This document shows, piece after piece, positions 1 to 64,000 of a stretch of DNA of 64,000 nucleotides. The stretch spans positions 1-64,000 of the forward strand of contig NZ_BSEJ01000015.1 in NCBI RefSeq assembly GCF_027921765.1, given 5' to 3'. The position numbers and the translations under genes were made by a program. Position 1 is the first letter of the stretch. Every line of letters begins with the position of its first letter. The notes under the pieces were generated by a model. The model saw nothing but the letters and a program-made list of their open reading frames with translations. It was not told where the DNA came from and did no database searches. This stretch comes from Microbacterium barkeri. GTDB taxonomy: Bacteria > Actinomycetota > Actinomycetes > Actinomycetales > Microbacteriaceae.

Positions 1-336
1 AACCAGCCGAAGCTGGACGAGGATAATTTGGCATTTGACAAGTGCACGCTGTTGAGTTCTCAAGGATCAGACGCACCCAGCCCCACGACTCCCGCCGTGG
101 CCCTCTGGGGCAACTTCTCTATCTTAGCCGCTCTCTCACCAGGATGCGAATCCGACACGCCGTGTCGATCGCAGCCGCTCGAGAGAACGACCGCCACCCC
201 TTCGAGTCGACGCACGAGTGCGTCTCTTCTTCGAGGCGGTTTCTGTCGCAGACCTGGGGCGGGGAACCTTCCGGCTCAACCTCACCGCTTGGCGGCGACA
301 AGGGAATACATTACGCGGATCGGAGGAGGTGGGCAA
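1..336 (-). promoter_or_regulatory. rRNA operon leader region (16S rRNA gene off the left edge)
   Basis: Read on the minus strand, this stretch ends in the leader that precedes 16S rRNA in Microbacteriaceae. Positions 70-51 read CTGATCCTTGAGAACTCAAC, which fits an actinobacterial boxA-type antitermination element. Positions 16-3 form a 5-bp hairpin with a TTCG tetraloop (CCAGC/GCTGG), plausibly a processing or nut-like stem. Transcription would run off the left end, so the 16S gene itself is not in the window. A further -10-like TAAGAT lies at 126-121, with a poor -35 (TTCGCA, 18-bp spacer). The longest plus-strand frames here are antisense artefacts. Recognition rests on remembered leader sequences of the family. 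Confidence 0.72.
308..336 (-). promoter_or_regulatory. Upstream rRNA operon promoter
   Basis: The minus strand carries TTGCCC at 336-331, a 17-bp spacer and TAATGT at 313-308, a good housekeeping-sigma match pointing at the rRNA leader. It lies about 240 bp upstream of the boxA-like element. rRNA operons in actinobacteria commonly have several tandem promoters, and the TAAGAT at 126-121 may be a second one. Assignment to the rRNA operon is inferred from orientation and the leader downstream. Confidence 0.55.
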
Positions 337-428
337 ACCGAGGCCTGCGTCGGGCGTGTCGCGCTCCTGCGCCGAGGCGGGGCGGCCGCCATCGCCACCG
401 CCCCGCCTCTCCCCAGCGTCCCCAGCTG

Positions 429-1070
429 TCAGTAGGCGACCGTGAAGCGCTTGCGGTGGTGCTTCGGCGCCTCGATCTCATCCACGATCGCGAGCGCGAG
501 GTCGGCACCCGAGATGAACGACTCACCGTCCTCGTCCACGAGAAGCACGTCGCCGCCGAGACGGTACGTGCCCTTCGCCTCGCCGGGGTTGAATGCGCCG
601 AACCCGCCCGCGGGGCTGATGAAGAACCAGTCCAGGTCCTCGGGCGAGGCCTTGAGCGCCTCCAGGACATCCGTCATCTCAAGGGCCTCTGCCTTGAACG
701 CCTCCGGGAATCCGCTGTCGAGCACGCGAGGCCCGCCCTCCGACACGTGCAGCGACCCTGCGCCGCCGATCACGCCGATCCGCGTGCCGGCCGCGCGCGC
801 GGCCTCGGCCAGCTGGGCGATGGCAGGCGCGACCGCGCCCTCCATGTCGCCCCGCGGGGCGACGGCGCTGATCACCACGTCGGCATCCGCGACGGCCTGC
901 TTCACCGTGTCGGCATCGGCGATCGACCCCGTCCGGTACTCGACGCCCTCGATCGTCGTCGCGGGAACCGACCGGCTGTACGAGATCACCTCGTGTCCGC
1001 GCCCCACGGCGTTCTCGACGATGTGCCCTCCGGCGAAGCCGGTTCCTCCGAAGACGGCGATACGTGTCAT
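429..1070 (-). CDS. NAD(P)-binding oxidoreductase (atypical short-chain dehydrogenase)
   Basis: This 213-residue Rossmann protein begins MTRIAVFGGTGFAGGHI, with the glycine-rich dinucleotide loop near residues 8-14. It matches the NAD(P)H-binding, NmrA/YwnB-like group of quinone reductase or epimerase-like proteins. The start at 1070 is chosen because AGGAGG sits 7-8 bases upstream; a start 12 codons earlier has no such site. The gene is divergent from an HxlR regulator, a common pairing in which the regulator controls the reductase in response to quinone or electrophile stress. The substrate cannot be told from sequence. There is no membrane segment or signal peptide, so it should be cytosolic. 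Confidence 0.8.
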   Translation of the reverse strand: MTRIAVFGGTGFAGGHIVENAVGRGHEVISYSRSVPATTIEGVEYRTGSIADADTVKQAVADADVVISAVAPRGDMEGAVAPAIAQLAEAARAAGTRIGVIGGAGSLHVSEGGPRVLDSGFPEAFKAEALEMTDVLEALKASPEDLDWFFISPAGGFGAFNPGEAKGTYRLGGDVLLVDEDGESFISGADLALAIVDEIEAPKHHRKRFTVAY

Positions 1071-1194
1071 CTGGATGTCCTCCTGTAGTCGGTCCGCGGC
1101 GATCACCGCGCAATAGTCACTCTAGGAGAGCCTGTTACTGTGGGGAAGCAGGCACTTTTCCGTGCCCTGGTCACCGCGACGTAAGTGAGGCGTG

Positions 1195-1551
1195 ATGGAC
1201 GCGTGGAATCCCTACGCCAAGGACTGCCCCAGCCGGCAGCTGCTCGACCGCATCGGCGACCGATGGACCGCTCTCGTCCTCGGCACGCTCGAGGACGGGC
1301 CGCTTCGCTTCTCTGAGGTCGCCCGCCGCATCGAGGGCATCTCGCAGAAGATGCTCACGCAGACGCTCCGTGCACTGGAGCGCGACGGACTCGTGACGCG
1401 GACCGTGTACGCCGAGGTGCCGCCGCGCGTGGTCTACGAGCTGTCCGACCTCGGACGCAGCCTGCGCGAGCCGCTGCGCGCGCTGGAGACCTGGGCGACG
1501 ACGCACATGCCCGACGTGCTCGAGGCGCGCCAGCAGGCCGACGCCGCCTGA
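1195..1551 (+). CDS. HxlR-family winged-helix transcriptional regulator
   Basis: The 118-residue protein is a single HxlR-type winged helix. It has an N-terminal Cys-Pro (KDCPSRQLLDRIGDRW), the typical WT-x-LVLGTL helix, and the recognition segment GISQKMLTQTLRALERDGLV. The N-terminal Cys is where many HxlR proteins sense quinones or electrophiles. An adjoining GTG at 1192 could serve as start instead; only a weak GTGAGG lies upstream. The 124-bp gap to the divergent reductase gene must hold both promoters and probably the operator, so autoregulation and control of that reductase are inferred. Confidence 0.82.
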   Translation: MDAWNPYAKDCPSRQLLDRIGDRWTALVLGTLEDGPLRFSEVARRIEGISQKMLTQTLRALERDGLVTRTVYAEVPPRVVYELSDLGRSLREPLRALETWATTHMPDVLEARQQADAA

Positions 1552-1565
1552 CGCCACCGGACGCC

Positions 1566-2675
1566 TCAGGACAGCAGCGACCGGATCGTCTCGGCCGCCT
1601 TGAGCCCCGAGCCGCTGAGCATGACGACCGTCGTCTCGCTGTCACGGATCGCCCCGCGCGCGACGAGCTCGTCGAAGGCGGCCGCGGCGAGCGCGCTGGT
1701 CGGCTCGGCGAACAGCCCGCGATCGCACAGCGCGCGCAGGGCGGCGACGATGCCCTCCTCCGAGATCGCGAGAGCCGCGCCATCCGTCTCGCGGAGCGCC
1801 TGCAGCATCTGGTCGAGGCGGAGAGGCGATCGGATGGCCGTGCCCTCGGCGATCGTCGGCGCATGCGCGTGCCGCTCTCCCGAGAGCGCGGCGACCACCG
1901 GGGAGCATCCCCGGGGCTGCGCGGCGAACAGCCGCGGCATCCGCTCGATCTGACCGGCGGAATGCAGCTCGCGGAAGCCGAGCCAGCACCCGAGCAGGCT
2001 GCTCCCGGCGCCGACCGGCACGATGACGTTGTCGGGCGCGCGGAACCCGAGGTCCTCCCAGAGCTCGTAGGCGAGCGTCTTCGTCCCCTCGAGGAAGAGG
2101 GCCTGCCAGTTGTGGCTCGCGTAGAACGTCTCGTCGGATGCGCGGATCGCCGCTTCCTGAGAGGCCTCCCGCGGCCCGTCGACGAGCTCGACCTCGGCAC
2201 CGTATGCGCGCACCTGCGCGATCTTCGCGGGAGACGTCGAGGCCGGCGCGAAGATGCGCACCCCCATCCCGCCGGCCGCGCCGTACCCGGCGATCGACGA
2301 TCCGCCGTTCCCGGAGCTGTCCTCGAGCACGGCCTCGACTCCGCGCTCGCGCAGGTACGACAGCATGACGCTCGATCCGCGGTCCTTGAAGCTCCCCGTC
2401 GGGCTGAACCACTCGAGCTTGAAGAGCGGACGATGACGCCCCCACTCCCGCTCCACGAGCGGCGTGCACCCCTCGCCGAGCGTGATCGGATGCGCGATGT
2501 CGACGGGGAGCGCGGCGTGATACCGCCAGAGCGAGCGCTCGCGCGTCTCGATCTCGTCGCGGGCGATCCCGCGCTGCGCACTCACCATGAGGGGCCGCCC
2601 CGCGTCGGAGCGCCAGCGCGGCGTGTCCAGACCATAGGCGCGGCCGTCGACAGGATCCACGTACACGGCGACCAT
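1566..2675 (-). CDS. Threonine-synthase-like pyridoxal-phosphate enzyme
   Basis: The 369-residue protein is a fold-type II PLP enzyme. The Schiff-base lysine lies in PTGSFKDRGS, the phosphate-binding loop is SSGNGGSS rather than a tetraglycine, and the C-terminal MLSGSGLK matches the cofactor N1-contact region of threonine synthases. An N-terminal segment (GRAYGLDTPRWRSDAG) resembles the lead-in of threonine-synthase-like proteins. It stands alone, without hom or thrB, so it may be a paralogue acting on another amino acid rather than the biosynthetic ThrC. The start is supported by a GAGGGG site upstream. Cytosolic. Confidence 0.75.
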   Translation of the reverse strand: MVAVYVDPVDGRAYGLDTPRWRSDAGRPLMVSAQRGIARDEIETRERSLWRYHAALPVDIAHPITLGEGCTPLVEREWGRHRPLFKLEWFSPTGSFKDRGSSVMLSYLRERGVEAVLEDSSGNGGSSIAGYGAAGGMGVRIFAPASTSPAKIAQVRAYGAEVELVDGPREASQEAAIRASDETFYASHNWQALFLEGTKTLAYELWEDLGFRAPDNVIVPVGAGSSLLGCWLGFRELHSAGQIERMPRLFAAQPRGCSPVVAALSGERHAHAPTIAEGTAIRSPLRLDQMLQALRETDGAALAISEEGIVAALRALCDRGLFAEPTSALAAAAFDELVARGAIRDSETTVVMLSGSGLKAAETIRSLLS

Positions 2676-2722
2676 GTCATCCCCTCTCGGATGCTCGGAC
2701 GAGCAGACTATCGAGCGGGGAG

Positions 2723-4096
2723 TCAGATGCTGTCGCGGTACTCTTCGATCGGCGCACCCGGCGTGCCATCCGAGTACGCGACGCGGATCAGGGGATTGCT
2801 CAGCTTGAGGTCGACGAGCGACCTGCCCAGCGTGATCGACGCAGCACCGGAGCCGCCGAACGTGACCGAGCCCGCGGCGGACCCGCCGTAGGTGACGGTC
2901 GCCGTCGATCCGGGCTCGCCGACCACCGAGAGCGTGTAGCTTCCGAGCACCTTGATTCCCAAGAGGCTGAGCGTGTAGTTCTCGCTCAGCCCGGCGAACC
3001 GGAGGGGATCGGGTGCCGGGGCCGGCGGTTCGCTCGTGGGCGGCGGAGAGGGCTCACTCGTGGGAGGAAGACTCGGGCTCGGCGGCTGTGAGGGCTCGCT
3101 CGTGGGCGGCGTCGAAGGCTCCTCGCTCGGCTCGGACGGCTCGCTCGGCTCGGATGGCGACGGCTCAGCGGGCTCAGACGGCTCGCGAGTCGGCGAGGGC
3201 TCAGACGGCTCGGACGGCTCGCGCGTGGGCGCAGGCTCCGAGGGCTCCCGGGTGGGCGAGGGCTCGGAAGGCTCGCGCGTCGGAGACGGGTCCGATGGCT
3301 CCCTCGTCGGAGACGGCTCGGACGGCTCCCGCGTTGGCGAGGGGTCGGATGGATCGCTCGGCTCGCGCGACGGCTGCGGCTTCGTCGTCGGAGACGGGTC
3401 GTCGAGATCGAAATCGAAGTCGGGCCACCACGGGAAGGGGCTCGGGCTCGAGTCCTGGTCCTCGTCCCCATGGTCGTCTCGGCCGCCCCGGTCGTCGTGC
3501 CCCTCTCGGTCGTCGCCGTCGCGCTCGTCCTGGGGGTCATCGCCGCCGCCGTTGTCGTCGCCTCCGCCGCCGGAGCGATCGTCGGGCTCATCCGAGCGCA
3601 GGTCGTCAGGAAGCGTCGACGGCAGGATCCCGAGCGGCTCGAGGTCATCGGCGGGCGGCTCGACCACCTCGACGGCGAGTCCGCCCTCGCCGTCCGCCTC
3701 GGGGGTGCCCGCGTAGGTCCCCTGCTGTGCCTCAGCGAAGGTGAAGCCCGACCCGAGGAGCGTCCCGCCGCCGCCTCCCGGAGTGAACGCGGTCGCCACG
3801 GCGGCGATCACCGCAGCCGCCGTGCCTGCGGCGACGAGCTGACCCGCGCGGAACGACGATCCGTTCGCGGCGTCCTCGGTGCGCACGGGCGTGACCGGCG
3901 CCGCGAACGGCAGAGCCGCGATGCCCGAGGCACCGCCGCGGCGCGGAGCGGACCCGTACGACGGCAGGATGAGCGGCGTCACGGGCGCCGTGTCGAGACG
4001 GCGCACGGGCACCGCCTCCGGGAGGCGGTCCCGACGACTCCGACGCGCGCCGCCATGCGAAGACGCGGCAACGGCGTCGTCTTCGCCAGCGGTCAT
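2723..4096 (-). CDS. Proline-rich, single-pass surface protein
   Basis: No family was recognised for this 457-residue protein. The N-terminal ~85 residues are basic and probably cytoplasmic. A hydrophobic Ala/Val segment (QLVAAGTAAAVIAAVATAF) should span the membrane. Next come an acidic Gly/Asp stretch and about 130 residues of PTREPSEPS-type repeats, then a Gly/Ser/Thr-rich ~95-residue C-terminal domain that looks beta-rich. The repeat would act as a rigid stalk carrying that domain through the peptidoglycan. The start at 4096 is preferred because GGAGAG lies 7 bases upstream; an ATG at 4114 has no such site. There is no LPXTG-type signal. Confidence 0.6.
   Translation of the reverse strand: MTAGEDDAVAASSHGGARRSRRDRLPEAVPVRRLDTAPVTPLILPSYGSAPRRGGASGIAALPFAAPVTPVRTEDAANGSSFRAGQLVAAGTAAAVIAAVATAFTPGGGGGTLLGSGFTFAEAQQGTYAGTPEADGEGGLAVEVVEPPADDLEPLGILPSTLPDDLRSDEPDDRSGGGGDDNGGGDDPQDERDGDDREGHDDRGGRDDHGDEDQDSSPSPFPWWPDFDFDLDDPSPTTKPQPSREPSDPSDPSPTREPSEPSPTREPSDPSPTREPSEPSPTREPSEPAPTREPSEPSEPSPTREPSEPAEPSPSEPSEPSEPSEEPSTPPTSEPSQPPSPSLPPTSEPSPPPTSEPPAPAPDPLRFAGLSENYTLSLLGIKVLGSYTLSVVGEPGSTATVTYGGSAAGSVTFGGSGAASITLGRSLVDLKLSNPLIRVAYSDGTPGAPIEEYRDSI
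3015..3395 (-). repeat. In-frame Pro-Ser/Thr-Glu repeat tract
   Basis: The tract encodes degenerate units around PTREPSEPS (eight TREP/SREP cores) that grade into PSEPSEPS and PPTSEP units inside the surface protein. Unit length varies in multiples of three, so the frame is kept. Such tracts expand and contract readily and are likely to vary in length between strains. They are coding repeats, not a CRISPR array: there are no unique spacers of constant length. Confidence 0.75.
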
Positions 4097-4273
4097 AGCT
4101 GCTCTCCGTGCCATCCGGTCGCGGACCCGCAGTCAGGGCCACGTCTTCCCCCGTGCCAGCCGGCACAGAACACCGGTATTCTAACCAGCCGTCATCTCGG
4201 CGCAAGGAATCGCGTCCTCGCGCCGGCTGTCAAGCGCTGGGCGGCGGCGAACGGGGCCTCCTAGCCTGAGCGG

Positions 4274-5818
4274 ATGATCGACCTCACGGCGCCCACGGGA
4301 CACGAACCGGCATTGCGCGCGCTTCCGCGAGCGGACGGCACACCACCTCGCGCGCTCGTGCTCGGGGCGACGGGCTATGTCGGCGGCAGACTGACGCCGC
4401 GGCTCGTCGCAGCCGGATACCGCGTGCGCGTGCTCGTGAGAGACGCCGCTCGTGCACGATCGCTGCCGTGGGGCGACGAGGTGGAGATCGTCGAGGGCTC
4501 CGCTGCCGAGGCGAGCGCGGTCGCGCGTGCATGCGACGACGTCGATGTGCTGTTCTACCTCGTCCACTCCATGGGAGCCGGCCGGGGATTCGAGCGCGCA
4601 GACGAGCTCGCGGCGCAGACCGTCGGGAAGGCGGCGGCCACGGCCGGTGTCCGCCGCCTCGTCTATCTCGGCGGGCTGCATCCCGCCGATGCCGAGCTCT
4701 CACCGCACCTCCGCTCGCGCGTCGCCGTCGGCGAGATCCTCCTCAACTCGGGGGTGCCGACTCTGGTGCTGCAGGCGGGCGTCGTTATCGGCTCCGGCTC
4801 GGCATCATTCGAGATGATCCGCCATCTCACCGAGGTCCTCCCGTACATGCCCGCGCCGCGCTGGGTGCGGAACCGCATCCAGCCGATCGCGATCCGCGAT
4901 GTGCTCCACTACCTGCTCGGAGCCGCACGGGCTCCCAGCGGGATCAGCCGTGCGATCGACATCGGCGGTCCTGACGTGCTCCGATACGGGCAGATGATGA
5001 ACGGCTACGCGATCGAGGCGGGGCTGCGCCAGCGCGCCATCGCCGCGCTGCCCGTGCTCACGCCGACCCTCGCATCTCACTGGGTGAACCTGGTCACTCC
5101 GGTGCCGCGTGCGATCGCGCGCCCGCTGATCGCGTCGCTTCAGAACGAGTGCATCGTGAAGGACGGCGTGCCCGACGACCTCATCCCGCCTCCCGCAGGC
5201 GGGCTGACGCCGTATCGCGAGGCGGTGCGCCTCGCGCTCGGCCGACTCGACGCGGACCGTGTCGAGACGAGCTGGCAGGACGCCGAGGTCTCCGGCGCAC
5301 CGAGCGACCCGCTGCCGAGCGACCCCGAATGGGCCGGCCGCACCGTCTTCACCGATGAGCGCGAACGCTGCACGCGCGCCTCGGCCGAGGACGTCTGGGA
5401 GATCGTGCTCGGCATCGGGGGCGAGAACGGCTGGTACTCCTCACCCGTCCTCTGGGCGGCGCGGGGCTGGATGGACCGGGTTGCGGGCGGGGTCGGACTG
5501 CGGCGCGGGCGGCGCTCCCGCAGCGCGGCTCGCGTCGGCGACGCGATCGACTTCTGGCGTGTCGAAGCGATCGAGGACGGCCGTCTCCTGCGGCTGCGGG
5601 CGGAGATGAAGGTCCCGGGTGCCGCGTGGCTCGAGCTGGGGGTCGAGCCGGACGGCGCCGGCGCCCGGTACCGGCAGCGAGCGGTGTTCTTCCCGCGCGG
5701 TCTCGCCGGACGCCTCTACTGGCTTGCCGTCCTGCCCTTCCACGGATTCATCTTCGCGGGGATGGCCGAGCGCATCACGGCGGCTGCGGAGGCGCTCGGC
5801 GGCCTCAGCGCCCGATGA
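4274..5818 (+). CDS. NAD(P)-binding epimerase-like protein fused to a DUF2867 domain
   Basis: The 514-residue protein has an N-terminal extended Rossmann domain (about residues 25-320) with LGATGYVGGRL near 30-40. A C-terminal DUF2867 domain covers about residues 360-505 and belongs to the START/SRPBCC-like ligand-binding group. This two-domain layout is common in actinobacteria; its substrate is unknown. It lacks a clear catalytic YxxxK, so it may bind rather than turn over a nucleotide-sugar-like ligand. The start directly follows TAGCCT plus six bases, a leaderless layout. It is divergent from the proline-rich surface protein, with about 180 bp between. Confidence 0.75.
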   Translation: MIDLTAPTGHEPALRALPRADGTPPRALVLGATGYVGGRLTPRLVAAGYRVRVLVRDAARARSLPWGDEVEIVEGSAAEASAVARACDDVDVLFYLVHSMGAGRGFERADELAAQTVGKAAATAGVRRLVYLGGLHPADAELSPHLRSRVAVGEILLNSGVPTLVLQAGVVIGSGSASFEMIRHLTEVLPYMPAPRWVRNRIQPIAIRDVLHYLLGAARAPSGISRAIDIGGPDVLRYGQMMNGYAIEAGLRQRAIAALPVLTPTLASHWVNLVTPVPRAIARPLIASLQNECIVKDGVPDDLIPPPAGGLTPYREAVRLALGRLDADRVETSWQDAEVSGAPSDPLPSDPEWAGRTVFTDERERCTRASAEDVWEIVLGIGGENGWYSSPVLWAARGWMDRVAGGVGLRRGRRSRSAARVGDAIDFWRVEAIEDGRLLRLRAEMKVPGAAWLELGVEPDGAGARYRQRAVFFPRGLAGRLYWLAVLPFHGFIFAGMAERITAAAEALGGLSAR

Positions 5819-5917
5819 CACTCGCGACGGCGCCGACCGCGACGGGCACGGCGAGCAGCGCCAGAAGCGCTGCCCGCCGCAGCCGTGTCGCGAGTCGCGC
5901 GCCGTCTGCGCGAGGGC

Positions 5918-6550
5918 TCAGCTCGCCGCCGGGACGATGAGGCCCGACGTCGCCGTGCGCGCGGCCTCGAAGCGGCGCTGCACGTCGGCCCAGTTGACGA
6001 CCTCCCAGAACGCCTTCACGTAGTCCGCGCGCACGTTCTGGTAGTCGAGGTAGTACGCGTGCTCCCACACGTCGAGCTGGAGAAGCGGCGTGACGCCAAG
6101 GGGCGCGTTGCCCTGCTGGTCGAACAGCTGGAAGATCACGGGACGCGCGCCGACCGAGTCCCACGCGAGCACCGACCATCCCGAGCCCTGCACGCCGAGA
6201 GCCGTCGCGGTGAAGTGCGCGCGGAAGCCGTCGATCGAGCCGAACGCGTCCTCGAGCGCGGCCGCGAGCTCGCCCTCGGGCGCTCCGCCGCCATCCGGCG
6301 ACATGTTCTGCCAGAACACGCTGTGGTTGATGTGACCGCCGAGGTTGAACGCGAGGTCCTTCTCGAGCTTGTTCACGTTGGCGAGGCTGTTCGTCTCGCG
6401 CGCCTCGGCGAGCTGCTCGAGCGCCGTGTTCGCACCCGTGACGTAGGCCTGGTGGTGCTTCGAGTGGTGCAGCTCCATGATGCGCGCCGAGATGTGCGGC
6501 GCGAGCGCAGAGTAGTCGTAGGGAAGATCGGGCAGTGCGTATGCGGGCAT
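5918..6550 (-). CDS. sodA: Superoxide dismutase, probably manganese type
   Basis: The 210-residue protein has the full Fe/Mn superoxide dismutase pattern. Metal ligands are visible at His28 (MELHHSKHH), His76 (GGHINHSVFW), Asp160 and His164 (LDVWEHAYY). Gly71-Gly72 before the second His, and Gln146 in DQQGN, follow the manganese-type arrangement, so Mn is favoured over Fe. It converts superoxide to peroxide in the cytosol. The flavin reductase gene and soxR lie upstream on the same strand with the redox-responsive promoter between them, so co-regulation with that set is plausible but not shown. Confidence 0.93.
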   Translation of the reverse strand: MPAYALPDLPYDYSALAPHISARIMELHHSKHHQAYVTGANTALEQLAEARETNSLANVNKLEKDLAFNLGGHINHSVFWQNMSPDGGGAPEGELAAALEDAFGSIDGFRAHFTATALGVQGSGWSVLAWDSVGARPVIFQLFDQQGNAPLGVTPLLQLDVWEHAYYLDYQNVRADYVKAFWEVVNWADVQRRFEAARTATSGLIVPAAS

Positions 6551-6577
6551 CGTTTCCTTCTCTCTGGGTGGGTGCGG

Positions 6578-7072
6578 TCAGCCGACCGCGGTGGGGTTGA
6601 GGACGTGGAAGGCGCGATCGAAGTAGACGACCGGCTCGCCGGCCTCCCCTTCGATCACGTCGAGGACTTCAGCGAGGACCAGGGAGGACGCGCCCACGGG
6701 GGTCACCTGCAGAGGCCGGCAGCGCAGCGCGAAGCGCGCCGACGGGAGGTAGGGCTCGCCCGTCTCGAGCGTCGACCACCCCTGCTCGGGAGTGAAGCGG
6801 TCGGCGCCGGTGATCGCGAAGGCCTGCGCGGTCTCGACGTGGCGCGCGGTGACGAGGTTCACGACGAACGACTCGGCGCGGAGGATGCCGCCGGCGCTCC
6901 CCCGCGACCGGGTCACGGAGAACGCGAGGGCGAGCGGGTCCAGTCCGACCGACGCGACGCTCGAGGCCGTGAGCCCCACGGGCCCCTCCGCGGTGCGAGC
7001 CGACACCACCGCGATCCCCGCCGGATGCAGACGGAACGCGGTCTTGAAGGCATCGACGGATGGGCTGTGCAT
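6578..7072 (-). CDS. Flavin reductase family protein under SoxR control
   Basis: The 164-residue protein is a FMN-binding split-barrel flavin reductase (PRAG...LTASSVASVGLDPLALAFSV region, then SFVVNLV). Members use NAD(P)H to supply reduced flavin to a partner oxygenase or act as stand-alone reductases. The start at 7072 is chosen because the -10 hexamer TACCGT (7084-7079) ends six bases before it, so the mRNA should begin at the ATG. A longer GTG-initiated version would overlap the operator. The gene lies directly below the SoxR-box promoter, so induction by redox-active compounds is inferred with fair confidence. Confidence 0.82.
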   Translation of the reverse strand: MHSPSVDAFKTAFRLHPAGIAVVSARTAEGPVGLTASSVASVGLDPLALAFSVTRSRGSAGGILRAESFVVNLVTARHVETAQAFAITGADRFTPEQGWSTLETGEPYLPSARFALRCRPLQVTPVGASSLVLAEVLDVIEGEAGEPVVYFDRAFHVLNPTAVG

Positions 7073-7078
7073 GCTTCG

Positions 7079-7109
7079 ACGGTAGAACCTCAGGTGCACT
7101 TGAGGTCAA
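7079..7109 (-). promoter_or_regulatory. SoxR box in a 19-bp-spacer promoter
   Basis: On the minus strand TTGACC (7109-7104) and TACCGT (7084-7079) are separated by 19 bp, the overlong spacer typical of MerR-family promoters. The spacer is filled by the near-perfect palindrome ACCTCAAGTGCACCTGAGGT (7106-7087), which closely matches the enterobacterial SoxR operator CCTCAAGTTAACTTGAGG. Oxidised SoxR would untwist this DNA to activate the flavin reductase gene. Confidence 0.85.
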
Positions 7110-7134
7110 ATCGGCGGCCGATCGCGGCGGACCC

Positions 7135-7602
7135 TCAGGAAGCGTCGTCGACGTCGAGCCGCCGCGCGCCCGCGCCCTCCTGGCCCAGCTCGTCGTCGGG
7201 GTTGAGCAGGCGACACGCGTTCATCGAGAGGCAGCCGCAGCCGATGCAGCCGGTCAGCTCGTGCTCGAGACGCTCGATCGCCTGCCGTCGGCGTTCCAGC
7301 ACGCGCTTCCACTCGCGCGAGGCCCGCTGCCAGTCCTCCTGCGTGGGCCGTCGGTCGAGCGGCACGTCGGCAAGCGCTCGGCGGACGTCGGCGAGCGGGA
7401 TGCCGAGCCGCTTCGCCACCGCGATGAGCGTGATGCGGCGGATCATGTGGCGACGGAACCGGCGCTGGTTTCCCGACGTGCGCGAGGCCGCGATGAGTCC
7501 GAGCTGCTCGTAGTAGTGCAGCGCTGACACGGCGACTCCGGTTCGCGCGCTCACTTCGCCGACCGTGAGCAGCTGCTCGGGATCGCGTTCGACCTCCGCC
7601 AT
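7135..7602 (-). CDS. soxR: Redox-sensitive transcriptional activator SoxR
   Basis: The 155-residue MerR-family protein has an N-terminal winged helix (LTVGEVSARTGVAVSALHYYE), a dimerisation helix and the [2Fe-2S] signature Cys119-x2-Cys122-x-Cys124-x5-Cys130. That spacing identifies SoxR rather than other MerR proteins. When oxidised by redox-cycling compounds the cluster switches on target promoters. The only SoxR box seen in the window is directly downstream, ahead of the flavin reductase gene, so the regulon starts next door. soxR itself has TACCCT ending six bases before its ATG, implying a leaderless transcript. The C-terminal tail of about 25 residues is acidic and variable. Confidence 0.95.
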   Translation of the reverse strand: MAEVERDPEQLLTVGEVSARTGVAVSALHYYEQLGLIAASRTSGNQRRFRRHMIRRITLIAVAKRLGIPLADVRRALADVPLDRRPTQEDWQRASREWKRVLERRRQAIERLEHELTGCIGCGCLSMNACRLLNPDDELGQEGAGARRLDVDDAS

Positions 7603-7722
7603 CCGTCCAGGGTAGAGCGCGCTCGCGCCATCCGATCGCCGGTCTCCTCCAACGTGAGAATTCCGGTAGCGTCGTCCGCGGCACCGCGTCGTGCCCTCCC
7701 GCGAACCCGATGAAGGGACACC

Positions 7723-9021
7723 ATGCCGCTCGCGCGCACCACCCCGCCCATGGGCTGGAACAGCTGGGACTGCTTCGGCACCACCGTCACCGAGGCGGAG
7801 GTCCTCGCGAATGCCGAGTTCATGGCGAAGCACCTCCTCCCCTACGGGTGGGACACGGTGGTCGTCGACATCGACTGGTCCGATCCGACCGCGCGCTCGC
7901 ACGGGTACAACGACGACGCGCCGCTCGCGATGGACGAGCACGGCAGGCTCATCCCCGACCCGGGGCGCTTCCCGAGTTCGGCCGGCGGCGCGGGCTTCGG
8001 GCCGCTGGCCGAGCGCATCCACGCGCTCGGCCTCCGCTTCGGCATCCACACGATGCGGGGCATCCCGCGGCGCGCGGTCGCCGCCGACGCGCCGATCCTG
8101 GGCACCGACGCGCGCGCGTCGGAGGTCGCCGACGCCGCGAACGCCTGCGAGTGGAACCCCGACATGGTCGGACTCGACCATGACCACCCCGCGGCGCAGG
8201 CGTACTACGACTCCACGCTCGATCTCTACGCGTCGTGGGGCGTCGACTTCATCAAGGCCGACGACATGCTGTGGCCGTACCAGGCGGCCGACATCGAGGC
8301 CTACGCGCGCGCCATCGCCCGCACCGGCCGCCCGATCGAGCTGAGCCTCTCGCCGGGCCGCGACCTCTCCCTCACGCGCCTCGAGCACCTCCGCGAGCAC
8401 GCGACGATGTGGCGGATCTGCGACGACCTGTGGGACGACTGGCACGACGTCGAGGCGAACTTCGCCCGTTTCGCGCGCTGGGCGCCGCACGCGTCGGCGA
8501 GCGGATGGCCGGACGGCGACATGCTGCCGCTCGGCCGGATCGGCATCCGGGCCGAGCGCGGCGAGCCGCGTCACGACCGCCTGACCCCCGCCGAGCGGGT
8601 CTCGCTCATGACGCTGTGGCTCGTGGCCCGGTCGCCCCTCATGATCGGCGGAGACCTTCCGACGAGCGACCCCGCCACCATCGCGCTCTTCACGAACGCC
8701 GATGCGCTCGCGCTGCTGCGCGCCGAGGCGAGTCGCGAGGTGTTCCGCGAGAACGGCCTCGTGCTGTGGACGGCCGATGGCACCGACGGCGAGCGCTACG
8801 TCGCCGCCTTCAACCTCCACGATGAGGCGCGCGACATCGCCCTCGACGCGCAGAACGTCGGTCTCCCCGCTCAGCTCGACGGAGAGCTGCGCGAGCTGTG
8901 GACGGGTGCCGAGATCGCGACCGATCATGCCGCCGTGCGCGGCGTCGCTCACGGCAGCACGGCCATCCGCCTCTCCCTCGCACCGCACGGAGCCGCACTC
9001 CTCCGCTACGTCGCGCGCTGA
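7723..9021 (+). CDS. Glycoside hydrolase family 27-like protein (alpha-galactosidase-like)
   Basis: The 432-residue cytosolic protein starts with the clan-D hallmark PPMGWNSWD. It has a nucleophile-like Asp180 in DFIKADD and an acid/base candidate in RICDDLWDDW (Asp234/235). The C-terminal ~90 residues form the usual beta-sandwich. Family 27 members cleave alpha-galactosides, and some act on beta-arabinopyranosides or isomaltose units. The nucleophile motif departs from the classical YLKYDNC, so the sugar cannot be fixed. There is no signal peptide, so the substrate must be imported first. GAAGGG about 6 bases before the ATG supports the start. No sugar transporter is adjacent. Confidence 0.8.
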   Translation: MPLARTTPPMGWNSWDCFGTTVTEAEVLANAEFMAKHLLPYGWDTVVVDIDWSDPTARSHGYNDDAPLAMDEHGRLIPDPGRFPSSAGGAGFGPLAERIHALGLRFGIHTMRGIPRRAVAADAPILGTDARASEVADAANACEWNPDMVGLDHDHPAAQAYYDSTLDLYASWGVDFIKADDMLWPYQAADIEAYARAIARTGRPIELSLSPGRDLSLTRLEHLREHATMWRICDDLWDDWHDVEANFARFARWAPHASASGWPDGDMLPLGRIGIRAERGEPRHDRLTPAERVSLMTLWLVARSPLMIGGDLPTSDPATIALFTNADALALLRAEASREVFRENGLVLWTADGTDGERYVAAFNLHDEARDIALDAQNVGLPAQLDGELRELWTGAEIATDHAAVRGVAHGSTAIRLSLAPHGAALLRYVAR

Positions 9022-9243
9022 GAGGTCGGGGTTTCCCCCGGCGGAGCGCCCCCGGGTTTTGACGCCTCGGCAGCCGCGACGTATCATTCTCCGGGCTCTC
9101 CATGCCCGTTCCCCGATCCGAAGGCAGGTGATGCGCGATGTCCAGTGATAGTCGCCGCGCCGCCGATTCGCCTTCGTCGATCAGCGTCACTCCTCGCTGA
9201 CGTCTTCGCCCATCGGCGGCGCCTGCCGCGTGCTCGCTCGGGG
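9022..9243 (+). other. Intergenic region with no supported gene
   Basis: This stretch lies between the GH27 gene and the Ppx/GppA remnant. A GC-rich run ending in TTTT at about 9035-9060 could be a weak terminator for the glycosidase gene, but no clean stem was found. A 20-codon frame (9138-9200, MSSDSRRAADSPSSISVTPR) follows a GCAGGTG site but resembles nothing recognised. The missing N-terminal part of the phosphatase gene is not present in any frame. Confidence 0.4.
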
Positions 9244-9987
9244 ATGACGATCCGCCCGTCCTGGACGCGGCCCCGCACCGTGTTCGCGACGGCCACGTCG
9301 GCCGTGCGGGAGGCGGCCAACGGGCCCGATGTGATCCTCCGGATCGAGCAGACCCTCGGGCAGCCCCTCCAGGTGCTCGGCGGCGAGCAGGAGGCGCGCT
9401 TCACGTTCCTCGCGGTGAGGCGGTGGTTCGGATGGTCCGCGGGCCAGATCCTGCTGTTCGACATCGGCGGCGGCTCTCTCGAGATCGCCGGCGGCGCGGA
9501 CGAGCTCCCCGACCTCGCCGAGTCGGTCCCGCTGGGAGCGGGGCGCATGACGGTCGAGTTCCTGCCCGACGATCCTCCCGGCGACACCGAGATCGCGCTG
9601 CTGCGCGAGCACGCGCGGCGGACGCTCGCACCCGTGGCCGAGCGCTTCGCGGCGCTCCCCCGGCCCGAGCTGGTCGCCGGCTCGTCGAAGACGATCCGCT
9701 CGCTGGCGCGGCTCGCCGGCCATCCGATGACGGGATGGTCGGGTTCGCCGCGGATGGTGCTGCGCCGCGATCTGCTCGGCTCGTGGATCCTGGTGCTCGC
9801 GCGCGTGCCGGCCGACGCGCGGCGCGAGCTGCCCGGGATCACGGCCGATCGCACGTTCCAGATCACGGCGGGTGCGGTCGTGCTGCACGAGGCGATGGGC
9901 GCTCTCGGGATCGACGAGCTCGAGGTGTCGCCCTGGGCCCTCCGCGAGGGCGTGCTGCTGCGCTACATCGAGGACCTCGGCTGGTGA
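9244..9987 (+). pseudogene. 5'-truncated Ppx/GppA exopolyphosphatase-like gene
   Basis: From TVFATATSAVREAANGPD onward this is a clear Ppx/GppA phosphatase: LLFDIGGGSLEI carries the second phosphate loop, followed by SSKTIRSLARLAG and the conserved end SPWALREGVLLRYIEDL. About 90 N-terminal residues are missing, including the first phosphate-binding loop of the ASKHA fold (DxGSNxxxL) that is needed for ATP or polyphosphate binding. Unrelated Arg/Pro-rich codons precede the homology. The ATG at 9244 (or a start at 9145) has no convincing ribosome site. A full-length paralogue elsewhere in the genome is likely. The remaining 3' part is open and uninterrupted, so the loss may be recent. Confidence 0.72.
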
Positions 9988-10066
9988 CGCCCGGCCCGGC
10001 CCGCAACGCCCGCAGGCTCCCGCGCTGACGTCCGTTTCCCGTGCGGTCGACGCCGACGGGCACGGC

Positions 10067-11206
10067 TCAGAGCAGGGCCTCGGTCGACCGCGGTGTCGCG
10101 TCGGGGACAGGCGTCTCCTCGGGCTCGGCGGTGTCCTCGGGTGCGGGCGTCTCCTCGGGCTCGGCGGTGTCCTCGGGTGCGGGCGTCTCGTCCGGCACGG
10201 GCGTCTCCTCGGGCGCCGGCGTCTCCTCCGGGGTCGCCTCGGGCGCCGGCTCGGGCGCCGGTGCGGGCTGCTCCTGCTGCCGGCGTTCCCGCTCCTCGGC
10301 CTCCGCACGCTCGCGGTCGTACTCGAGGACGGCGCGATGCTGGTCCTCGCGCAGCGCCCCGACCGCCGCGACGAACTCGTCGAGGCGCGCGGCGGCGTCC
10401 GCCGGCTCCGCGGCGTCCACGAGCGCCTGGCCCGCATCGGCCGTCGCCGCGGCGATGTCGGCCGAGACGTCCGGGTTCTCCGCGAGCTCCGCCTCGACGG
10501 TCGCGGGCACGGTCGCGCGGAGCGCGTCCAGCGACGCGCGCACCTCGCCCTCCGAGGCCTCCGCGGCGGCCACCACGTCGTCGAGGACGGCGCTGCGTGC
10601 GGCGATCTCGGTGCTCGCGGTCTCGAAGGCGGCGAGCGCGCTCTCGACCTCGGCGTCGTCCGAGGGGACGCCGTCCTCGACGACGGCCTCTTCCGCGGTG
10701 CTCTCCTCGGGCAGCGCGGCCGGGTCCACGGCCGTCCGGAACGCCTCGACCGACGCGGTGGCCGCGGCGCGCGCTTCCTCGTCGACGACGCCTTCCGCCG
10801 CCCCGAGCGCCGAGGCGAGCCCGTCCGCCGTGGCCGCCCGCTGCGCGAAGTCCTCGCGCGCTGCGGACAGCGTCGAGCGATAGTCCGCGAGCGCCTCGTC
10901 GACCGCGGCCCGCGCCTCCGCGTACTCGGCCGAGTGCGTCGGCGCCGGCTCGGCGGCCGCGTCGTCGCCGGATCCGCCGAGGAGCAGGCCGGCGCCCACG
11001 CCCACGACGACGAGCGCGATGAACGCGGCCGGGCCCCAGATCATCCAGGGCCGCAGCCCGCGGCCGCGACGCGTCGCTCGATCGCGCCGCGTCGGCGAGA
11101 GGGGCGTGGCTGCGACGAGGGGCGCGGCTGCGACGAGGGGCGCGCCGGTGTCGGCTGCGCGCCCTCGCCGGTAGTACTGCGCGGGGTCGTTGCCGGAGGT
11201 GCCCAT
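10067..11206 (-). CDS. Membrane-anchored Ala/Glu-rich surface protein with PEET repeats
   Basis: No named family was recognised for this 379-residue protein. Residues 1-52 are basic and cytoplasmic, including a VAAAPLVAATPLSPT stretch. One membrane helix follows (WMIWGPAAFIALVVVGVGAG). Then come about 230 Ala/Glu-rich residues with strong coiled-coil character, ending in an Arg/Glu/Gln-rich helix. The last ~60 residues are Pro/Glu/Thr repeats (APEETP, VPDETP, AEPEETP). It should be a type II anchored protein spanning the wall. The start at 11206 is supported by GGAGG 4 bases upstream. It lies 64 bp below the sulfatase gene on the same strand and may be read from that operon, though no functional link is evident. 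Confidence 0.65.
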   Translation of the reverse strand: MGTSGNDPAQYYRRGRAADTGAPLVAAAPLVAATPLSPTRRDRATRRGRGLRPWMIWGPAAFIALVVVGVGAGLLLGGSGDDAAAEPAPTHSAEYAEARAAVDEALADYRSTLSAAREDFAQRAATADGLASALGAAEGVVDEEARAAATASVEAFRTAVDPAALPEESTAEEAVVEDGVPSDDAEVESALAAFETASTEIAARSAVLDDVVAAAEASEGEVRASLDALRATVPATVEAELAENPDVSADIAAATADAGQALVDAAEPADAAARLDEFVAAVGALREDQHRAVLEYDRERAEAEERERRQQEQPAPAPEPAPEATPEETPAPEETPVPDETPAPEDTAEPEETPAPEDTAEPEETPVPDATPRSTEALL

Positions 11207-11270
11207 GATGCCTCCAGCATAGGAAGACTCGCTGGGCTCCCGGTGGCACCCGGGGCGGAGCGGGCGGCGG

Positions 11271-12599
11271 TCAGGACGCCCGCGTCCACCCGTCGTGCTG
11301 CTGCTGGAAGCCGTCGAGCGCTGCTTCCAGCTCGGCCAGCTCCCGGGGGAAGTCGCGTGCGACGTCCGTCGTCTCGGCCGGATCGCGGCGGATGTCGAAC
11401 AGGGCGCGGTCGACGACGGCGGGCGGGACCATGCCCTCGCGGGCGTCGACGACCAGCTTCCACTCGCGCCGCCGCACCGCCCACTGCCCCTCGTAGGCCC
11501 AGAACACCGCTCTGTCCGCCGGCGGTTCGGAAGCGCCCTCGACGGCACGCCAGGCGTCGAGGTGCGTCCGCCCGTCGACGCCTCCGTCCCCGCTGACGCC
11601 GCCGTCGCCGCTCGCGTCGGCGCGCTCGATCGCATCGAGGATCGTGGGCAGGACGTCCATCATCAGCCCGACCTCGTCGTAGTCCGCTCCCTCGGGAAGT
11701 CCCGCGGGCCACGACACGATCGAGGGGACCCGGATGCCGCCTTCGAACACCGATCCCTTCGTCCCGCGCAGCCCGCCGGTCGAGCCCCCGTCGTAGGAGA
11801 TCTCCTCACCGTCGAGCCAGTTGCGGCTCTCGGCGGAGGGGCCGTTGTCGGAGGAGAAGAACACGATGGTGTCCTCGCGGAGCCCGAGCCGGTCGAGCGT
11901 CGCCAGGATGTGTCCGATGGCGTCGTCCATCGCGCTCACCATGGCGGCCATCGTGCGGCGCCCGTCCTCGAGGTGCGCGTATCGCTCCATGTACTCGGCG
12001 GGCGCGTGCATCGGGTAGTGCGGCGCGTTGAACGGCACGTAGCAGAGGAAGGGGCCGTCCGCGTTCTCCTCGATGAACCTCGCAGCGCGGTCGCCGATCA
12101 CGGTGGTGAGGTACTCGCCGTTGCGCCAGGCCTCCCGGTCCCCCTCCCACAGGTCGTGGACGGGGTTGTGCTCGCCCCAGTAGAAGATGTGCGAGTAGTA
12201 GTCGACGCATCCCGCCCGGAAGCCGAAGAACTCCTCGAACCCGTAGTGGAGCGGGTCGTACTCGGGCGCGGCGCCGAGATGCCACTTGCCGAACAGGCCC
12301 GTCCGGTATCCGCGTCCCCGCAGCTCGGACGCGATCGTGGCCTGCGGAGGAAGACCCGGCGTCCTTCGCGTGCCGCCGAGGATCGCCTCCACGCCGGCGT
12401 GGGCGGGGTATCTCCCCGTCATGAGGGACGCCCGCGACGGAGAGCACACCGGCGAGTTGGCGTACCACTGGGTCAGGCGCAGGCCCGAGGCGGCGAGGGA
12501 GTCGATGGCCGGCGTGTCGATGTCGTCGGAGCCGAAGCAGCCGACGTCACCCCACCCCAGGTCATCGGCGTAGATGATGACGACGTTCGGTCGGGTCAT
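11271..12599 (-). CDS. Formylglycine-dependent sulfatase
   Basis: The 442-residue protein is a type I sulfatase. Cys52 in VCSPSRASLMTGR is the residue converted to formylglycine, and metal-binding acids are in YADDLGWGD near residue 10 and SSDNGPSAE near 250. There is no signal peptide, so it acts inside the cell on imported sulfated sugar, and it needs a formylglycine-generating enzyme encoded elsewhere. It follows the second permease gene by 3 bp at the end of the transporter operon. That places desulfation alongside uptake of the oligosaccharide later cleaved by the nearby alpha-mannosidase. The sugar specificity is inferred only. Confidence 0.88.
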   Translation of the reverse strand: MTRPNVVIIYADDLGWGDVGCFGSDDIDTPAIDSLAASGLRLTQWYANSPVCSPSRASLMTGRYPAHAGVEAILGGTRRTPGLPPQATIASELRGRGYRTGLFGKWHLGAAPEYDPLHYGFEEFFGFRAGCVDYYSHIFYWGEHNPVHDLWEGDREAWRNGEYLTTVIGDRAARFIEENADGPFLCYVPFNAPHYPMHAPAEYMERYAHLEDGRRTMAAMVSAMDDAIGHILATLDRLGLREDTIVFFSSDNGPSAESRNWLDGEEISYDGGSTGGLRGTKGSVFEGGIRVPSIVSWPAGLPEGADYDEVGLMMDVLPTILDAIERADASGDGGVSGDGGVDGRTHLDAWRAVEGASEPPADRAVFWAYEGQWAVRRREWKLVVDAREGMVPPAVVDRALFDIRRDPAETTDVARDFPRELAELEAALDGFQQQHDGWTRAS

Positions 12600-12602
12600 G
12601 GA

Positions 12603-13493
12603 TCACTCCTTGATGGCGCCCGCGGCGACGCCGGCGACGAGCCGGCGCTGCAACAGGGAGAACAGGACGATGGTCGGCAGGGCGGCGATGACGGACGCGG
12701 CCATCACGACGCCCCAGTCGGTTCCGTACTCGCCGAAGAGGCCGGCGAGCCCCACCTGCACGGTCTTGAGCGAGTCGCTCGTGAGGAACACCTGCGCGAA
12801 CAGGAACTCCTCCCACATCGAGATGAACGCGGTGACGGCGACGGTGACGATGCCGGGCCACGTGAGCGGCGCGATGATGCGCGAGATCACCGTGAGCGTC
12901 GACGCTCCATCGACGCGCGCCGCCTCGTCGAGCGTGCGCGGGACGGAGTTGAAGAAGCCGGTCATGAGGAGCACGGCCAGCGGCAGCGTCATCGCGACGT
13001 AGACGATGACGATGCCGACATAGCTGTTGAGCAGGCCCAGCTCGGCGAAGAACAGGTACACGGGGGTCACCAGCACGACGAACGGGAGAAGCTGGGTCGC
13101 CACGAGCAGGAGCATGACGAGCTTCTTGACGCGGAAGGCGTACCGCGACAGGGCGAACCCCGCGAGGGCCGAGACGACGACGGTGACGGCGGTGCCCGCC
13201 AGGCACATGACGATGCTGTTCACCAGGTAGTGCTCGAATCCGGTCCCCGCGAACAGCCGCGAGTAGGCGTCGAAGCTGAGCCCCGAGAAGGCCGTGTCCC
13301 ACGTGATCCCGCCCGCGATCGCGCTCGCCGGCCGCAGCGAGCTGTACGCCATCCACAGCACGGGGAACACGATGATCAGGAGCACGGCGAACAGCGGGAT
13401 CAGCAGGAGGAGATCGGATGCCCGCCGGCTCTCCGCGGATACCCGACGACGGCGGGGAGCGCCGGCGGTCACGAGGGCGCGGGTCTGGCTCAT
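12603..13493 (-). CDS. Carbohydrate ABC transporter permease (MalG type)
   Basis: The 296-residue inner-membrane protein has about six helices, starting with LLLLIPLFAVLLIIVFPVLWMAYSSL after a basic cytoplasmic lead. The permease loop EAARVDGASTLTVISRIIAPLTWPG carries the EAA motif that docks the ATPase. It pairs with the MalF-type protein encoded directly upstream; the start codon overlaps that gene's stop (TGATG), implying coupled translation. No ATPase gene is in the operon, as usual for actinobacterial sugar importers that share an MsiK-type ATPase. Substrate is inferred from context to be a mannose-containing, possibly sulfated glycan. Confidence 0.9.
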   Translation of the reverse strand: MSQTRALVTAGAPRRRRVSAESRRASDLLLLIPLFAVLLIIVFPVLWMAYSSLRPASAIAGGITWDTAFSGLSFDAYSRLFAGTGFEHYLVNSIVMCLAGTAVTVVVSALAGFALSRYAFRVKKLVMLLLVATQLLPFVVLVTPVYLFFAELGLLNSYVGIVIVYVAMTLPLAVLLMTGFFNSVPRTLDEAARVDGASTLTVISRIIAPLTWPGIVTVAVTAFISMWEEFLFAQVFLTSDSLKTVQVGLAGLFGEYGTDWGVVMAASVIAALPTIVLFSLLQRRLVAGVAAGAIKE

Positions 13494-14401
13494 CAGGAGT
13501 CCTCCTTCGCGGTCACCCGCATGTAGATCACGGCGAACACCGCCATGATCGCGGTCATGACGAGGCCGATCGCGGCCGCTCCGCCCAGGTCGTTCGCGAA
13601 GAACGCCGTGGAGTAGAGCTCGGTGGCCAGGACGGACGTGAACGTCCCGGGGCCGCCGCCCGTGGTCAGCCAGACGTAGACGAAGTTGTTGAACGTCGCG
13701 ATCACGGTCACGAGCACGACGACCGTGAGGACGGGCCGCAGATTGGGCAGCGTGACGTTCACGAACGACGTCCACCGTCCGGCTCCGTCGAGGGCAGCGG
13801 CCTCATACTGCTCGTCCGGGATGGACTGCAGGCCCGCGAGCAGCACCATCACGGCGAACGGCAGCTCGCGCCACACGACGATCGCGGCGATGCACCACCA
13901 CACCGTGCTCGTCTGGGCGAGGAAGGGGACCCCCGCGTCGATCAGCCCGAGCGCCTGGAGCGTCTGGTTGAGGACGCCGGAGTTGCCGTCGAGGATCCAC
14001 TTCCAGGCGGCGACGGCCACGACGGGCGGGACCATCCACGGGATGAGCGCCATCGTGCGTGCGACCCCGCGCAGGCGCCAGCGCCGCAGCACGGGCGAGT
14101 GCAGGGCGATCGACAGCGCGAGCCCGAAGACGAGCCGCAGGACGACCGTCACGAGCGTGAGCCAGAACACCGTGTTGAACGCGGCTCCGCCGAACTGCGG
14201 ATCGGAGAACACGCGCTGGAAGTTGCGCAGGCCGACCCATTCGCCGTCGCCGGGAGCGTCGTACGGAGACAGCTTCTGGAAGGCGAGGACGACGTTGTAG
14301 ATGGACGGGAACAGGAACAGCAGCGCGACGATGACGAGCGCCGGGGCGCTCAGAAGATAGGGCTGCAGCCGTTCTCCCCGGCGCTTCGTCAGCGTCGCCA
14401 T
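13493..14401 (-). CDS. Carbohydrate ABC transporter permease (MalF type)
   Basis: This 302-residue permease has about six helices, beginning LLSAPALVIVALLFLFPSIYNVVLAF, and the EAA loop YEAAALDGAGRWTSFVNVTLPNLRP. It forms the channel with the MalG-type protein encoded downstream and receives sugar from the binding lipoprotein encoded upstream. Both its start and stop overlap the neighbouring genes by single bases (TGATG), so all three are translated together. It is the second gene of the operon read from the promoter at 15741-15713. Confidence 0.9.
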   Translation of the reverse strand: MATLTKRRGERLQPYLLSAPALVIVALLFLFPSIYNVVLAFQKLSPYDAPGDGEWVGLRNFQRVFSDPQFGGAAFNTVFWLTLVTVVLRLVFGLALSIALHSPVLRRWRLRGVARTMALIPWMVPPVVAVAAWKWILDGNSGVLNQTLQALGLIDAGVPFLAQTSTVWWCIAAIVVWRELPFAVMVLLAGLQSIPDEQYEAAALDGAGRWTSFVNVTLPNLRPVLTVVVLVTVIATFNNFVYVWLTTGGGPGTFTSVLATELYSTAFFANDLGGAAAIGLVMTAIMAVFAVIYMRVTAKEDS

Positions 14402-15678
14402 CAGCCCTGAAGACCCTGTTCGATGGTGTCGAGGATGGCGCGCGCCGCGGTCTCGCTGTCGGACTGCCCGGAGTAGACCGCCGAGAACTGCTGGTTGACG
14501 AGCTCCTGCAGCGACGCGGTCGTGATCGGCGCGCCGATGTACTTCGCGAACGGCACGGAGTGGGGCAGCTGATCGACGAAGCCCTGCTCGGCGGGGTCGA
14601 CGTCCAGCTCGGTGAGCGTCTGCGCCGACGCCGGGTACTGCGAGTAGGTCGCGAACGTGTCCGAGCTCATGAGGTACTCGATGAAGGCCCACGCCTCTTC
14701 GGGATGGGCGCTGTTCGCGTTGATGCCGAGGGCGCGGCCGCCCAGGTGGGTCGAGCCGTCGACGAGGCCTCCCGGCATGGGCGCGGTGGCCAGCTCCGCG
14801 TCGACCTGTTCCTCGACGGTGCGGAAGGCGGCGGGGGGCATGTAGGTCATGGCGCAGGTGCCGTCCTGCAGGGCCGTCGCGATCGCCGGGTCGGCGTAAT
14901 CGGTGAGCGCCTGCATGGACGCGGGCGTCGTGCCGCTCTCGAAGAACGCGTCGAAGTAGTCGATGGCCGCCGCGAGCTCGTCCTCGGAGACGCCCGCCTG
15001 CCACTGCCCGCCCTCGTTCTCGATGAGGTACTGGTCGTGGTTCCAGAGGTAGTAGTTGATCGCGAACCACTGCGCAGCGGGCTGCTGGGCGCCGGCGGCG
15101 AAGCAGAACCCGCTGACGGCGCCGTCACTGCCCGTGGTGATGTCCTCCGCGACCTGCTGGAAGTCCTCCCATGTCTCAGGGGTCGCATCGATGCCCGCGT
15201 CGGCGAGCACGTCGGGACGGTACACGAGCGCCATCGTGTCGGCCGTCCACGGGACGCCCCACGTGGTGTCGTCGATGACGGTCATCTCGGTCGCGAGCAG
15301 CTGGTCGGCGCCGTCGAGCGGCTCCGACGACATGAGGTCGTCGAGAGGCAGGAGCACGCGGGGCTGCGCGAGGAACGCGACGTCCGCGAGCGCCATGTGG
15401 ATGACGTCGGGACCCGAGCCCGAGTTCGCCTCGCGCGCGAACTGCTGCGGGTTGTTCGGCGTCACGGTCTCGAGGTCGACCTGGATGTCGGGGTGATCCG
15501 CGTTCCAGGAGTCGACGGCCTCGACGAGGCCCTCCACCTGGTCGGCGGGATCGAACTGGCGAAACGTGAGGCGGACGACTCCGTCCTCGTCCTCCGCGGC
15601 TCCCGAGCTGCATCCCGAGAACACGACGATGGCGAGCACGCTGGCTGCCACGGCTGACAGGTACCTCTGGGTCTTCAT
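14401..15678 (-). CDS. Extracellular sugar-binding lipoprotein of an ABC importer
   Basis: The 425-residue protein begins with a lipoprotein signal (MKTQRYLSAVAASVLAIVVFSGC), with Cys in an FSGC lipobox. The rest is a family-1 solute-binding protein: VTPNNPQQFAREANSGSGPDVIHMALAD and a hinge-forming PWTADTMALVYRPDVLADAG segment. Anchored outside the membrane, it captures an oligosaccharide for the two permeases encoded just below. It heads a four-gene operon ending in a sulfatase, and its promoter overlaps a dyad that the divergently encoded ROK repressor probably binds. Confidence 0.92.
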   Translation of the reverse strand: MKTQRYLSAVAASVLAIVVFSGCSSGAAEDEDGVVRLTFRQFDPADQVEGLVEAVDSWNADHPDIQVDLETVTPNNPQQFAREANSGSGPDVIHMALADVAFLAQPRVLLPLDDLMSSEPLDGADQLLATEMTVIDDTTWGVPWTADTMALVYRPDVLADAGIDATPETWEDFQQVAEDITTGSDGAVSGFCFAAGAQQPAAQWFAINYYLWNHDQYLIENEGGQWQAGVSEDELAAAIDYFDAFFESGTTPASMQALTDYADPAIATALQDGTCAMTYMPPAAFRTVEEQVDAELATAPMPGGLVDGSTHLGGRALGINANSAHPEEAWAFIEYLMSSDTFATYSQYPASAQTLTELDVDPAEQGFVDQLPHSVPFAKYIGAPITTASLQELVNQQFSAVYSGQSDSETAARAILDTIEQGLQG

Positions 15679-15712
15679 TGACGTTGCCTCTCCCTTGATG
15701 CGGACAGTGGCC

Positions 15713-15741
15713 AGTAAATTCCATCAAATTGAGTGTGTCAA
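15713..15741 (-). promoter_or_regulatory. Promoter of the glycan transporter operon with overlapping dyad
   Basis: The minus strand holds a near-consensus promoter: TTGACA (15741-15736), 17 bp, TTTACT (15718-15713), 35 bp ahead of the lipoprotein start. An imperfect inverted repeat around 15715-15732 (AATT arms either side of CCATCA) overlaps the -10 and spacer. A repressor bound there would block RNA polymerase, and the adjacent ROK gene is the obvious candidate. Confidence 0.75.
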
Positions 15742-15768
15742 GGCCATGTACTCGACTACGATCGGGAC

Positions 15769-17043
15769 ATGCCGAGCCGTGCCCCCTCTCCGCTCCCCCC
15801 GCGCGGACCCCGGCGGCGCGGGAGCAACCTCCCCCGCGTCGCCGACTACAACCAGATGCTCGTCCTCGACCTCGTCCGGCGCTCGCCGGGGATCAGCCGT
15901 GTCGAGCTGGTGCGCGAGACGGGGCTGACCGCGCAGACCGTCTCGAACATCTGTCGGCGCCTGACCGAGGCCGAGCTCATCCGCGAGACGGGCCGGGTCT
16001 CGGGGGCGGCCGGCGCCCCGCGGACGATCTTCGAGGTCAACGGCGCGGGGCGGTACACGATCGGCCTGCACATCGATCCCGCGCGGCTCACCTTCGTCAT
16101 CCTGACGCTCGCCGGCGACACCGTGCAGCGCCTGAGCATGCGCACGCCCGACACCCCCGAGCCCGGCGCCATGCTCGCGGAGATCGAGCTGCGGATCCGC
16201 GAGCTGATCGACGCGGCGGACATCCCCTTCGTCCGCGTCGCCGCTATCGGCGTCGCCACCCCGGGGCCGATCGACGTCGCCCAGGGATCCGTGCGCGACG
16301 CCCCAAACCTGCCCGGCTGGGAGGACGTGGCCCTTCGCGAGGACCTCGAAGAGCGCCTCGGGCTGCCCGTCGTGGTCGAGAAGGACACGACGGCCGCCGC
16401 CCTGGGCGAGCTGTGGAGCAATCCCCATCCGCCGCAGAACTTCGCCTTCATGTACCTCGGAACGGGAGCGGGGGCGGGGATCGTGCTGGACGGCGAGGTC
16501 CGACGCGGGTCGAGCTCCAACCTGGGCAACATCGGCCACATGAGCGGGGATCCCAACGGCCCGATCTGCCCCTGCGGCGGCCGCGGCTGCCTGAGCCTCA
16601 CGGCCCTGCCGGCGACGCTGGTCGGCGAGGCGGCGGCGCGCGAGCTCGTGAGCCCGGTCGATCTGGGAGACGCCCGCGCGGTCGAGCGTGCCCTCGCGGA
16701 GCTGTGCGCCGCCGCCGCCCAGCGCCCCGGCGGCGACGAGGCGGCCCTGATCGACCGCGCCGCCCGGAGCTACGCCCGCGTCGCCGGGCAGCTGGCGAAC
16801 GCGCTCGACCTGGACGCGGTGATCTTCGGCGGCCCGCAATGGCCCGCGATGATGCCGTCGATCCTGCGGATCGCTCCCCCCGCGATCGCCAAGGACTTCC
16901 TCTTCCACGCGCTGCACGACGTCGAGGTGCGCGGGTCGTCCATCAACGACGACGTGGGCGCCGTCGGGGCCGCGTCGCTCGCGATGTGGGCCACGACCTT
17001 CGACGCCCCCACGCAGCTGTTCCTGCCGGGTCGGACCGGCTGA
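15769..17043 (+). CDS. ROK-family transcriptional repressor
   Basis: The 424-residue protein has an N-terminal winged helix (VLDLVRRSPGISRVELVRETGLTAQTVSNI) and a C-terminal ROK sugar-kinase-like domain. It carries the ROK zinc motif CPCGGRGCL at about residue 265 and a phosphate loop YLGTGAGAG. It sits between the transporter operon it diverges from and the alpha-mannosidase gene downstream. It should bind a monosaccharide or phosphosugar released from the glycan and then leave DNA. Candidate operators are the dyads at 15715-15732 and 17076-17100. The start at 15769 is favoured over one 12 codons upstream, which would overlap the operon promoter. Confidence 0.88.
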   Translation: MPSRAPSPLPPRGPRRRGSNLPRVADYNQMLVLDLVRRSPGISRVELVRETGLTAQTVSNICRRLTEAELIRETGRVSGAAGAPRTIFEVNGAGRYTIGLHIDPARLTFVILTLAGDTVQRLSMRTPDTPEPGAMLAEIELRIRELIDAADIPFVRVAAIGVATPGPIDVAQGSVRDAPNLPGWEDVALREDLEERLGLPVVVEKDTTAAALGELWSNPHPPQNFAFMYLGTGAGAGIVLDGEVRRGSSSNLGNIGHMSGDPNGPICPCGGRGCLSLTALPATLVGEAAARELVSPVDLGDARAVERALAELCAAAAQRPGGDEAALIDRAARSYARVAGQLANALDLDAVIFGGPQWPAMMPSILRIAPPAIAKDFLFHALHDVEVRGSSINDDVGAVGAASLAMWATTFDAPTQLFLPGRTG

Positions 17044-17075
17044 GGAGGCCCCGGACCAGGGCGCCTCTGGCGGGG

Positions 17076-17100
17076 CTTTAATCCATATGGTTGACTAAAG
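17076..17100 (+). promoter_or_regulatory. Dyad operator and -35 of the alpha-mannosidase gene
   Basis: A 25-bp imperfect palindrome runs from CTTTA to TAAAG around a CCATATGG core. Its right half contains TTGACT (17091-17096), a good -35 element for the gene downstream; the matching -10 is poor. It lies just after the ROK gene. AT-rich dyads with TTTA/TAAA ends are usual ROK-family targets, so this is the likely second binding site. Confidence 0.6.
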
Positions 17101-17154
17101 CTCGCGTTCAGCGTGGTTCGCGCGACGCTTCCCCGTCATGAGAAGGAGTCCTCG

Positions 17155-20100
17155 ATGACCGAGGTCCGACAGCAGGATGCCGCCACGCAGGTCGTGCGCC
17201 GGCTCGACCGCACCCGCCGCGAGGTGATCGTCCCCGGCGAGATCCGCGCATCGGCCCCGTTGTCCGTCGCCGCTCGCGCGGTGGGCGGCGAGCCCGTCTC
17301 GTTCGCGGAGGGCACCGATGGCGTCTTCGAGCCCCTGGAGCCCGGCGCGGCATGGGGCCGGGCGTGGGACACGGTCTGGATGCACGTGTCGGGAGCGGTC
17401 CCCGACGGCTGGGAGGTCGGCTCCCCGGAACGGCGCGGAGCCGTCCTCGAACTGGCGGTCGACCTCGGCTTCACGGCCGCGCAGTCGGGCTTCCAGGCCG
17501 AGGGCCTCGTCTACTCCCCGACGGGCGAGGTGATCCGCGCGCTGTCGCCCCTGAACCACCGCATCGCGCTCGACGGGGAGGCCGGGACGCCCATCGAGTA
17601 CTGGGTGGAGGCGGCCGCCAACCCGACGCTCAACACCCCCGACGGGATCGACCTCATCCCGCTCTCGCCGCTGGGCGACTGGGACACGGCCGGCGACGAG
17701 CCGCGCTACCGCTTCGGCGGCGCGCGGCTGGTCCTCCGCGACGCCGAGGTCTCCGCGCTCCGCCACGACATCGATCTCCTGAGGGGCATCGCCGTCGCGG
17801 CGACCACCGAGCGTCGTCGCCGCGAGCTCGTCCTGGCCGCACTGGAGCGGATGCTCGAGGCGCTCGATCCCCAGGACTTGACCGGCACGGCGGCCGCGGC
17901 GCGGCGCGCTCTCGAGCCGGCGCTCGCGGCACCGGCGCACGCGAGCGCCATGACGCTGACGGCCGTGGGCCACGCCCACATCGACTCGGCCTGGCTGTGG
18001 CCGTTGCGCGAGACCGTCCGCAAGTGCGCGCGGACGTTCTCCAACGTCGTGACACTGATGGAGCAGAATCCGGACTTCGTCTTCGCGTGCTCGTCCGCGC
18101 AGCAGTTCCGCTGGATGAAGGACTTCTATCCCGACCTGTTCGCGCGCATCCGCGAACGGGTCGAGGCGGGGCAGTTCGTGCCCGTCGGGGGCATGTGGGT
18201 CGAGTCGGACACGAACATGCCCAGCGGGGAGTCGCTGGCCCGACAGTTCGTCGCGGGGCAGGGCTTCTTCCGGCGCGAGTTCGGGATCACCTGCGAGGAG
18301 GTGTGGCTGCCGGACAGCTTCGGATACACCGGCGCCCTGCCGCAGATCGCGCGAAGCGGAGGGGCACGCTGGTTCTTCGGGCAGAAGATGTCGTGGAACC
18401 GCACGAACCGGATGCCGCATCACACCTTCGAGTGGGAGGGGATCGACGGCACCCGCATCCTCACGCACTTCACCCCCGTGGACACGTACAACTCCGATCT
18501 GTCGCCTGCGGAGCTCGTCTACGCGAGCGAGAACTTCGAGGACCACGCGGGCTTCGGCGGCGGCATCGTGCCCTTCGGATACGGCGACGGCGGCGGCGGA
18601 CCGACGCGCGAGATGCTCGAGGCCGGGAGGCGCTCCGCGGATGTGGAGGGCCTCCCCCGCGTCGCCTTCGGCAGCCCGGCCGACTTCTTCGCGACGGCGG
18701 AGGAGGAGGCGTCCGGCATGCGCCCGCCCGTGTGGATGGGCGAGATGTACCTGGAGCTGCATCGCGGCACGTACACCTCCCAGTCGCGCACGAAGCGCGG
18801 CAACCGGAGGTCGGAGGCGCTCCTGCGGGAGGCGGAGCTGTGGGCGGCCACGGCGTCGGTGCGGACGGGTGCGGAGTATCCCGCCGAACGGCTCGCCGAG
18901 CTCTGGGAGCGCACGCTGCTGCTGCAGTTCCACGACATCCTGCCCGGCAGCTCGATCTCGTGGGTCCATCGCGACGCCGAGCGCCTGCACGCCGAGACCC
19001 ACGCCGAGCTCGAGGGGATGATCGCCGACGCGATCGCGACGCTCGTCGGAGAGGGCGACACCGAGCTCGCCGCGAACGGGTCCCCGTTCGATCGCGTCGG
19101 AGTGCCCGCGCTCGGAATCGCCGAGCGGGGCCCGGCCGACGACGCGCGCGCGATCGTCGCGCACGAGGACGGCGAGGTCATCCTGCGAAACGAGGCCGCC
19201 GAGCTACGGGTCGCCCCGGACGGCACGTTCTCGGCGCTCGTCGACCGCGCCACCGGGCGCTCGCTGTTCGATGGCGACACCCGGGGGAACGCGCTCCATC
19301 TGCATCACGACGTCCCGACCGACTGGGACGCCTGGGACGTCGACGAGCACTACCGCCGTCAGCGCATCGAGGTCGGTGACGATGCCGCGGTGGAGGAGCT
19401 GGACGGGCAGAGGCTGAGGATCACACGGCGATTCGGGGCGTCGACCGTGTCGCAGGTGGTGCGGATGAGCGCGCGCGGCGACGTCGACATCGAGACCACG
19501 GTGGACTGGCACGAGCGGCAGCGGCTGCTCAAGCTCGCCTTCCCGTTCCTCGTCGACGCGCGCCACTCCACCGCTGAGACGCAGTTCGGCTCGGTCGCGC
19601 GGCCGATCCATGAGAACACCTCGTGGGACGCCGCGCGCTTCGAGATCGTCGCGCACCGCTGGATGCACGTCGACGACGGACGCACCGGGGTCGCGGTCGT
19701 GAACGACTCGACCTACGGACACGACGTCACCCGCCTGCCTCTCCCGGGATCGTCCCGCTACGCCACCCAGGTGCGGCAGACGCTGCTCCGCTCGCCGCTC
19801 TACCCGGATCCGGAGAGCGACCAGGGCACGCACGTCTTCCGCTCCCGGATCGTGGTCGGGTCGACGTCCGACGCCGTCGAAGCCGCCTACGACCTCGACA
19901 GCGCGATCCGCACGGTCCGGGGACGCTCGGGCGTGGAGCCGCTCGTGCGCGTCGGAGGAGAGGGGGTCGTGCTGCACACCGTCAAGCTCGCCGAGGACGG
20001 CTCGGGTGACGTGGTCGTGCGCCTCTACGAGTCGCTGGGCGCGCCGACACGGGCGCAGGTCCGCGTCGCGGCCTCCGGGATCGTCCCCGTCGACATCCTC

Positions 20101-20214
20101 GAGCAGCCCGTCGACAAGCGGGTCGAGATGACACCCGAGGGGGCGTCGTTCGACCTCCGTGCCTTCGAGGTCGCGACGCTCCGCCTCCGGATGACCACGG
20201 CGCAGGCCGGCTGA
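17155..20214 (+). CDS. Alpha-mannosidase, glycoside hydrolase family 38
   Basis: The 1019-residue cytosolic protein has an N-terminal beta domain, then the catalytic GH38 domain from about residue 270. GHAHIDSAWLWP gives zinc ligands His273, His275 and Asp277, and WLPDSFGYTGALPQI contains the probable nucleophile Asp387. The central helical domain and C-terminal beta-sandwich are complete, and length is normal for bacterial family members. It releases mannose from imported alpha-mannosides. The start is set by AAGGAG 7 bases upstream. It completes the locus with the ROK repressor, the importer and a sulfatase, and its transcript ends at the strong hairpin just downstream. Confidence 0.9.
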   Translation: MTEVRQQDAATQVVRRLDRTRREVIVPGEIRASAPLSVAARAVGGEPVSFAEGTDGVFEPLEPGAAWGRAWDTVWMHVSGAVPDGWEVGSPERRGAVLELAVDLGFTAAQSGFQAEGLVYSPTGEVIRALSPLNHRIALDGEAGTPIEYWVEAAANPTLNTPDGIDLIPLSPLGDWDTAGDEPRYRFGGARLVLRDAEVSALRHDIDLLRGIAVAATTERRRRELVLAALERMLEALDPQDLTGTAAAARRALEPALAAPAHASAMTLTAVGHAHIDSAWLWPLRETVRKCARTFSNVVTLMEQNPDFVFACSSAQQFRWMKDFYPDLFARIRERVEAGQFVPVGGMWVESDTNMPSGESLARQFVAGQGFFRREFGITCEEVWLPDSFGYTGALPQIARSGGARWFFGQKMSWNRTNRMPHHTFEWEGIDGTRILTHFTPVDTYNSDLSPAELVYASENFEDHAGFGGGIVPFGYGDGGGGPTREMLEAGRRSADVEGLPRVAFGSPADFFATAEEEASGMRPPVWMGEMYLELHRGTYTSQSRTKRGNRRSEALLREAELWAATASVRTGAEYPAERLAELWERTLLLQFHDILPGSSISWVHRDAERLHAETHAELEGMIADAIATLVGEGDTELAANGSPFDRVGVPALGIAERGPADDARAIVAHEDGEVILRNEAAELRVAPDGTFSALVDRATGRSLFDGDTRGNALHLHHDVPTDWDAWDVDEHYRRQRIEVGDDAAVEELDGQRLRITRRFGASTVSQVVRMSARGDVDIETTVDWHERQRLLKLAFPFLVDARHSTAETQFGSVARPIHENTSWDAARFEIVAHRWMHVDDGRTGVAVVNDSTYGHDVTRLPLPGSSRYATQVRQTLLRSPLYPDPESDQGTHVFRSRIVVGSTSDAVEAAYDLDSAIRTVRGRSGVEPLVRVGGEGVVLHTVKLAEDGSGDVVVRLYESLGAPTRAQVRVAASGIVPVDILEQPVDKRVEMTPEGASFDLRAFEVATLRLRMTTAQAG

Positions 20215-20226
20215 CCGGCCCGGCAC

Positions 20227-20264
20227 GCGAAAGGGCGGACGGCCGAAGCCGTCCGCCCTTTCGC
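20227..20264. terminator. Bidirectional terminator between the alpha-mannosidase gene and glmM
   Basis: A perfect 17-bp stem (20227-20243 with 20248-20264) encloses a CGAA loop between two convergent genes. Its arms end in AAA and TTT, so it can work in either direction. Confidence 0.85.
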
Positions 20265-20273
20265 GATGCGGGG

Positions 20274-21638
20274 CTACAGCCCGAGGCGCTCCTCGACCAC
20301 CGCGGCGAGGCCGTCGGCGTGGCGCTTCGCGGTCTCCTCGTCGGCGGCCTCCACCATTACGCGGACGAGCGGCTCGGTGCCGGAGGCGCGCAGCAGCACG
20401 CGGCCGGTGTCGCCGAGCTCCTCCTCGACGCGGCGAACGGTCGCCTGCACGACCTCGTCGTCGACGCGGGCCTTGTCGACGCCGCGCACGTTGACGAGCA
20501 CCTGCGGGAACACGGTCATGATCGAGGCGAGCTCGGCCAGGCTCTTGCCCTGACGCGCCATCTCGGCCACGAGGTGCAGTCCGGTGAGCACGCCGTCGCC
20601 CGTGGTCGCGTGCGCGTTCATGATCACGTGCCCCGATTGCTCGCCGCCGAGCGAGTAGCCGTGCGCGTTCATCTCCTCGAGCACGTAGCGGTCGCCGACG
20701 GCCGCGGTCTTCACCGCGATGCCGCGGCCGCGCATGGCGACGTGCAGGCCGAGGTTGCTCATCACGGTCGCGACGAGCGTGTCGTCCGCGAGCAGCCCGC
20801 GCTCCTGCATCGACGCCGCGAGGATCGCCATGATCTGGTCGCCGTCCACGGCGACGCCGTCGGCGGTCACCGCGAGGCAGCGGTCGGCGTCGCCGTCGTG
20901 CGCGATTCCCACGTCGGCCCCGTGCGCGCGCACGGCCTCCGCGAGGTTGTCGATGTGGGTCGACCCCACGCCGTCGTTGATGTTCAGCCCGTCGGGGTCG
21001 GCGCCGATGACGGTGACCGTCGCGCCCGCGTCCTTGAACACCTGCGGCGAGACGCCCGCGGCGGCGCCGTTGGCGCAGTCGAGGACGACGTGGATGCCGT
21101 CGAGCCGCGCGGGCAGGGTGCCGAGCAGGTGCAGCAGGTAGCGGTCCTCGGCGTCCGAGAAACGGCGGATGCGCCCGACGTCGCCGCCCGTGGGCAGGAG
21201 CTTGTCGCGCTCCAGGTAGCGCTCGATGCGCTGCTCCACGACGTCCGGCAGCTTCACGCCCCCGCGGGCGAAGATCTTGATGCCGTTGTCGGGCGCCGGG
21301 TTGTGCGAGGCCGACACCATGACCCCGAAGTCGGCGTCGAGGTCGCCGATGAGGAAGGCGAGCGCAGGGGTCGGGATGACGCCGGCGTCGTAGACGTCGA
21401 CGCCCGAGGCCGCCAGGCCCGCCGAGACGGCCGCGCTGAGGAACTCACCCGAGATGCGGGGATCGCGCGCGATGACGGCCGTGGCGCGCTTGCCGGCGGC
21501 CCGGCGCGCCTCGGCGGAACGCCCCTGGCCCAGGACGACGGCGGTCGCCTGGGCCAGGGAGAGAGCGAGGTCGGCGGTGAGGGCTCCGTTCGCGAGCCCC
21601 CGCACGCCGTCCGTGCCGAAAAGCGGCTCTTCGGACAT
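20274..21638 (-). CDS. glmM: Phosphoglucosamine mutase with an IS-supplied start codon
   Basis: The 454-residue enzyme interconverts glucosamine 6- and 1-phosphate, an essential step to UDP-GlcNAc and peptidoglycan. The phosphorylated Ser111 lies in VMVSASHNP, the metal loop is DGDADR, and the ending [12 protein letters not shown] is typical. Its first five residues, MSEEP, are encoded by the inverted repeat of the adjacent ISL3 element (ATG at 21638 inside the repeat). Native sequence resumes at LFGTDGVRG. The original start, MPLFGTDG, is now stranded at 23095 beyond the insertion. No good ribosome site or promoter is visible before the new ATG, so expression probably depends on read-through or on a promoter inside the element. 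Confidence 0.95.
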
Positions 21639-21647
21639 CCGGTGGGG
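21617..21647 (+). repeat. Left target duplication and left inverted repeat
   Basis: CGAAAAGC (21617-21624) is the target copy on the glmM side. It is followed by the 23-bp repeat starting GGCTCTTCGGACATCC. Read on the minus strand, the repeat contains ATGTCCGAAGAGCC, which is the glmM start codon plus four codons now in use. Confidence 0.95.
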
Positions 21648-21680
21648 TGAGGGTGGCCGGGCGGTGATTCGGCGGTAGGG

Positions 21681-21738
21681 GTCGAGGTCCCCGAGGATCA
21701 GAAGCGCTAACTCTCTGATTCCGACCGAGGACCTCGAC
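21681..21738 (+). promoter_or_regulatory. Hairpin covering the transposase ribosome site
   Basis: GTCGAGGTCC (21681-21690) pairs perfectly with GGACCTCGAC (21729-21738), directly before the GTG start at 21739. A smaller stem, ATCAGA/TCTGAT (21697-21702 with 21714-21719), lies within the loop. The outer stem's right arm covers part of the GAGGA ribosome site at 21727-21731. If an external transcript entered the element it would fold and hide that site, a known way for insertion sequences to avoid activation by neighbouring promoters. Confidence 0.55.
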
Positions 21739-23058
21739 GTGCTTCACCCTACTTCGGGGTGCGCTGACGCGCGCCCCGCCGACTGTCCGTGTGCCCGCTG
21801 CGACCTGCTTCTCGGCCTCGACGGTGTCCATGTCGAGCACGTCGAGCGTCGCGACGGACTTCTTGTGGTGACCGTTTCGACTCCGGCGTCCCCGACGGGC
21901 TGCCCGGGGTGCGGCGTGCTCGTGACGAGCCGTGGTCGGCGCCTTCGGGTGCTGCATGACGTGCCGGGTGTGACGCGGGTGAGGGTGGTGTGGCGGCAGC
22001 GGATGTGGCGGTGCGGCGAGTCCGGCTGTCCGCGGAAGACGTTCGTGGAACAGGTCCCGTCGCTGGTCGCGCCGCGCGGGTCGATCACCGCCCGCGCCGT
22101 CGCGTGGGCGATCGGGCAGCTGCGTCGCGAGCACGCCACCATCCAAGGACTCGCCCGGCAGCTCGGGACGTCGTGGAAGACGGTGTGGCGGGCCGTCGAA
22201 CCCGAACTGGTCAAGCTCGCGGCGGACGAGTCCTTGTTCGAGAATGTCACCAGCCTCGGCGTCGACGAGCGCGTCTGGCATCACGTCGACCCGCGCCGAC
22301 GGGGGCCGAAGGAGCTGACCGGGATGGTCGACCTCACCCGCGACAGCCAAGGGAAGACGCGGGCCAGGCTGCTGGATCTGGTGCCCGGTCGATCCGGGAA
22401 GGCGTACGCGACCTGGCTCGGTGAGCGCGGCGACGCGTTCCGGAAGCAGGTGAAGGTCGCCGCGTTGGATCCGTTCGCCGGATACAAGACCGCGATCGAC
22501 GACAAGCTCGACGACGCCGTCGCCGTCCTCGACGCGTTCCACGTTGTGAAGCTCGGCACCGCCGCGGTCGACGAGGTCCGCCGTCGCGTTCAGCAGGACA
22601 CCCTCGGGCACCGCGGACGCAAGGGCGACCCGCTCTACGGGGTGCAGACCATCCTGCGCGCCGGGGCCGAGAACCTCACCGACAAGCAGCGGGTGAGGCT
22701 GACCGCGGCGATGGAAGCCGACCCCGCGCACGACGAAGTGTTCGTCGCTTGGCAGTGCGCGCAGCAACTCCGCTCCGCCTACCACCAGGGCGATCTGGCC
22801 GCGGGGCGGCGGATCGCTGAGCAAGTCGTCGACACGTTCCACACCTGCCCGATCCCCGAGATCGCACGACTGGGCCGCACCCTCCGCCGCTGGCGCGACG
22901 CGTTCCTGGCGTACTTCACGACGGGGCGGTCATCGAACGGTGGCACCGAGGCCGTGAACGGGATCATCGAGCTCCACCGCCGCCTCGCCCGCGGCTACCG
23001 CAACCGGCACAACTACCGGCTCCGCATGCTCCTCGCCGCCGGCGGACTCACCCCATGA
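21739..23058 (+). CDS. ISL3-family transposase
   Basis: The 439-residue protein starts with a Cys-rich zinc region (CPCARC, then GCPGCGVLV...CPRKTF) and a helix-turn-helix. The DDE transposase domain follows: [34 protein letters not shown], and the late [32 protein letters not shown] block. This order is diagnostic for ISL3. The frame is intact from a GTG start to a stop just inside the right inverted repeat, so the enzyme is probably functional. It cuts and pastes the element in the cytosol using the 23-bp ends. Confidence 0.94.
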
Positions 23059-23095
23059 CCCCCACCGGATGTCCGAAGAGCCCGAAAAGCGGCAT
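23048..23095 (-). other. Stranded native glmM start, now a 15-codon mini-frame
   Basis: The ATG at 23095 lies 15 bp after the rpsI stop and reads MPLFG, exactly the expected native GlmM start, but then runs into the insertion sequence and stops after 15 codons ([15 protein letters not shown]). It marks the original translation start of glmM and confirms that the gene was the last member of the rplM-rpsI operon before the insertion. Confidence 0.85.
23060..23090 (-). repeat. Right inverted repeat and right target duplication
   Basis: The 23-bp repeat at 23060-23082 is the exact reverse complement of the left end. It is followed by the second CGAAAAGC copy (23083-23090) on the rpsI side. One base beyond the repeat the two ends diverge. 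Confidence 0.95.
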
Positions 23096-23110
23096 GGAGT
23101 GGATCTCGCC

Positions 23111-23587
23111 TTAGCGCTTCGAGAACTGCGAAGCCTTGCGGGCCTTCTTGAGACCGGCCTTCTTGCGCTCGATGACGCGGGCGTCGCGCGTGAGGAAGCC
23201 GGCCTTCTTGAGGGTCGGGCGGTTGTTCTCGCGGTCGACCTCGTTGAGGGCGCGCGCGATGGCGAGGCGCAGCGCGCCGGCCTGGCCCGAGGGGCCGCCG
23301 CCGTTGATGCGGGCGATCACGTCGTACGCGCCGTTGAGGTTGAGCACCGTGAAGGGGTCCGTGATGAGCTGCTGGTGCAGCTTGTTCGGGAAGTACTCCT
23401 CGAGCGTGCGGCCGTTGACCGTGAAGGAGCCCGAGCCGGGGATGATGCGCACGCGGGCGATGGCCTGCTTGCGACGGCCCACGGCAGCACCGGGGACGCT
23501 CACGACGGGGCGCTCGGCCACGACGACGTCGTTCGCCGGCGTCTCGGTCGAGTAGTTCTGGATGTCGTTTTCGATTTCGTTCGCCAC
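23111..23587 (-). CDS. rpsI: Ribosomal protein S9
   Basis: The 158-residue protein has a variable acidic N-terminus of about 37 residues, typical of actinobacteria. The conserved S9 core follows ([46 protein letters not shown]). It ends with the basic [17 protein letters not shown] tail that reaches the decoding-site tRNA in the 30S subunit. It follows rplM by 23 bp in the universal L13-S9 operon. Its former downstream partner glmM is now 1.5 kb away because of the insertion sequence. Confidence 0.97.
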
Positions 23588-23610
23588 GATGAAGTCCTTA
23601 GGGGCGCCGC

Positions 23611-24060
23611 TTACTGGGCGACCTGGTCGAGGGTGTGCGTCTTGGGCTGCTGAGCGGCGTGCGGGTGCTCGGCACCGGCGTACACCTTCAGCTTCGCGAG
23701 CTGCTCACGGCCAAGCGTGTTCTTGGGGAGCATGCCGCGGACTGCCTTCTCGACAGCGCGGACCGGGTTCTTCTCGAGGAGCTCGGCGTACGTGACGGCC
23801 TTGAGCCCGCCCGGGTAGCCCGAGTGACGGTAGGCCTTCTTCTGCTGGAGCTTCTGACCGGTGAGCGCGACCTTGTCGGCGTTCACGATGATGACGAAGT
23901 CGCCCATGTCCATGTGGGGGGGGGCGAACGTCGCCTTGTGCTTGCCGCGGAGGAGCGCGGCGGCGTGCGAGGCGAGGCGTCCGAGGACGACGTCGGTGGC
24001 GTCGATCACGAGCCACTCGCGCTGGGCTTCACCGGCCTTCGGGCTGTAAGTGCGCGTCAC
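23611..24060 (-). CDS. rplM: Ribosomal protein L13
   Basis: The 149-residue protein is full-length L13: [29 protein letters not shown], then [33 protein letters not shown] and the RHSGYPGG turn. It is a large-subunit protein needed early in 50S assembly. A GTG at 24060 gives the family's normal N-terminus; an upstream extension in the same frame has no homology. It is the first gene of the operon with rpsI, and a small hairpin lies in its leader. Confidence 0.96.
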
Positions 24061-24079
24061 AGTAGTGCTGCTTTCTTTT

Positions 24080-24095
24080 CGAACGGAGACGTTCG
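24080..24095 (-). promoter_or_regulatory. Leader hairpin of the rplM-rpsI operon
   Basis: CGAACG and CGTTCG form a perfect 6-bp stem closed by a four-base loop, 20 bases upstream of the rplM start. Some bacterial rplM leaders are structured for autoregulation by L13, so this may be a fragment of such an element. No promoter could be fixed in 24096-24243. Confidence 0.35.
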
Positions 24096-24243
24096 TGAAT
24101 CCCGCTCCGGGCGGTGTGACCGGTCGATCCCGGCCTGCACGCGCGGTGGAGGGCTCACGTTCGCGACACCCAGACGGGTGCCAAAGAGACCGCTTAGCGG
24201 ACGCGCCCCGCAGAGGCAAAGCGGGACGGGGGATGCGGGCGCC

Positions 24244-24912
24244 TCACCGGTAGCTCGCGCGGACGAGGATGGGGAGGTGGTCGCTCCTGCCCTGCGGGAG
24301 GGTGGTGACGTCGTCGATCGCCAGGCCCGCGGACGTGGCGAAGTCGTAGTGCCCCTTGAAGAAGCGGTAGCGCGTGTAGGTGCGCGAGTCGGACAGGGTG
24401 AGGTCGTACCCCTGCCCGCGCACGCGCTCGTGCAGGCGCTCCTTGAAGACGGGGTAGTTGTAGTCGCCGACCATGAGGGTCGGCAGTCCCGGTCCGAGCC
24501 GGCCGAGCGCGCCCAGGGCGGATCGGATCTGATGGCGCCGCAGCGAGTTCAGGGCGGTGAGCGGCGCGGCGTGGAAGGAGGCCAGCACCACTTCGCGCCC
24601 GGCGTCGATGTCGAACAGCCGCGCGCCGAGGAGGCGCTCGTGCGCGGGCTTGAGCACGATGTCGTGCAGTGAGCGCTTGAGCGACATCATGACGACGTCG
24701 CTGAGGCGGAACATGTTCTCGCGGTAGTAGAGCGCGAGCCCCAGGCGGTTGCGCTGCGTGGCGCGGGCGAGCGCGAGCCCGCCGATGTGCGCGGGGAGAT
24801 CCGCCGTGTCGGCCTCCTGCAGGCACAGCACGTTGGCGTCCCACCGCTCGACGAGCCCTTCCAGCTCGGCGGCCGCGGCGTGCTTGCGCAGGTTGTACGA
24901 GATCACCTTCAT
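24244..24912 (-). CDS. Endonuclease/exonuclease/phosphatase family protein
   Basis: The 222-residue protein carries the EEP fold signatures: MKVISYNLRK at the N-terminus, LCLQEAD with the metal-binding Glu near residue 36, MVGDYNYPVF with Asp-x-Asn near residue 160, and the final SDHLPILV His. Members cut nucleic acids or remove phosphates from lipids or sugars; which applies here is not visible. There is no signal peptide or membrane helix. TACCCT lies seven bases before the start, suggesting a leaderless transcript. The gene diverges from the histidine kinase remnant, with 87 bp between. Confidence 0.8.
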   Translation of the reverse strand: MKVISYNLRKHAAAAELEGLVERWDANVLCLQEADTADLPAHIGGLALARATQRNRLGLALYYRENMFRLSDVVMMSLKRSLHDIVLKPAHERLLGARLFDIDAGREVVLASFHAAPLTALNSLRRHQIRSALGALGRLGPGLPTLMVGDYNYPVFKERLHERVRGQGYDLTLSDSRTYTRYRFFKGHYDFATSAGLAIDDVTTLPQGRSDHLPILVRASYR

Positions 24913-24999
24913 CCCGTCCAGGGTAGGCCTCTCCCGCCCCTCGGGCGCGGGATGCCGCGGCGAGCGCGGAGAGCCCGCGCCGCTGGCTACACTTCGGGC

Positions 25000-26874
25000 A
25001 TGAGCGCAGGCGACGAGGCGGTGACCCCCGGCCTCGTGGACGCGACGAGGTACGGCGGCCCGCTGGCCCGCTCGGTGTGGCGCTGGCAGCTCGTGATCGC
25101 CTTCGCCGCGGTCGTGATCGTCGCCGTCGTCGCCCTCCTGGCGCGCGACATCTTCACGCAGCCGGTGTTCCTCCTCGGCATGGGCGTCCTCGTCGCGACG
25201 ACGCTGGTCTCCCTCGTCGTCCCCTGGGACCGCCTCGGGGCGCGGGTCGCGTACGTCCTGCCCGCCGTCGACATCCTCGCGATCGGCCTCATCTCCGCCA
25301 GCAGCGACCTGCGCGTGGCGTACCTCTGGGTCTTCCCCATCACCTGGATCGCGACGTACTACTCCATCGGGCCGATCGTGGCGGCCCTGTGCACCGTGGC
25401 CGCGAGCCTGGTCGCGGCGGGGCTCACCACCTCGTTCACCAACCTCCACGCCGTGCGGCTCCTGATCGTGCTCGCCTCGCTCGCTTTCATCGCGACGACC
25501 GTCTGGGTCGGCGCCTCCCGCGGCCGGGCGACGCGGCGCCTGCTCATCCGCCAGTCGAAGCAGCTCGAGGGCGCCGCCGAGCGCGCCCGCCACCAGGAGC
25601 AGCACAGCGCCGCCCTGCTCAACTCCATCCGCGTCGGCGTCGCCCAGGTCGACGCGGACGGGCGGGTCACGGTCGCGAACGCGGCGTACCGCGACCTGTA
25701 CGGCATCGGCGAGATCCTGCTGCACCAGCCCACGCCCGCCGTGGAGTACCGCGCGCGGCGGGGCGAGGCCGTCCCGGCGGATGAGACGACGACCGCCCGC
25801 GCGGCGCGCGGCGAGACGTTCGAGGACGACGAGGTCTGGCTGTTCGACGTCGACGGCCGCTGGCGGCTGCTGCGGGCCTCCGCGCACCCGAGCCAGGAGG
25901 ACCCGGCGGGCGACCCGACCACGGTTCTCGTCGTGGAGGACATCACCGACGAGCGCGAGGCCGAGCGCGTGCGCGCGACGATGGCCCGCACGATCTCGCA
26001 CGAGCTGCGCAACCCGCTGACGGCCATCCTCGGGCACAGCGACCTGCTGCTCGAGCGCGACGACCTGCCCGCCGGCGTGCGCGACCGGCTGGAGGTCATC
26101 GACGACGCCGCCCTGCGGATGCAGCGCCTCATCGCCTCGGTGCTGCAGGACCGCGACGGCCGGGCGCCCGAGAGCATGTCGGAGTTCGATCTGGCCGGCG
26201 TCGTGCGCGCCTCCGCCGCGGCCTTCGCGGCGACCGCGCAGGCCGCCGGCGTCGTCCTCGACTCGACAGAGGAGGGCGGGCTCCTGCTCGTCGGCGACGC
26301 CTTCCGCGTCCGCCAGGTCGTCGACAACGTCGTCGGCAACGCCGTGAAGTACACCCCGCGCGGCGGCCGCGTCGACATCCATGCGGGCGCCGCCGGCGAC
26401 CACGTGGAGGTGACCGTCTCCGACACGGGGATCGGGATGGCCGCCGGCGACGCCTCCCGCGTGTTCGACCCCTATTTCCGCGCCGCCTCGGCGCCCAGGA
26501 GCCACCATCGCGTCGATCGAGGCACCGTGCGATCCGCCGCCAGTCGCCGGATGAGCCGGATCACGTCGGGAACGAGTCGGGCCGCCTCCCGCCAGTCCAC
26601 GTCTCGCCCTGCCCGCTTCGCCTGGACCCACAGGATGGCGATGAGCCCGAGCCACAGGACGAGGAGCGCGCCGAGCACCGCGAGGAGGATGTCGAGCCAG
26701 TCGGGCAGCGGCGTCATGCGGTGCGGAGGGCCGCGGCAGCCTGGTCGAGCGCGCCCTTGTCGATCGCGTAATAGGCCCACTTCCCCCGCTGATCGCGCGT
26801 CACGAGACCGGCTTCCGCAAGGAGCTTCATGTGGTGCGACACCGTTCCCTGGGAGAGCCCGACCGGCTCCGTGA
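25000..26874 (+). pseudogene. Sensor histidine kinase truncated in its ATPase domain
   Basis: Residues 1-180 hold about five to six membrane helices, followed by a PAS-like domain (about 205-315), HisKA with phospho-acceptor His334 (TISHELRNPLTAIL) and the start of the HATPase domain: N box Asn447 and G1 box DTGIGM (475-480). Homology stops at VFDPYFRAASA (about residue 497, position 26494), before the G2 box that closes the ATP lid. The frame then continues for about 127 unrelated Arg/Ser-rich residues, antisense to a DUF1232 fragment and arsR. The kinase should be inactive. No response regulator gene is adjacent. The start has TACACT six bases upstream, a leaderless pattern. Confidence 0.82.
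26472..26717 (-). pseudogene. 3'-truncated DUF1232 membrane protein gene
   Basis: The 81-residue product starts MTPLPDWLDILLAVLGALLVLWLG, a membrane helix, and continues into the DUF1232 lead-in RLIRRLAADRTVPRSTRWWLL. The core of that domain, including the hydrophobic helix with LPxDLxPDFIP, is missing. The frame instead ends in GAEAARK, which is antisense histidine-kinase sequence. Normal members are about 130-140 residues. The start overlaps the arsR stop as ATGA, so it was the second gene of that operon. It shares its broken end with the kinase pseudogene on the other strand. Confidence 0.72.
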
Positions 26875-27058
26875 GATCGCAGATGCACGCCTCACCGCCA
26901 TCCGCCGAGGCGATGAGCGACAGCAGCCTCACGCGCGTCGGGTCGCCGAGCGCCTTGAAGACGCGCGCGACGCGCTCCGCGTCCTCGATGCCCATGATCG
27001 ACGTGATCGGCGGCACGCAGCACGCGCTCGTCCCTTCGATCACCGCAGGAAGACTCAT
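26714..27058 (-). CDS. arsR: ArsR-family arsenical-responsive repressor
   Basis: The 114-residue winged-helix protein has Cys residues near the N-terminus (SACCVPP) and in the recognition region (EACICDLTEPVGLSQGTVSHHMKLL). These are the two places where actinobacterial ArsR proteins bind As(III). The start at 27058 is chosen over one 23 codons upstream because the longer version would run through the operator. It diverges from arsO, with two operator copies in the gap, so metalloid binding should release both promoters. No arsenite pump or arsenate reductase gene is next to it. Confidence 0.85.
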   Translation of the reverse strand: MSLPAVIEGTSACCVPPITSIMGIEDAERVARVFKALGDPTRVRLLSLIASADGGEACICDLTEPVGLSQGTVSHHMKLLAEAGLVTRDQRGKWAYYAIDKGALDQAAAALRTA

Positions 27059-27076
27059 GTCCCCAGTGTCGCACGC

Positions 27077-27128
27077 ATTGACATCTTTCGATAGGTCGGG
27101 CACGCTCGTCACATTGACATCTTTCAAT
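27077..27128. promoter_or_regulatory. Two ArsR operator sites in the arsR-arsO gap
   Basis: ATTGACATCTTTCGAT (27077-27092) and ATTGACATCTTTCAAT (27113-27128) are repeats of one 16-bp site, 36 bp apart. The second is a perfect ATTGA-N6-TCAAT dyad. Each contains TTGACA, suggesting the operators overlap -35 elements. AT-rich 5-N6-5 dyads fit ArsR binding sites. Confidence 0.8.
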
Positions 27129-27141
27129 CTGAGGAGATCCG

Positions 27142-28434
27142 ATGTCGCTGCTTCCCGTCGTCATCATCGGAGCGGGGCCGCAGGGCCTGGCCGCCGCCGC
27201 GCACCTCACCGAGCGCGGACGGGACGTCATCGTGCTCGAGAGAGGCCGCGCCGCGGGCGCCGCCGTGTCGGAATGGGGCCACGTGCGGCTGTTCTCAGCC
27301 TGGCCGGAGCTCATCGATGCCGCGGCGCGCCGCCTCCTGACTCCGACCGGATGGACCGCACCGACGGCCGGGTACCCCACCGGCGCAGAATGGGTCGACC
27401 GCTACCTCCTCCCCCTCGCCGCCGCCCTCGGCGAGCGCGTGCGCACGGGGATCGAGGTGACCGGCGTGAGTCGCGTCGGACGCGACCGCGTGGTCGACGC
27501 CGGGCGCGACGAGCAGGCGTTCACCGTTCACACGAGGGACGCGGATGGTCGTGAGGCGCGGATCCTCGCCGGCTCGGTGATCGACGCGAGCGGCACCTGG
27601 AGCCACCCCAATCCCGCCGGTGCCGACGGGCTTCCCGCCATCGGAGAGACCTCGGTAGCAGGCGCGATCTCCTATCGCATCCCCGACGACGTCTCCGCGT
27701 TCGCGGGGCGCCAGGTCGCGGTCGTCGGCGCCGGGCACTCGGCAGCGCACGCCGTGCTCCGGCTGGCCGAGCTCGCCAGGAAGACCCCCGGGACGGTCGT
27801 CACCTGGGCGCTGCGTCGGGGCGCGGCGCTCCTCGGCTCCGGCGACGCCGACGGGCTGCCCGAGCGCGCCGCACTGGGTGGCCGCGCGCGCCGCGCGATA
27901 GAAGAGGGCCTCGTCGAGGTCGTCACAGGGTTCCGCGTCGCGGAGGTGCGGGCTCACGCGGATGGCGTCGACCTCGTCTCCGAGGACGGACGACAGCTCG
28001 CGGGGCTCGGCCACGTGTTCGCGCTCACCGGCTTCCGGCCGGACACGTCTCTGCTGTCCGGGCTGCGCGTCGCCCTCGACCCGACCCTCGAGGCCGTCGC
28101 GGGGATCGCCTCGGAGATCGACCCGAACATCCACTCGTGCGGCACGGTCGCCGCGACCGGGGCGCGCGAGCTCGTTCAGCCCGAACGCGGTCTCTTCATC
28201 GTCGGAGCGAAGAGCTACGGCCGCGCGCCCACGTTCCTCGCACTGACCGGCTACGAGCAGGTGCGCAGCGTCGCAGCCCACCTCGCGGGCGATCACGAGG
28301 CGGCCGCACGGAACGAACTCGCCCTCCCCGAGACGGGTGTCTGCGGAGGCGCGGCCGCGTTCGACGAAGGAGGAGGAAGCTGCTGCGCGGCCCCGGTCCT
28401 GCAGATCGGATCGCGCCCGACCCCCGTGGAGTAG
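27142..28434 (+). CDS. arsO: ArsO-type flavin-dependent monooxygenase
   Basis: The 430-residue protein has an FAD loop VVIIGAGPQGLAAAAHL at residues 6-22 and a second dinucleotide loop VAVVGAGHSAAHAV near residue 195. It ends in a Cys-rich tail (VCGGAAAFDEGGGSCCAAP) seen in ArsO proteins of ars operons, where it may bind the metalloid. ArsO proteins are found with ArsR and are thought to oxidise an arsenical; the exact reaction is not settled. GAGGAG about 6 bases before the ATG supports the start. It is controlled with arsR through the shared operators. Confidence 0.78.
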   Translation: MSLLPVVIIGAGPQGLAAAAHLTERGRDVIVLERGRAAGAAVSEWGHVRLFSAWPELIDAAARRLLTPTGWTAPTAGYPTGAEWVDRYLLPLAAALGERVRTGIEVTGVSRVGRDRVVDAGRDEQAFTVHTRDADGREARILAGSVIDASGTWSHPNPAGADGLPAIGETSVAGAISYRIPDDVSAFAGRQVAVVGAGHSAAHAVLRLAELARKTPGTVVTWALRRGAALLGSGDADGLPERAALGGRARRAIEEGLVEVVTGFRVAEVRAHADGVDLVSEDGRQLAGLGHVFALTGFRPDTSLLSGLRVALDPTLEAVAGIASEIDPNIHSCGTVAATGARELVQPERGLFIVGAKSYGRAPTFLALTGYEQVRSVAAHLAGDHEAAARNELALPETGVCGGAAAFDEGGGSCCAAPVLQIGSRPTPVE

Positions 28435-28503
28435 GAGAGCACGGCGCCATGGTGCCGCGCCGGACCACGCCGAACCGGCCTCGGCCGGCACCCGCGCATC
28501 TGC

Positions 28504-28527
28504 CATAATCTGCGTATGGATGCAGAT
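28504..28527 (+). promoter_or_regulatory. Metal-regulator operator overlapping the start codon
   Basis: ATCTGC (28508-28513) and GCAGAT (28522-28527) form an inverted repeat with an 8-bp centre that contains the ATG at 28516. CATAAT at 28504-28509 is a -10 placed six bases before that ATG. An ArsR/SmtB repressor bound here would cover the start point of a leaderless mRNA. Confidence 0.65.
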
Positions 28528-28881
28528 AAGCGGATATGCGGAATGGATCTCGACAGCCCGTACGTCGAGCTCGCCGTCGAGGTCTTCCGCCTCCTCGCCG
28601 ATCCGACGCGCGTCCGCATCATCCTCGCGCTGCGGAGGAACGGCGAGCTCTCGGTCAACCGCATCGCCGAGGCCGTCGGCAAGTCGCCGGCGGCCGCGTC
28701 GCAGCACCTCGCGAAGCTCCGCATGGCGCGGATCGTCGCGACGCGGCACGAGGGCCAGCGCGTGCACTACCGCCTCGAGAACGAGCACGCGTCACAGCTC
28801 GTCGCGGACGCGATCTTCCAGGCAGAGCACTCGCTCAGCGACCATCCACGTCACCATCACATCGAGAGGGCCGGGGCGTGA
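28516..28881 (+). CDS. ArsR/SmtB-family metal-sensing repressor
   Basis: The 121-residue winged-helix protein (FRLLADPTRVRIILALRRNGELSVNRIAEAVGKSPAAASQHLAKLRMARIV) ends in a His-rich tail, HSLSDHPRHHHIE, which suits Zn, Ni or Co sensing. Cys8 near the N-terminus could add a ligand. Its stop overlaps the GTG start of the cation diffusion facilitator gene (GTGA), so the two form an operon. It should repress that exporter until metal rises, acting at the dyad over its own start codon. Which metal is sensed is not certain. Confidence 0.87.
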   Translation: MDADKRICGMDLDSPYVELAVEVFRLLADPTRVRIILALRRNGELSVNRIAEAVGKSPAAASQHLAKLRMARIVATRHEGQRVHYRLENEHASQLVADAIFQAEHSLSDHPRHHHIERAGA

Positions 28882-29897
28882 CCGCGCACAGCCATCCGCA
28901 TCACGACCACGCTCACGCGCCTCACGACCGCGAGCATCACGACCACGACCACGACCACCCGTCGGGGCTGCGCGGTCTTCTGCACGGGATCCTGGTGCCC
29001 CACTCCCACGACCCCGCCGACGCGATCGACGACGCGATGCGCGCCCACACCGAGGGCGTCCGCGCGCTGAAGATCAGCCTGGCGATCATGCTCGCGACGG
29101 CGCTGACACAGGCGGCCGTCGTCGCGCTGTCGGGCTCGGTGGCGCTGCTGGCCGACACCGTTCACAACTTCTCCGACACACTGACCGCCGTGCCCCTGTG
29201 GATCGCGTTCGCGCTCTCGCGACGCGTCGCCACCCGCCGCTACCCCTACGGCCTCAGCCGAGCCGAGGATCTCGCAGGGCTGTTCATCGTGCTCATGATC
29301 GCCCTCTCGGCCGTCGTCGCCGCGAGCGAGTCCATCCAGCGGCTGTTCGATCCGCGATCGGTGTCCAACCTCGGCTGGGTCATCGCAGCCGGCGTCGTCG
29401 GCTTCGCCGGCAATGAGATCGTCGCAATCTACCGCATCCGCGTCGGACGCAGGATCGGGTCGGCCGCGCTGGTCGCCGACGGAGTGCACGCGCGAGCCGA
29501 CGGCTTCACGTCGCTCGCCGTCGTGGTCGGCGGGATCGGAGTCCTGCTGGGGTTCCCGATCGCCGACGCGATCGTCGGCCTGCTCATCTCGATCATGATC
29601 GGCGTCCTGCTCATCGGAACGGTGCGATCCGTCGGCCTCCGCCTGCTCGACGGAATCGAGCCCGAGCTCGTCGACCGGGCCGAGCACGTCCTTGCGCACA
29701 CAGCGCGGGTGGATGCGGTCGAGCGCGTGCGGCTGCGGTGGGTCGGGCACCGCCTGCGCGGGGACGCCATCGTCTCCACGCGCGCGACCACGCTGATCGA
29801 CGCCGACCGTCTCGCGATCGAGGCCGAGCACGCGGTGAAGCAGGCGATGCCGAACGTCGACGAGATGACCGTCCGCGTCCGCTCTGCGCGCACCTGA
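28878..29897 (+). CDS. Cation diffusion facilitator metal exporter
   Basis: The 339-residue protein opens with a cytosolic His-rich tail (HPHHDHAHAPHDREHHDHDHDH), followed by six predicted helices. The transport site is HxxxD in helix 2 (LADTVHNFSDTL) and again in helix 5 (VADGVHARADGF), the His/Asp set typical of Zn/Cd exporters. A C-terminal cytoplasmic domain (ELVDRAEHVLAHTARVDAVERVRLRW) follows. It exports divalent metal in exchange for protons at the plasma membrane. The GTG start overlaps the upstream regulator's stop by four bases, so the two are translated together. Confidence 0.93.
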   Translation: MTAHSHPHHDHAHAPHDREHHDHDHDHPSGLRGLLHGILVPHSHDPADAIDDAMRAHTEGVRALKISLAIMLATALTQAAVVALSGSVALLADTVHNFSDTLTAVPLWIAFALSRRVATRRYPYGLSRAEDLAGLFIVLMIALSAVVAASESIQRLFDPRSVSNLGWVIAAGVVGFAGNEIVAIYRIRVGRRIGSAALVADGVHARADGFTSLAVVVGGIGVLLGFPIADAIVGLLISIMIGVLLIGTVRSVGLRLLDGIEPELVDRAEHVLAHTARVDAVERVRLRWVGHRLRGDAIVSTRATTLIDADRLAIEAEHAVKQAMPNVDEMTVRVRSART

Positions 29898-29948
29898 CGC
29901 GGACCAGGCCGCCCTCGCCCACGCTGGGATGCGGTCCATCGGTCAACG

Positions 29949-30437
29949 ATGGAAGATGGACGCGTGAGTGGATGGATCGCTCGACGCGCGGAGAGATTCG
30001 CGCGCGCGGCGCACGCGGACCAGGTCGACCTCCTCGGGAACCCGTACGTCGACCATCCCGCACGCGTCGCCGCACGAGCCGAGGGCGACCACGTGCTCGC
30101 GGCGATCGGATGGCTGCACGACGTGCTCGAGAAGACCGACACCTCCATCGAGGAACTGCGCGCGGAGTTCCCGGCGCACGTCGTCGAGGCTGTCGACGCC
30201 CTCTCGATACGCGACGACGAGCCCGTCGAGGCCTACTACGGCCGCGTGCGCGCCAATCCGCTTGCGCGCGCCGTGAAGGAGCACGACCTCGCCGACAACA
30301 TGCGCCCGGAACGGCTTGCGGCGCTCGACGCTGCCACGCGCGAGGTGCTGTTCGCGAAGTACGAGCGGGGGCAGGCGCTGCTCGGGCTCGGCGCTCCCGC
30401 ACGCGAGGAGCAGCCGTCGACTCCGCTCGCATCCTGA
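29949..30437 (+). CDS. HD-domain phosphohydrolase-like protein
   Basis: The 162-residue protein has the RelA/SpoT-like HD pattern: NPYVDHPARVAAR with His36, GWLHDVLEKTD with His57-Asp58, and KEHDLADNM supplying a later Asp. It is much smaller than full (p)ppGpp synthetases and has no synthetase domain, so a small alarmone- or nucleotide-hydrolase role is possible but unproved. A GTG six codons inside could be the true start; neither has a strong ribosome site. It stands alone, downstream of the metal exporter gene with a 51-bp gap. Confidence 0.75.
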   Translation: MEDGRVSGWIARRAERFARAAHADQVDLLGNPYVDHPARVAARAEGDHVLAAIGWLHDVLEKTDTSIEELRAEFPAHVVEAVDALSIRDDEPVEAYYGRVRANPLARAVKEHDLADNMRPERLAALDAATREVLFAKYERGQALLGLGAPAREEQPSTPLAS

Positions 30438-30526
30438 GCCCAGACCTCCGCCGAAGGACCGGTCCCGCACCAGGTCGAGGTGCTGCCTGACTGATCGCTA
30501 TGCGTCGGTGAAGAAATCACAGGAAG

Positions 30527-30682
30527 ATAACGCCGAGGGTTGCTCCCGTTACCTCCCCGTTATAGAGTCATCGCACGGCAGCTGTTTTGCTGTGGCAGCT
30601 GCCGACATGTGATTGCAGGACACTCTTGGTGCAAGGGACAAGGGCCGGGCGGCTTCCTCTCCGCCCGGCCCTTACTTGTGCC
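30527..30682 (+). ncRNA. Candidate small structured RNA with promoter-like dyad and terminator
   Basis: The 307-bp gap at 30438-30744 has no supported coding frame. It contains an inverted repeat ATAACG/CGTTAT (30527-30532, 30558-30563) at a TATAGA -10-like element (30561-30566), then an 8-bp stem GGCAGCTG/CAGCTGCC (30577-30584, 30596-30603). It ends at a long GC-rich hairpin, the layout expected of a short untranslated transcript. The -35 is poor and no known RNA family was recognised. It could instead be the remnant of a promoter whose gene has been lost. Confidence 0.33.
30628..30682 (+). terminator. Strong hairpin terminator before the MarR gene
   Basis: An 11-bp perfect GC stem (30642-30652 with 30661-30671) is extended by a further 8 pairs, two of them G-T (30628-30635 with 30675-30682), across a small internal loop. 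It insulates the marR-type gene from the upstream region and could terminate the candidate small RNA. Confidence 0.7.
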
Positions 30683-30744
30683 GGCTGAGCCCCTGCGCCC
30701 CGATCAACTCCTATAGGCGCGCATGGAACGCTAGCCTGAGAGGC

Positions 30745-31191
30745 ATGGCCGACCGCAGACTCGCTATCGCCGCGTGGGAGAGCCTCTTCCGTGCGCAGCA
30801 CGAGGTGTTCGAGGACGTCTCGAACGACTTCGTGGGCGGCGACCTCTCGCAGGCGGAGTACGACGTGCTGCTCACGGTCACCCGTGCACCGGACATGACG
30901 GCGCGGCTGCGCGACGTCACGGCGAACATGCTCATCAGCCAGCCGAGCGTCTCCCGGCTCGTCGACCGCATGGTCGGGCGCGGGCTCGTCACGAAGTGCA
31001 GCGACCCTGACGACGGGCGCGGCGCCCTCGTGACGGCGACGGAGGACGGCGCCCGCGCGTTCCGATCGATCGCCGCGGCTCACGGCAAGAGCATCGCCGA
31101 GCGCATGTCGTGCCTCGACGACGACGACCTGCGGACGCTGCTCGACATCACCGAGAGGCTCCGCGCGGGAAGCTACCGGTCGGTCGACTGA
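30745..31191 (+). CDS. MarR-family regulator paired with an MFS transporter
   Basis: The 148-residue protein is a MarR winged helix: SQAEYDVLLTVTRAPDMTARLRDVTANMLISQPSVSRLVDRMVGRGLV, then SDPDDGRGALVTATEDG for the wing. It ends convergently with the MFS gene, overlapping it by 19 bp. The palindrome at that transporter's promoter (32680-32698) is the likely target. TAGCCT lies seven bases before the ATG, a leaderless layout; GAGAGG is too close to act as a ribosome site. The inducing ligand is unknown. Confidence 0.85.
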   Translation: MADRRLAIAAWESLFRAQHEVFEDVSNDFVGGDLSQAEYDVLLTVTRAPDMTARLRDVTANMLISQPSVSRLVDRMVGRGLVTKCSDPDDGRGALVTATEDGARAFRSIAAAHGKSIAERMSCLDDDDLRTLLDITERLRAGSYRSVD

Positions 31192-32645
31192 TCCGGCGCG
31201 GCCCGCTCCTCTTCCGCGTGCGGAGTCGCGACGAGCCCCGCGGTCCCCGGCGTCGGAGCGGCCGGCGCCTCGGGTGCCGCGTTCGGCTCTTCGCCGTCGC
31301 TCTTCAGGAACTGGGCCGACAGCATCCGGTAGGCCGGCAGGAGGAACGCGCCGAGCGCCAGCAGGATGGCGACGACGCCGGCCGCGACGAACACGAGCGC
31401 GATGCCCCGCGCCTCGCCCTCCCCCAGCAGCCAGGCCCACTGCCGTTGACCCGCGTCCGTCTGCATGTACGGGATGACCCAGAGCTGGGCGATCGGCGCG
31501 ATGAGGAACGAGGTGATGGGCGCCGAGGCCGCTTCGAAGGTCATCGCGAAGCCGAAGACGCGCCCCTGCTTCTCGTACGGCGTCACCTTCTGGATGACCG
31601 TCTGCTCGGCCGCCTCGACGGCGGGCATGAGGCACATGAAGACCCAGATGCCGCCGACGTAGAGCCACGCCCAGTCCCTCAGGGTGAAGACCGCCCCGAC
31701 GACGCCGACGAGCGCGGCGATGAGCAGCATCGTGCGGATCGGGTTCCTGCCGAGCCCCAGCTTCGCGATCACCGCGCCGCCGACGATGAAGCCGGTCGAG
31801 CCCACCGCGAGCCAGATGCCCCACATCTCGACCGAGAACATCTCGAGCCCGTACGGGTCCATGAGCGCCATGTAGACGCCGCCCACGAGGTTGTTCAGCG
31901 TCGTGAAGAGCACGAGCGTGAGCAGCCCCGGGACCGCGCGCACCGCCTGGAACCCGCCGGCGACATCCACCCACCGGGGCTGCCCCTCGGCGTGCACGAT
32001 CTCGCGCTCGGGGATGCGGATGGCCATGAGGTGCAGAAGCGACAGCGCCATCGCGACGAGAGCGATGAGCAGCGTCGTGCCCATGCCGAGGAGCCCGACG
32101 GAGAGCCCGCTGAACACGCTCGTGACGAGGAATGCGAGGCCCTGCACGGTGCCGACCATGCCGTTCGCGTTCGCATGGCGGTCGACGGGCACGAGCAGCG
32201 TGACGGTCGTCGAGAGGGCGATGTTGCGCAGCTGCTCGACCACGGCACCGGCGAGCATGACGACGGCGAAGATCCAGAACCACGGCTGAGTGAGGTCGAC
32301 GATGCGCTCCTCGCCCAGCACGAAGAAGAAGATCGCGTCGAGGCAGAAGACGCTGAACGCGATGAGCGTCGCCCAGGCCATGACCGCCTTCTTGCGGAAG
32401 CGGTCGACGAGGGTCCCGAAGAACATGCTGAACAGCGCGATGAACAGCATGTAGGCGCCGCCGATGACGCCCGTCGCGATGACGTTGCGGGTCTCGAGGT
32501 AGATCCAGAAGGTCAGGGCCCACCAGAGGTAGCTCGTCGTGATGTTCGCGAATGCCGTGTTCACGAGCACGTGCAGGAAGCTGCGCATGCCGTTCTCGGG
32601 AGGCGCCGGGTTGCCGTCGCCGGGATGGGTCTGGGTATCCGCCAT
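31173..32645 (-). CDS. MFS transporter, probable drug or metabolite efflux
   Basis: The 490-residue protein has twelve predicted helices, with the major-facilitator loop GTLVDRFRKKAVM between helices 2 and 3. A long hydrophilic Pro/Ala-rich tail of about 45 residues closes it. Loss of sequence upstream of MADTQTHPGDG from the family pattern and GGAGAGAG just before 32645 fix the start. The operator-bearing promoter lies 35-60 bp upstream. It should export small hydrophobic compounds under control of the convergent MarR protein. A small-molecule class cannot be named. Confidence 0.87.
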   Translation of the reverse strand: MADTQTHPGDGNPAPPENGMRSFLHVLVNTAFANITTSYLWWALTFWIYLETRNVIATGVIGGAYMLFIALFSMFFGTLVDRFRKKAVMAWATLIAFSVFCLDAIFFFVLGEERIVDLTQPWFWIFAVVMLAGAVVEQLRNIALSTTVTLLVPVDRHANANGMVGTVQGLAFLVTSVFSGLSVGLLGMGTTLLIALVAMALSLLHLMAIRIPEREIVHAEGQPRWVDVAGGFQAVRAVPGLLTLVLFTTLNNLVGGVYMALMDPYGLEMFSVEMWGIWLAVGSTGFIVGGAVIAKLGLGRNPIRTMLLIAALVGVVGAVFTLRDWAWLYVGGIWVFMCLMPAVEAAEQTVIQKVTPYEKQGRVFGFAMTFEAASAPITSFLIAPIAQLWVIPYMQTDAGQRQWAWLLGEGEARGIALVFVAAGVVAILLALGAFLLPAYRMLSAQFLKSDGEEPNAAPEAPAAPTPGTAGLVATPHAEEERAAPDQSTDR

Positions 32646-32679
32646 GGTCTCTCTCCGTCGTCGCACGCCGTCGTTCGGA

Positions 32680-32707
32680 TACTTGCAAAAGGCAAGTACG
32701 CCGTCAA
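32680..32707 (-). promoter_or_regulatory. MarR-type operator in the MFS promoter
   Basis: TACTTGC-N5-GCAAGTA (32680-32698) is a perfect 19-bp palindrome. On the minus strand it fills the space after TTGACG (32707-32702) and runs into AAGTAT, the best -10 at 17 bp. A bound repressor would block the MFS promoter. Confidence 0.8.
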
Positions 32708-32826
32708 GAGGATCTGTCGAGGAGAAGCTACGCGCCCCCTCGGACATTCCCGTGGACCGCCTCCGGGCTCCGGATCGGGCGTAACGTCGGAGGTACCGCA
32801 GGCAGGCTCGAACGGAGGCACGACCC

Positions 32827-34551
32827 ATGACCGACGTCGCCCAGAACATCGTCGCGACCCTCAGGGCGAACGGCGTCGAGCGCGTGTACGGGATCCCCGG
32901 CGACTCGCTCAACGGCTTCACCGACGCGCTCCGCAAGGACGGATCCATCCGCTGGGTCCACGTGCGCCACGAGGAGTCGGCGGCGTTCGCGGCGGCGGCC
33001 GAGGCGGCGCTGACCGACGACCTCGCCGTCGTCGCCGGCTCGTGCGGTCCGGGCAATCTGCACCTCATCAACGGGCTCTACGACGCGCATCGCTCGCGGG
33101 TTCCCGTGCTCGCGATCGCCGCGCACATCCCGACCTCCGAGATCGGCACGAACTACTTCCAGGAGACGCACCCGCAGGAGCTGTTCCGCGAGTGCAGCGC
33201 CTACGTCGAGTACGTCGCGGACGCGAGCCAGATGCCGCGCATCCTCGAGATCGCGATGCGCACGGCCATCCAGGAGCGCGACGTCGCGGTCGTCGTGATC
33301 CCCGGCGACGTGGCGCTCGCGGAGGCCGCCTCCGACCGCGTGACCGTCATCGACCGGGCGCGCCCGGTCGTCCTGCCGAACGACGCCGAGCTCGACCGCG
33401 CGGCCGAGCTGCTCGACGGCGCGAAGAAGGTCACGATCCTCGCCGGCGCCGGCGTCCAGGGCGCGCACGACGAGGTCGTGGCCCTCGCCGACCGGCTCGC
33501 CGCCCCGGTCGTCCACGCGCTGCGCGGCAAGGAGTTCATCGAGTACGACAACCCGTTCGACGTCGGGATGACGGGACTGCTCGGATTCGCCTCGGGCTAC
33601 CGCGCGATGGAGGGCGCCGACGCGCTCCTGATGCTCGGCACCGACTTCCCCTACCCGCAGTTCTACCCCGAGCACGCGACGACGATCCAGGTCGACATCC
33701 GCGGCTCCCAGCTCGGCCGCCGCCATCCGCTCGACCTCGGGCTCGTCGGAGACGTCAAGGCGACCGCGGCGGCGCTGCTCCCCCGTCTCTCCGAGAAGCG
33801 CAGCCGGCAGCACCTCGACGACGCGCGCGACCACTACGTTAAGACGCGGCGCAAGCTCGACGAGCTCGCGGTGCCGCGCCGCGGGGCGCACCCCATCCAC
33901 CCGCAGTACCTCGCGCGGCTCCTCGACGAGGCCGCTGCCGACGACGCCGTCTTCACCGCGGACGTCGGCTCGCCGACCGTCTGGGCCGCGCGGTACCTGA
34001 CGATGAACGGGCGCCGGCGGCTCATCGGCTCGTTCAGCCACGGATCCATGGCGAACGCGCTTTTGCATGGCATCGGCGCGCAGTCCGCGCAGCCCGGGCG
34101 TCAGGTCGTCGCCCTCGCGGGCGACGGCGGGCTCGCGATGATGCTCGGCGAGCTCATCACCCTCACGCAGAACGATCTGCCCGTGAAGACCGTCGTGGTC
34201 AACAACTCGTCGCTGAACTTCGTCGAGCTCGAGATGAAGGCCGCCGGCTTCGTGACCTACGGCACGGGTCTCGACAACCCCGACTTCGCGGCGGTCGCGA
34301 ACGCGCTCGGCATCAAGGGCATCCGGGTGGAGCGGTCGGATGCCCTCCCTGCCGCGATCGAGGAGCTCCTCGCCCACGACGGGCCAGCGCTCCTCGACGT
34401 CGTGACCGAGCGGCAGGAGCTGTCGATGCCGCCCACGATCACGGCCGACCAGGTCGGCGGATTCGCGCTCTACGCCATCCGCACCGTCCTCTCCGGCCGC
34501 GGCGACGAGCTCCTCGACCTCGCGAAGGCGAACTGGCGCCAGCTGTTCTGA
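32827..34551 (+). CDS. poxB: Pyruvate dehydrogenase (quinone)
   Basis: The 574-residue thiamine-diphosphate flavoprotein oxidises pyruvate to acetate and CO2 and passes electrons to the quinone pool. The catalytic Glu lies in VRHEESAAF (about residue 50). The ThDP/Mg motif runs from GDGGLAMMLGELITL to VVNNSSLNF (about 430-460), and the central FAD-binding domain is complete. The C-terminal amphipathic end (DELLDLAKANWRQLF) fits the membrane-docking tail of PoxB rather than acetolactate synthase. GGAGG about 10 bases before the ATG supports the start. Confidence 0.92.
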   Translation: MTDVAQNIVATLRANGVERVYGIPGDSLNGFTDALRKDGSIRWVHVRHEESAAFAAAAEAALTDDLAVVAGSCGPGNLHLINGLYDAHRSRVPVLAIAAHIPTSEIGTNYFQETHPQELFRECSAYVEYVADASQMPRILEIAMRTAIQERDVAVVVIPGDVALAEAASDRVTVIDRARPVVLPNDAELDRAAELLDGAKKVTILAGAGVQGAHDEVVALADRLAAPVVHALRGKEFIEYDNPFDVGMTGLLGFASGYRAMEGADALLMLGTDFPYPQFYPEHATTIQVDIRGSQLGRRHPLDLGLVGDVKATAAALLPRLSEKRSRQHLDDARDHYVKTRRKLDELAVPRRGAHPIHPQYLARLLDEAAADDAVFTADVGSPTVWAARYLTMNGRRRLIGSFSHGSMANALLHGIGAQSAQPGRQVVALAGDGGLAMMLGELITLTQNDLPVKTVVVNNSSLNFVELEMKAAGFVTYGTGLDNPDFAAVANALGIKGIRVERSDALPAAIEELLAHDGPALLDVVTERQELSMPPTITADQVGGFALYAIRTVLSGRGDELLDLAKANWRQLF

Positions 34552-34579
34552 GCCTCCCGGGGGCGGCGATACTGGAACC

Positions 34580-36079
34580 GTGACCGCGAGCATCCCGACC
34601 GATCCGCACCGCGTCGAGCAGCCCGTCGTCGACACCGAGGCGGGCCGCGTGCGCGGGTTCTGGCGCCGGGACTGCGCGACGTTCCTCGGCATCCCGTTCG
34701 CGCAGCCGCCGATCGGGCGACTCCGCTTCCAGGCGCCCGCGCCGCACGAGCCCTGGGATGGGGTGCTCGACGCCACCCGGCAGGGGGCGACGCCCCAGCG
34801 CGGAGCGACCGGCATCACGCTCATCCCGGAGCCGTCGGTCCCCGGTCGCTCGACGCTCAACGTCAACGTGTTCACCCCGACGACCGATCCGGGGGCGCAG
34901 CTTCCCGTCCTCGTGTACTTCCACGGCGGCGCCTACGTCTCCGGCTCGATCGCGAGCCCCTGGTACGACGGGCGCTCCTTCGCCCGCGACGGCGTCGTCG
35001 TCGTGACGGCGTCGTACCGCCTCGGCTTCGACGGGTTCGGCTGGATTGCCGACGCGCCCAGCAACCGCGGTGTGCGGGACTGGCTCGCCGCCCTCGAGTG
35101 GGTGCAGCGCAACATCCGCTCCTTCGGCGGCGACCCGAACCGCGTGACGATCGCGGGTCAATCCGCCGGCGGCGGAGCGGTGCTCACCCTTCTCGGCATG
35201 CCTGCGGCGCAGCACCTCTTCTCGGCGGTCTGGGCGATGTCGGCCACGATCGGCGTGATCACGCCCGAGGAGGCCGAGCGCTTCGGGCGCCGGGCCGCAG
35301 CGGAGGGAGGCGTCGAGCCGACCGTGGCAGGATGGCGCGCCCTCACCGAGAAGCAGGTGCGCGACGCCGCGAAGGACCTCATCGCCATGCGCGATCTGCA
35401 CGGCGCCCAGGCCGTGCTGTCGGATGGGCTGCGGCTGGGTCCTGCGATCGACGGCGAGCTCATCCTCGAGCCGACTCTGCGTGCTCTCGCGAAGGGCGTC
35501 GGCTCCGACAAGCCCCTCGTGATCGGCACCACGGACGACGAGTTCTCGATGATCGTCGACGACCACAGCCGGTGGCTCCGCTGGGTTCCGGCCTGGCTCG
35601 TCCTGACCGTGCTCGGGCTCCCTCGGAAGCGGCGCCGCGCCTACCTCCGGGCGAACGCGGAGCTGCGGCGCGAGCGCGGCGTTCCCGCCGCGATCGGCCG
35701 CTTCGTCACGGACGCGCTCTTCCGCCGTCACGTGGTGCGCATCGCCCGCGCGCGATCGGCCGCGACCTCGGGCGGCCGCACCTGGGCCTACCGCTTCGAG
35801 TGGGTGTCGCCGGCGCGCGGGTGGTCGCTCCACTGCCTCGACGTGCCGTTCTTCTTCGACGTGCTCGACGCCGAGGGCGTCGACCTCATGACCGGCGAGG
35901 ACCCGCCGCAGGAGCTCGCCGACGCCGTCCACGGCGCGGCGGTCGGCTTCATCCGGACCCGCGCGGCCGATTGGAGTCCCTGGTCAGCGGGCTCGACGCC
36001 GTCTCGCGTGTTCGCGTACCCCGCGACCGCGGAGACCGAGTCGCTGGACGCGTACGACGGGGCGATCCCGCTCGCGTGA
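34580..36079 (+). CDS. Type B carboxylesterase
   Basis: The 499-residue alpha/beta hydrolase has the type-B lead GRVRGFWRRDCATFLGIPFAQPP. The oxyanion hole is YFHGGAYVSG, nucleophile Ser195 lies in GQSAGGG, and FGGDPNRVTIAG precedes it. These place it with para-nitrobenzyl esterases and cholinesterase-like enzymes that hydrolyse ester substrates of unknown identity. There is no signal peptide. The GTG start at 34580 sits six bases after GATACT, so translation probably starts at the mRNA 5' end. It converges with the LLM oxidoreductase gene, with a 10-bp gap. Confidence 0.87.
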   Translation: MTASIPTDPHRVEQPVVDTEAGRVRGFWRRDCATFLGIPFAQPPIGRLRFQAPAPHEPWDGVLDATRQGATPQRGATGITLIPEPSVPGRSTLNVNVFTPTTDPGAQLPVLVYFHGGAYVSGSIASPWYDGRSFARDGVVVVTASYRLGFDGFGWIADAPSNRGVRDWLAALEWVQRNIRSFGGDPNRVTIAGQSAGGGAVLTLLGMPAAQHLFSAVWAMSATIGVITPEEAERFGRRAAAEGGVEPTVAGWRALTEKQVRDAAKDLIAMRDLHGAQAVLSDGLRLGPAIDGELILEPTLRALAKGVGSDKPLVIGTTDDEFSMIVDDHSRWLRWVPAWLVLTVLGLPRKRRRAYLRANAELRRERGVPAAIGRFVTDALFRRHVVRIARARSAATSGGRTWAYRFEWVSPARGWSLHCLDVPFFFDVLDAEGVDLMTGEDPPQELADAVHGAAVGFIRTRAADWSPWSAGSTPSRVFAYPATAETESLDAYDGAIPLA

Positions 36080-36089
36080 GGCCGCGCGC

Positions 36090-37073
36090 TCAGCTGAGCG
36101 CCGGGATCACCTTCTGCTCGAACAGCTCGACGCCCGACCGGTCGTAGGCGGCCTCGGGGAAGTAGTGGATCGCGTAGGCCAGTCCCTGGTCGCCGAGCGC
36201 GGCGAGGCGCTCGGTCACCTGCTCGACCGTGCCCACCGCGACCGCTCCCCGGTACTCGCCGATGAAGCCATCCGTCGCATCGCCGAGATGCGGCCGAACG
36301 CGCGCCTCGATCGCCGCGAGGCGCTCCTCGACCTCGGACTCGGTCTCGCCGATGACCGTGTTGTAGTTCGCCGACCGGACGATCTCGGCGAAGTCGCGGC
36401 CGATGGCGTCGCAGTGCTCGCGAAGCACGGCGCTCTTGTGGGCGAACGCGTCGGGCGCGCCGGCGAAGTTCGTGTACTGCGCGTACTCCGCGGCGATCTT
36501 CAGGGTGACCTTCTCGCCGCCGCCCGAGATCCAGAACGGGATGCCGGGGCGCTGGATGGGGCGGGGCTCGACGATCGCGCCGTCGACCTGGTAGAAGCGG
36601 CCGTCGAGGGTCGCCTCCCCCGTCTCCCACGCCTGCTTCATGATCTCGACACCCTCGCGGAGCATCCGGAGTCGATCTCCGATCTTCGGGAATCCGTACC
36701 CGTACGCGCGCCACTCGTGCTCGTACCATCCGCCGCCGATGCCCATCTCGACGCGCCCGCGCGAGACATGGTCGACCGTCGCGGCGACCTTCGCGAGGTA
36801 TGCGGGGTTGCGATAGCCCATGCACGTGCACATCTGCCCGAGGCGGACGCGGCTCGTCGACGCCGCGAACGCCGACATGAGGGTCCACGCCTCGTGGGTC
36901 GCCTCGCGCGACGGCACCGGCGTCGTGTGGAAGTGGTCGTAGACCCACAGCGACTCCCACGGGCCGGCGTCCGCGGCCTGTGCGAGCGACAGCATCGCGC
37001 TCCACTGCTCGGCCGGATCGATGCCGACGAGGTCGTGACGCCAGCCCTGGGGGATGAAGGTTCCGAAGCGCAT
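36090..37073 (-). CDS. F420-dependent LLM-class oxidoreductase
   Basis: The 327-residue TIM-barrel protein matches the luciferase-like F420 group. MRFGTFIPQGW opens it, GIGGGWYEHEWRAYGYGFP is the hallmark of F420-dependent members, and PFWISGGGEKVTLKIAAEYA follows. These enzymes reduce or oxidise diverse organics using coenzyme F420. The start at 37073 is preferred because TACCCT ends six bases before it and the family N-terminus begins there. The cofE gene elsewhere in the window is consistent with F420 being made by this organism. Confidence 0.88.
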   Translation of the reverse strand: MRFGTFIPQGWRHDLVGIDPAEQWSAMLSLAQAADAGPWESLWVYDHFHTTPVPSREATHEAWTLMSAFAASTSRVRLGQMCTCMGYRNPAYLAKVAATVDHVSRGRVEMGIGGGWYEHEWRAYGYGFPKIGDRLRMLREGVEIMKQAWETGEATLDGRFYQVDGAIVEPRPIQRPGIPFWISGGGEKVTLKIAAEYAQYTNFAGAPDAFAHKSAVLREHCDAIGRDFAEIVRSANYNTVIGETESEVEERLAAIEARVRPHLGDATDGFIGEYRGAVAVGTVEQVTERLAALGDQGLAYAIHYFPEAAYDRSGVELFEQKVIPALS

Positions 37074-37189
37074 GCCGCCAGGGTACCCGCCTTCCCGCTC
37101 GCGACATCCGCATGTCATCGGGCCCCCGTAAGGTGTCCCGCGTCGCCACCGCGACGCCCTCTCCCCTCTCCCGAACCAGGAAGGCACTC

Positions 37190-39232
37190 ATGCGCAGAAT
37201 CATCGCCGCGCCCGCCGCCGCCCTGCTCGTCCTGCTGCCGACGGCACCCGCCGCTTCGGCCGCTCCGGACGACGCAGAGCAGCGCATCCCGCTCACGCTC
37301 ATGGCCACGACCGACGTGCACGGACACGTCGTCGACTGGGACTACTTCCAGAACGCGCCGTTCCCCGCCGACGACGCACTCGGGCTCACCCGGGTCGCCA
37401 CCGCCGTCGATCAGGTGCGCGCGGAGAAGGGCGCCGAGTCGGTCGTCGTCCTCGACAACGGCGATGCGATCCAGGGCACTCCCCTCACCTACTACTACGG
37501 GATGGGCGACGGAGCACCGTCCGTGCTGTCGGGCGAGCTCGAGCACCCCATGGCGACGGCGTTCGACGCGATCGGCTACGACGCGCAGGTCGTCGGCAAC
37601 CACGAGTACAACTACGGTCTCGACCTCCTCGCCGCCTACGAGCAGGGCCTCGACGCTCCGCTTCTCGGCGCGAACGTCATCGACGTCGCGACCGGCGAGC
37701 CCTATCACGAGCCCTACACGCTCATCGATCGCGAGATCGACGGCGAGACCGTCACGATCGGCGTGCTGGGGGTCGTGACCCCCGGCGTCCGGGTGTGGGA
37801 CAAGGCGATCGTCGACGGCGTGCTGGAGTTCCGCGACGTCGTCGAGACCGCGGCGGAGTGGGTGCCCGTGGTCGAGGAGCAGGCCGATGTGGTCGTCGTG
37901 CTCGCGCACACGGGCAAGGGCACTACTGCCGACGCGGACTACGACCCGGCTCTGCTCGAGGAGGACGCCGCCCGCAACATCGCGACCCAGGTGCCGGGCA
38001 TCGACGTCGTCGTGGCCGGCCACAGTCATCAGGACGAGCCGGAGGAGGTCGTCGAGAACGCCGCGGGCGAGAAGGTGCTCATCACCCAGCCGGAGTACTG
38101 GGCGCGCAGCGCGAGCCAGGTCGACCTGACGCTCGTCGCCGACGGCGACGGCTTCCGCGTCGACTGGTCGGATGGCCACGCCCCGGTCGTCGTGCCGCAC
38201 TACGGCCGAGAGGGGATCGGCGAGAGCGCCGGGCTCGCCGAGGCGGTTCAGCGCGCGCACGACACCACGGTGTCGTACGTCAACACCCCGGTCGCGACGT
38301 CGACCGAGGAGCTGCGCACCGAGACGTCGCGCTACGAGGACACCCCGATCATCGACTTCATCAGCGAGGTTCAGGCCGAGACCGTCGCGAACGCGCTCGA
38401 CACGACGGAGTACGCCGACCTGCCGGTGCTCTCCCAGGCGTCGCCGTTCTCGCGGACGGCGCGCTTCCCGCAGGGCGAGGTCACCATCCGCGATCTCGCA
38501 GGCCTCTACATCTACGAGAACACGCTTCTCGGCGTCGTGCTCACGGGCGCGCAGGTGCAGGACTACCTCGAGCACTCCGCGCGCTACTTCGTCCAGACGG
38601 AGGAGGGCGCCGAGTTCGATCCCGAGAACGGCACGAACGCCCGCTACGAGGATGCCCCTGAGGGCATCCCCGACTACGCGTACGACGTGCTCACCGGGCT
38701 CGACTACACGATCGACATCTCGCAGCCGGTCGGCGAGCGCATCACGGGGCTCCGCCACCCCGACGGCACCCCCGTGTCCGACGACGAGCAGTTCGTGCTG
38801 GCCGTGAACAACTACCGGCAGAGCGGCGGCTCGGGCTACCCGCACGTCGCGGAGGCGCCCGTCGTCTACGACGAGCGCCTCGAGATCCGGCAGCTGCTCG
38901 TGGACTGGGCGCAGTCGCGCGGCGTGATCGACCCGGCCGACTTCTTCACCGAGAACTGGTCCCTCACCACCTCGCCCGTCGAGGAGGCGCCGTCGCCGGC
39001 GCCCACCCCGGAGCCGACTGCGGAGCCGACCGCGGCGCCCTCGCCGGAGCCCACTGCCGAGCCGACCGCAGCGCCCTCGCCCGCGCCCACCGCAGCGCCC
39101 TCGCCCGAGGCCGACGAGGATGCTCCGCTTGCGCCGACGGGCGGCTCGACGGTCATCGGCACCGGCGTCGCCGGCGTCCTCGTGCTCGGAGCGGGGGCCG
39201 TGGTCCTCGCGGCGCGCCGGCGCCGAGTCTGA
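37190..39232 (+). CDS. LAPTG-anchored 5'-nucleotidase/cyclic phosphodiesterase
   Basis: The 680-residue protein has a signal peptide cleaved near residue 24 (ASA-AP). A metallophosphoesterase domain follows (TTDVHGHVVDWD, DNGDAIQGT, GNHEYNYG, AGHSHQDE), then a 5'-nucleotidase C-terminal domain (about 360-600) with SQASPFSR and NNYRQSGGSGY. After a Pro/Ala/Glu spacer of tandem repeats comes LAPTG at 647-651, a membrane helix and RRRRV, the layout for a class E-type sortase. The motif set is closest to CpdB-like 2',3'-cyclic phosphodiesterases. It should salvage phosphate or nucleosides on the wall. AGGAAGG precedes the start. Confidence 0.88.
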   Translation: MRRIIAAPAAALLVLLPTAPAASAAPDDAEQRIPLTLMATTDVHGHVVDWDYFQNAPFPADDALGLTRVATAVDQVRAEKGAESVVVLDNGDAIQGTPLTYYYGMGDGAPSVLSGELEHPMATAFDAIGYDAQVVGNHEYNYGLDLLAAYEQGLDAPLLGANVIDVATGEPYHEPYTLIDREIDGETVTIGVLGVVTPGVRVWDKAIVDGVLEFRDVVETAAEWVPVVEEQADVVVVLAHTGKGTTADADYDPALLEEDAARNIATQVPGIDVVVAGHSHQDEPEEVVENAAGEKVLITQPEYWARSASQVDLTLVADGDGFRVDWSDGHAPVVVPHYGREGIGESAGLAEAVQRAHDTTVSYVNTPVATSTEELRTETSRYEDTPIIDFISEVQAETVANALDTTEYADLPVLSQASPFSRTARFPQGEVTIRDLAGLYIYENTLLGVVLTGAQVQDYLEHSARYFVQTEEGAEFDPENGTNARYEDAPEGIPDYAYDVLTGLDYTIDISQPVGERITGLRHPDGTPVSDDEQFVLAVNNYRQSGGSGYPHVAEAPVVYDERLEIRQLLVDWAQSRGVIDPADFFTENWSLTTSPVEEAPSPAPTPEPTAEPTAAPSPEPTAEPTAAPSPAPTAAPSPEADEDAPLAPTGGSTVIGTGVAGVLVLGAGAVVLAARRRRV

Positions 39233-39244
39233 GGCGGGGCGGCG

Positions 39245-40255
39245 CTACCTGCGGAGAACGACGCGCGCGTCGGGGATGCGGTCTCCCATGATCCGGATGG
39301 CGTCGGGGTTGTCGTCGATGAGCACCGCGTCGCGGCCGAGCGCTGCGGCGACCGCTCCGGTCGTGCCGCTGCCCGCGAACATGTCGAGGACGCGATCCCC
39401 CGGGCGCGAGGAGGCCTGGATGATGCGGCGCAGGATGCCCTCGGGCTTCTGCGTCGCGTATCCGGTCCGCTCCGCCCCGCTCGTCGGCACGATCGTGTGC
39501 CACCAGACATCCGTCGGCAGCTTGCCGCGACGCGCCTTCTCGCGCGTGACGAGCCCGGGTGCCATGTACGGCTCGCGGTCGACGGCCTCGGAGTCGAACC
39601 AGTAGCGGTCGGGGTCCTTGACGTAGACGAGGATCGTGTCGTGCTTCGTCGGCCATCGGCGGCGCGACTTCGCCCCGTAGTCGTACGCCCAGATGAGCTC
39701 GTTGAGGAACGCGTCGCGCCCGAAGACCGCGTCGAGCATCACCTTGGCGTAGTGCGCCTCGCGGTAGTCGAGATGCAGGTAGAGCGTGCCGTCGTCGGCG
39801 AGGAGCCGCCAGGCCTCCTCGATCCGCGGCATGAGGAAGCCCCAGTAGTCGTCGAACCGGTCGTCGAAGGTGCGCAGCGCACCCCGCACGCGCTCGTAGC
39901 TGCGGCCGTGGAAGCCCGTGTGCGTCGCCGCGCGGACCTCGGCCTCGTGCGCGTCGATCGCCGCGATGTCGGCGCCGTCCGGGCTCCCGAAGAGCGCGCC
40001 GTCCTCGAGGACGGGCTCGGGGACATCCGCCGCGGCCTCGGGCTCGTCCGGCACGTGGATCGAGAAGCCGCGGCGGCTCTCGTCGGTCTCGCGGCCGCGC
40101 CCCGTGTTGAACGGCGGGTCGAGGTACGCGATGGTGAAGGCGCCGTCGGGCAGCCGTGCCGCGACGTCGAGGTTGTCGCCGTAGTGGATCGCGACCGCGC
40201 CGCGGCCCGGTGTGAGGGCGGCGAGCGGTGCGTCGTCGAGGATGTCCTGGCTCAC
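39245..40255 (-). CDS. Site-specific DNA methyltransferase, beta class
   Basis: The 336-residue protein has catalytic motif IV DPPF at 46-49 near the N-terminus and the SAM motif DMFAGSGTTG near 291-300. That IV-to-I order marks the beta class of N6-adenine/N4-cytosine methyltransferases. No restriction endonuclease gene adjoins it, so it is probably an orphan methylase. The GTG start at 40255 overlaps the lipoate ligase stop by four bases, so the two are cotranscribed, an odd pairing. It ends 12 bp from the convergent nucleotidase gene. The recognition sequence cannot be read from the protein. Confidence 0.86.
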   Translation of the reverse strand: MSQDILDDAPLAALTPGRGAVAIHYGDNLDVAARLPDGAFTIAYLDPPFNTGRGRETDESRRGFSIHVPDEPEAAADVPEPVLEDGALFGSPDGADIAAIDAHEAEVRAATHTGFHGRSYERVRGALRTFDDRFDDYWGFLMPRIEEAWRLLADDGTLYLHLDYREAHYAKVMLDAVFGRDAFLNELIWAYDYGAKSRRRWPTKHDTILVYVKDPDRYWFDSEAVDREPYMAPGLVTREKARRGKLPTDVWWHTIVPTSGAERTGYATQKPEGILRRIIQASSRPGDRVLDMFAGSGTTGAVAAALGRDAVLIDDNPDAIRIMGDRIPDARVVLRR

Positions 40256-41301
40256 GGGACGCGGTGGAGCCACGCGTCGGTCGCGAACTTGGTGCGCACG
40301 AGCTCCTCGGCCTCTGCGAGCTCGTCGGGCGCGACGTGCCCGCGCTCGGCGCCGGTGAACGCCTGGAACGACGCGATGAAGCGGTCGATGATCTCGCGGC
40401 GCGACATGCCCGTCTGGCTGCGGATCGGGTCGACGCGCTTCGCGGCCGACGCCGTGCCCTTGTCGCTGAGCTTCTCGCGCCCGATCCGCAGGACCTCGGT
40501 CATGACCTGGCCGTCGATGTCGTACGAGAGCGTCGCGTGGTGGAGGACCCCGCCGTTCGCGAGCCGCTTCTGCGCCGCCCCGCCGATCTTGCCCGAGGGG
40601 CTCGCGATGTCGTTGAGCGGCTGGTAGGTCGCCTCGATGCCGAGCCCGCGCAGCGCCTGCAGCACCCAGTCGTCGAGGAAGGCGTACGAGTCGGCGAACG
40701 TGAGGCCCGCCACGAGCGATGCCGGCACGTAGAGCGAGTAGGTGATGATCTGCCCGGCGCCCATGAGCATGGCGCCGCCGCCCGAGATGCGGCGGACGAC
40801 CTGGAAGCCGTGGCGTGCGGCGCCCTCGGGGTCGACCTCGTTGCGGTACGACTGGAACGAGCCGATCACGACCGCCGACTCGTCCCACTCCCAGATGCGG
40901 AGCGTCGGCTTGCGGCGACCGTCGCCCACGCGCCCCGTGAGCACCTCGTCGAGCGCGAGGTTGACGAGCGGCGAGACGGCGGGGTCGTCGATGATCTCCC
41001 ACTCGAAGTCGGTCCAGGTCGACGCCGTCACGAGCGCGCGGCGCACGGCCGTGCCGACGGCCTCGGGCGTGAACCCGAGCATCTGGACGCCCTCGGGGAG
41101 GCGCGCGCGGATGGCCGCGGCGATCGCCGGGACGTCGGCAGTGTCGGGCATGCCGATCAGCGCGCGGTTGATGTCGTCGAGCGCCGTGTCGGGCTCGAGG
41201 AAGAAGTCGCCCGCCAGGTGGAAGGAGCTGATCCTCCCGGCCTCGACCTCGAGGTCGACGACCACGAGCTTTCCACCGGGGACCTTGTACTCGCCGTGCA
41301 C
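40252..41301 (-). CDS. lplA: Lipoate-protein ligase A
   Basis: The 349-residue protein has a small accessory domain at the N-terminus (about 1-85, GEYKVPGGKLVVVDLEVEAG). The biotin/lipoate ligase domain follows, with RRISGGGAMLM forming the lipoyl-AMP loop and GKIGGAAQKR carrying the catalytic lysine. It attaches free lipoate to 2-oxoacid dehydrogenase E2 and glycine-cleavage H proteins. In the best-known LplA the accessory domain is at the other end, so the order is permuted. TAGGCT lies six bases before the GTG start, a leaderless pattern. Confidence 0.88.
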   Translation of the reverse strand: MHGEYKVPGGKLVVVDLEVEAGRISSFHLAGDFFLEPDTALDDINRALIGMPDTADVPAIAAAIRARLPEGVQMLGFTPEAVGTAVRRALVTASTWTDFEWEIIDDPAVSPLVNLALDEVLTGRVGDGRRKPTLRIWEWDESAVVIGSFQSYRNEVDPEGAARHGFQVVRRISGGGAMLMGAGQIITYSLYVPASLVAGLTFADSYAFLDDWVLQALRGLGIEATYQPLNDIASPSGKIGGAAQKRLANGGVLHHATLSYDIDGQVMTEVLRIGREKLSDKGTASAAKRVDPIRSQTGMSRREIIDRFIASFQAFTGAERGHVAPDELAEAEELVRTKFATDAWLHRVP

Positions 41302-41361
41302 GCGTCCAGCCTACGTCGTCGCGTCGAGACGACGCCGAGAGAGCGAGCGCTCTCTCGCACG

Positions 41362-42219
41362 CTACGACCGCGCCGGCACGCGCGCGTCGAGCCAGGCGAG
41401 GATGTCGGCGCGCACGCGCCCCTGCACGGGCTCGTTGAGGATCTCGTGCCGCCCGTCGTAGACGAGCGTCGTCACATCCGTCAGCCCGGCGCGCTCCCGA
41501 TACGCCTGCGCGAGCTTGCGCACGCCCCGCGGGCCGCCGACCGTGTCGTCGCGCCCGACGAGGAGGAGCACGGGGACGTCGGCCCCCGCCCGCTCGCGGA
41601 GGTCGCGGCGGGGGCGCCCGTAGATCCGGGCGGCCTCGACCACGCCGAACAGCTTGACGAGCGGCACGTTGACCGTGAGCGGATCGTCGAGGAACGCCTT
41701 CTGCACGGCCGGGTCGGTCGAGAGCCACTCGACGCCGGTCGCGCCCGGCGCCTTCCACGGCGCGTTGAGGTCGCCCGGGTTCAGGGCGCCCGGCCACCGC
41801 AGCGACGAGCCGACGAGGACGACCGCGTCGTACGCCTCGGGGTGGGCGTCGAAGAGGATCTGCGCGAGGAAGGATCCCCACGAGTGGCCGAGGAGCACGA
41901 GCGGGAGGCCCGGGCGCTCGTCGCGGATCCGCCGCGACAGCTGCCAGACCGCGTCGACCGCCGCGCGGTGCCCGCCGACGCCGAGGCGACCGAGCTTCGC
42001 CGCGTCGCCGTGCTGGCGCATGCCCGTGCGGCCGTGACCGCGATGGTCGTCGGCGTAGACCGCGAAGCCGGCCCCGGTCAGCGTCTCGGCGAGCGCGGCA
42101 TAGCGCCCCGCGTGCTCGCCGACGCCGTGGAGCACCTGGACGACACCGCGGGGCCGCCCCTCCGGCTCGTAGACGTCGTACACGATGGCGACGCCGTGCG
42201 CGTCGACGAACTCGGGCAT
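41362..42219 (-). CDS. Lysophospholipase/monoacylglycerol lipase-like hydrolase
   Basis: The 285-residue alpha/beta hydrolase has the GHSWGSF elbow with nucleophile Ser113. QVLHGVGEHAGRYAALAETLTGAGFAVYADDHRGHGRTG opens it, the pattern of bacterial monoacylglycerol lipases. The acid and His are probably in VLLLVGRDDTVGG and DGRHEILNE. There is no signal peptide, so it is intracellular. The start at 42219 (rather than five codons upstream) follows TACGAT by six bases, the leaderless spacing. It diverges from the MarR-MFS pair. Confidence 0.85.
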   Translation of the reverse strand: MPEFVDAHGVAIVYDVYEPEGRPRGVVQVLHGVGEHAGRYAALAETLTGAGFAVYADDHRGHGRTGMRQHGDAAKLGRLGVGGHRAAVDAVWQLSRRIRDERPGLPLVLLGHSWGSFLAQILFDAHPEAYDAVVLVGSSLRWPGALNPGDLNAPWKAPGATGVEWLSTDPAVQKAFLDDPLTVNVPLVKLFGVVEAARIYGRPRRDLRERAGADVPVLLLVGRDDTVGGPRGVRKLAQAYRERAGLTDVTTLVYDGRHEILNEPVQGRVRADILAWLDARVPARS

Positions 42220-42244
42220 GCGTCGATCGTACACACCCCTTTAT

Positions 42245-42270
42245 TTAGCAAAGCTAATGAGCTATGCTAA
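42245..42270 (+). promoter_or_regulatory. Candidate MarR operator
   Basis: TTAGC-AAA-GCTAA (42245-42257) is a perfect dyad, followed by further GCTA and GCTAA half-sites (42261-42264, 42266-42270) around TATGCT, a -10 candidate. The AT-rich cluster sits just before the MarR gene and is the likely autoregulatory site. Confidence 0.6.
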
Positions 42271-42278
42271 TGGTTGAC

Positions 42279-42719
42279 ATGGCTAAACAATCCGCATCGA
42301 CGAAGCTCTCCTCCGACGCCTCCGAGATCCGGGCCGCCGTCTTCCGCCTCTCCCGGCGGCTCAAGCAGCAGCGGGCCGTCTCGGACATGACCGACGGGCA
42401 GTTCGCCGTGCTCGTCGCCCTCAAGGTGCACGGGCCGCACACGCTGTCCGCGCTCGCCGAGCGTGAGGGCATCACCGCGCCATCCATGAACCGGACGGTC
42501 AACTGCCTCGAGGAGCTCGGCCACCTCAGCCGCACCGAGAACGGCGATGACCGGCGCAAGGTCGACATCCAGATCACCGAGAGCGGGCGTCGCGTCGTCG
42601 AGGAGACCGCGCGGCGACGCGACGAGTGGCTCTCGAAGGTGCTCGCCGACCTGTCACCCGAAGACCGCCAGACGCTCCGCAGCGCGGCGGCGATCATCAT
42701 GCGGGAGGTCGAGCGATGA
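42279..42719 (+). CDS. MarR-family regulator in an operon with an MFS transporter
   Basis: The 146-residue winged-helix protein shows MTDGQFAVLVALKVHGPHTLSALAEREGITAPSMNRTVNCLEELGHLSRTENGDDRRKVDIQIT, a standard MarR core. Its stop overlaps the ATG of the MFS gene (ATGA), so it and the exporter form one operon under the operator cluster upstream. In-frame ATGs at 42264 and 42270 are alternative starts; MAKQSAS at 42279 is chosen because the earlier ones fall within the operator and -10 region. The inducing ligand is unknown. Confidence 0.85.
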   Translation: MAKQSASTKLSSDASEIRAAVFRLSRRLKQQRAVSDMTDGQFAVLVALKVHGPHTLSALAEREGITAPSMNRTVNCLEELGHLSRTENGDDRRKVDIQITESGRRVVEETARRRDEWLSKVLADLSPEDRQTLRSAAAIIMREVER

Positions 42720-44092
42720 ACGCGATGTTCCGGTCGTTCGCCTCGTTCAACTACCGCATCTGGTTCCTCGGGGCCCTCATCTCCAACGTCGGCGGATGGA
42801 TGCAGTCGACGGCGCAGGACTGGGTCGTCCTGACCGAGCTCACCGACAACGACGCGACGGCCATGGGCGTCACGATGGCGCTGCAGTTCGGCCCGCCGCT
42901 CGTGCTCGTGAGCGTGACCGGCTGGGTCGCCGATCGCTTCGACCGGCGACGTCTTCTCATGGTCACGCAGGGCGTGCTCCTGCTCCTCGCGCTCGGGGTC
43001 GGCGCGCTCCTCCTCGCGGGCGTGATGACCCTGCCGCTCATGCTGCTCTTCGCGCTGGCCTTCGGCGTCGCGAACGCCTTCGACAGCCCCGCGCGGCAGG
43101 CGTTCGTGTCGGACGTCGTCGAGCGCCGGTACGCGGCCAACGCCGTGGCGCTGAACTCGGCGTCGTTCAACATGGCGCGCCTCATCGGCCCGGCCGTGGG
43201 CGGTCTGCTCATCGTCGCGGTCGGGAGCGGATGGGTGTTCTTCGTGAACGCCGCCACCTTCCTCGCCATGATCGTGGCGCTCATGCTCATGCGCCGCGAC
43301 GAGCTCGTGCCGCGCGTGCGCAGCCAGGGCGCGGCGCGCGTCGCCGACGGCTTCCGCTATGTCTCGCGCCGCCCCGACCTCATCGTCGCGTTCGTCATGG
43401 TGTTCCTCGTGGGCGCGTTCGGCATGAACTTCCCGATCTTCGCGTCGACCATGGCGATCGAGTTCGGGCACGGTGCGGACGGCTACGGGCTGCTGAGCTC
43501 GGTGCTCGCGATCGGCTCGCTCACGGGCGCACTGCTCGCCGCCCGACGCGAGCGCGCCCGGCTGCGCGTCGTCATGATCGCGGCGGGCGGCTTCGGCGTC
43601 GCGTCGCTCGTGTCGGCGGCGATGCCGAGCTACTGGACGTATGCCGCCGCCCTCGTCTTCGTCGGCTTCGGCACGGTGACGATGCTCACCACCGCGAACG
43701 GCTACGTGCAGACGAACTCCGACCCGGCCCTGCGCGGCCGCGTGCTCGCCCTCTACATGGCGGTCATCATGGGCTCGACCCCGATCGGCGCGCCGATCGC
43801 GGGGTGGGTCGCCGATGCGTTCGGCCCTCGCGCCGCCATCGTCCTCGGCGGCACGGCCGGCGTGCTCGCGAGCCTGATCGGGCTCACCTGGGTCATCTGG
43901 TCGGGGCGCCTGCACCGCGATGCCGACCGCCGCCTCGGCGTCTCCCTCGACGAGACCCGCCCGCTCGACATAGTCACCAAGGCGAACCCCACTGTCGCGC
44001 CCGAGGAGTTCAGCGACCAGGTGGCCCAGACCACGGCCATCCGCATCGACGACGAGGACGAGGACGAGCGGATGGCGCGGCGCGGCCGCTGA
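42716..44092 (+). CDS. MFS exporter (EntS/enterobactin-exporter-like)
   Basis: The 458-residue membrane protein has about twelve helices. MFRSFASFNYRIWFLGALISNVGGWMQSTAQDWVVL is the start typical of MFS group 3 exporters, with GWVADRFDRRRLLM as the facilitator loop. The last ~60 residues are an acidic cytoplasmic tail. Such proteins export siderophores or drugs. It is translated from an ATG overlapping the MarR stop, so its expression follows that regulator. Confidence 0.86.
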   Translation: MNAMFRSFASFNYRIWFLGALISNVGGWMQSTAQDWVVLTELTDNDATAMGVTMALQFGPPLVLVSVTGWVADRFDRRRLLMVTQGVLLLLALGVGALLLAGVMTLPLMLLFALAFGVANAFDSPARQAFVSDVVERRYAANAVALNSASFNMARLIGPAVGGLLIVAVGSGWVFFVNAATFLAMIVALMLMRRDELVPRVRSQGAARVADGFRYVSRRPDLIVAFVMVFLVGAFGMNFPIFASTMAIEFGHGADGYGLLSSVLAIGSLTGALLAARRERARLRVVMIAAGGFGVASLVSAAMPSYWTYAAALVFVGFGTVTMLTTANGYVQTNSDPALRGRVLALYMAVIMGSTPIGAPIAGWVADAFGPRAAIVLGGTAGVLASLIGLTWVIWSGRLHRDADRRLGVSLDETRPLDIVTKANPTVAPEEFSDQVAQTTAIRIDDEDEDERMARRGR

Positions 44093-44103
44093 GGCTCGGC
44101 GGC

Positions 44104-44122
44104 TAGCATGAAAGCGCTTGCC
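44104..44122 (+). promoter_or_regulatory. Candidate LacI-type operator before the mutarotase gene
   Basis: TAGCAT (44104-44109) is a -10 candidate, overlapped by a dyad centred on AAGCGCTT (44112-44119). That core, flanked by AT-rich bases, is common in LacI-family operators. No LacI gene is in the window. Confidence 0.45.
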
Positions 44123-44145
44123 CGCCATCGAGAGAGGCCCCGCCC

Positions 44146-44499
44146 ATGAGCTCCACGACCCGCGTCTGCTTCCGTCTCCGGGTGAAGCCCGAGATGCTCG
44201 ACGAGTACATCGCGCGCCACAGCCCGGTGTGGCCGGAGATGCTCGAGGAGATCGCCGCAGCCGGGCGGCGGAACTACTCGATCTTCCACCTGGGCGGCGG
44301 GGAGCTCATCGGGTTCTACGAGACCGACGATGACGCCGCCGCGCAGGCCTACCTCGCGGAGTCGGAGATCGCGGCGCGCTGGGAGGAGTCGATGGCCCCC
44401 TTCTTCGTGTCGCTCGACGGCCGCGCCGACCAGGCGGCCGAGACGTTCCCCGAGGTGTTCCACCTCGAGTCGCAGCTCGCCGACGCCCGCGGCGCCTAG
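44146..44499 (+). CDS. rhaM: L-rhamnose mutarotase
   Basis: The 117-residue protein matches RhaM: VCFRLRVKPEMLDEYIARHSPVWPEMLEEIAAAGRRNYSIFHLGGGELIGFYETDD. This covers the whole ferredoxin-like fold of the family, including the conserved His and Tyr residues. It converts alpha- and beta-L-rhamnose so that the isomerase receives its proper anomer. It faces a sugar-porter MFS gene across a terminator, so rhamnose uptake by that protein is a reasonable guess. Kinase, isomerase and aldolase genes are not in the window. Confidence 0.9.
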   Translation: MSSTTRVCFRLRVKPEMLDEYIARHSPVWPEMLEEIAAAGRRNYSIFHLGGGELIGFYETDDDAAAQAYLAESEIAARWEESMAPFFVSLDGRADQAAETFPEVFHLESQLADARGA

Positions 44500-44507
44500 C
44501 GGCGACG

Positions 44508-44547
44508 ACGAAGCCCTCCTGCGCCGGTCGGCGCAGGAGGGCTTCGT
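44508..44547. terminator. Bidirectional terminator between rhaM and the sugar MFS gene
   Basis: A perfect 18-bp stem (44508-44525 with 44530-44547) closes on a GGTC loop between two convergent genes. Confidence 0.85.
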
Positions 44548-44558
44548 GCTGCGGGAGC

Positions 44559-45845
44559 TCAGACGAGCGACTTCGCGGGAGCGCCGTAGCGCTCCTCCTC
44601 GATCTCCTCGAGCGTCCTGCCGCGCGTCTCAGGCGCCCAGATCGCGCCGACGAGCAGGGCGACCGCGAGGATGGCGATGAGCAGCGCGCCGAGTCCGTGC
44701 AGACCCATCGTGGTCAGCCAGACCGGGAAGCCGTAGCTCAGGATGCCCACCATGATGCGAGCGGCGAAGAACAGCACGCCCTGCGCCGACGCGCGGTAGC
44801 GGGTCGAGAACAGCTCCGCTGTCCAGAGGCCGTAGAACGCCTGCGCGCCGATGCCCGAGGCGAAGCCCCACAGCACCGCGAACGCGAGCATCGTGACGGC
44901 GGAGGCCGGCAGGTAGACGAGCACCACCCATCCGGCGATCCCCATGACCGCACCGATCACGTAGAGCAGGCGACGGGAGACGCGGTCGGCGAAGCGCATG
45001 AACCCGAAGTAGGTGCCGAGCACGGTGAAGAGCCACAGCAGCGACTGCAGGAAGAACTGCTGCTGCGCGTTGGTGAGGCCCGCCGCGTCGTAGACGCGCG
45101 GCATGAAGATGCCGGCCTGGCCCGCGACGGTGTTCCAGAAGCCGTAGACGCCGATGAGGAACAGCAGCGCCGTGAGGTTCTGCTTGCGGCCGAAGAGCGC
45201 CTTGAGCCCCTTGCCGCCGATCGCGTTGGCGGAGGCGTCGTCGCGCGAGGCCTTCCAGCGCTTCGACTCGGAGAGCCCCTGCCGGACCCACCACGTGACG
45301 AAGGCGACGACGAAGAGGTGCACGAAAATGATGCGCGAGCCGAGCAGTCCGAGCGGCTCGAGCAGAGCAGCGAGCAGGAAGCCGATCATCGGGCCCACCG
45401 ACCAGGCGAGCTGCGCCGTGCCGACGTGGGCCGCGCGCTTGTCGGCGGGCGCTTCCTCGGCGATGTAGGTCCACGAGGCGGGCACGCCCGCGCCGACGGC
45501 GATGCCGGTGATGACGAACGCCGCGAGCAGCATCCACTCGTTCACCGCGAATGCCGCGATGAGCACGCCGACCATGTAGACCATGAGGTCGTAGGTGTAG
45601 ATGAACTTGCGCCCGAACCGGTCGCACAGCGGCCCGCCGATGATCGCTCCGATCGCCGCGCCGAACGCGTTCGCGCTGAGCGCGGCGAGGAGGCCCGCGA
45701 AGCCGTCGGTGAACCCGAACTGCGCCTGCCAGAATCCGAGGCTCGTCGCGATCGCGATGATCGAGCCCGCTTCGATGTAGTTGGACATCGCGACCGAGAT
45801 GGTGGCCTTCCACCCCGTGGTCGATTTCGCTCCGATGCGTGCCAT
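44559..45845 (-). CDS. MFS sugar transporter (possibly L-rhamnose)
   Basis: The 428-residue protein has twelve helices and sugar-porter features: GGPLCDRFGRKFIYTYDL between helices 2 and 3, and APETRGRTLEEIEEE at the end of helix 12. That PETRG signature separates it from drug exporters. Its gene converges with rhaM. A LacI-operator-like dyad lies 70 bp upstream (45915-45926), like the one before rhaM, so both may answer to the same repressor. L-rhamnose as substrate is an inference. Confidence 0.87.
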   Translation of the reverse strand: MARIGAKSTTGWKATISVAMSNYIEAGSIIAIATSLGFWQAQFGFTDGFAGLLAALSANAFGAAIGAIIGGPLCDRFGRKFIYTYDLMVYMVGVLIAAFAVNEWMLLAAFVITGIAVGAGVPASWTYIAEEAPADKRAAHVGTAQLAWSVGPMIGFLLAALLEPLGLLGSRIIFVHLFVVAFVTWWVRQGLSESKRWKASRDDASANAIGGKGLKALFGRKQNLTALLFLIGVYGFWNTVAGQAGIFMPRVYDAAGLTNAQQQFFLQSLLWLFTVLGTYFGFMRFADRVSRRLLYVIGAVMGIAGWVVLVYLPASAVTMLAFAVLWGFASGIGAQAFYGLWTAELFSTRYRASAQGVLFFAARIMVGILSYGFPVWLTTMGLHGLGALLIAILAVALLVGAIWAPETRGRTLEEIEEERYGAPAKSLV

Positions 45846-45914
45846 GTGAGTCGTCTCTTCCTTGAATCCGTTCGACGTCGTCCGCGTCCTCGCGCTCCGA
45901 TGTGACCGCTCTCA

Positions 45915-45926
45915 TAAAACGATTCA
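45915..45926 (-). promoter_or_regulatory. LacI-type operator-like dyad upstream of the sugar MFS gene
   Basis: TGAATCGTTTTA on the minus strand resembles LacI-family operators with a central CG flanked by AT-rich arms. It lies about 70 bp before the transporter start. Confidence 0.35.
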
Positions 45927-45985
45927 ACGACGCCGAGTCGGTACCTTACGCGGCGCGCGGACCATCCGCAAGCCGCCGGACGACA

Positions 45986-46020
45986 GAAGCCCTCCGACCC
46001 CTGTCGGGGCGGAGGGCTTC
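45986..46020 (-). terminator. Terminator after rocD
   Basis: GAAGCCCTCC (45986-45995) pairs with GGAGGGCTTC (46011-46020). The 15-base interior contains a further CCCC/GGGG stem. It lies 15 bp after the rocD stop. Confidence 0.75.
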
Positions 46021-46034
46021 CGGAGGAACGGGGG

Positions 46035-47234
46035 TCAGCCGGCGAGATCCGCCAGCACGACCTGGAGCTGCTCGAGCGCCCAGTCGATCTCGGTCGCGCG
46101 GATGACGAGCGGCGGAGCGATCCGGATGGTCTGCCCGTGGGTGTCCTTGACGAGCACGCCGCGCGCCATGAGCGCCTCCGACACCTGACGCCCCGTGCCG
46201 ATGGACGGGTCGATGTCGACACCGGCCCAAAGCCCGGCGACGCGGATCTCGGTGACGCCCTGCCCCACGAGCGCCTCGAGCTTCTCCCGCAGGTGCGCAC
46301 CGAGCAGCTGCGCGCGCTTCTGGAATTCGCCGGTCGCGAGCAGCTCGACGACGCGAAGCGCCACGGCCGCAGACAGCGGATTGCCGCCGAACGTGGACCC
46401 GTGCTCACCCGGGCGGATGACGCCCAGCACGTCGGCATCCGCGACGACAGCCGACACGGGCAGGATGCCGCCGCCGAGTGCCTTGCCGAGCAGGTAGACG
46501 TCGGGGACCACGCCCTCGCGATCGCACGCGAACGTCTCGCCCACGCGGCCGAGCCCCGACTGGATCTCGTCCGCGATGAAGAGCACGTTGCGCTCGCGCG
46601 TGACCTCGCGGACCCGTCGGAGGTAGCCATCCGGCGGGATCACGACGCCCGCCTCGCCCTGGATCGGCTCGATGAGCACGGCTGCCGTGTCGTCGTCGAT
46701 CGCCGCGGCGAGCGCGTCGGCGTCGCCGTAGGGCACGGCCACGAATCCGGCCGGGAACGGCCCGAAGTCGTCGCGCGCCTCGGGGTCGTCGCTGAAGCCC
46801 ACGATCGTCGTCGTGCGGCCGTGGAAGTTGCCGTGTGCGACCACGATCTTCGCGCGGTCGTCGGCGATGCCCTTCACCCGGTAGCCCCACGCCCGCGCCA
46901 CCTTGATGCCGGTCTCGACGGCCTCGGCGCCGGTGTTCATGGGGAGGACGAGGTCCTTGCCGCACAGTTCGGCGAGTGCCGTCGCGAACGGCTCGAGGCG
47001 GTCGTTGTCGAACGCGCGGCTCGTCAGCGTGATCCGCCCCAGCTGCTCCGTCGCGGCCGCGACGAGGTCGGGGTGCCGGTGGCCGAAGTTGAGGGCCGAG
47101 TACCCCGCGAGCATGTCGAGGTACCGCTTGCCCTCGACATCCGTCACCCACGCGCCCTCGCCGCCCGCGATGACGACGGGAAGGGGGTGGTAGTTGTGCG
47201 CGACGTGGCTCGTCGCGGCCTCGGCCGTGGTCAC
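46035..47234 (-). CDS. rocD: Ornithine aminotransferase
   Basis: The 399-residue class III aminotransferase transfers the delta-amino group of ornithine to 2-oxoglutarate, giving glutamate semialdehyde. The family start is YHPLPVVIAGGEGAWVTDVEGKRYLD. The PLP lysine is in LLGKALGGG, with MNTGAEAVE and DEIQSGLGR binding the cofactor. The GTG start at 47234 overlaps the dimethylargininase stop (GTGA), so the two form an operon. The product pyrroline-5-carboxylate can be finished by PutA, encoded just upstream on the same strand. Confidence 0.92.
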   Translation of the reverse strand: MTTAEAATSHVAHNYHPLPVVIAGGEGAWVTDVEGKRYLDMLAGYSALNFGHRHPDLVAAATEQLGRITLTSRAFDNDRLEPFATALAELCGKDLVLPMNTGAEAVETGIKVARAWGYRVKGIADDRAKIVVAHGNFHGRTTTIVGFSDDPEARDDFGPFPAGFVAVPYGDADALAAAIDDDTAAVLIEPIQGEAGVVIPPDGYLRRVREVTRERNVLFIADEIQSGLGRVGETFACDREGVVPDVYLLGKALGGGILPVSAVVADADVLGVIRPGEHGSTFGGNPLSAAVALRVVELLATGEFQKRAQLLGAHLREKLEALVGQGVTEIRVAGLWAGVDIDPSIGTGRQVSEALMARGVLVKDTHGQTIRIAPPLVIRATEIDWALEQLQVVLADLAG

Positions 47235-48100
47235 TTCGCGCCCCGCAGCTCGAGCGTGCAGCACTTGATGCCGCCGCCGCCGAGCAGGAGCTCGGACAGG
47301 TCGATGAGCACCGGGTTGTACCCGCGCTCGCGCAGCTGTGCCTCGAAGCCCTTCGCGCGCGGCGAGATGAAGACGTTGTACCCGTCGCTGGCGGAGTTCA
47401 GGCCGAAGACGGCGCCGTCCTCATCCGAGACCTGGATCGCGTCGGGGAACCGCTCCTCGAGGATCGCGCGGCTGCGCTCGTCGAATGCGCCGGGGAGATA
47501 GGCGATGTTCGCCGGCCCGGTCGTCTCGTCCTCGACCGGGTCGAGCACGCTGAGCGCCGTGTCGAGGTGATAGAACCGAGGGTCGACGAGGTTGAGGCTG
47601 ATCACCTCTCGGCCGAACACGCGGGCCACCTCGGCGTGGCTGTCGCCCGTCGACCGGAAGCCCGTGCCCGCCAGGATGACGTCGCCCGCGAGGAGGAAGT
47701 CGCCTTCGCCCTCGTTGACCTCCTCGGGCACGACCGTCTCGAAGCCGTTCGCGCGGAACCAGTCGATGAACGCGGGCGCCTCGCCCTGGCGCTCGACATA
47801 GCGGAAGCTCGGCCCGTAGGCGATGCCGTCGATGACGAAGCCGCCGTTCGCCGTGTAGACCATGTCGGGGTAGTCGGCGAGGGGCTCGATGAGCTCGACC
47901 TCGTGCCCCAGCTCGCGGTAGGTGTCGTAGAGCACCTGCCACTGGGTGACCGCCCGCGCGGTGTCGGTCGGCCGCGTCGGCTCCATCCAGGGGTTGATCG
48001 AGTACGACACGGTGAAGTGCTCGGGGCGGCACATCAGATAGCGCCGCTTGTGCTGAGTGCGAGTCGGCGCCTCGGTGGGCGCGGGAGACGCGACGGACAT
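47231..48100 (-). CDS. Dimethylargininase (arginine-modifying hydrolase family)
   Basis: The 289-residue pentein protein has the DDAH pattern: MCRPEHFTVSYSINPWMEP at the start, PDMVYTANGGFV, the catalytic His in FYHLDTALSVLDP, and Cys280 or Cys281 in GGIKCCTLEL. It should cleave dimethylarginine to citrulline and dimethylamine. Actinobacterial members are regularly linked to ornithine aminotransferase, as here with a four-base overlap, so action on an ornithine precursor is possible too. The start at 48100 has GAGGAG upstream. Signal peptide absent, so intracellular. Confidence 0.83.
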   Translation of the reverse strand: MSVASPAPTEAPTRTQHKRRYLMCRPEHFTVSYSINPWMEPTRPTDTARAVTQWQVLYDTYRELGHEVELIEPLADYPDMVYTANGGFVIDGIAYGPSFRYVERQGEAPAFIDWFRANGFETVVPEEVNEGEGDFLLAGDVILAGTGFRSTGDSHAEVARVFGREVISLNLVDPRFYHLDTALSVLDPVEDETTGPANIAYLPGAFDERSRAILEERFPDAIQVSDEDGAVFGLNSASDGYNVFISPRAKGFEAQLRERGYNPVLIDLSELLLGGGGIKCCTLELRGAK

Positions 48101-48229
48101 ATTTCGCTCCTCGTCGTGGCAACGGGCGGCGGACGCTGTCCAGAGGCCCGGCGGAGCTGGAAGCCGCGATCCGGGCACGCCGAGGTCATTCTTCCACGGC
48201 GATCCCGAGTCGTCGGTGAGAACGCGGCG

Positions 48230-48274
48230 TCAGGGCACCACGACGATCTTCCCGAAGGCGTGCCCGCTGTGAGC
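48230..48274 (-). pseudogene. C-terminal remnant of a zinc-type dehydrogenase/quinone reductase
   Basis: Minus-strand codons read AHSGHAFGKIVVVP and then stop. This is the usual last block (ESGHARGKIVL-like) of medium-chain alcohol dehydrogenases and quinone oxidoreductases. Nothing upstream in the frame continues the homology; repeats replace it. It is probably the tail of a gene lost by deletion. The match is only 14 residues, so it could be coincidence. Confidence 0.4.
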
Positions 48275-48368
48275 GCCCGCTGTCGGTGAACGCTCCCGGA
48301 ATCGGACCGGTGGGGCTGGTGTGAGCTCGTGGGGCCGACACGCGCACACGCGCCCCACCGATCCGAAT

Positions 48369-48447
48369 CCGGACACGCCTGCGCGACCCCCGGCACGCCT
48401 GCGCGACTCCGGACACGCCAGCGCGACGCCGGACACGCGACCGCGCC
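48369..48447 (+). repeat. Four degenerate ~20-bp direct repeats
   Basis: Units begin CCGGACACGCCTGCGCGAC and recur about every 20 bp with a few changes (CACGCCTGCGCGACT, CACGCCAGCGCGACG, CACGCGACCGCGCC). There are no spacers, so this is not a CRISPR. It may be slippage-generated or a binding-site array. Confidence 0.6.
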
Positions 48448-48486
48448 CCGCGTCGGAGACGATCAGCCCCCGCGCCGCGCTGAGCG

Positions 48487-51400
48487 TCAGATCACGTCGG
48501 AGAAGCGGTCGTCGGGATTGCCGAAGCGGTGCGCCGTGATCGAGATCGACTGCTCGCGCAGGAACGGCAGCAGCTCGAGGCGCCCGGCCGTGGTGACCTC
48601 TCCCGCATAGACCGCGAGATCGGGATCGCCCTCGACGCGTGCGGCGAGCGCTCGATGCAGACGCTCGACGCTCTCGCGCGATCCGACGAGGCGCGCGCGG
48701 GACGGCCGCTCGCGTCGGATCCCGAGGATGTCCTCCGAGGTCGGCACCACCGCGTCGTCGGCCTCCTCGTCGGAGACGTCTCGAGCCTCGCCGCCCTCGA
48801 GGGCCTCGTCGGCGGGCGCGGCTCCGGCCATCCGCTCGATCCACTCCTCGTCGCTCTCGACGAAGACCGGCACGTCGAGCTCGCCGAGCGCACGGCGCAC
48901 GGCCGCCGGGAGCCCCGACGGCACGCTGAGGGAGAACCAGTCGGCGGCTCGGACGCCCGCGATCACGACCCGCAGCACGGCCTGCCACGGAGCGTCGGCG
49001 GTCGCGCGGATCGCGACAGAGGCCGCACGGTAGCGGAAGAGGTTGCGCTCGATTCCGAGCCGCGAGACGTCCTTGACGCGGCCGAACTCGCGGTCCCACG
49101 CGATCGCGTCGGACAGCGCGCCGCGCCGCAGCCACTCGAACTCGTCGTACGACAGCGAGGGCTGCGCGGCCTCGATGAGCGCGGCGATGCGCGTGTCGAG
49201 CCCGCGCAGGTGCAGCGACTGCGACGACGGACCTCCGCTCGTCGCGCGCCACGATCCGAGGCCGACGAGGTAGTTCGGCCCGCCGGCCTTGGCGCCCGCT
49301 CCGACCGACGAGCGCTTCCAGCCGCCGAACGGCTGCCGCTGCACGATCGCGCCCGTGATGCCGCGGTTGACGTAGAGGTTCCCGGCCTGCACGGTCTCGA
49401 GCCACTGCTCGAGGTCGTCGGGGTCGAGCGTGTGCAGACCGGCGGTGAGACCGTAGTCGACGGCGTTCTGCAGCTCGATCGCCTGCTCGAGGCTCGCGGC
49501 GTGCATGATCCCGAGCACGGGCCCGAAGAACTCCTCGCGGTGGAAGCGCGAACCGGGCCGCACGCCGATCCGGATGCCCGGCGTCCAGTAGCGGGCATCA
49601 GCGTCCTCGAGACGGCGCGGCTTGAGGAGCCACGACTCCCCCTCCTCGAGCTCCGTGAGGGCCCACGCGAGCTTGCCCTGCGGCTCCTCGATCACGGGCC
49701 CCATCTCGGAGAGCGGGTCGTGCGGCGGTCCGACGCGCAGCGACCGGGTGGCGTCGACGAGCTGCCGCGCGAAGCGCCGGGAGCGGCCGACCGGCCCGAC
49801 GAGGATCGCGAGCGATGCGGCAGAGCACTTCTGCCCGGCGTGGCCGAACGCGCTGCGCACGACATCGGCCGCAGCGAGGTCGAGATCCGCCGACGGCGCC
49901 ACGACGATCGCGTTCTTGCCGCTCGTCTCGGCGAGGATCGGCAGATCGGGGCGCCACGACCGGAAGAGCCGCGCCGTGTCCCACGAGCCCGTGAGGATCA
50001 CGCGCTCGACGGCGGGATGCGAGACGAGGCGCTGCCCGAGCTCTGGCTCGTCGAGCGCGACGAGGGCGAGCGCGTCTCGGGGCACGCCCGCGTCCCAGAG
50101 CGCCTCGGCGACGACCGCCGCGCAGCGCCGCGACAGGTGCGCGGGCTTGAAGACGACGCCCGAGCCCGCGGCGAGCGCGGCGAGCACGCCGCCCGACGGG
50201 ATGGCGATGGGGAAGTTCCAGGGCGGTGCCACGACCGTGACGGCCGACGGCTGGAAGACGGCCCCGGCCACCCGGTCGAGCTCGCCCGCGTTCGCGGCGT
50301 AGTAGTTCGCGAAGTCGACGGCCTCGCTCACCTCGGTGTCGGCCTCGGCGAGCACCTTGCCGGTCTCCGACGCGGCGACCTCGATGAGCTCGGCCCGCCG
50401 CGCCTCGAGCGCCCGGGCGGCACGGCGCAGCACGGCGGCGCGCTCGGCCGCGGGGCGCGCGCCCCACTCGCTGCCCGCCGTGCGCACCCGCTCGATGATC
50501 TCGTCGAGCGCGCCGGCGTTCGCCACGTGCGACGTCGCGACGGTGTCGGCTCCTGCGCGCGAGTCGGGAATGCGGGCGAGGATCTCCCGCGCCCATTCCC
50601 GGTTCGCGGCCAGGGCGGGATCGGTGTCCGGGGTGTTCCGGAACCCGGGCGCGCCTGCCGCCGCCGCGCTCTCCTTTCGCGCGAAGACGGCGGTCTCGAC
50701 CCAGTCGTCCTCGAAGCCCGCGGCCGACGCGGATTCGCCGGCCGCGATGTCGAGCACGACCTGCGTGAGCTGGCCATCCCCATCCGACGCCGCGTCGCCC
50801 GAGCCGCCATCGAGGTCCGCGTCGTCCGCCCGCCGCTGCGCACGGCGCGGCTCGCGCGCGAGGGACGTGTCGTCGGCTCGGCGCACGGCGCCCGCGAAGC
50901 GGTTCTCCTCGCGCGCGAAGAGCGTCTCGTCCTCGTGCAGCGAGAAGGCGGCCGACAGGAAGTTCTCGCTCGACGCGTTCTCCTCGAGACGCCGCACGAG
51001 GTAGCTCACGGCGACGTCGAACTCGTCGGGGTGCACGACGGGGACGTAGAGGAGCACGCGCCCGACCTCGCGCGAGACCGCCTTCATCTGGCCCTCGGCC
51101 ATCCCGAGGAGCATCTCGAACTCGACCGCATCGCGCACCGAGCGCTCCCCCGCGAGCAGCCACGCGTAGGCGATGTCGAAGAGGTTGTGCCCGGCCACCC
51201 CGATGCGGACGGCCCGAGTGCGCTCGGGCGAGAAGGCCGCCCGCAGGCAGCGGCTGTAGTTGGCGTCGGTGTCGAGCTTGGTGTCGTACGGCGCCTGCTC
51301 CCACCCGTGCAGAGTCGCGTCCACCCGCTCCATCGCCAGGTTCGCCCCCTTGACGAGACGGATCTTGATGGGCGCGCCGTCGCCCTCGACGCGCTCGGTC

Positions 51401-52215
51401 GCCCAGTCCGTCAGGCGGTCGAGCGCCGGCAGCGCGTCGGGCAGGTACGTCTGCAGCACGATCCCGGCGTGGCAGCCGTGCAGTCTCGGGTCGCCGAGCA
51501 CGCGCTGGAAGACCGCGATGGTGAGATCCAGGTCGCGGTACTCCTCCATATCGAGGTTGAGGAACGTGCCGTTCTTCGCCGCGGAGAGGTAGAGGGGCAG
51601 GAGCCGCTCGGCGACGAGCTCCACGGTCTCGTCGAACGCCCACATCGAGAGGCGGCTCGCGATCGCGGACACCTTGACCGACACGTAGTCAACGTCGGGG
51701 CGGCGGACGAGATCGTGGATGCCCTCAAGGCGACGGCGCGCCTCCTTCTCGCCCAGCACGGCCTCGCCGAGGAGGTTGAGGTTGAGCCGCGCGCCCTTCT
51801 CGCGGAGCTTCTCGATCGCCGGCCCGAGCTTCTCCGGCCGCGCATCGACGATGAGGTGCCCGACCATCCGCCGCAGAGCGGCGCGGGCCGCCGGGACCAC
51901 CGCGATCGGGGCGACGGGAGCGAGGACGCCGCCCGCCTGCACGGCGCGGCGGAGGTACCAGGGCAGGAAGCGCGGCGCCTTCGGGGCGATGCGGGCGAGC
52001 TGCGACGCCGCTGCCGAGAGGCTCTCGGGGCGCATGACCCCGTCGACGAAGCCGAGCGTGAAGGGCAGGCCGTTCGGATCCTGCAGCACGCCGGCGAGGC
52101 GCTTCGCGGCCGGATCGACCTCCGCCTCAGCCGCCTCGTGGACCCAGCGCCGCGCCAGCGCGACGGCGCGCTCGACCAGTTCGTCCGTGCCCTCGGATGG
52201 TGTCTGCTCGGCCAT
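48487..52215 (-). CDS. putA: Bifunctional proline dehydrogenase/glutamate-semialdehyde dehydrogenase
   Basis: The 1242-residue protein joins an FAD-dependent proline dehydrogenase (about 80-430: KVSAIASRLSMWAFDETVE, RLVKGANLAMERV) to a pyrroline-5-carboxylate dehydrogenase (about 540-1000). The latter has AETSGKNAIVV for the base and Cys797 in FGHAGQKCSAAS. An extra ~200-residue C-terminal region follows, as in long PutA proteins. It oxidises proline, or P5C from ornithine, to glutamate at the membrane-quinone interface. No DNA-binding ribbon-helix-helix is seen at the N-terminus, so it should not self-regulate. TAGGCT lies six bases before the ATG. Confidence 0.93.
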   Translation of the reverse strand: MAEQTPSEGTDELVERAVALARRWVHEAAEAEVDPAAKRLAGVLQDPNGLPFTLGFVDGVMRPESLSAAASQLARIAPKAPRFLPWYLRRAVQAGGVLAPVAPIAVVPAARAALRRMVGHLIVDARPEKLGPAIEKLREKGARLNLNLLGEAVLGEKEARRRLEGIHDLVRRPDVDYVSVKVSAIASRLSMWAFDETVELVAERLLPLYLSAAKNGTFLNLDMEEYRDLDLTIAVFQRVLGDPRLHGCHAGIVLQTYLPDALPALDRLTDWATERVEGDGAPIKIRLVKGANLAMERVDATLHGWEQAPYDTKLDTDANYSRCLRAAFSPERTRAVRIGVAGHNLFDIAYAWLLAGERSVRDAVEFEMLLGMAEGQMKAVSREVGRVLLYVPVVHPDEFDVAVSYLVRRLEENASSENFLSAAFSLHEDETLFAREENRFAGAVRRADDTSLAREPRRAQRRADDADLDGGSGDAASDGDGQLTQVVLDIAAGESASAAGFEDDWVETAVFARKESAAAAGAPGFRNTPDTDPALAANREWAREILARIPDSRAGADTVATSHVANAGALDEIIERVRTAGSEWGARPAAERAAVLRRAARALEARRAELIEVAASETGKVLAEADTEVSEAVDFANYYAANAGELDRVAGAVFQPSAVTVVAPPWNFPIAIPSGGVLAALAAGSGVVFKPAHLSRRCAAVVAEALWDAGVPRDALALVALDEPELGQRLVSHPAVERVILTGSWDTARLFRSWRPDLPILAETSGKNAIVVAPSADLDLAAADVVRSAFGHAGQKCSAASLAILVGPVGRSRRFARQLVDATRSLRVGPPHDPLSEMGPVIEEPQGKLAWALTELEEGESWLLKPRRLEDADARYWTPGIRIGVRPGSRFHREEFFGPVLGIMHAASLEQAIELQNAVDYGLTAGLHTLDPDDLEQWLETVQAGNLYVNRGITGAIVQRQPFGGWKRSSVGAGAKAGGPNYLVGLGSWRATSGGPSSQSLHLRGLDTRIAALIEAAQPSLSYDEFEWLRRGALSDAIAWDREFGRVKDVSRLGIERNLFRYRAASVAIRATADAPWQAVLRVVIAGVRAADWFSLSVPSGLPAAVRRALGELDVPVFVESDEEWIERMAGAAPADEALEGGEARDVSDEEADDAVVPTSEDILGIRRERPSRARLVGSRESVERLHRALAARVEGDPDLAVYAGEVTTAGRLELLPFLREQSISITAHRFGNPDDRFSDVI

Positions 52216-52280
52216 GCGCTCAGCCTACGAGCGCGATCCCCGCGGCGGCGGGCATGGATGATGTGGGTCTGCTGAGTCGC

Positions 52281-52838
52281 TCAGTCCCAGATGCTGGGGG
52301 CGGGACGCCGCGTCGACGGCAACGCCGCCGCGTCGGCCCACGTGTGGATCCACTCGTCGACCTCGGGAAGGCCCTCGGGCACGTGCACCGCGGCGAACAG
52401 GTCGTCGTGCGGAACCGGCCCGCCGGGGCCGAGGAGGCGCGCCCGCACGATGGCGCGCGCGAAGACCTCGCCGTCGACCACGGCGCGGTGCTCCATGTAG
52501 AGCGCGCGGTCGTCGCGGCCGATCCAGCGCGTCTCGAGGTCGAACCGCTGCCACAGGTCGAGCGAGCGGCGGAAGGTGATCGTCTCGCTCGAGACGACCG
52601 GGTACCAGCCGCGGGCGCGGAAGACATCGGTGAGTCCGGCCTGCTCGAGCATGTCCCAGCGCCCCAGGTCGAACAGCGACAGGTAGCGCCCGTTGTTGAG
52701 ATGCCGCAGGAGGTCGATGTCGGTCGGCAGCACGCGGAGACGGATGCGGTAGACGTCGGTGAGGGGACGCGTCCCGCGACGGCGCCTGCGCGCCTTCGCC
52801 CGGAGCATCACGAAGAGGGTTCGCCAGAGCACGTTCAC
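52281..52838 (-). CDS. Acyl-CoA thioesterase-like hotdog protein
   Basis: The 185-residue protein contains a 4HBT hotdog fold: VLPTDIDLLRHLNNGRYLSLFDLGRWDMLEQAGL carries the conserved Asp/His-Asn helix. SSETITFRRSLDLWQRFDLETRWIGRD follows. A hydrophobic-basic N-terminus (VNVLWRTLFVMLRAKARRRRRG) may touch the membrane. Family members hydrolyse acyl-CoA or aryl-CoA thioesters. A GTG at 52838 gives the family-like start; an upstream extension is Arg-rich nonsense. TAGCGT lies eight bases before it. Confidence 0.8.
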   Translation of the reverse strand: MNVLWRTLFVMLRAKARRRRRGTRPLTDVYRIRLRVLPTDIDLLRHLNNGRYLSLFDLGRWDMLEQAGLTDVFRARGWYPVVSSETITFRRSLDLWQRFDLETRWIGRDDRALYMEHRAVVDGEVFARAIVRARLLGPGGPVPHDDLFAAVHVPEGLPEVDEWIHTWADAAALPSTRRPAPSIWD

Positions 52839-52960
52839 GGGTCCGGACGCTACCGGCGGCGCGCGCTCGGACCGCTTTCCTTGTGGTCGTCCCACAACCC
52901 CGCGGCCGGCCATCCGCACTCCGATTTCTCCCCTCCTCCGCGCGCGCGTAATCTGACGGC

Positions 52961-53470
52961 ATGGCCACCGAAACGCACGCCGACGTGCTCGTCCGACCTG
53001 TCCGCGATGTCGACGTCGAGGCACTCGGACGCGTGCACGCGAAGGTCTGGCACGAGACCTACGACCAGCTGATCAGCAAGGCCACGCTCGAGAACGTCTC
53101 GCCCAAGCGCCTGGCCGAGCTCTGGACGCACTACACGGCCCTCGGCCCCGAGTACCGGATGGCCGCCGCTCTCGTCGACGGCGAGATCATCGGCTTCGCG
53201 GGCTCCGGTCCGGCGCGCGACACGGACGCCCCGGCCGCCCGGGAGCTGTACTTCGTGTACCTGCTCGACTCGTGGCACCGCAAGGGCATCGGCCGCGCGC
53301 TCTTCGACGCGGTCGTCGAGAAGGACGAGCCGCTGTACCTGTGGCTGGCCGAGCAGTACCCCGGCGCCCGCGACTTCTACGAGAAGCGCAACCTGCGCCT
53401 CGACGGCGGTCGGCGCGAAGAGGCGTTTCTCGGTGAGACGATCACCGAGGTGCGCTACTCGCGCAGCTGA
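52961..53470 (+). CDS. GNAT-family N-acetyltransferase
   Basis: The 169-residue protein has the GNAT fold: [28 protein letters not shown] at the start, [26 protein letters not shown] with the acetyl-CoA loop (RKGIGRA), and a late [21 protein letters not shown]. The acceptor is unknown. TAATCT ends six bases before the ATG, the leaderless spacing. It ends six bases before cofE and may share its transcript. Confidence 0.85.
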
Positions 53471-53475
53471 CGCGC

Positions 53476-54240
53476 GTGCTGCAGATCTGGGCGCTCGCCG
53501 GCATCGGCGAGGTCTCGGCGGACGACGACCTCGCCCAGCTCATCGGCGACGCGCTCGCGGCGGCGGATGTCCCGGTGGCGGATGGCGACATCCTCGTCGT
53601 CACGAGCAAGATCGTCTCGAAGGCCGAGGGGCGGTTCGTGGTCGCCGACGACCGCGAGGACGCCATCACGCGCGAGACCGTTCGCGTCGTCGCGACGCGC
53701 ACCGCGCCGTCCGGCCACACGACGCGCATCGTCGAGAACCGGCTCGGGATCGTGTCGGCCGCGGCCGGCGTCGACGCCTCGAACACGCCCGAGGGCACGG
53801 TCCTGCTGCTGCCCGAGGATCCGGATGCGTCGGCGCGCGCGCTCGCGGCGGCGCTCCGGGACCGTTTCGGCGTGCGCCTCGGGGTGCTCGTCTCGGACAC
53901 CCTCGGCCGAGCCTGGCGCGACGGGCAGACCGACCACGCGATCGGCGCGGGCGGCGTGCACGTCTTCGAGGATCTGCGCGGCGAGGTCGACGCGCAGGGC
54001 CGTCCGCTCGTCGTGACCCTCCCGTGCGTCGCGGACGAGCTGTGCGCCGCAGCCGACCTCGTCAAGCGGAAGGCGACGGGGATGCCCGTCGCGGTCGTGC
54101 GCGGGCGCGGCGACCTCGTCGGCGACCTCGACCTGCCGGGCGCCCGGTCGATCGTGCGCACCGGGGAGCGCGACATGTTCCGACTCGGCGCCGACGAGGC
54201 GTACGCCGAGGGCTACGCCGCGGGCCGCGCCGCGCGCTGA
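53476..54240 (+). CDS. cofE: Coenzyme F420-0:L-glutamate ligase
   Basis: The 254-residue protein has the CofE pattern: [63 protein letters not shown] and [24 protein letters not shown]. It adds glutamates to F420-0 with GTP, completing the coenzyme used by LLM-class oxidoreductases such as the one at 36090-37073. The other F420 synthesis genes are not in the window. A GTG start follows the acetyltransferase stop by five bases. It lacks the extra nitroreductase-like domain found in mycobacterial FbiB. Confidence 0.9.
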
Positions 54241-54255
54241 CCGCCGAGTTAAGCC

Positions 54256-54284
54256 TTGACTTATATAAGCACCAGGTGAAGAAT
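54256..54284 (+). promoter_or_regulatory. Promoter and operator of the ArsR-SRPBCC pair
   Basis: TTGACT (54256-54261), 17 bp and AAGAAT (54279-54284) lie exactly six bases before the ATG at 54291, so the mRNA should be leaderless. The palindrome CTTATATAAG (54260-54269) overlaps the -35 and is the likely ArsR site. Confidence 0.75.
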
Positions 54285-54290
54285 GGGCGC

Positions 54291-54677
54291 ATGCACGCGC
54301 TCGATGTCCTCGGGGACCCGGTCCGCCGACGCATCCTCGAGCTCCTGACCGACGGCGAGACCGCCGCGGGAGACCTCGGCTCGGTGATCCAGGCCGAATT
54401 CGGAATCAGCCAGCCGGCTGTCTCCCAGCACCTGCGCGTGCTCCGCGAGCAGGGGTTCGCGACCGTGCGCGCCGAGGGCGTCCGGCGGATCTACGCGGTC
54501 GACCCGCGCGGGATGCAGGCCGCGAGCGCATGGCTCACCCCGTTCGAGCGCTTCTGGCGTGGGCCCCTCGCGGCACTCGACACCGAGCTCGCGCGCGGGC
54601 GGCGCGCGCGCCGTGCGGAGGAGCCATCCGAGCGCGAAGCCGATGACCGGGAGCCTCCCGGCGACAGAGAGGAATGA
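54291..54677 (+). CDS. ArsR-family regulator paired with an SRPBCC protein
   Basis: The 128-residue protein is a winged helix of the ArsR type found beside SRPBCC genes: MHALDVLGDPVRRRILELLTDGETAAGDLGSVIQAEFGISQPAVSQHLRVLREQGFATVRAEGVRRIYAVD. It has no metal-binding Cys cluster, so the ligand is probably not a metal. A charged C-terminal tail of about 30 residues follows. It is translated just ahead of the SRPBCC gene and should repress both at the CTTATATAAG site. Confidence 0.85.
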   Translation: MHALDVLGDPVRRRILELLTDGETAAGDLGSVIQAEFGISQPAVSQHLRVLREQGFATVRAEGVRRIYAVDPRGMQAASAWLTPFERFWRGPLAALDTELARGRRARRAEEPSEREADDREPPGDREE

Positions 54678-54679
54678 TC

Positions 54680-55336
54680 ATGGTGGACATCCAGGCGCAG
54701 CTCGATGCGGTCTCGCGCGAGCTGCGGGAGGACGAGGTCGACGGGCACGCTGCGCACGTGCAGACCATCGCGCAGGAGTACCCGTCGGGCATCGACGACG
54801 TGTGGGAGGCCGTGACCTCGCCTGAGCGCATCGCCCGCTGGTTCCTCCCCGTGTCGGGAGACCTGCGGCTCGGCGGCCGGTACCAGCTCGAGGGCAACGC
54901 GGGCGGCGAGGTCCTCGCGTGCGCCGCACCGGACGGCGGCTCGGCGGGCTACCGCGTCACCTGGGAGTACGGCGGAGGCGTGACGTGGCTCGCCGTCCGC
55001 CTCAGGTCCGTCGCCGACGGCCGCACCCGGCTCGAGCTCGAGCACACCGCGCGCACGGCGGATGTGCCGCCGGGCATGTGGGAGACGTTCGGGCCCGGGG
55101 CGACCGGCGTCGGATGGGACCAGGGCCTCCTCGGCCTCGCGCTGCACCTCGGCGCGGTCGAGGGCGCGGTCTCGCCCGCCGAGGCCGAGGCGTGGCAGCT
55201 GTCGGACGAGGGGCGGGCGTTCACGCGCGCCGCTGCGGACGGCTGGGCGGCCGCCCACGTCGCGGCAGGGGCCGACCCGCAGGCCGCTCAGGCGGCAGCC
55301 GATGCGACCTACGGCTTCTACACGGGCCAGCAGTGA
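54680..55336 (+). CDS. SRPBCC (AHSA1-like) ligand-binding protein
   Basis: The 218-residue protein belongs to the START/SRPBCC superfamily: QEYPSGIDDVWEAVTSPERIARWFLPVSGDLRLGGRYQLEGN, the AHSA1-type strand and helix that shape a hydrophobic pocket, and GWDQGLLGLALHL later. The ligand is unknown. ATG at 54680 is favoured over one at 54674 because GAGAGG is 7 bases upstream, although the earlier ATG would overlap the regulator's stop. Coupling with the ArsR gene suggests that the protein handles the compound the regulator senses. Confidence 0.83.
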   Translation: MVDIQAQLDAVSRELREDEVDGHAAHVQTIAQEYPSGIDDVWEAVTSPERIARWFLPVSGDLRLGGRYQLEGNAGGEVLACAAPDGGSAGYRVTWEYGGGVTWLAVRLRSVADGRTRLELEHTARTADVPPGMWETFGPGATGVGWDQGLLGLALHLGAVEGAVSPAEAEAWQLSDEGRAFTRAAADGWAAAHVAAGADPQAAQAAADATYGFYTGQQ

Positions 55337-56482
55337 TCAGGCGACGTGCGCGCGCAGCCACGCGCGCACCGTCTCGGTGAACCACTCGGGCGCGACGTTG
55401 TACTCCCAGGAGTGATCGGCCGCCGGCGCCTCCTGCACCTCGACGAGCCCGGGGTTCGCCGCCGCGAACCGCTCGGTCGAGTCGAATGGCACCGTGCGGT
55501 CGGCCCGCGAATGCACGACCAGCGTGGGCACGGCGAGGCGCCCGGGTCGCGTCCAGTCCAGCTCGTCGAGGTCGACCGGTGCGCGCATGCCCGCGAGCCG
55601 CGACAGCAGCGGATGGCCGAGCGCGGCGCACGCGATCCGCGCGGCCGCCCCGGGCAGCGGGACGCGCCCGGCCGCCGCGCCCGAGCGGATGGCCGCGCGC
55701 CAGTCGGTCGCGGGGCCGACGAGCACGAGGCCGGCGATCCGCTCGCGATGCGCGCTGCGCTCCGTGAGCCGCAGCGCGATCCCGCCGCCCATCGACCAGC
55801 CCACGAGCACGATCCGCTCGGCGCCCCGCTCGACCGCGAAGCCGATCGCGGCATCGACGTCGTCCGCCTCGTCGAGCCCGAGACGGCTCGCGCCTCCCGG
55901 AGCAGGGGCCGCGTCGCCGTCGCCGCGGTACGAGACGACGAGGCTCGACAGGCCCTCGGCCTCGGCAGCGGGCACGGTCCGCAGCGCGCCGTCGCGCGTC
56001 GAGCGGATGCCGTGGATGTGGATGGCCCAGGTCGCGTTCTCGGCCGGACCGAAGCGCCACGCGGGCGCGGGCCCGCTCGGCGCGTCGATCAGCACGTCGA
56101 CGTGCGGTCCGACGTCCGAGGGGAGGGCATGCACGTCCCCCTCCCAGCTGACGCCGCCTCGGCCGGGAGGGCGTCCGGAGACCTCGCGCAGCTCGCGCGT
56201 CACGGTCCGAGCGTCCTCGGTGACGACCGGGCCGACAAGGGCGTACCCGTCCTGGTACCGCAGGCCGAACACCCCGGGATGACGCGTCTTGAGCGATGCC
56301 GCGAGCACGACCATCCGCTCGTCTGCCGCGAGCACGCGCTCGTCGTCGTGCGGTCGCCAGCGGACGACCCGGCGCGCGAACGCCGCGGCGAGCGCGACGC
56401 CGAGGGCCCCGACCGCCGCTCCCCCGGCCGCGGCTCCCCCGAGCACGCGGACGACGGTGCGGCGGTCGCGCGGAGTTCCCAT
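55337..56482 (-). CDS. Membrane-anchored alpha/beta hydrolase
   Basis: The 381-residue protein starts with an Arg-rich lead and an Ala/Gly-rich membrane helix (VLGGAAAGGAAVGALGVALAAAFARRV, about 13-39). The hydrolase fold shows HIHGIRSTRDGA for the oxyanion loop, VGWSMGGG with the nucleophile Ser, VHSRADRTVPFDST for the acid and DHSWEYN for the His. The orientation implies an extracellular catalytic domain, but this is inference from the charge pattern. The substrate is unknown. The start is placed at 56482, where the membrane helix begins soon after. It diverges from the nucleotidase gene. Confidence 0.83.
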   Translation of the reverse strand: MGTPRDRRTVVRVLGGAAAGGAAVGALGVALAAAFARRVVRWRPHDDERVLAADERMVVLAASLKTRHPGVFGLRYQDGYALVGPVVTEDARTVTRELREVSGRPPGRGGVSWEGDVHALPSDVGPHVDVLIDAPSGPAPAWRFGPAENATWAIHIHGIRSTRDGALRTVPAAEAEGLSSLVVSYRGDGDAAPAPGGASRLGLDEADDVDAAIGFAVERGAERIVLVGWSMGGGIALRLTERSAHRERIAGLVLVGPATDWRAAIRSGAAAGRVPLPGAAARIACAALGHPLLSRLAGMRAPVDLDELDWTRPGRLAVPTLVVHSRADRTVPFDSTERFAAANPGLVEVQEAPAADHSWEYNVAPEWFTETVRAWLRAHVA

Positions 56483-56603
56483 GGTGCTCGTCAGCGTATC
56501 CGTCTTCCGCGGCCTGCTCTTCCCCTCGCCCCGTCGCCGGGGCAGGATGGCGGAGTGTGCGCGACCCGCGCCATCCATCCGCTCTCTCACGACGAGGATC
56601 ACG

Positions 56604-58538
56604 ATGCCCTCTCCCTCCCTCAGACGCGTGACCGGCGCGGCCGCCATGACGGCCGCGTGCGCTCTCGCCTTCCTCCCCGGGGCGGCGAACGCCGCCGTCG
56701 AGCCCGAGACGACCGATCTCCGCGTGCTCACGATCAACGACTTCCACGGTCGGATCGAGGCGAACGGCGACGAGGTCGGCGCGGCCGTCCTGGCGGGCGC
56801 CGTCGCGCAGTTCAAGGCCGAGAACCCGAACACGATCTTCGCGTCGGCCGGCGACAACATCGGCGCCTCGACGTTCACCTCGTTCATCCAGGACGACAAC
56901 CCCACGATCGACGCGCTCGTCGCCGCCGGACTGGATGTCAGCGCGGTCGGCAACCACGAGTTCGACCAGGGCTTCGCCGACCTGCGCGACCGCGTCATCC
57001 CGCGCTACGGCAGCGGCGAGTGGGCGGCGGGTGTGGACTTCGCGCTCGGCGCGAACGTCTACGCGAAGGGCACGACCGAGCCTGCGCTCAAGGAGTACGT
57101 CATCCGCGAGGTCGACGGCGTGCGCGTGGGCTTCATCGGCACCGTGACGAGCGACACCGCGACGCTCGTGAGCCCTGCCGGCATCTCGGAGCTCGACTTC
57201 GGCAGCCAGCTCGAGGCGGCCAACCGCGTGGCCGCCGAGATCGCCGACGAGACCGACGTCGTCGTGCTGCTCACGCACTCGGGCGCGGCGACCGAGGACT
57301 GCGCGGCGATCGCCGGCGAGCAGTCGGAGTACGGCGAGCTCATCCGCGAGGCGTCTCCCGAGATCGACGCCATCGTGTCGGGCCACACGCACCAGCTGTA
57401 CTCGTGCGACATCGCCGACCGCCCCGTCATCTCCGCCCACCAGTACGGCACGACGCTCGGCTCGCTCGAGATCAGCGTCGACGCCGCGACGCACGAGCTC
57501 GTGTCGATCGCGGGGTCCACGGTCGACCTCGCGACGCAGGAGCTGGACGAGAACGGCGAGGAGATCGACGTCCCGCAGTTCCCCGCCGACCCCGAGGTTC
57601 AGGCGATCGTCGACGCGGCGACCGAGGAGGCGGACGTGCTCGGTCAGGAGGTGGTCGGCACGATCAGCGCCGACATCCTCCGCGGCGGCAACCCGCCGGG
57701 CGACGACCGCGGCGTCGAGTCGACGATGGGCAACCTCGTCGCCGACATCTACCTCTGGTCGACGTCGCCCGAGTACGCGAACTACGGCGGCGAGCCCGCC
57801 GACATCGCCGTCATGAACCCCGGCGGCCTGCGCGACGACCTGCTCTACGGCGAGGACGGCACTGTGACGTACGAGGAGGTCGCGGCGGTTCAGCCGTTCG
57901 GCAACACCCTCACCACGACGACGCTCACGGGCGCCCAGCTCGAGCAGCTCCTCGAGGAGCAGTGGCAGCCCGGCAACGAGCGCCCGAAGCTGCACCTCGG
58001 CATCTCGGACGGCTTCGCGTACGAGTACATCGAGGACGCGCCCGCGGGCGAGCACGTCGTGTCGATGACGTTCCAGGGCGAGCCGATCGCCGCCGAGGAT
58101 GAGTTCCTCGTGACGACGAACTCGTTCGTCTCCGCGGGCGGCGACGGCTTCACCGCCTTCCTCGAGGGCACGGGCACGTCGGACACGGGTCTCATCGACC
58201 TGTCGGCGACGGTCGACTACTTCGCCGCGCACGAGGTCGTCGACCCCGCGCCGCTCGGCCGCGCCGCCGAGTACGTCGCGGAGCCGACGCCCACCCCGAC
58301 CGCGACGCCGACCGCGACGCCGGAGCCGACCGAGACGCCGACGGCGTCGCCGGAGCCGACGGCGACGGCCACGCCCGAGCCGACGAGCGAGCCCTCGACG
58401 CCGCCCACCCAGAAGCCCGAGGACGAGCACCTCGCGCCGACGGGGACGGACGTCACCTGGGCCCTGGCCGCGGCCGCGGCCGGTCTCGTCGCGGCAGGCG
58501 CGCTCCTCGTCGCCCGTCGACGCCGCGAACGCGCGTAG
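56604..58538 (+). CDS. LAPTG-anchored nucleotidase/UDP-sugar hydrolase
   Basis: The 644-residue protein has a signal peptide ending near residue 29 (AANA-AV). Then come metallophosphoesterase motifs (TINDFHGRIEANGDE, SAGDNIGAST, GNHEFDQGF, LLTHSG, SGHTHQLY) and a 5'-nucleotidase C-terminal domain (NPGGLRDDLLY, QPFGNTL, SAGGDGF). A Thr/Pro/Glu repeat spacer leads to LAPTG at 610-614, a membrane helix and RRRRERA. It should release nucleosides and phosphate from nucleotides or UDP-sugars at the wall. It is followed by a close paralogue, and long DNA tracts are nearly the same in both. GAGGA precedes the start. Confidence 0.9.
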   Translation: MPSPSLRRVTGAAAMTAACALAFLPGAANAAVEPETTDLRVLTINDFHGRIEANGDEVGAAVLAGAVAQFKAENPNTIFASAGDNIGASTFTSFIQDDNPTIDALVAAGLDVSAVGNHEFDQGFADLRDRVIPRYGSGEWAAGVDFALGANVYAKGTTEPALKEYVIREVDGVRVGFIGTVTSDTATLVSPAGISELDFGSQLEAANRVAAEIADETDVVVLLTHSGAATEDCAAIAGEQSEYGELIREASPEIDAIVSGHTHQLYSCDIADRPVISAHQYGTTLGSLEISVDAATHELVSIAGSTVDLATQELDENGEEIDVPQFPADPEVQAIVDAATEEADVLGQEVVGTISADILRGGNPPGDDRGVESTMGNLVADIYLWSTSPEYANYGGEPADIAVMNPGGLRDDLLYGEDGTVTYEEVAAVQPFGNTLTTTTLTGAQLEQLLEEQWQPGNERPKLHLGISDGFAYEYIEDAPAGEHVVSMTFQGEPIAAEDEFLVTTNSFVSAGGDGFTAFLEGTGTSDTGLIDLSATVDYFAAHEVVDPAPLGRAAEYVAEPTPTPTATPTATPEPTETPTASPEPTATATPEPTSEPSTPPTQKPEDEHLAPTGTDVTWALAAAAAGLVAAGALLVARRRRERA

Positions 58539-58546
58539 CGATCACC

Positions 58547-58586
58547 CACGGCGCCCCGCGACGATCCGTCGACGCGGGGCGCCGTG
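58547..58586 (+). terminator. Terminator between the two nucleotidase genes
   Basis: A perfect 14-bp GC-rich stem (58547-58560 with 58573-58586) lies eight bases past the stop codon, so the second nucleotidase gene probably has its own promoter. Confidence 0.75.
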
Positions 58587-58724
58587 CTGTGCGCGCGGAG
58601 GGGGCGCCGACGTCGCCGACAGGCGTTCGCCATCCGTTCACGTCGGCGACACCTGCCGACGACAGGGTGGAGCACGGTGCCCGGGCATCCCGACCCGGCG
58701 CTCTCTCCGACCACGAGGACAGCG

Positions 58725-61700
58725 ATGCCTTCTTCTCCCTTCCGTCGCGCCGTGGGCGCGGCCGCCGTCGCGGCGACCGCGTGCGCGCTCGCGATCGCGC
58801 CCGTCACCGCGGCGAGCGCAGCTCTCGTCCCCGATCCGCTCGTCCACGCCTCCGCGGACGCGCCGTTCGATCTCGTGCCCACGGGCACGTTCGAGACCGG
58901 CGTCTTCGACGAGGGCGCGTCCGAGATCGTGCAGGCCCACGGCGACCGCCTCTTCTCGATCAACGCCGCCGAGGGGTCGGTGAGCGTTCTCGACATGAGC
59001 GACCCAGCCGCTCCCACCCTGCTCTACACGATCGGCGCCGAGGGCTTCGTCGCCAACTCCGTCGCGATCCGCGAGGACGGGCTCGGCGTCGTCGCGCTCG
59101 AGGTCGCCGATGACAAGACCGCGGACGGCGCGCTGCTCTTCTTCGACGCGGATGCCGAGTCGGCGACCGTGCTCGGCACGGTGACGGTCGGCGCTCTGCC
59201 CGACATGGTGACCGTCTCACCCGACGGCGCATACGCGCTCGTGGCGAATGAGGGCGAGCCTGCCGACGACTTCTCGAGCGATCCCGAGGGGTCGATCGGC
59301 ATCGTCACGCTGCCGGAGGCCGGCACGCTCGCCGCGCCCGCACAGGCGGATGTCCGGATCGCCGACTTCCACGCGTTCGAGGGCGGCGCACTCCCCGCCG
59401 ACGTCCGCGTGTTCGGCCCGCGCCCCCACGGCGACGACCTTCCCGTGTCGCGCAATCTCGAGCCGGAGTACATCACCGTCTCGGGGACGACCGCCTATGC
59501 GGCACTCCAGGAGGCCAACGCGGTCGCGGTGATCAACGTGCCGACCGCGACCGTCACCGACATCTGGTCGCTCGGCTTCAAGGACTGGGGCCAGGTCGCC
59601 CTCGACCCGTCGGACCGCGATCCCGAAGACGCCCCCACGATCGACCTGCGCACGTTCGAGGGTCTGCACGGGATGTACATGCCCGACGGCATCGCGTCGT
59701 ACGAGGTGGACGGCGAGACCTACCTCGTGACGGCCAACGAGGGCGATGCGCGCGAGTGGGGCGACTACGTCGAGCCCGCCCGCGTCAAGGACCTCGGCGA
59801 GGTCGACGACGAGACCGGGCTCATGACGGGCTACGGGCCCGTGTGCGAGGCCGCCTTCGACGCGGCTCTGCTCGAGGACGACCAGCTCGGTCGCCTCGAG
59901 GTCACGACCGAGCTCGGCTTCGACGAGGAGCAGGGCTGCTACGACGAGCTCTACGCCTACGGGGCGCGCTCGTTCTCGATCTACACCGCCGACGGCACGC
60001 AGGTCTTCGACTCGGGCGCGCAGTTCGAGGAGATCACGGCCGAGCTGCTGCCGGAGCACTTCAACGCGGGCCACGACGACAGCGAGCTCGAGAGCCGCAG
60101 CGACGCCAAGGGCGTGGAGCCCGAGAATCTCGCCGTCGGGGAGGTGGACGGCCGCACCTACGCCTTCATCGGCTTCGAGCGCCTCGGCGGCGTCATCGCG
60201 TACGACATCTCCGACCCCGCGTCGCCCGCGTACGTGACCTACGTGAACAACCGCGACTTCTCGGTGTCGGCCGCGGACGACATCGAGGCCGCTCCCGAGC
60301 GCCAGGCCGAGATCCTCTCGCAGGCCGGCGACCTCGGGCCCGAGGGCCTCGACTTCATCCCCGCGAGCGCGTCGCCCACCGGCAAGCCCCTGCTCGCCGT
60401 CGGGAACGAGGTGTCCGGGTCGACCACCCTCTACACGATCGACGACGGCACGACCGAGGGGCGGATCCTCACGATCAACGACTTCCACGGTCGAATCGAG
60501 GCGAACGGCGACGAGGCGGGCGCCGCGGTGCTCGCGGGCGCAGTCGCGCAGTTCACGGCCGAGAACCCGAACACGATCTTCGCGTCGGCCGGCGACAACA
60601 TCGGCGCCTCGACGTTCACCTCGTTCATCCAGGACGACAACCCCACGATCGACGCGCTCGTCGCCGCAGGACTGGACGTCAGCGCCGTCGGCAACCACGA
60701 GTTCGACCAGGGCTTCGCCGACCTGCGCGACCGCGTCATCCCGCGCTACGGCAGTGCCGACCTCGCGCTCGGCGCGAACGTGTACCTCAAGGGCACCGAC
60801 ACCCCCGCGCTCGAGGAGTACGCCGTGCGGGAGGTCGGCGGCGTCCGCGTCGCCTTCATCGGCACGGTCACGAGCGACACCGCGACGCTCGTGAGCCCCG
60901 CCGGCATCTCGGAGATCGAGTTCGGCAGCCAGCTCGAGGCGGCCAACCGCGTGGCCGCGGAGATCACGGCGGATGGCGCCGCGGACGTCATCGTGCTGCT
61001 CACGCACTCGGGTGCGGCATCGGAGGACTGCACCTCGGTCGCCGATGAGCAGTCGGAGTACGGCGAGCTCATCCGCGAGGCGTCTCCCGAGATCGGCGCC
61101 ATCGTGTCGGGCCACACGCACCAGCTGTACTCGTGCGACATCGCCGACCGCCCCGTGATCTCTGCGCACCAGTACGGCACGACGCTCGGCGCCCTCGACT
61201 TCCAGGTCGACGACGCGACGGGCGAGCTGTTCTCGATCGCCGGCTCCACCGTCGACCTCGTCGCCCAGGAGACCGTCGAGCTGGGCGAGGAGATCGACGT
61301 CCCGCTCTTCCCGGCCGACCCCGAGGTGCAGGCGATCGTCGACGCCGCGGCGGCCGAGGCGGATGTGCTCGGGCAGGAGGTCGTCGGGCGCATCAGCGCC
61401 GACATCCTCCGCGGCGGCACCCCGCCCGGCGGCGACCGCGGCGTCGAGTCGACGATGGGCAACCTCGTGGCGGACATCTACCGGTGGGCGACGTCCGCGG
61501 AGTACGCGAACTACGGCGGCCGGCCCGCCGACATCGCGATCATGAACCCGGGTGGTCTGCGCGACGACCTGCTCTACGGCGAGGACGGCACCGTGACGTA
61601 CGAAGAGGCCGCGGCCGTCCAGCCGTTCGGCAACACGCTCGTCACCACGACACTCACCGGTGCACAGCTCGAGCAGATCCTCGAGGAGCAGTGGCAGCCC

Positions 61701-62255
61701 GGCAACGAGCGCCCGAAGCTGCACCTCGGCATCTCGGACGGCTTCGCGTACGAGTACATCGAAGACGCTGCGGCCGGAGAGCACATCGTCGAGATGACGT
61801 TCGAGGGAGAGCCGATCGCCGCCGAGGACGAGTTCCTCGTGACGACGAACTCGTTCATCGCGTCGGGCGGCGACGGATTCACGACCTTCGCCGAGGGTGT
61901 CGGAACGGCGGACACGGGTCTCATCGACCTGTCGGCGACGGTCGACTACTTCGCCGCGCACGAGGTCGTCGACCCCGCGCCGCTCGGCCGCGCCGCCGAG
62001 CACGTCCCGGGTGAGACCCCGGCGCCGGAAGTCCCGGAGGAGTCGCCGGCTCCCGAGTCGCCGGCGCCGGAGTCCCCGGCACCGGAGTCGCCCACGCCGG
62101 AGAGCCCCGCGCCGGAGGAGCCGCAGGGCGAGCAGAAGCCGGAGGGCGAGCTCGCACCGACGGGTGGCGACATGGCCGTCGTGGGCGGCATCGCGGCAGC
62201 CGTGCTCATCGCCGTCGGGGCGCTGCTGTTCGTCGTGCGACGCCGTCGCGTGTGA
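58725..62255 (+). CDS. LAPTG-anchored two-domain protein: choice-of-anchor I plus nucleotidase
   Basis: The 1176-residue protein has a signal peptide ending near residue 33. A beta-propeller-like domain of about 550 residues of the choice-of-anchor I type follows (LFSINAAEGSVSVLDMSDPAAPTLL, YLVTANEGDAREWGDYVE, AYDISDPASPAYVTY). Then comes a complete metallophosphoesterase/5'-nucleotidase pair (TINDFHGRIEANGDE onwards) nearly the same as the upstream gene. A Pro/Glu/Ser spacer of PAPES repeats leads to LAPTG at 1143-1147 and a membrane helix. The added propeller may bind a polymer or the wall. GAGGA lies before the start. It is one of the longest genes in the window. Confidence 0.9.
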   Translation: MPSSPFRRAVGAAAVAATACALAIAPVTAASAALVPDPLVHASADAPFDLVPTGTFETGVFDEGASEIVQAHGDRLFSINAAEGSVSVLDMSDPAAPTLLYTIGAEGFVANSVAIREDGLGVVALEVADDKTADGALLFFDADAESATVLGTVTVGALPDMVTVSPDGAYALVANEGEPADDFSSDPEGSIGIVTLPEAGTLAAPAQADVRIADFHAFEGGALPADVRVFGPRPHGDDLPVSRNLEPEYITVSGTTAYAALQEANAVAVINVPTATVTDIWSLGFKDWGQVALDPSDRDPEDAPTIDLRTFEGLHGMYMPDGIASYEVDGETYLVTANEGDAREWGDYVEPARVKDLGEVDDETGLMTGYGPVCEAAFDAALLEDDQLGRLEVTTELGFDEEQGCYDELYAYGARSFSIYTADGTQVFDSGAQFEEITAELLPEHFNAGHDDSELESRSDAKGVEPENLAVGEVDGRTYAFIGFERLGGVIAYDISDPASPAYVTYVNNRDFSVSAADDIEAAPERQAEILSQAGDLGPEGLDFIPASASPTGKPLLAVGNEVSGSTTLYTIDDGTTEGRILTINDFHGRIEANGDEAGAAVLAGAVAQFTAENPNTIFASAGDNIGASTFTSFIQDDNPTIDALVAAGLDVSAVGNHEFDQGFADLRDRVIPRYGSADLALGANVYLKGTDTPALEEYAVREVGGVRVAFIGTVTSDTATLVSPAGISEIEFGSQLEAANRVAAEITADGAADVIVLLTHSGAASEDCTSVADEQSEYGELIREASPEIGAIVSGHTHQLYSCDIADRPVISAHQYGTTLGALDFQVDDATGELFSIAGSTVDLVAQETVELGEEIDVPLFPADPEVQAIVDAAAAEADVLGQEVVGRISADILRGGTPPGGDRGVESTMGNLVADIYRWATSAEYANYGGRPADIAIMNPGGLRDDLLYGEDGTVTYEEAAAVQPFGNTLVTTTLTGAQLEQILEEQWQPGNERPKLHLGISDGFAYEYIEDAAAGEHIVEMTFEGEPIAAEDEFLVTTNSFIASGGDGFTTFAEGVGTADTGLIDLSATVDYFAAHEVVDPAPLGRAAEHVPGETPAPEVPEESPAPESPAPESPAPESPTPESPAPEEPQGEQKPEGELAPTGGDMAVVGGIAAAVLIAVGALLFVVRRRRV

Positions 62256-62270
62256 CGCGACCGGATCAGG

Positions 62271-62302
62271 GGCCGCCCCGCGACGTGCGTCGCGGGGCGG
62301 CC
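62271..62302 (+). terminator. Terminator after the second nucleotidase gene
   Basis: A perfect 14-bp stem (62271-62284 with 62289-62302) with a four-base loop lies 16 bp after the stop codon. Confidence 0.82.
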
Positions 62303-62386
62303 TCCTCCGTATGCGGAATGATCGACCCCGCGTGCATCCATGCACTCGCATGGAATAGTCGGCACGCCGCCCGCGTTGCGCCGGAT

Positions 62387-63484
62387 ATGACTCCGCAGCC
62401 CGTCGACGTCGTCGTCATCGGCGCCGGGCAGGCCGGACTCTCCGCGGCCTTCCACCTCCGCCGTCGCGGATTCGCGCCCGTCGACGAGGGCGGCGAGCGC
62501 ACCTTCGTCGTGCTCGACGCGAACGCCGCACCGGGTGGCGCGTGGCAGCATCGCTGGGCCTCGCTGCGCATGGGCACGGTCAACGGCATCCACGAGCTCC
62601 CCGGCCATCCTGTGCCTCAGGCGGATCCGGCGAGCGCGAGCCGCGACGTCCTCCCCGCGTACTTCGCGGAGTACGAGCGGATGTTCGACCTGCGCGTGCA
62701 CCGTCCGGTCGCCGTGCGCGCGGTGCGGCGCGAGGACGACCACCCCGATGGCCGCCTGCGTGTCGAGACGGATCGCGGCGCCTGGTCGGCGCGCTTCGTC
62801 GTCAACGCCACGGGAACGTGGACGAGCCCCTTCGTCCCGCGCTACCCGGGCCAGGAGCGCTTCCTCGGACGCCAGCTCCATGTCGCGGACTACGTCTCCG
62901 CCGACGAGTTCGCCGGGCAGCGCGTGATCGTGGTCGGCGCGGGCATCTCGGCCGTCCAGCTGCTCGACGAGATCTCGCGCGTTGCCGACACCGTGTGGAT
63001 GACCCGGCGCGAGCCGCGATGGATAGACGACGACTTCGACGAGGCGGCTCGCATCGCGGCGATCGCCGGGGTCGAGGAGCGTGTGAGCCGCGGCCTCCCT
63101 CCCGGCAGCGTCATCTCGGTGACGGGCATGCACTGGACGCCCTGGGCGCGGGCCGCCCGCGACCGCGGAGTGCTCGTGCGCCATCCGATGTTCGCGCGGA
63201 TCGAGGAGGACGGGGTGCGGATGGCCGACGGCACGTTCATCGCCGCCGACGCGATCCTCTGGGCCACCGGATTCCGGCCGGCGCTGCGTCACCTCGCGCC
63301 CCTGGGCCTGCGGACACCCGATGGCGGCATCCGCGCCTCGCACGGGCGCGCCGTCGACGAGCCGCGGCTCTTCCTCATCGGGTACGGGCCGTCCGCGTCC
63401 ACGGTCGGCGCGAATCGCGCCGGGCGTGCGGCCGTGAATGCGATCGTCGCTGAGCTCGACCGCGCGGGCGCGCAGGCGGCGTGA
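62387..63484 (+). CDS. FAD-dependent monooxygenase-like flavoprotein
   Basis: The 365-residue protein has an FAD loop VVVIGAGQAGLSAAFHL at about residues 7-23, the WASLRMGTVNGIHELPG segment, and a second dinucleotide loop VIVVGAGISAVQLLDE near residue 180. The ILWATGFRPALRHLAPLG hallmark of group B monooxygenase-like proteins follows. These act on N, S or ketone groups using NAD(P)H; the substrate is unknown. An ATG 23 codons upstream (62318) is possible, but the FAD loop normally starts within ten residues, so 62387 is preferred. No clear ribosome site is present. Confidence 0.8.
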   Translation: MTPQPVDVVVIGAGQAGLSAAFHLRRRGFAPVDEGGERTFVVLDANAAPGGAWQHRWASLRMGTVNGIHELPGHPVPQADPASASRDVLPAYFAEYERMFDLRVHRPVAVRAVRREDDHPDGRLRVETDRGAWSARFVVNATGTWTSPFVPRYPGQERFLGRQLHVADYVSADEFAGQRVIVVGAGISAVQLLDEISRVADTVWMTRREPRWIDDDFDEAARIAAIAGVEERVSRGLPPGSVISVTGMHWTPWARAARDRGVLVRHPMFARIEEDGVRMADGTFIAADAILWATGFRPALRHLAPLGLRTPDGGIRASHGRAVDEPRLFLIGYGPSASTVGANRAGRAAVNAIVAELDRAGAQAA

Positions 63485-63615
63485 TCGACGCGCCACCGCC
63501 GTCCGCTACGCTGTCCGTTACCGTCCCGCACCCGGGACCGCGATGACGCGGCACGACCCCTGCCGGCACCTCTCCGCCGCTCCCCCGAGAGCGACCGCTG
63601 CCGCCAGGAGGCATC

Positions 63616-64000
63616 ATGAGCCGTACCCGAATCCGCGACTTCCACGACGACGATCTCGACGGGATCGTCCGACTGTGGGAGGACTCCCACGACGATGACG
63701 CACCCGTCTACGCACTGTCGGAGGTCATCGCGTCGTGCCAGGCCGACCACGCGGTCGTCGCCGTGCGCGACGACGAGATCGTCGGCGCCGCCGTCGGCCG
63801 TGCCGCGCACGCGCAGGGCTGGGTGGTGTTCTTCGCGGTGGCGCCGCACGAGCGCACCGACCGCGTCGAGGCAGGGCTCCTCGACGCGCTGGAGCGGCGG
63901 ATGGCTCCGCTCGGCCTGGGCAAGCTGTCGATCCTCGTCGCGGATCGGGCGGGAGCGATCGACGGCCTCACCGCGAACGGATTCGAGGCGCGCACACAGC
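63616..64000 (+). CDS. GNAT-family acetyltransferase, cut by the window edge
   Basis: The 128 residues present show a GNAT start (RIRDFHDDDLDGIVRLWEDS) and central fold (AVVAVRDDEIVGAAVGR, WVVFFAVAPHERTDRVEAGLLDALERRMAPLGLGKLSILV). The usual R/Q-x-x-G-x-G/A acetyl-CoA loop is weak here. GGAGG sits five bases before the ATG. The last residues should follow beyond the window edge. Confidence 0.82.
   Translation, partial: MSRTRIRDFHDDDLDGIVRLWEDSHDDDAPVYALSEVIASCQADHAVVAVRDDEIVGAAVGRAAHAQGWVVFFAVAPHERTDRVEAGLLDALERRMAPLGLGKLSILVADRAGAIDGLTANGFEARTQ

Follow-up and report, generated by a model that had tools for sequence, protein, structure and literature searches.

The window analysed here, the first 64,000 nucleotides of contig C15 of Microbacterium barkeri (NZ_BSEJ01000015.1, assembly GCF_027921765.1), holds an insertion sequence (IS) of the ISL3 family lodged in the first codons of a glmM gene, whose frame is now entered from an ATG within the terminal repeat of the element. 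The same assembly holds a second, uninterrupted glmM on another contig, C2, and the explanation that we regard, with good confidence, as the likely one is a chance in-frame insertion into a redundant gene. The element would have transposed into a preferred AT-core target, GCTTTTCG, at codons 2–5 of a glmM belonging to an extra glmM-rpsI-rplM-endonuclease block derived from duplication or from transfer from a close relative; it would have chanced on the one frame in three that lets its outward ATG read into the gene; the C2 copy would supply GlmM; and the hit copy, probably silent or weakly translated, would be free to decay. An indispensable gene living on a transposon start codon would be striking, a case that the second intact copy removes, and the example shows that a startling reading of a single locus needs a whole-genome check.

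The insertion and the new glmM start

The features of the element and of the gene it interrupts are as follows.

20274–21638, minus strand: glmM, second copy, with its start codon now inside the left IS repeat
21617–21624: left target-site duplication, CGAAAAGC
21625–23082, plus strand: ISL3-family insertion sequence, 1458 bp, with perfect 23-bp terminal repeats and an 8-bp target duplication
21625–21647: left inverted repeat, outward strand ATGTCCGAAGAGCC
21739–23058, plus strand: ISL3 transposase, 439 aa (NF033550, PF01610, PF13542)
23048–23095, minus strand: remnant of the old glmM start, a 15-codon dead-end frame and then a stop
23060–23082: right inverted repeat
23083–23090: right target-site duplication, CGAAAAGC

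The initial annotation had placed an ISL3 element between 8-bp direct copies, and both copies are there, immediately outside inverted repeats that are identical over 23 bp (GGCTCTTCGGACATCCGGTGGGG). The transposase scores above the curated cutoff for NF033550 (267.9 bits, cutoff 180) and above that for PF01610 (176.3 bits, cutoff 23). Given the exact duplication, the perfect repeats and the ISL3 transposase, the element is an IS insertion beyond reasonable doubt, and it resembles the ISL3 family in its HTH_Tnp_ISL3 and DDE_Tnp_ISL3 domains, its matching terminal repeats and its AT-core 8-bp target duplication, with no difference found. No other full copy was found in its own assembly.

Rejoining the flanks without the element yields ATG CCG CTT TTC GGC ACG GAC, hence a protein beginning MPLFGTDG, with 15 bp between the rpsI stop (23111–23113) and the old glmM ATG (23093–23095), which is exactly the excision product foreseen in the initial annotation. 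The element thus displaced the start of glmM, as had been claimed; the claim that it struck codons 2–4 needs widening, since the duplication starts with the third base of codon 2 and ends with the first of codon 5, which places the insertion in codons 2–5. On the glmM strand the left repeat now supplies ATG TCC GAA GAG CCG CTT TTC (MSEEPLF), so that the in-frame ATG attributed to the transposon end is real: situated at 21638–21636 on the minus strand, it opens a frame of 454 aa, as against 451 aa for the C2 copy, the excess being the residues SEE. It is also the first ATG, GTG or TTG after an in-frame stop 36 codons upstream, and the fused frame behind it runs uninterrupted and shows no further damage. 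Each end of the element carries an outward ATG 14 bases in from its tip, and the falling of this one in frame would be a one-in-three event. The encoded protein matches TIGR01455 at 545.9 bits (equivalog cutoff 447.55) and has four PGM_PMM domains; it is like bacterial GlmM in this score and in this full domain set, and it differs in its three IS-derived N-terminal residues and in being one of two copies in the genome. The junction between IS and glmM was sought in 361 genomes of the genus and is present only in this one.

Of 149 genomes searched in the genus, 19, this one counted, carry elements related to that of the window (E ≤ 1e-50). Perfect 8-bp duplications flank 10 of 26 complete related elements, the window element among them, and in these ten the target has A or T at positions 4 and 5 without exception and G or C at positions 2 and 7 in 85%; in the remaining 16 the two flanks differ, which later rearrangement may explain. 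GCTTTTCG, which comes from the Pro-Leu-Phe-Gly codons of glmM, matches this AT-core rule, and the choice of insertion site therefore needs no special explanation. The window element differs from each of two copies in another species (G096) at 11 of 1458 positions. Such identity (99.25%) suggests recent movement, and with so few differences its arrival by transfer in this lineage was probably recent.

A second, uninterrupted glmM

The genome comprises 3.5 Mb in 69 contigs and is listed as 99.99% complete with 1.72% contamination. Searching it with the window GlmM retrieved a second full-length glmM at C2:180041–181393, 89% identical and free of internal stops, which begins ATG CCG CTT TTC GGC (MPLFGTDG) and lies after rpsI and rplM. 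When 149 genomes of the genus were surveyed, 144 gave a match to glmM at E ≤ 1e-150, and this genome alone gave two glmM genes; at the same threshold five genomes gave no match, including one (G095) listed as 100% complete.

These results bear directly on the first reading of the locus, according to which an essential gene survived the insertion only because the transposon end gave it a start codon. That reading has on its side an exact insertion and an in-frame ATG, and it presupposes that the window glmM is the only one in the genome, which, given C2:180041–181393, it is not. With the C2 glmM uninterrupted, the cell need not rely on a start supplied by the IS, and GlmM function is presumably provided from C2. 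The initial annotation had itself named a second intact glmM as grounds for giving up its proposal; such a gene stands in the same assembly, and the probability that we would still assign to survival by start-codon rescue is very small.

Membership of the contig in the genome

The value of the C2 copy depends on whether C15 and C2 come from one organism. Were C15 derived from a second, related organism, the window glmM might be the only one of that organism, and two facts lean that way, namely the listed contamination and the difference between the glmM copies at about 13% of bases, a between-species level. Against it stands the outcome of searching some 51 kb of C15, which is 84.8 kb long, against its own genome (positions 1–2500, 34001–36000 and 56001–84836 being covered by a comparison of proteins with sampled stretches that total about 400 kb): a close second copy appeared only for the four-gene block and a piece of ppx. 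Window positions 23100–34000 match only the C2 block; positions 2501–20000 yield one match of 69%, one of 76% and the ppx piece at 84%; and positions 36001–56000 (E ≤ 1e-20) yield a single 226-base match of 72% besides a 72–73% paralog that lies on C15 itself. In the other direction, C2 168000–187900 has its counterparts on C15 in the block and the ppx piece, and beyond these gives only short or weak matches of 68–72%. All seven relatives searched carry sequence related to 36001–56000, the longest pieces in G032 being 83–87% identical. A foreign C15 would apparently leave the host without close forms of these genes. As a separate matter, C15 contains two long paralogous regions, 48487–52215 and 77221–81570, whose DNA is 72–73% identical.

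Tetranucleotide usage agrees with membership: four C15 stretches correlate at 0.983–0.990 with the average profile of 19 stretches taken from the other contigs, whose own values range from 0.912 to 0.988. This fit lends the case weak support, because single stretches of the relatives G032 (0.964) and G056 (0.954) also fall within range. Contamination is made unlikely by the lack of comparable duplication elsewhere in the searched parts of C15, and from these comparisons both glmM copies very likely belong to one genome; a foreign origin of the contig we hold to be highly improbable.

The extra block, its place and its history

The block to which the interrupted gene belongs, glmM-rpsI-rplM-endonuclease, duplicates the C2 block over window positions 20278–24929 minus the IS, with the ppx piece in addition; DNA similarity to C2 stops near 24929. 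Its further members and the gene that adjoins it are as follows.

23111–23587, minus strand: rpsI, second copy, 97.7% identical in nucleotides to the C2 copy
23611–24060, minus strand: rplM, second copy, with a one-codon (Pro) insertion
24244–24912, minus strand: Exo_endo_phos-family gene, second copy
25000–26874, plus strand: histidine kinase adjoining the block, in the arrangement of the relative G032

The histidine kinase has no second copy in the assembly at the DNA level. At 9145–9987 the window also has a ppx/gppA-like frame that lacks its N-terminal part. The complete ppx on C2, whose DNA is 84% identical to this piece, agrees with it in orientation and in the side of glmM on which it lies.

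Comparison with relatives points to C2 as the native place and to the window block as displaced, since some of the C2 neighbours of glmM recur near it in relatives and the flanks of the window block map far from glmM there. The genes near glmM on C2 are, as we take them to be from the appearance of their proteins, coaA, ppx, ribA, truA, mtnN, luxS, rplQ and rpoA, among which ppx was the one submitted to a family search. Of five relatives whose glmM regions were fetched, four have ppx nearby (G157, G032, G056 and G233) and three have coaA (G157, G056 and G233); neither gene is in the stretch fetched from G212, and truA, mtnN, luxS, rplQ and rpoA are absent from all five stretches. Window positions 30.5–34 kb map to 509–512 kb in G157, where glmM is at 2690 kb, and to 2663–2666 kb in G032, where glmM is at 1567 kb. 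The history of the copies may be more tangled, however, since in G032 the endonuclease-histidine kinase pair adjoins rplM just as in the window, and the G032 relative of the window oxidoreductase (27142–28434) lies a few kb from glmM. The C2 copy is accordingly no more than the likelier native one, and the conclusion of redundancy holds whichever copy is native.

As for the age of the block, the glmM genes of the window and C2 are 87.2% identical in nucleotides, those of the window and G157 86.7%, and those of C2 and G157 88.1%. A tree of 12 glmM sequences shows a near three-way split among C15, C2 and G157 whose branching is not resolved, and the AU test does not reject a grouping of C15 with C2 (p 0.281 with glmM, 0.117 with three genes). 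The extra block may thus stem from an old duplication within the lineage or from transfer from a close relative, both possible origins. Purifying selection acted on the window glmM through most of its past: dN/dS relative to the C2 gene comes to 0.17, and of the 21 non-synonymous changes peculiar to the window copy none falls where the other 20 sequences are invariant. In the window rplM, nine C in a row add one in-frame proline that is absent from all 20 compared copies, possibly a mark of relaxed constraint. A natural rplM-rpsI-glmM duplicate may be starting to decay, through a one-codon insertion in rplM and the IS in glmM. The rpsI copies, for their part, are far closer to each other (dS 0.09) than the glmM copies (dS 0.39), a disparity that may point to gene conversion.

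Prospects for use of the new start

An in-frame ATG is of consequence only if the gene is transcribed and the codon is reached by ribosomes. The initial annotation had seen no clear promoter or ribosome site upstream, and the calculations bear this out. A consensus scan of 21400–24400 found no sigma-70-like site, although promoters of other types may escape such a scan. The 20 nt that precede the repeat ATG pair with the anti-SD sequence at −0.9 kcal/mol, compared with −4.9 kcal/mol at the C2 glmM start and a median of −3.1 kcal/mol for 500 random 20-mers from the window. By these two measures, then, neither a promoter-like site nor a ribosome site was found for the new start.

Should the protein be made, it would be expected to fold and to tolerate its MSEEP tail, because the alignment to solved GlmM starts at residue 6 in all six chains listed. 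The fused gene might be translated from the repeat ATG into a working second GlmM, whether on a transcript that reads through from rplM-rpsI, by leaderless or other SD-less initiation, or with the help of a promoter type outside the scan. An open in-frame ATG, all four PGM_PMM domains, a tail beyond the region alignable to solved GlmM and a coding sequence constrained until recently would all accord with this; the 1458 bp of IS now separating the gene from rpsI, the anti-SD pairing weaker than the random median, the want of a promoter-like site and the superfluity of a second enzyme if the C2 copy works all tell against it. We think such translation unlikely. Under the preferred explanation, a chance hit on a redundant copy, the window glmM is probably silent or weakly translated.

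IS elements can activate or re-start neighbouring genes via outward promoters or start codons. The window resembles such cases in having an IS end in frame with the downstream gene, and it differs in that neither a promoter-like nor a ribosome site was found and no need for activation is evident. Among the titles and abstract openings that a literature search returned, there is no named case of an IS giving a start codon to glmM or to another essential gene. The available portions of two papers (PMC2516522, PMC4133298) describe insertion sites that supply stop codons, not start codons, to the transposase, and those of PMC2516522 make no mention of ISL3.

Start codons at IS ends in relatives

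The outward ATG is not special to the window copy, being present in 35 of 40 IS ends of relatives in the genus. Its use was gauged from 111 distinct outward ends at 106 loci (at least 80 stretches) among the matches listed, a set that includes both ends of the window element and was gathered with a search pattern containing the outward ATG by design, so that it consists of ends with the ATG, a flank of at least 350 bp, at most 3 mismatches in the 20-base repeat and flanks counted without repeats. With frame 0 as the frame of the ATG, stop-free runs of at least 100 codons into the flank number 19, 22 and 16 in frames 0, 1 and 2 for the 111 ends among the matches listed; for runs of at least 150 codons the counts for these listed ends, the glmM case included, are 16, 12 and 11, and for at least 200 codons, again with glmM, 9, 7 and 3. 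The ATG frame is slightly ahead in these longer runs, a weak hint of real start donation that counts against the explanation preferred here.

A general role of the IS end as a start donor was considered and found unsupported, the ATG frame having no clear preference in the 111 ends listed.

Other in-frame joins, of the kind that the initial annotation had proposed to look for, do occur. In M. paludicola (L127, 114–908) the same ATG reads in frame into rfbA, but the aligned part starts at position 29 of the RmlA profile (286 positions), the first 28 being missing; an in-frame join need not preserve function, and a truncated protein can result. In M. helvum (L114) the ATG opens an in-frame frame of 391 aa that has no family match above curated cutoff. 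One might still imagine that this ISL3 group carries at its ends a portable start codon with an MSEEP tag, such that insertions near gene starts yield working, N-terminally retagged proteins, with glmM as one case and L114 as a possible second. We consider such a scheme quite improbable.

Many contigs of M. paludicola and M. helvum (L108, L109, L114, L127, L129 and others listed) seem to stop about 100 bases inside the IS group, as judged by stretch lengths and match positions, which suggests a high copy number of these elements in both species.
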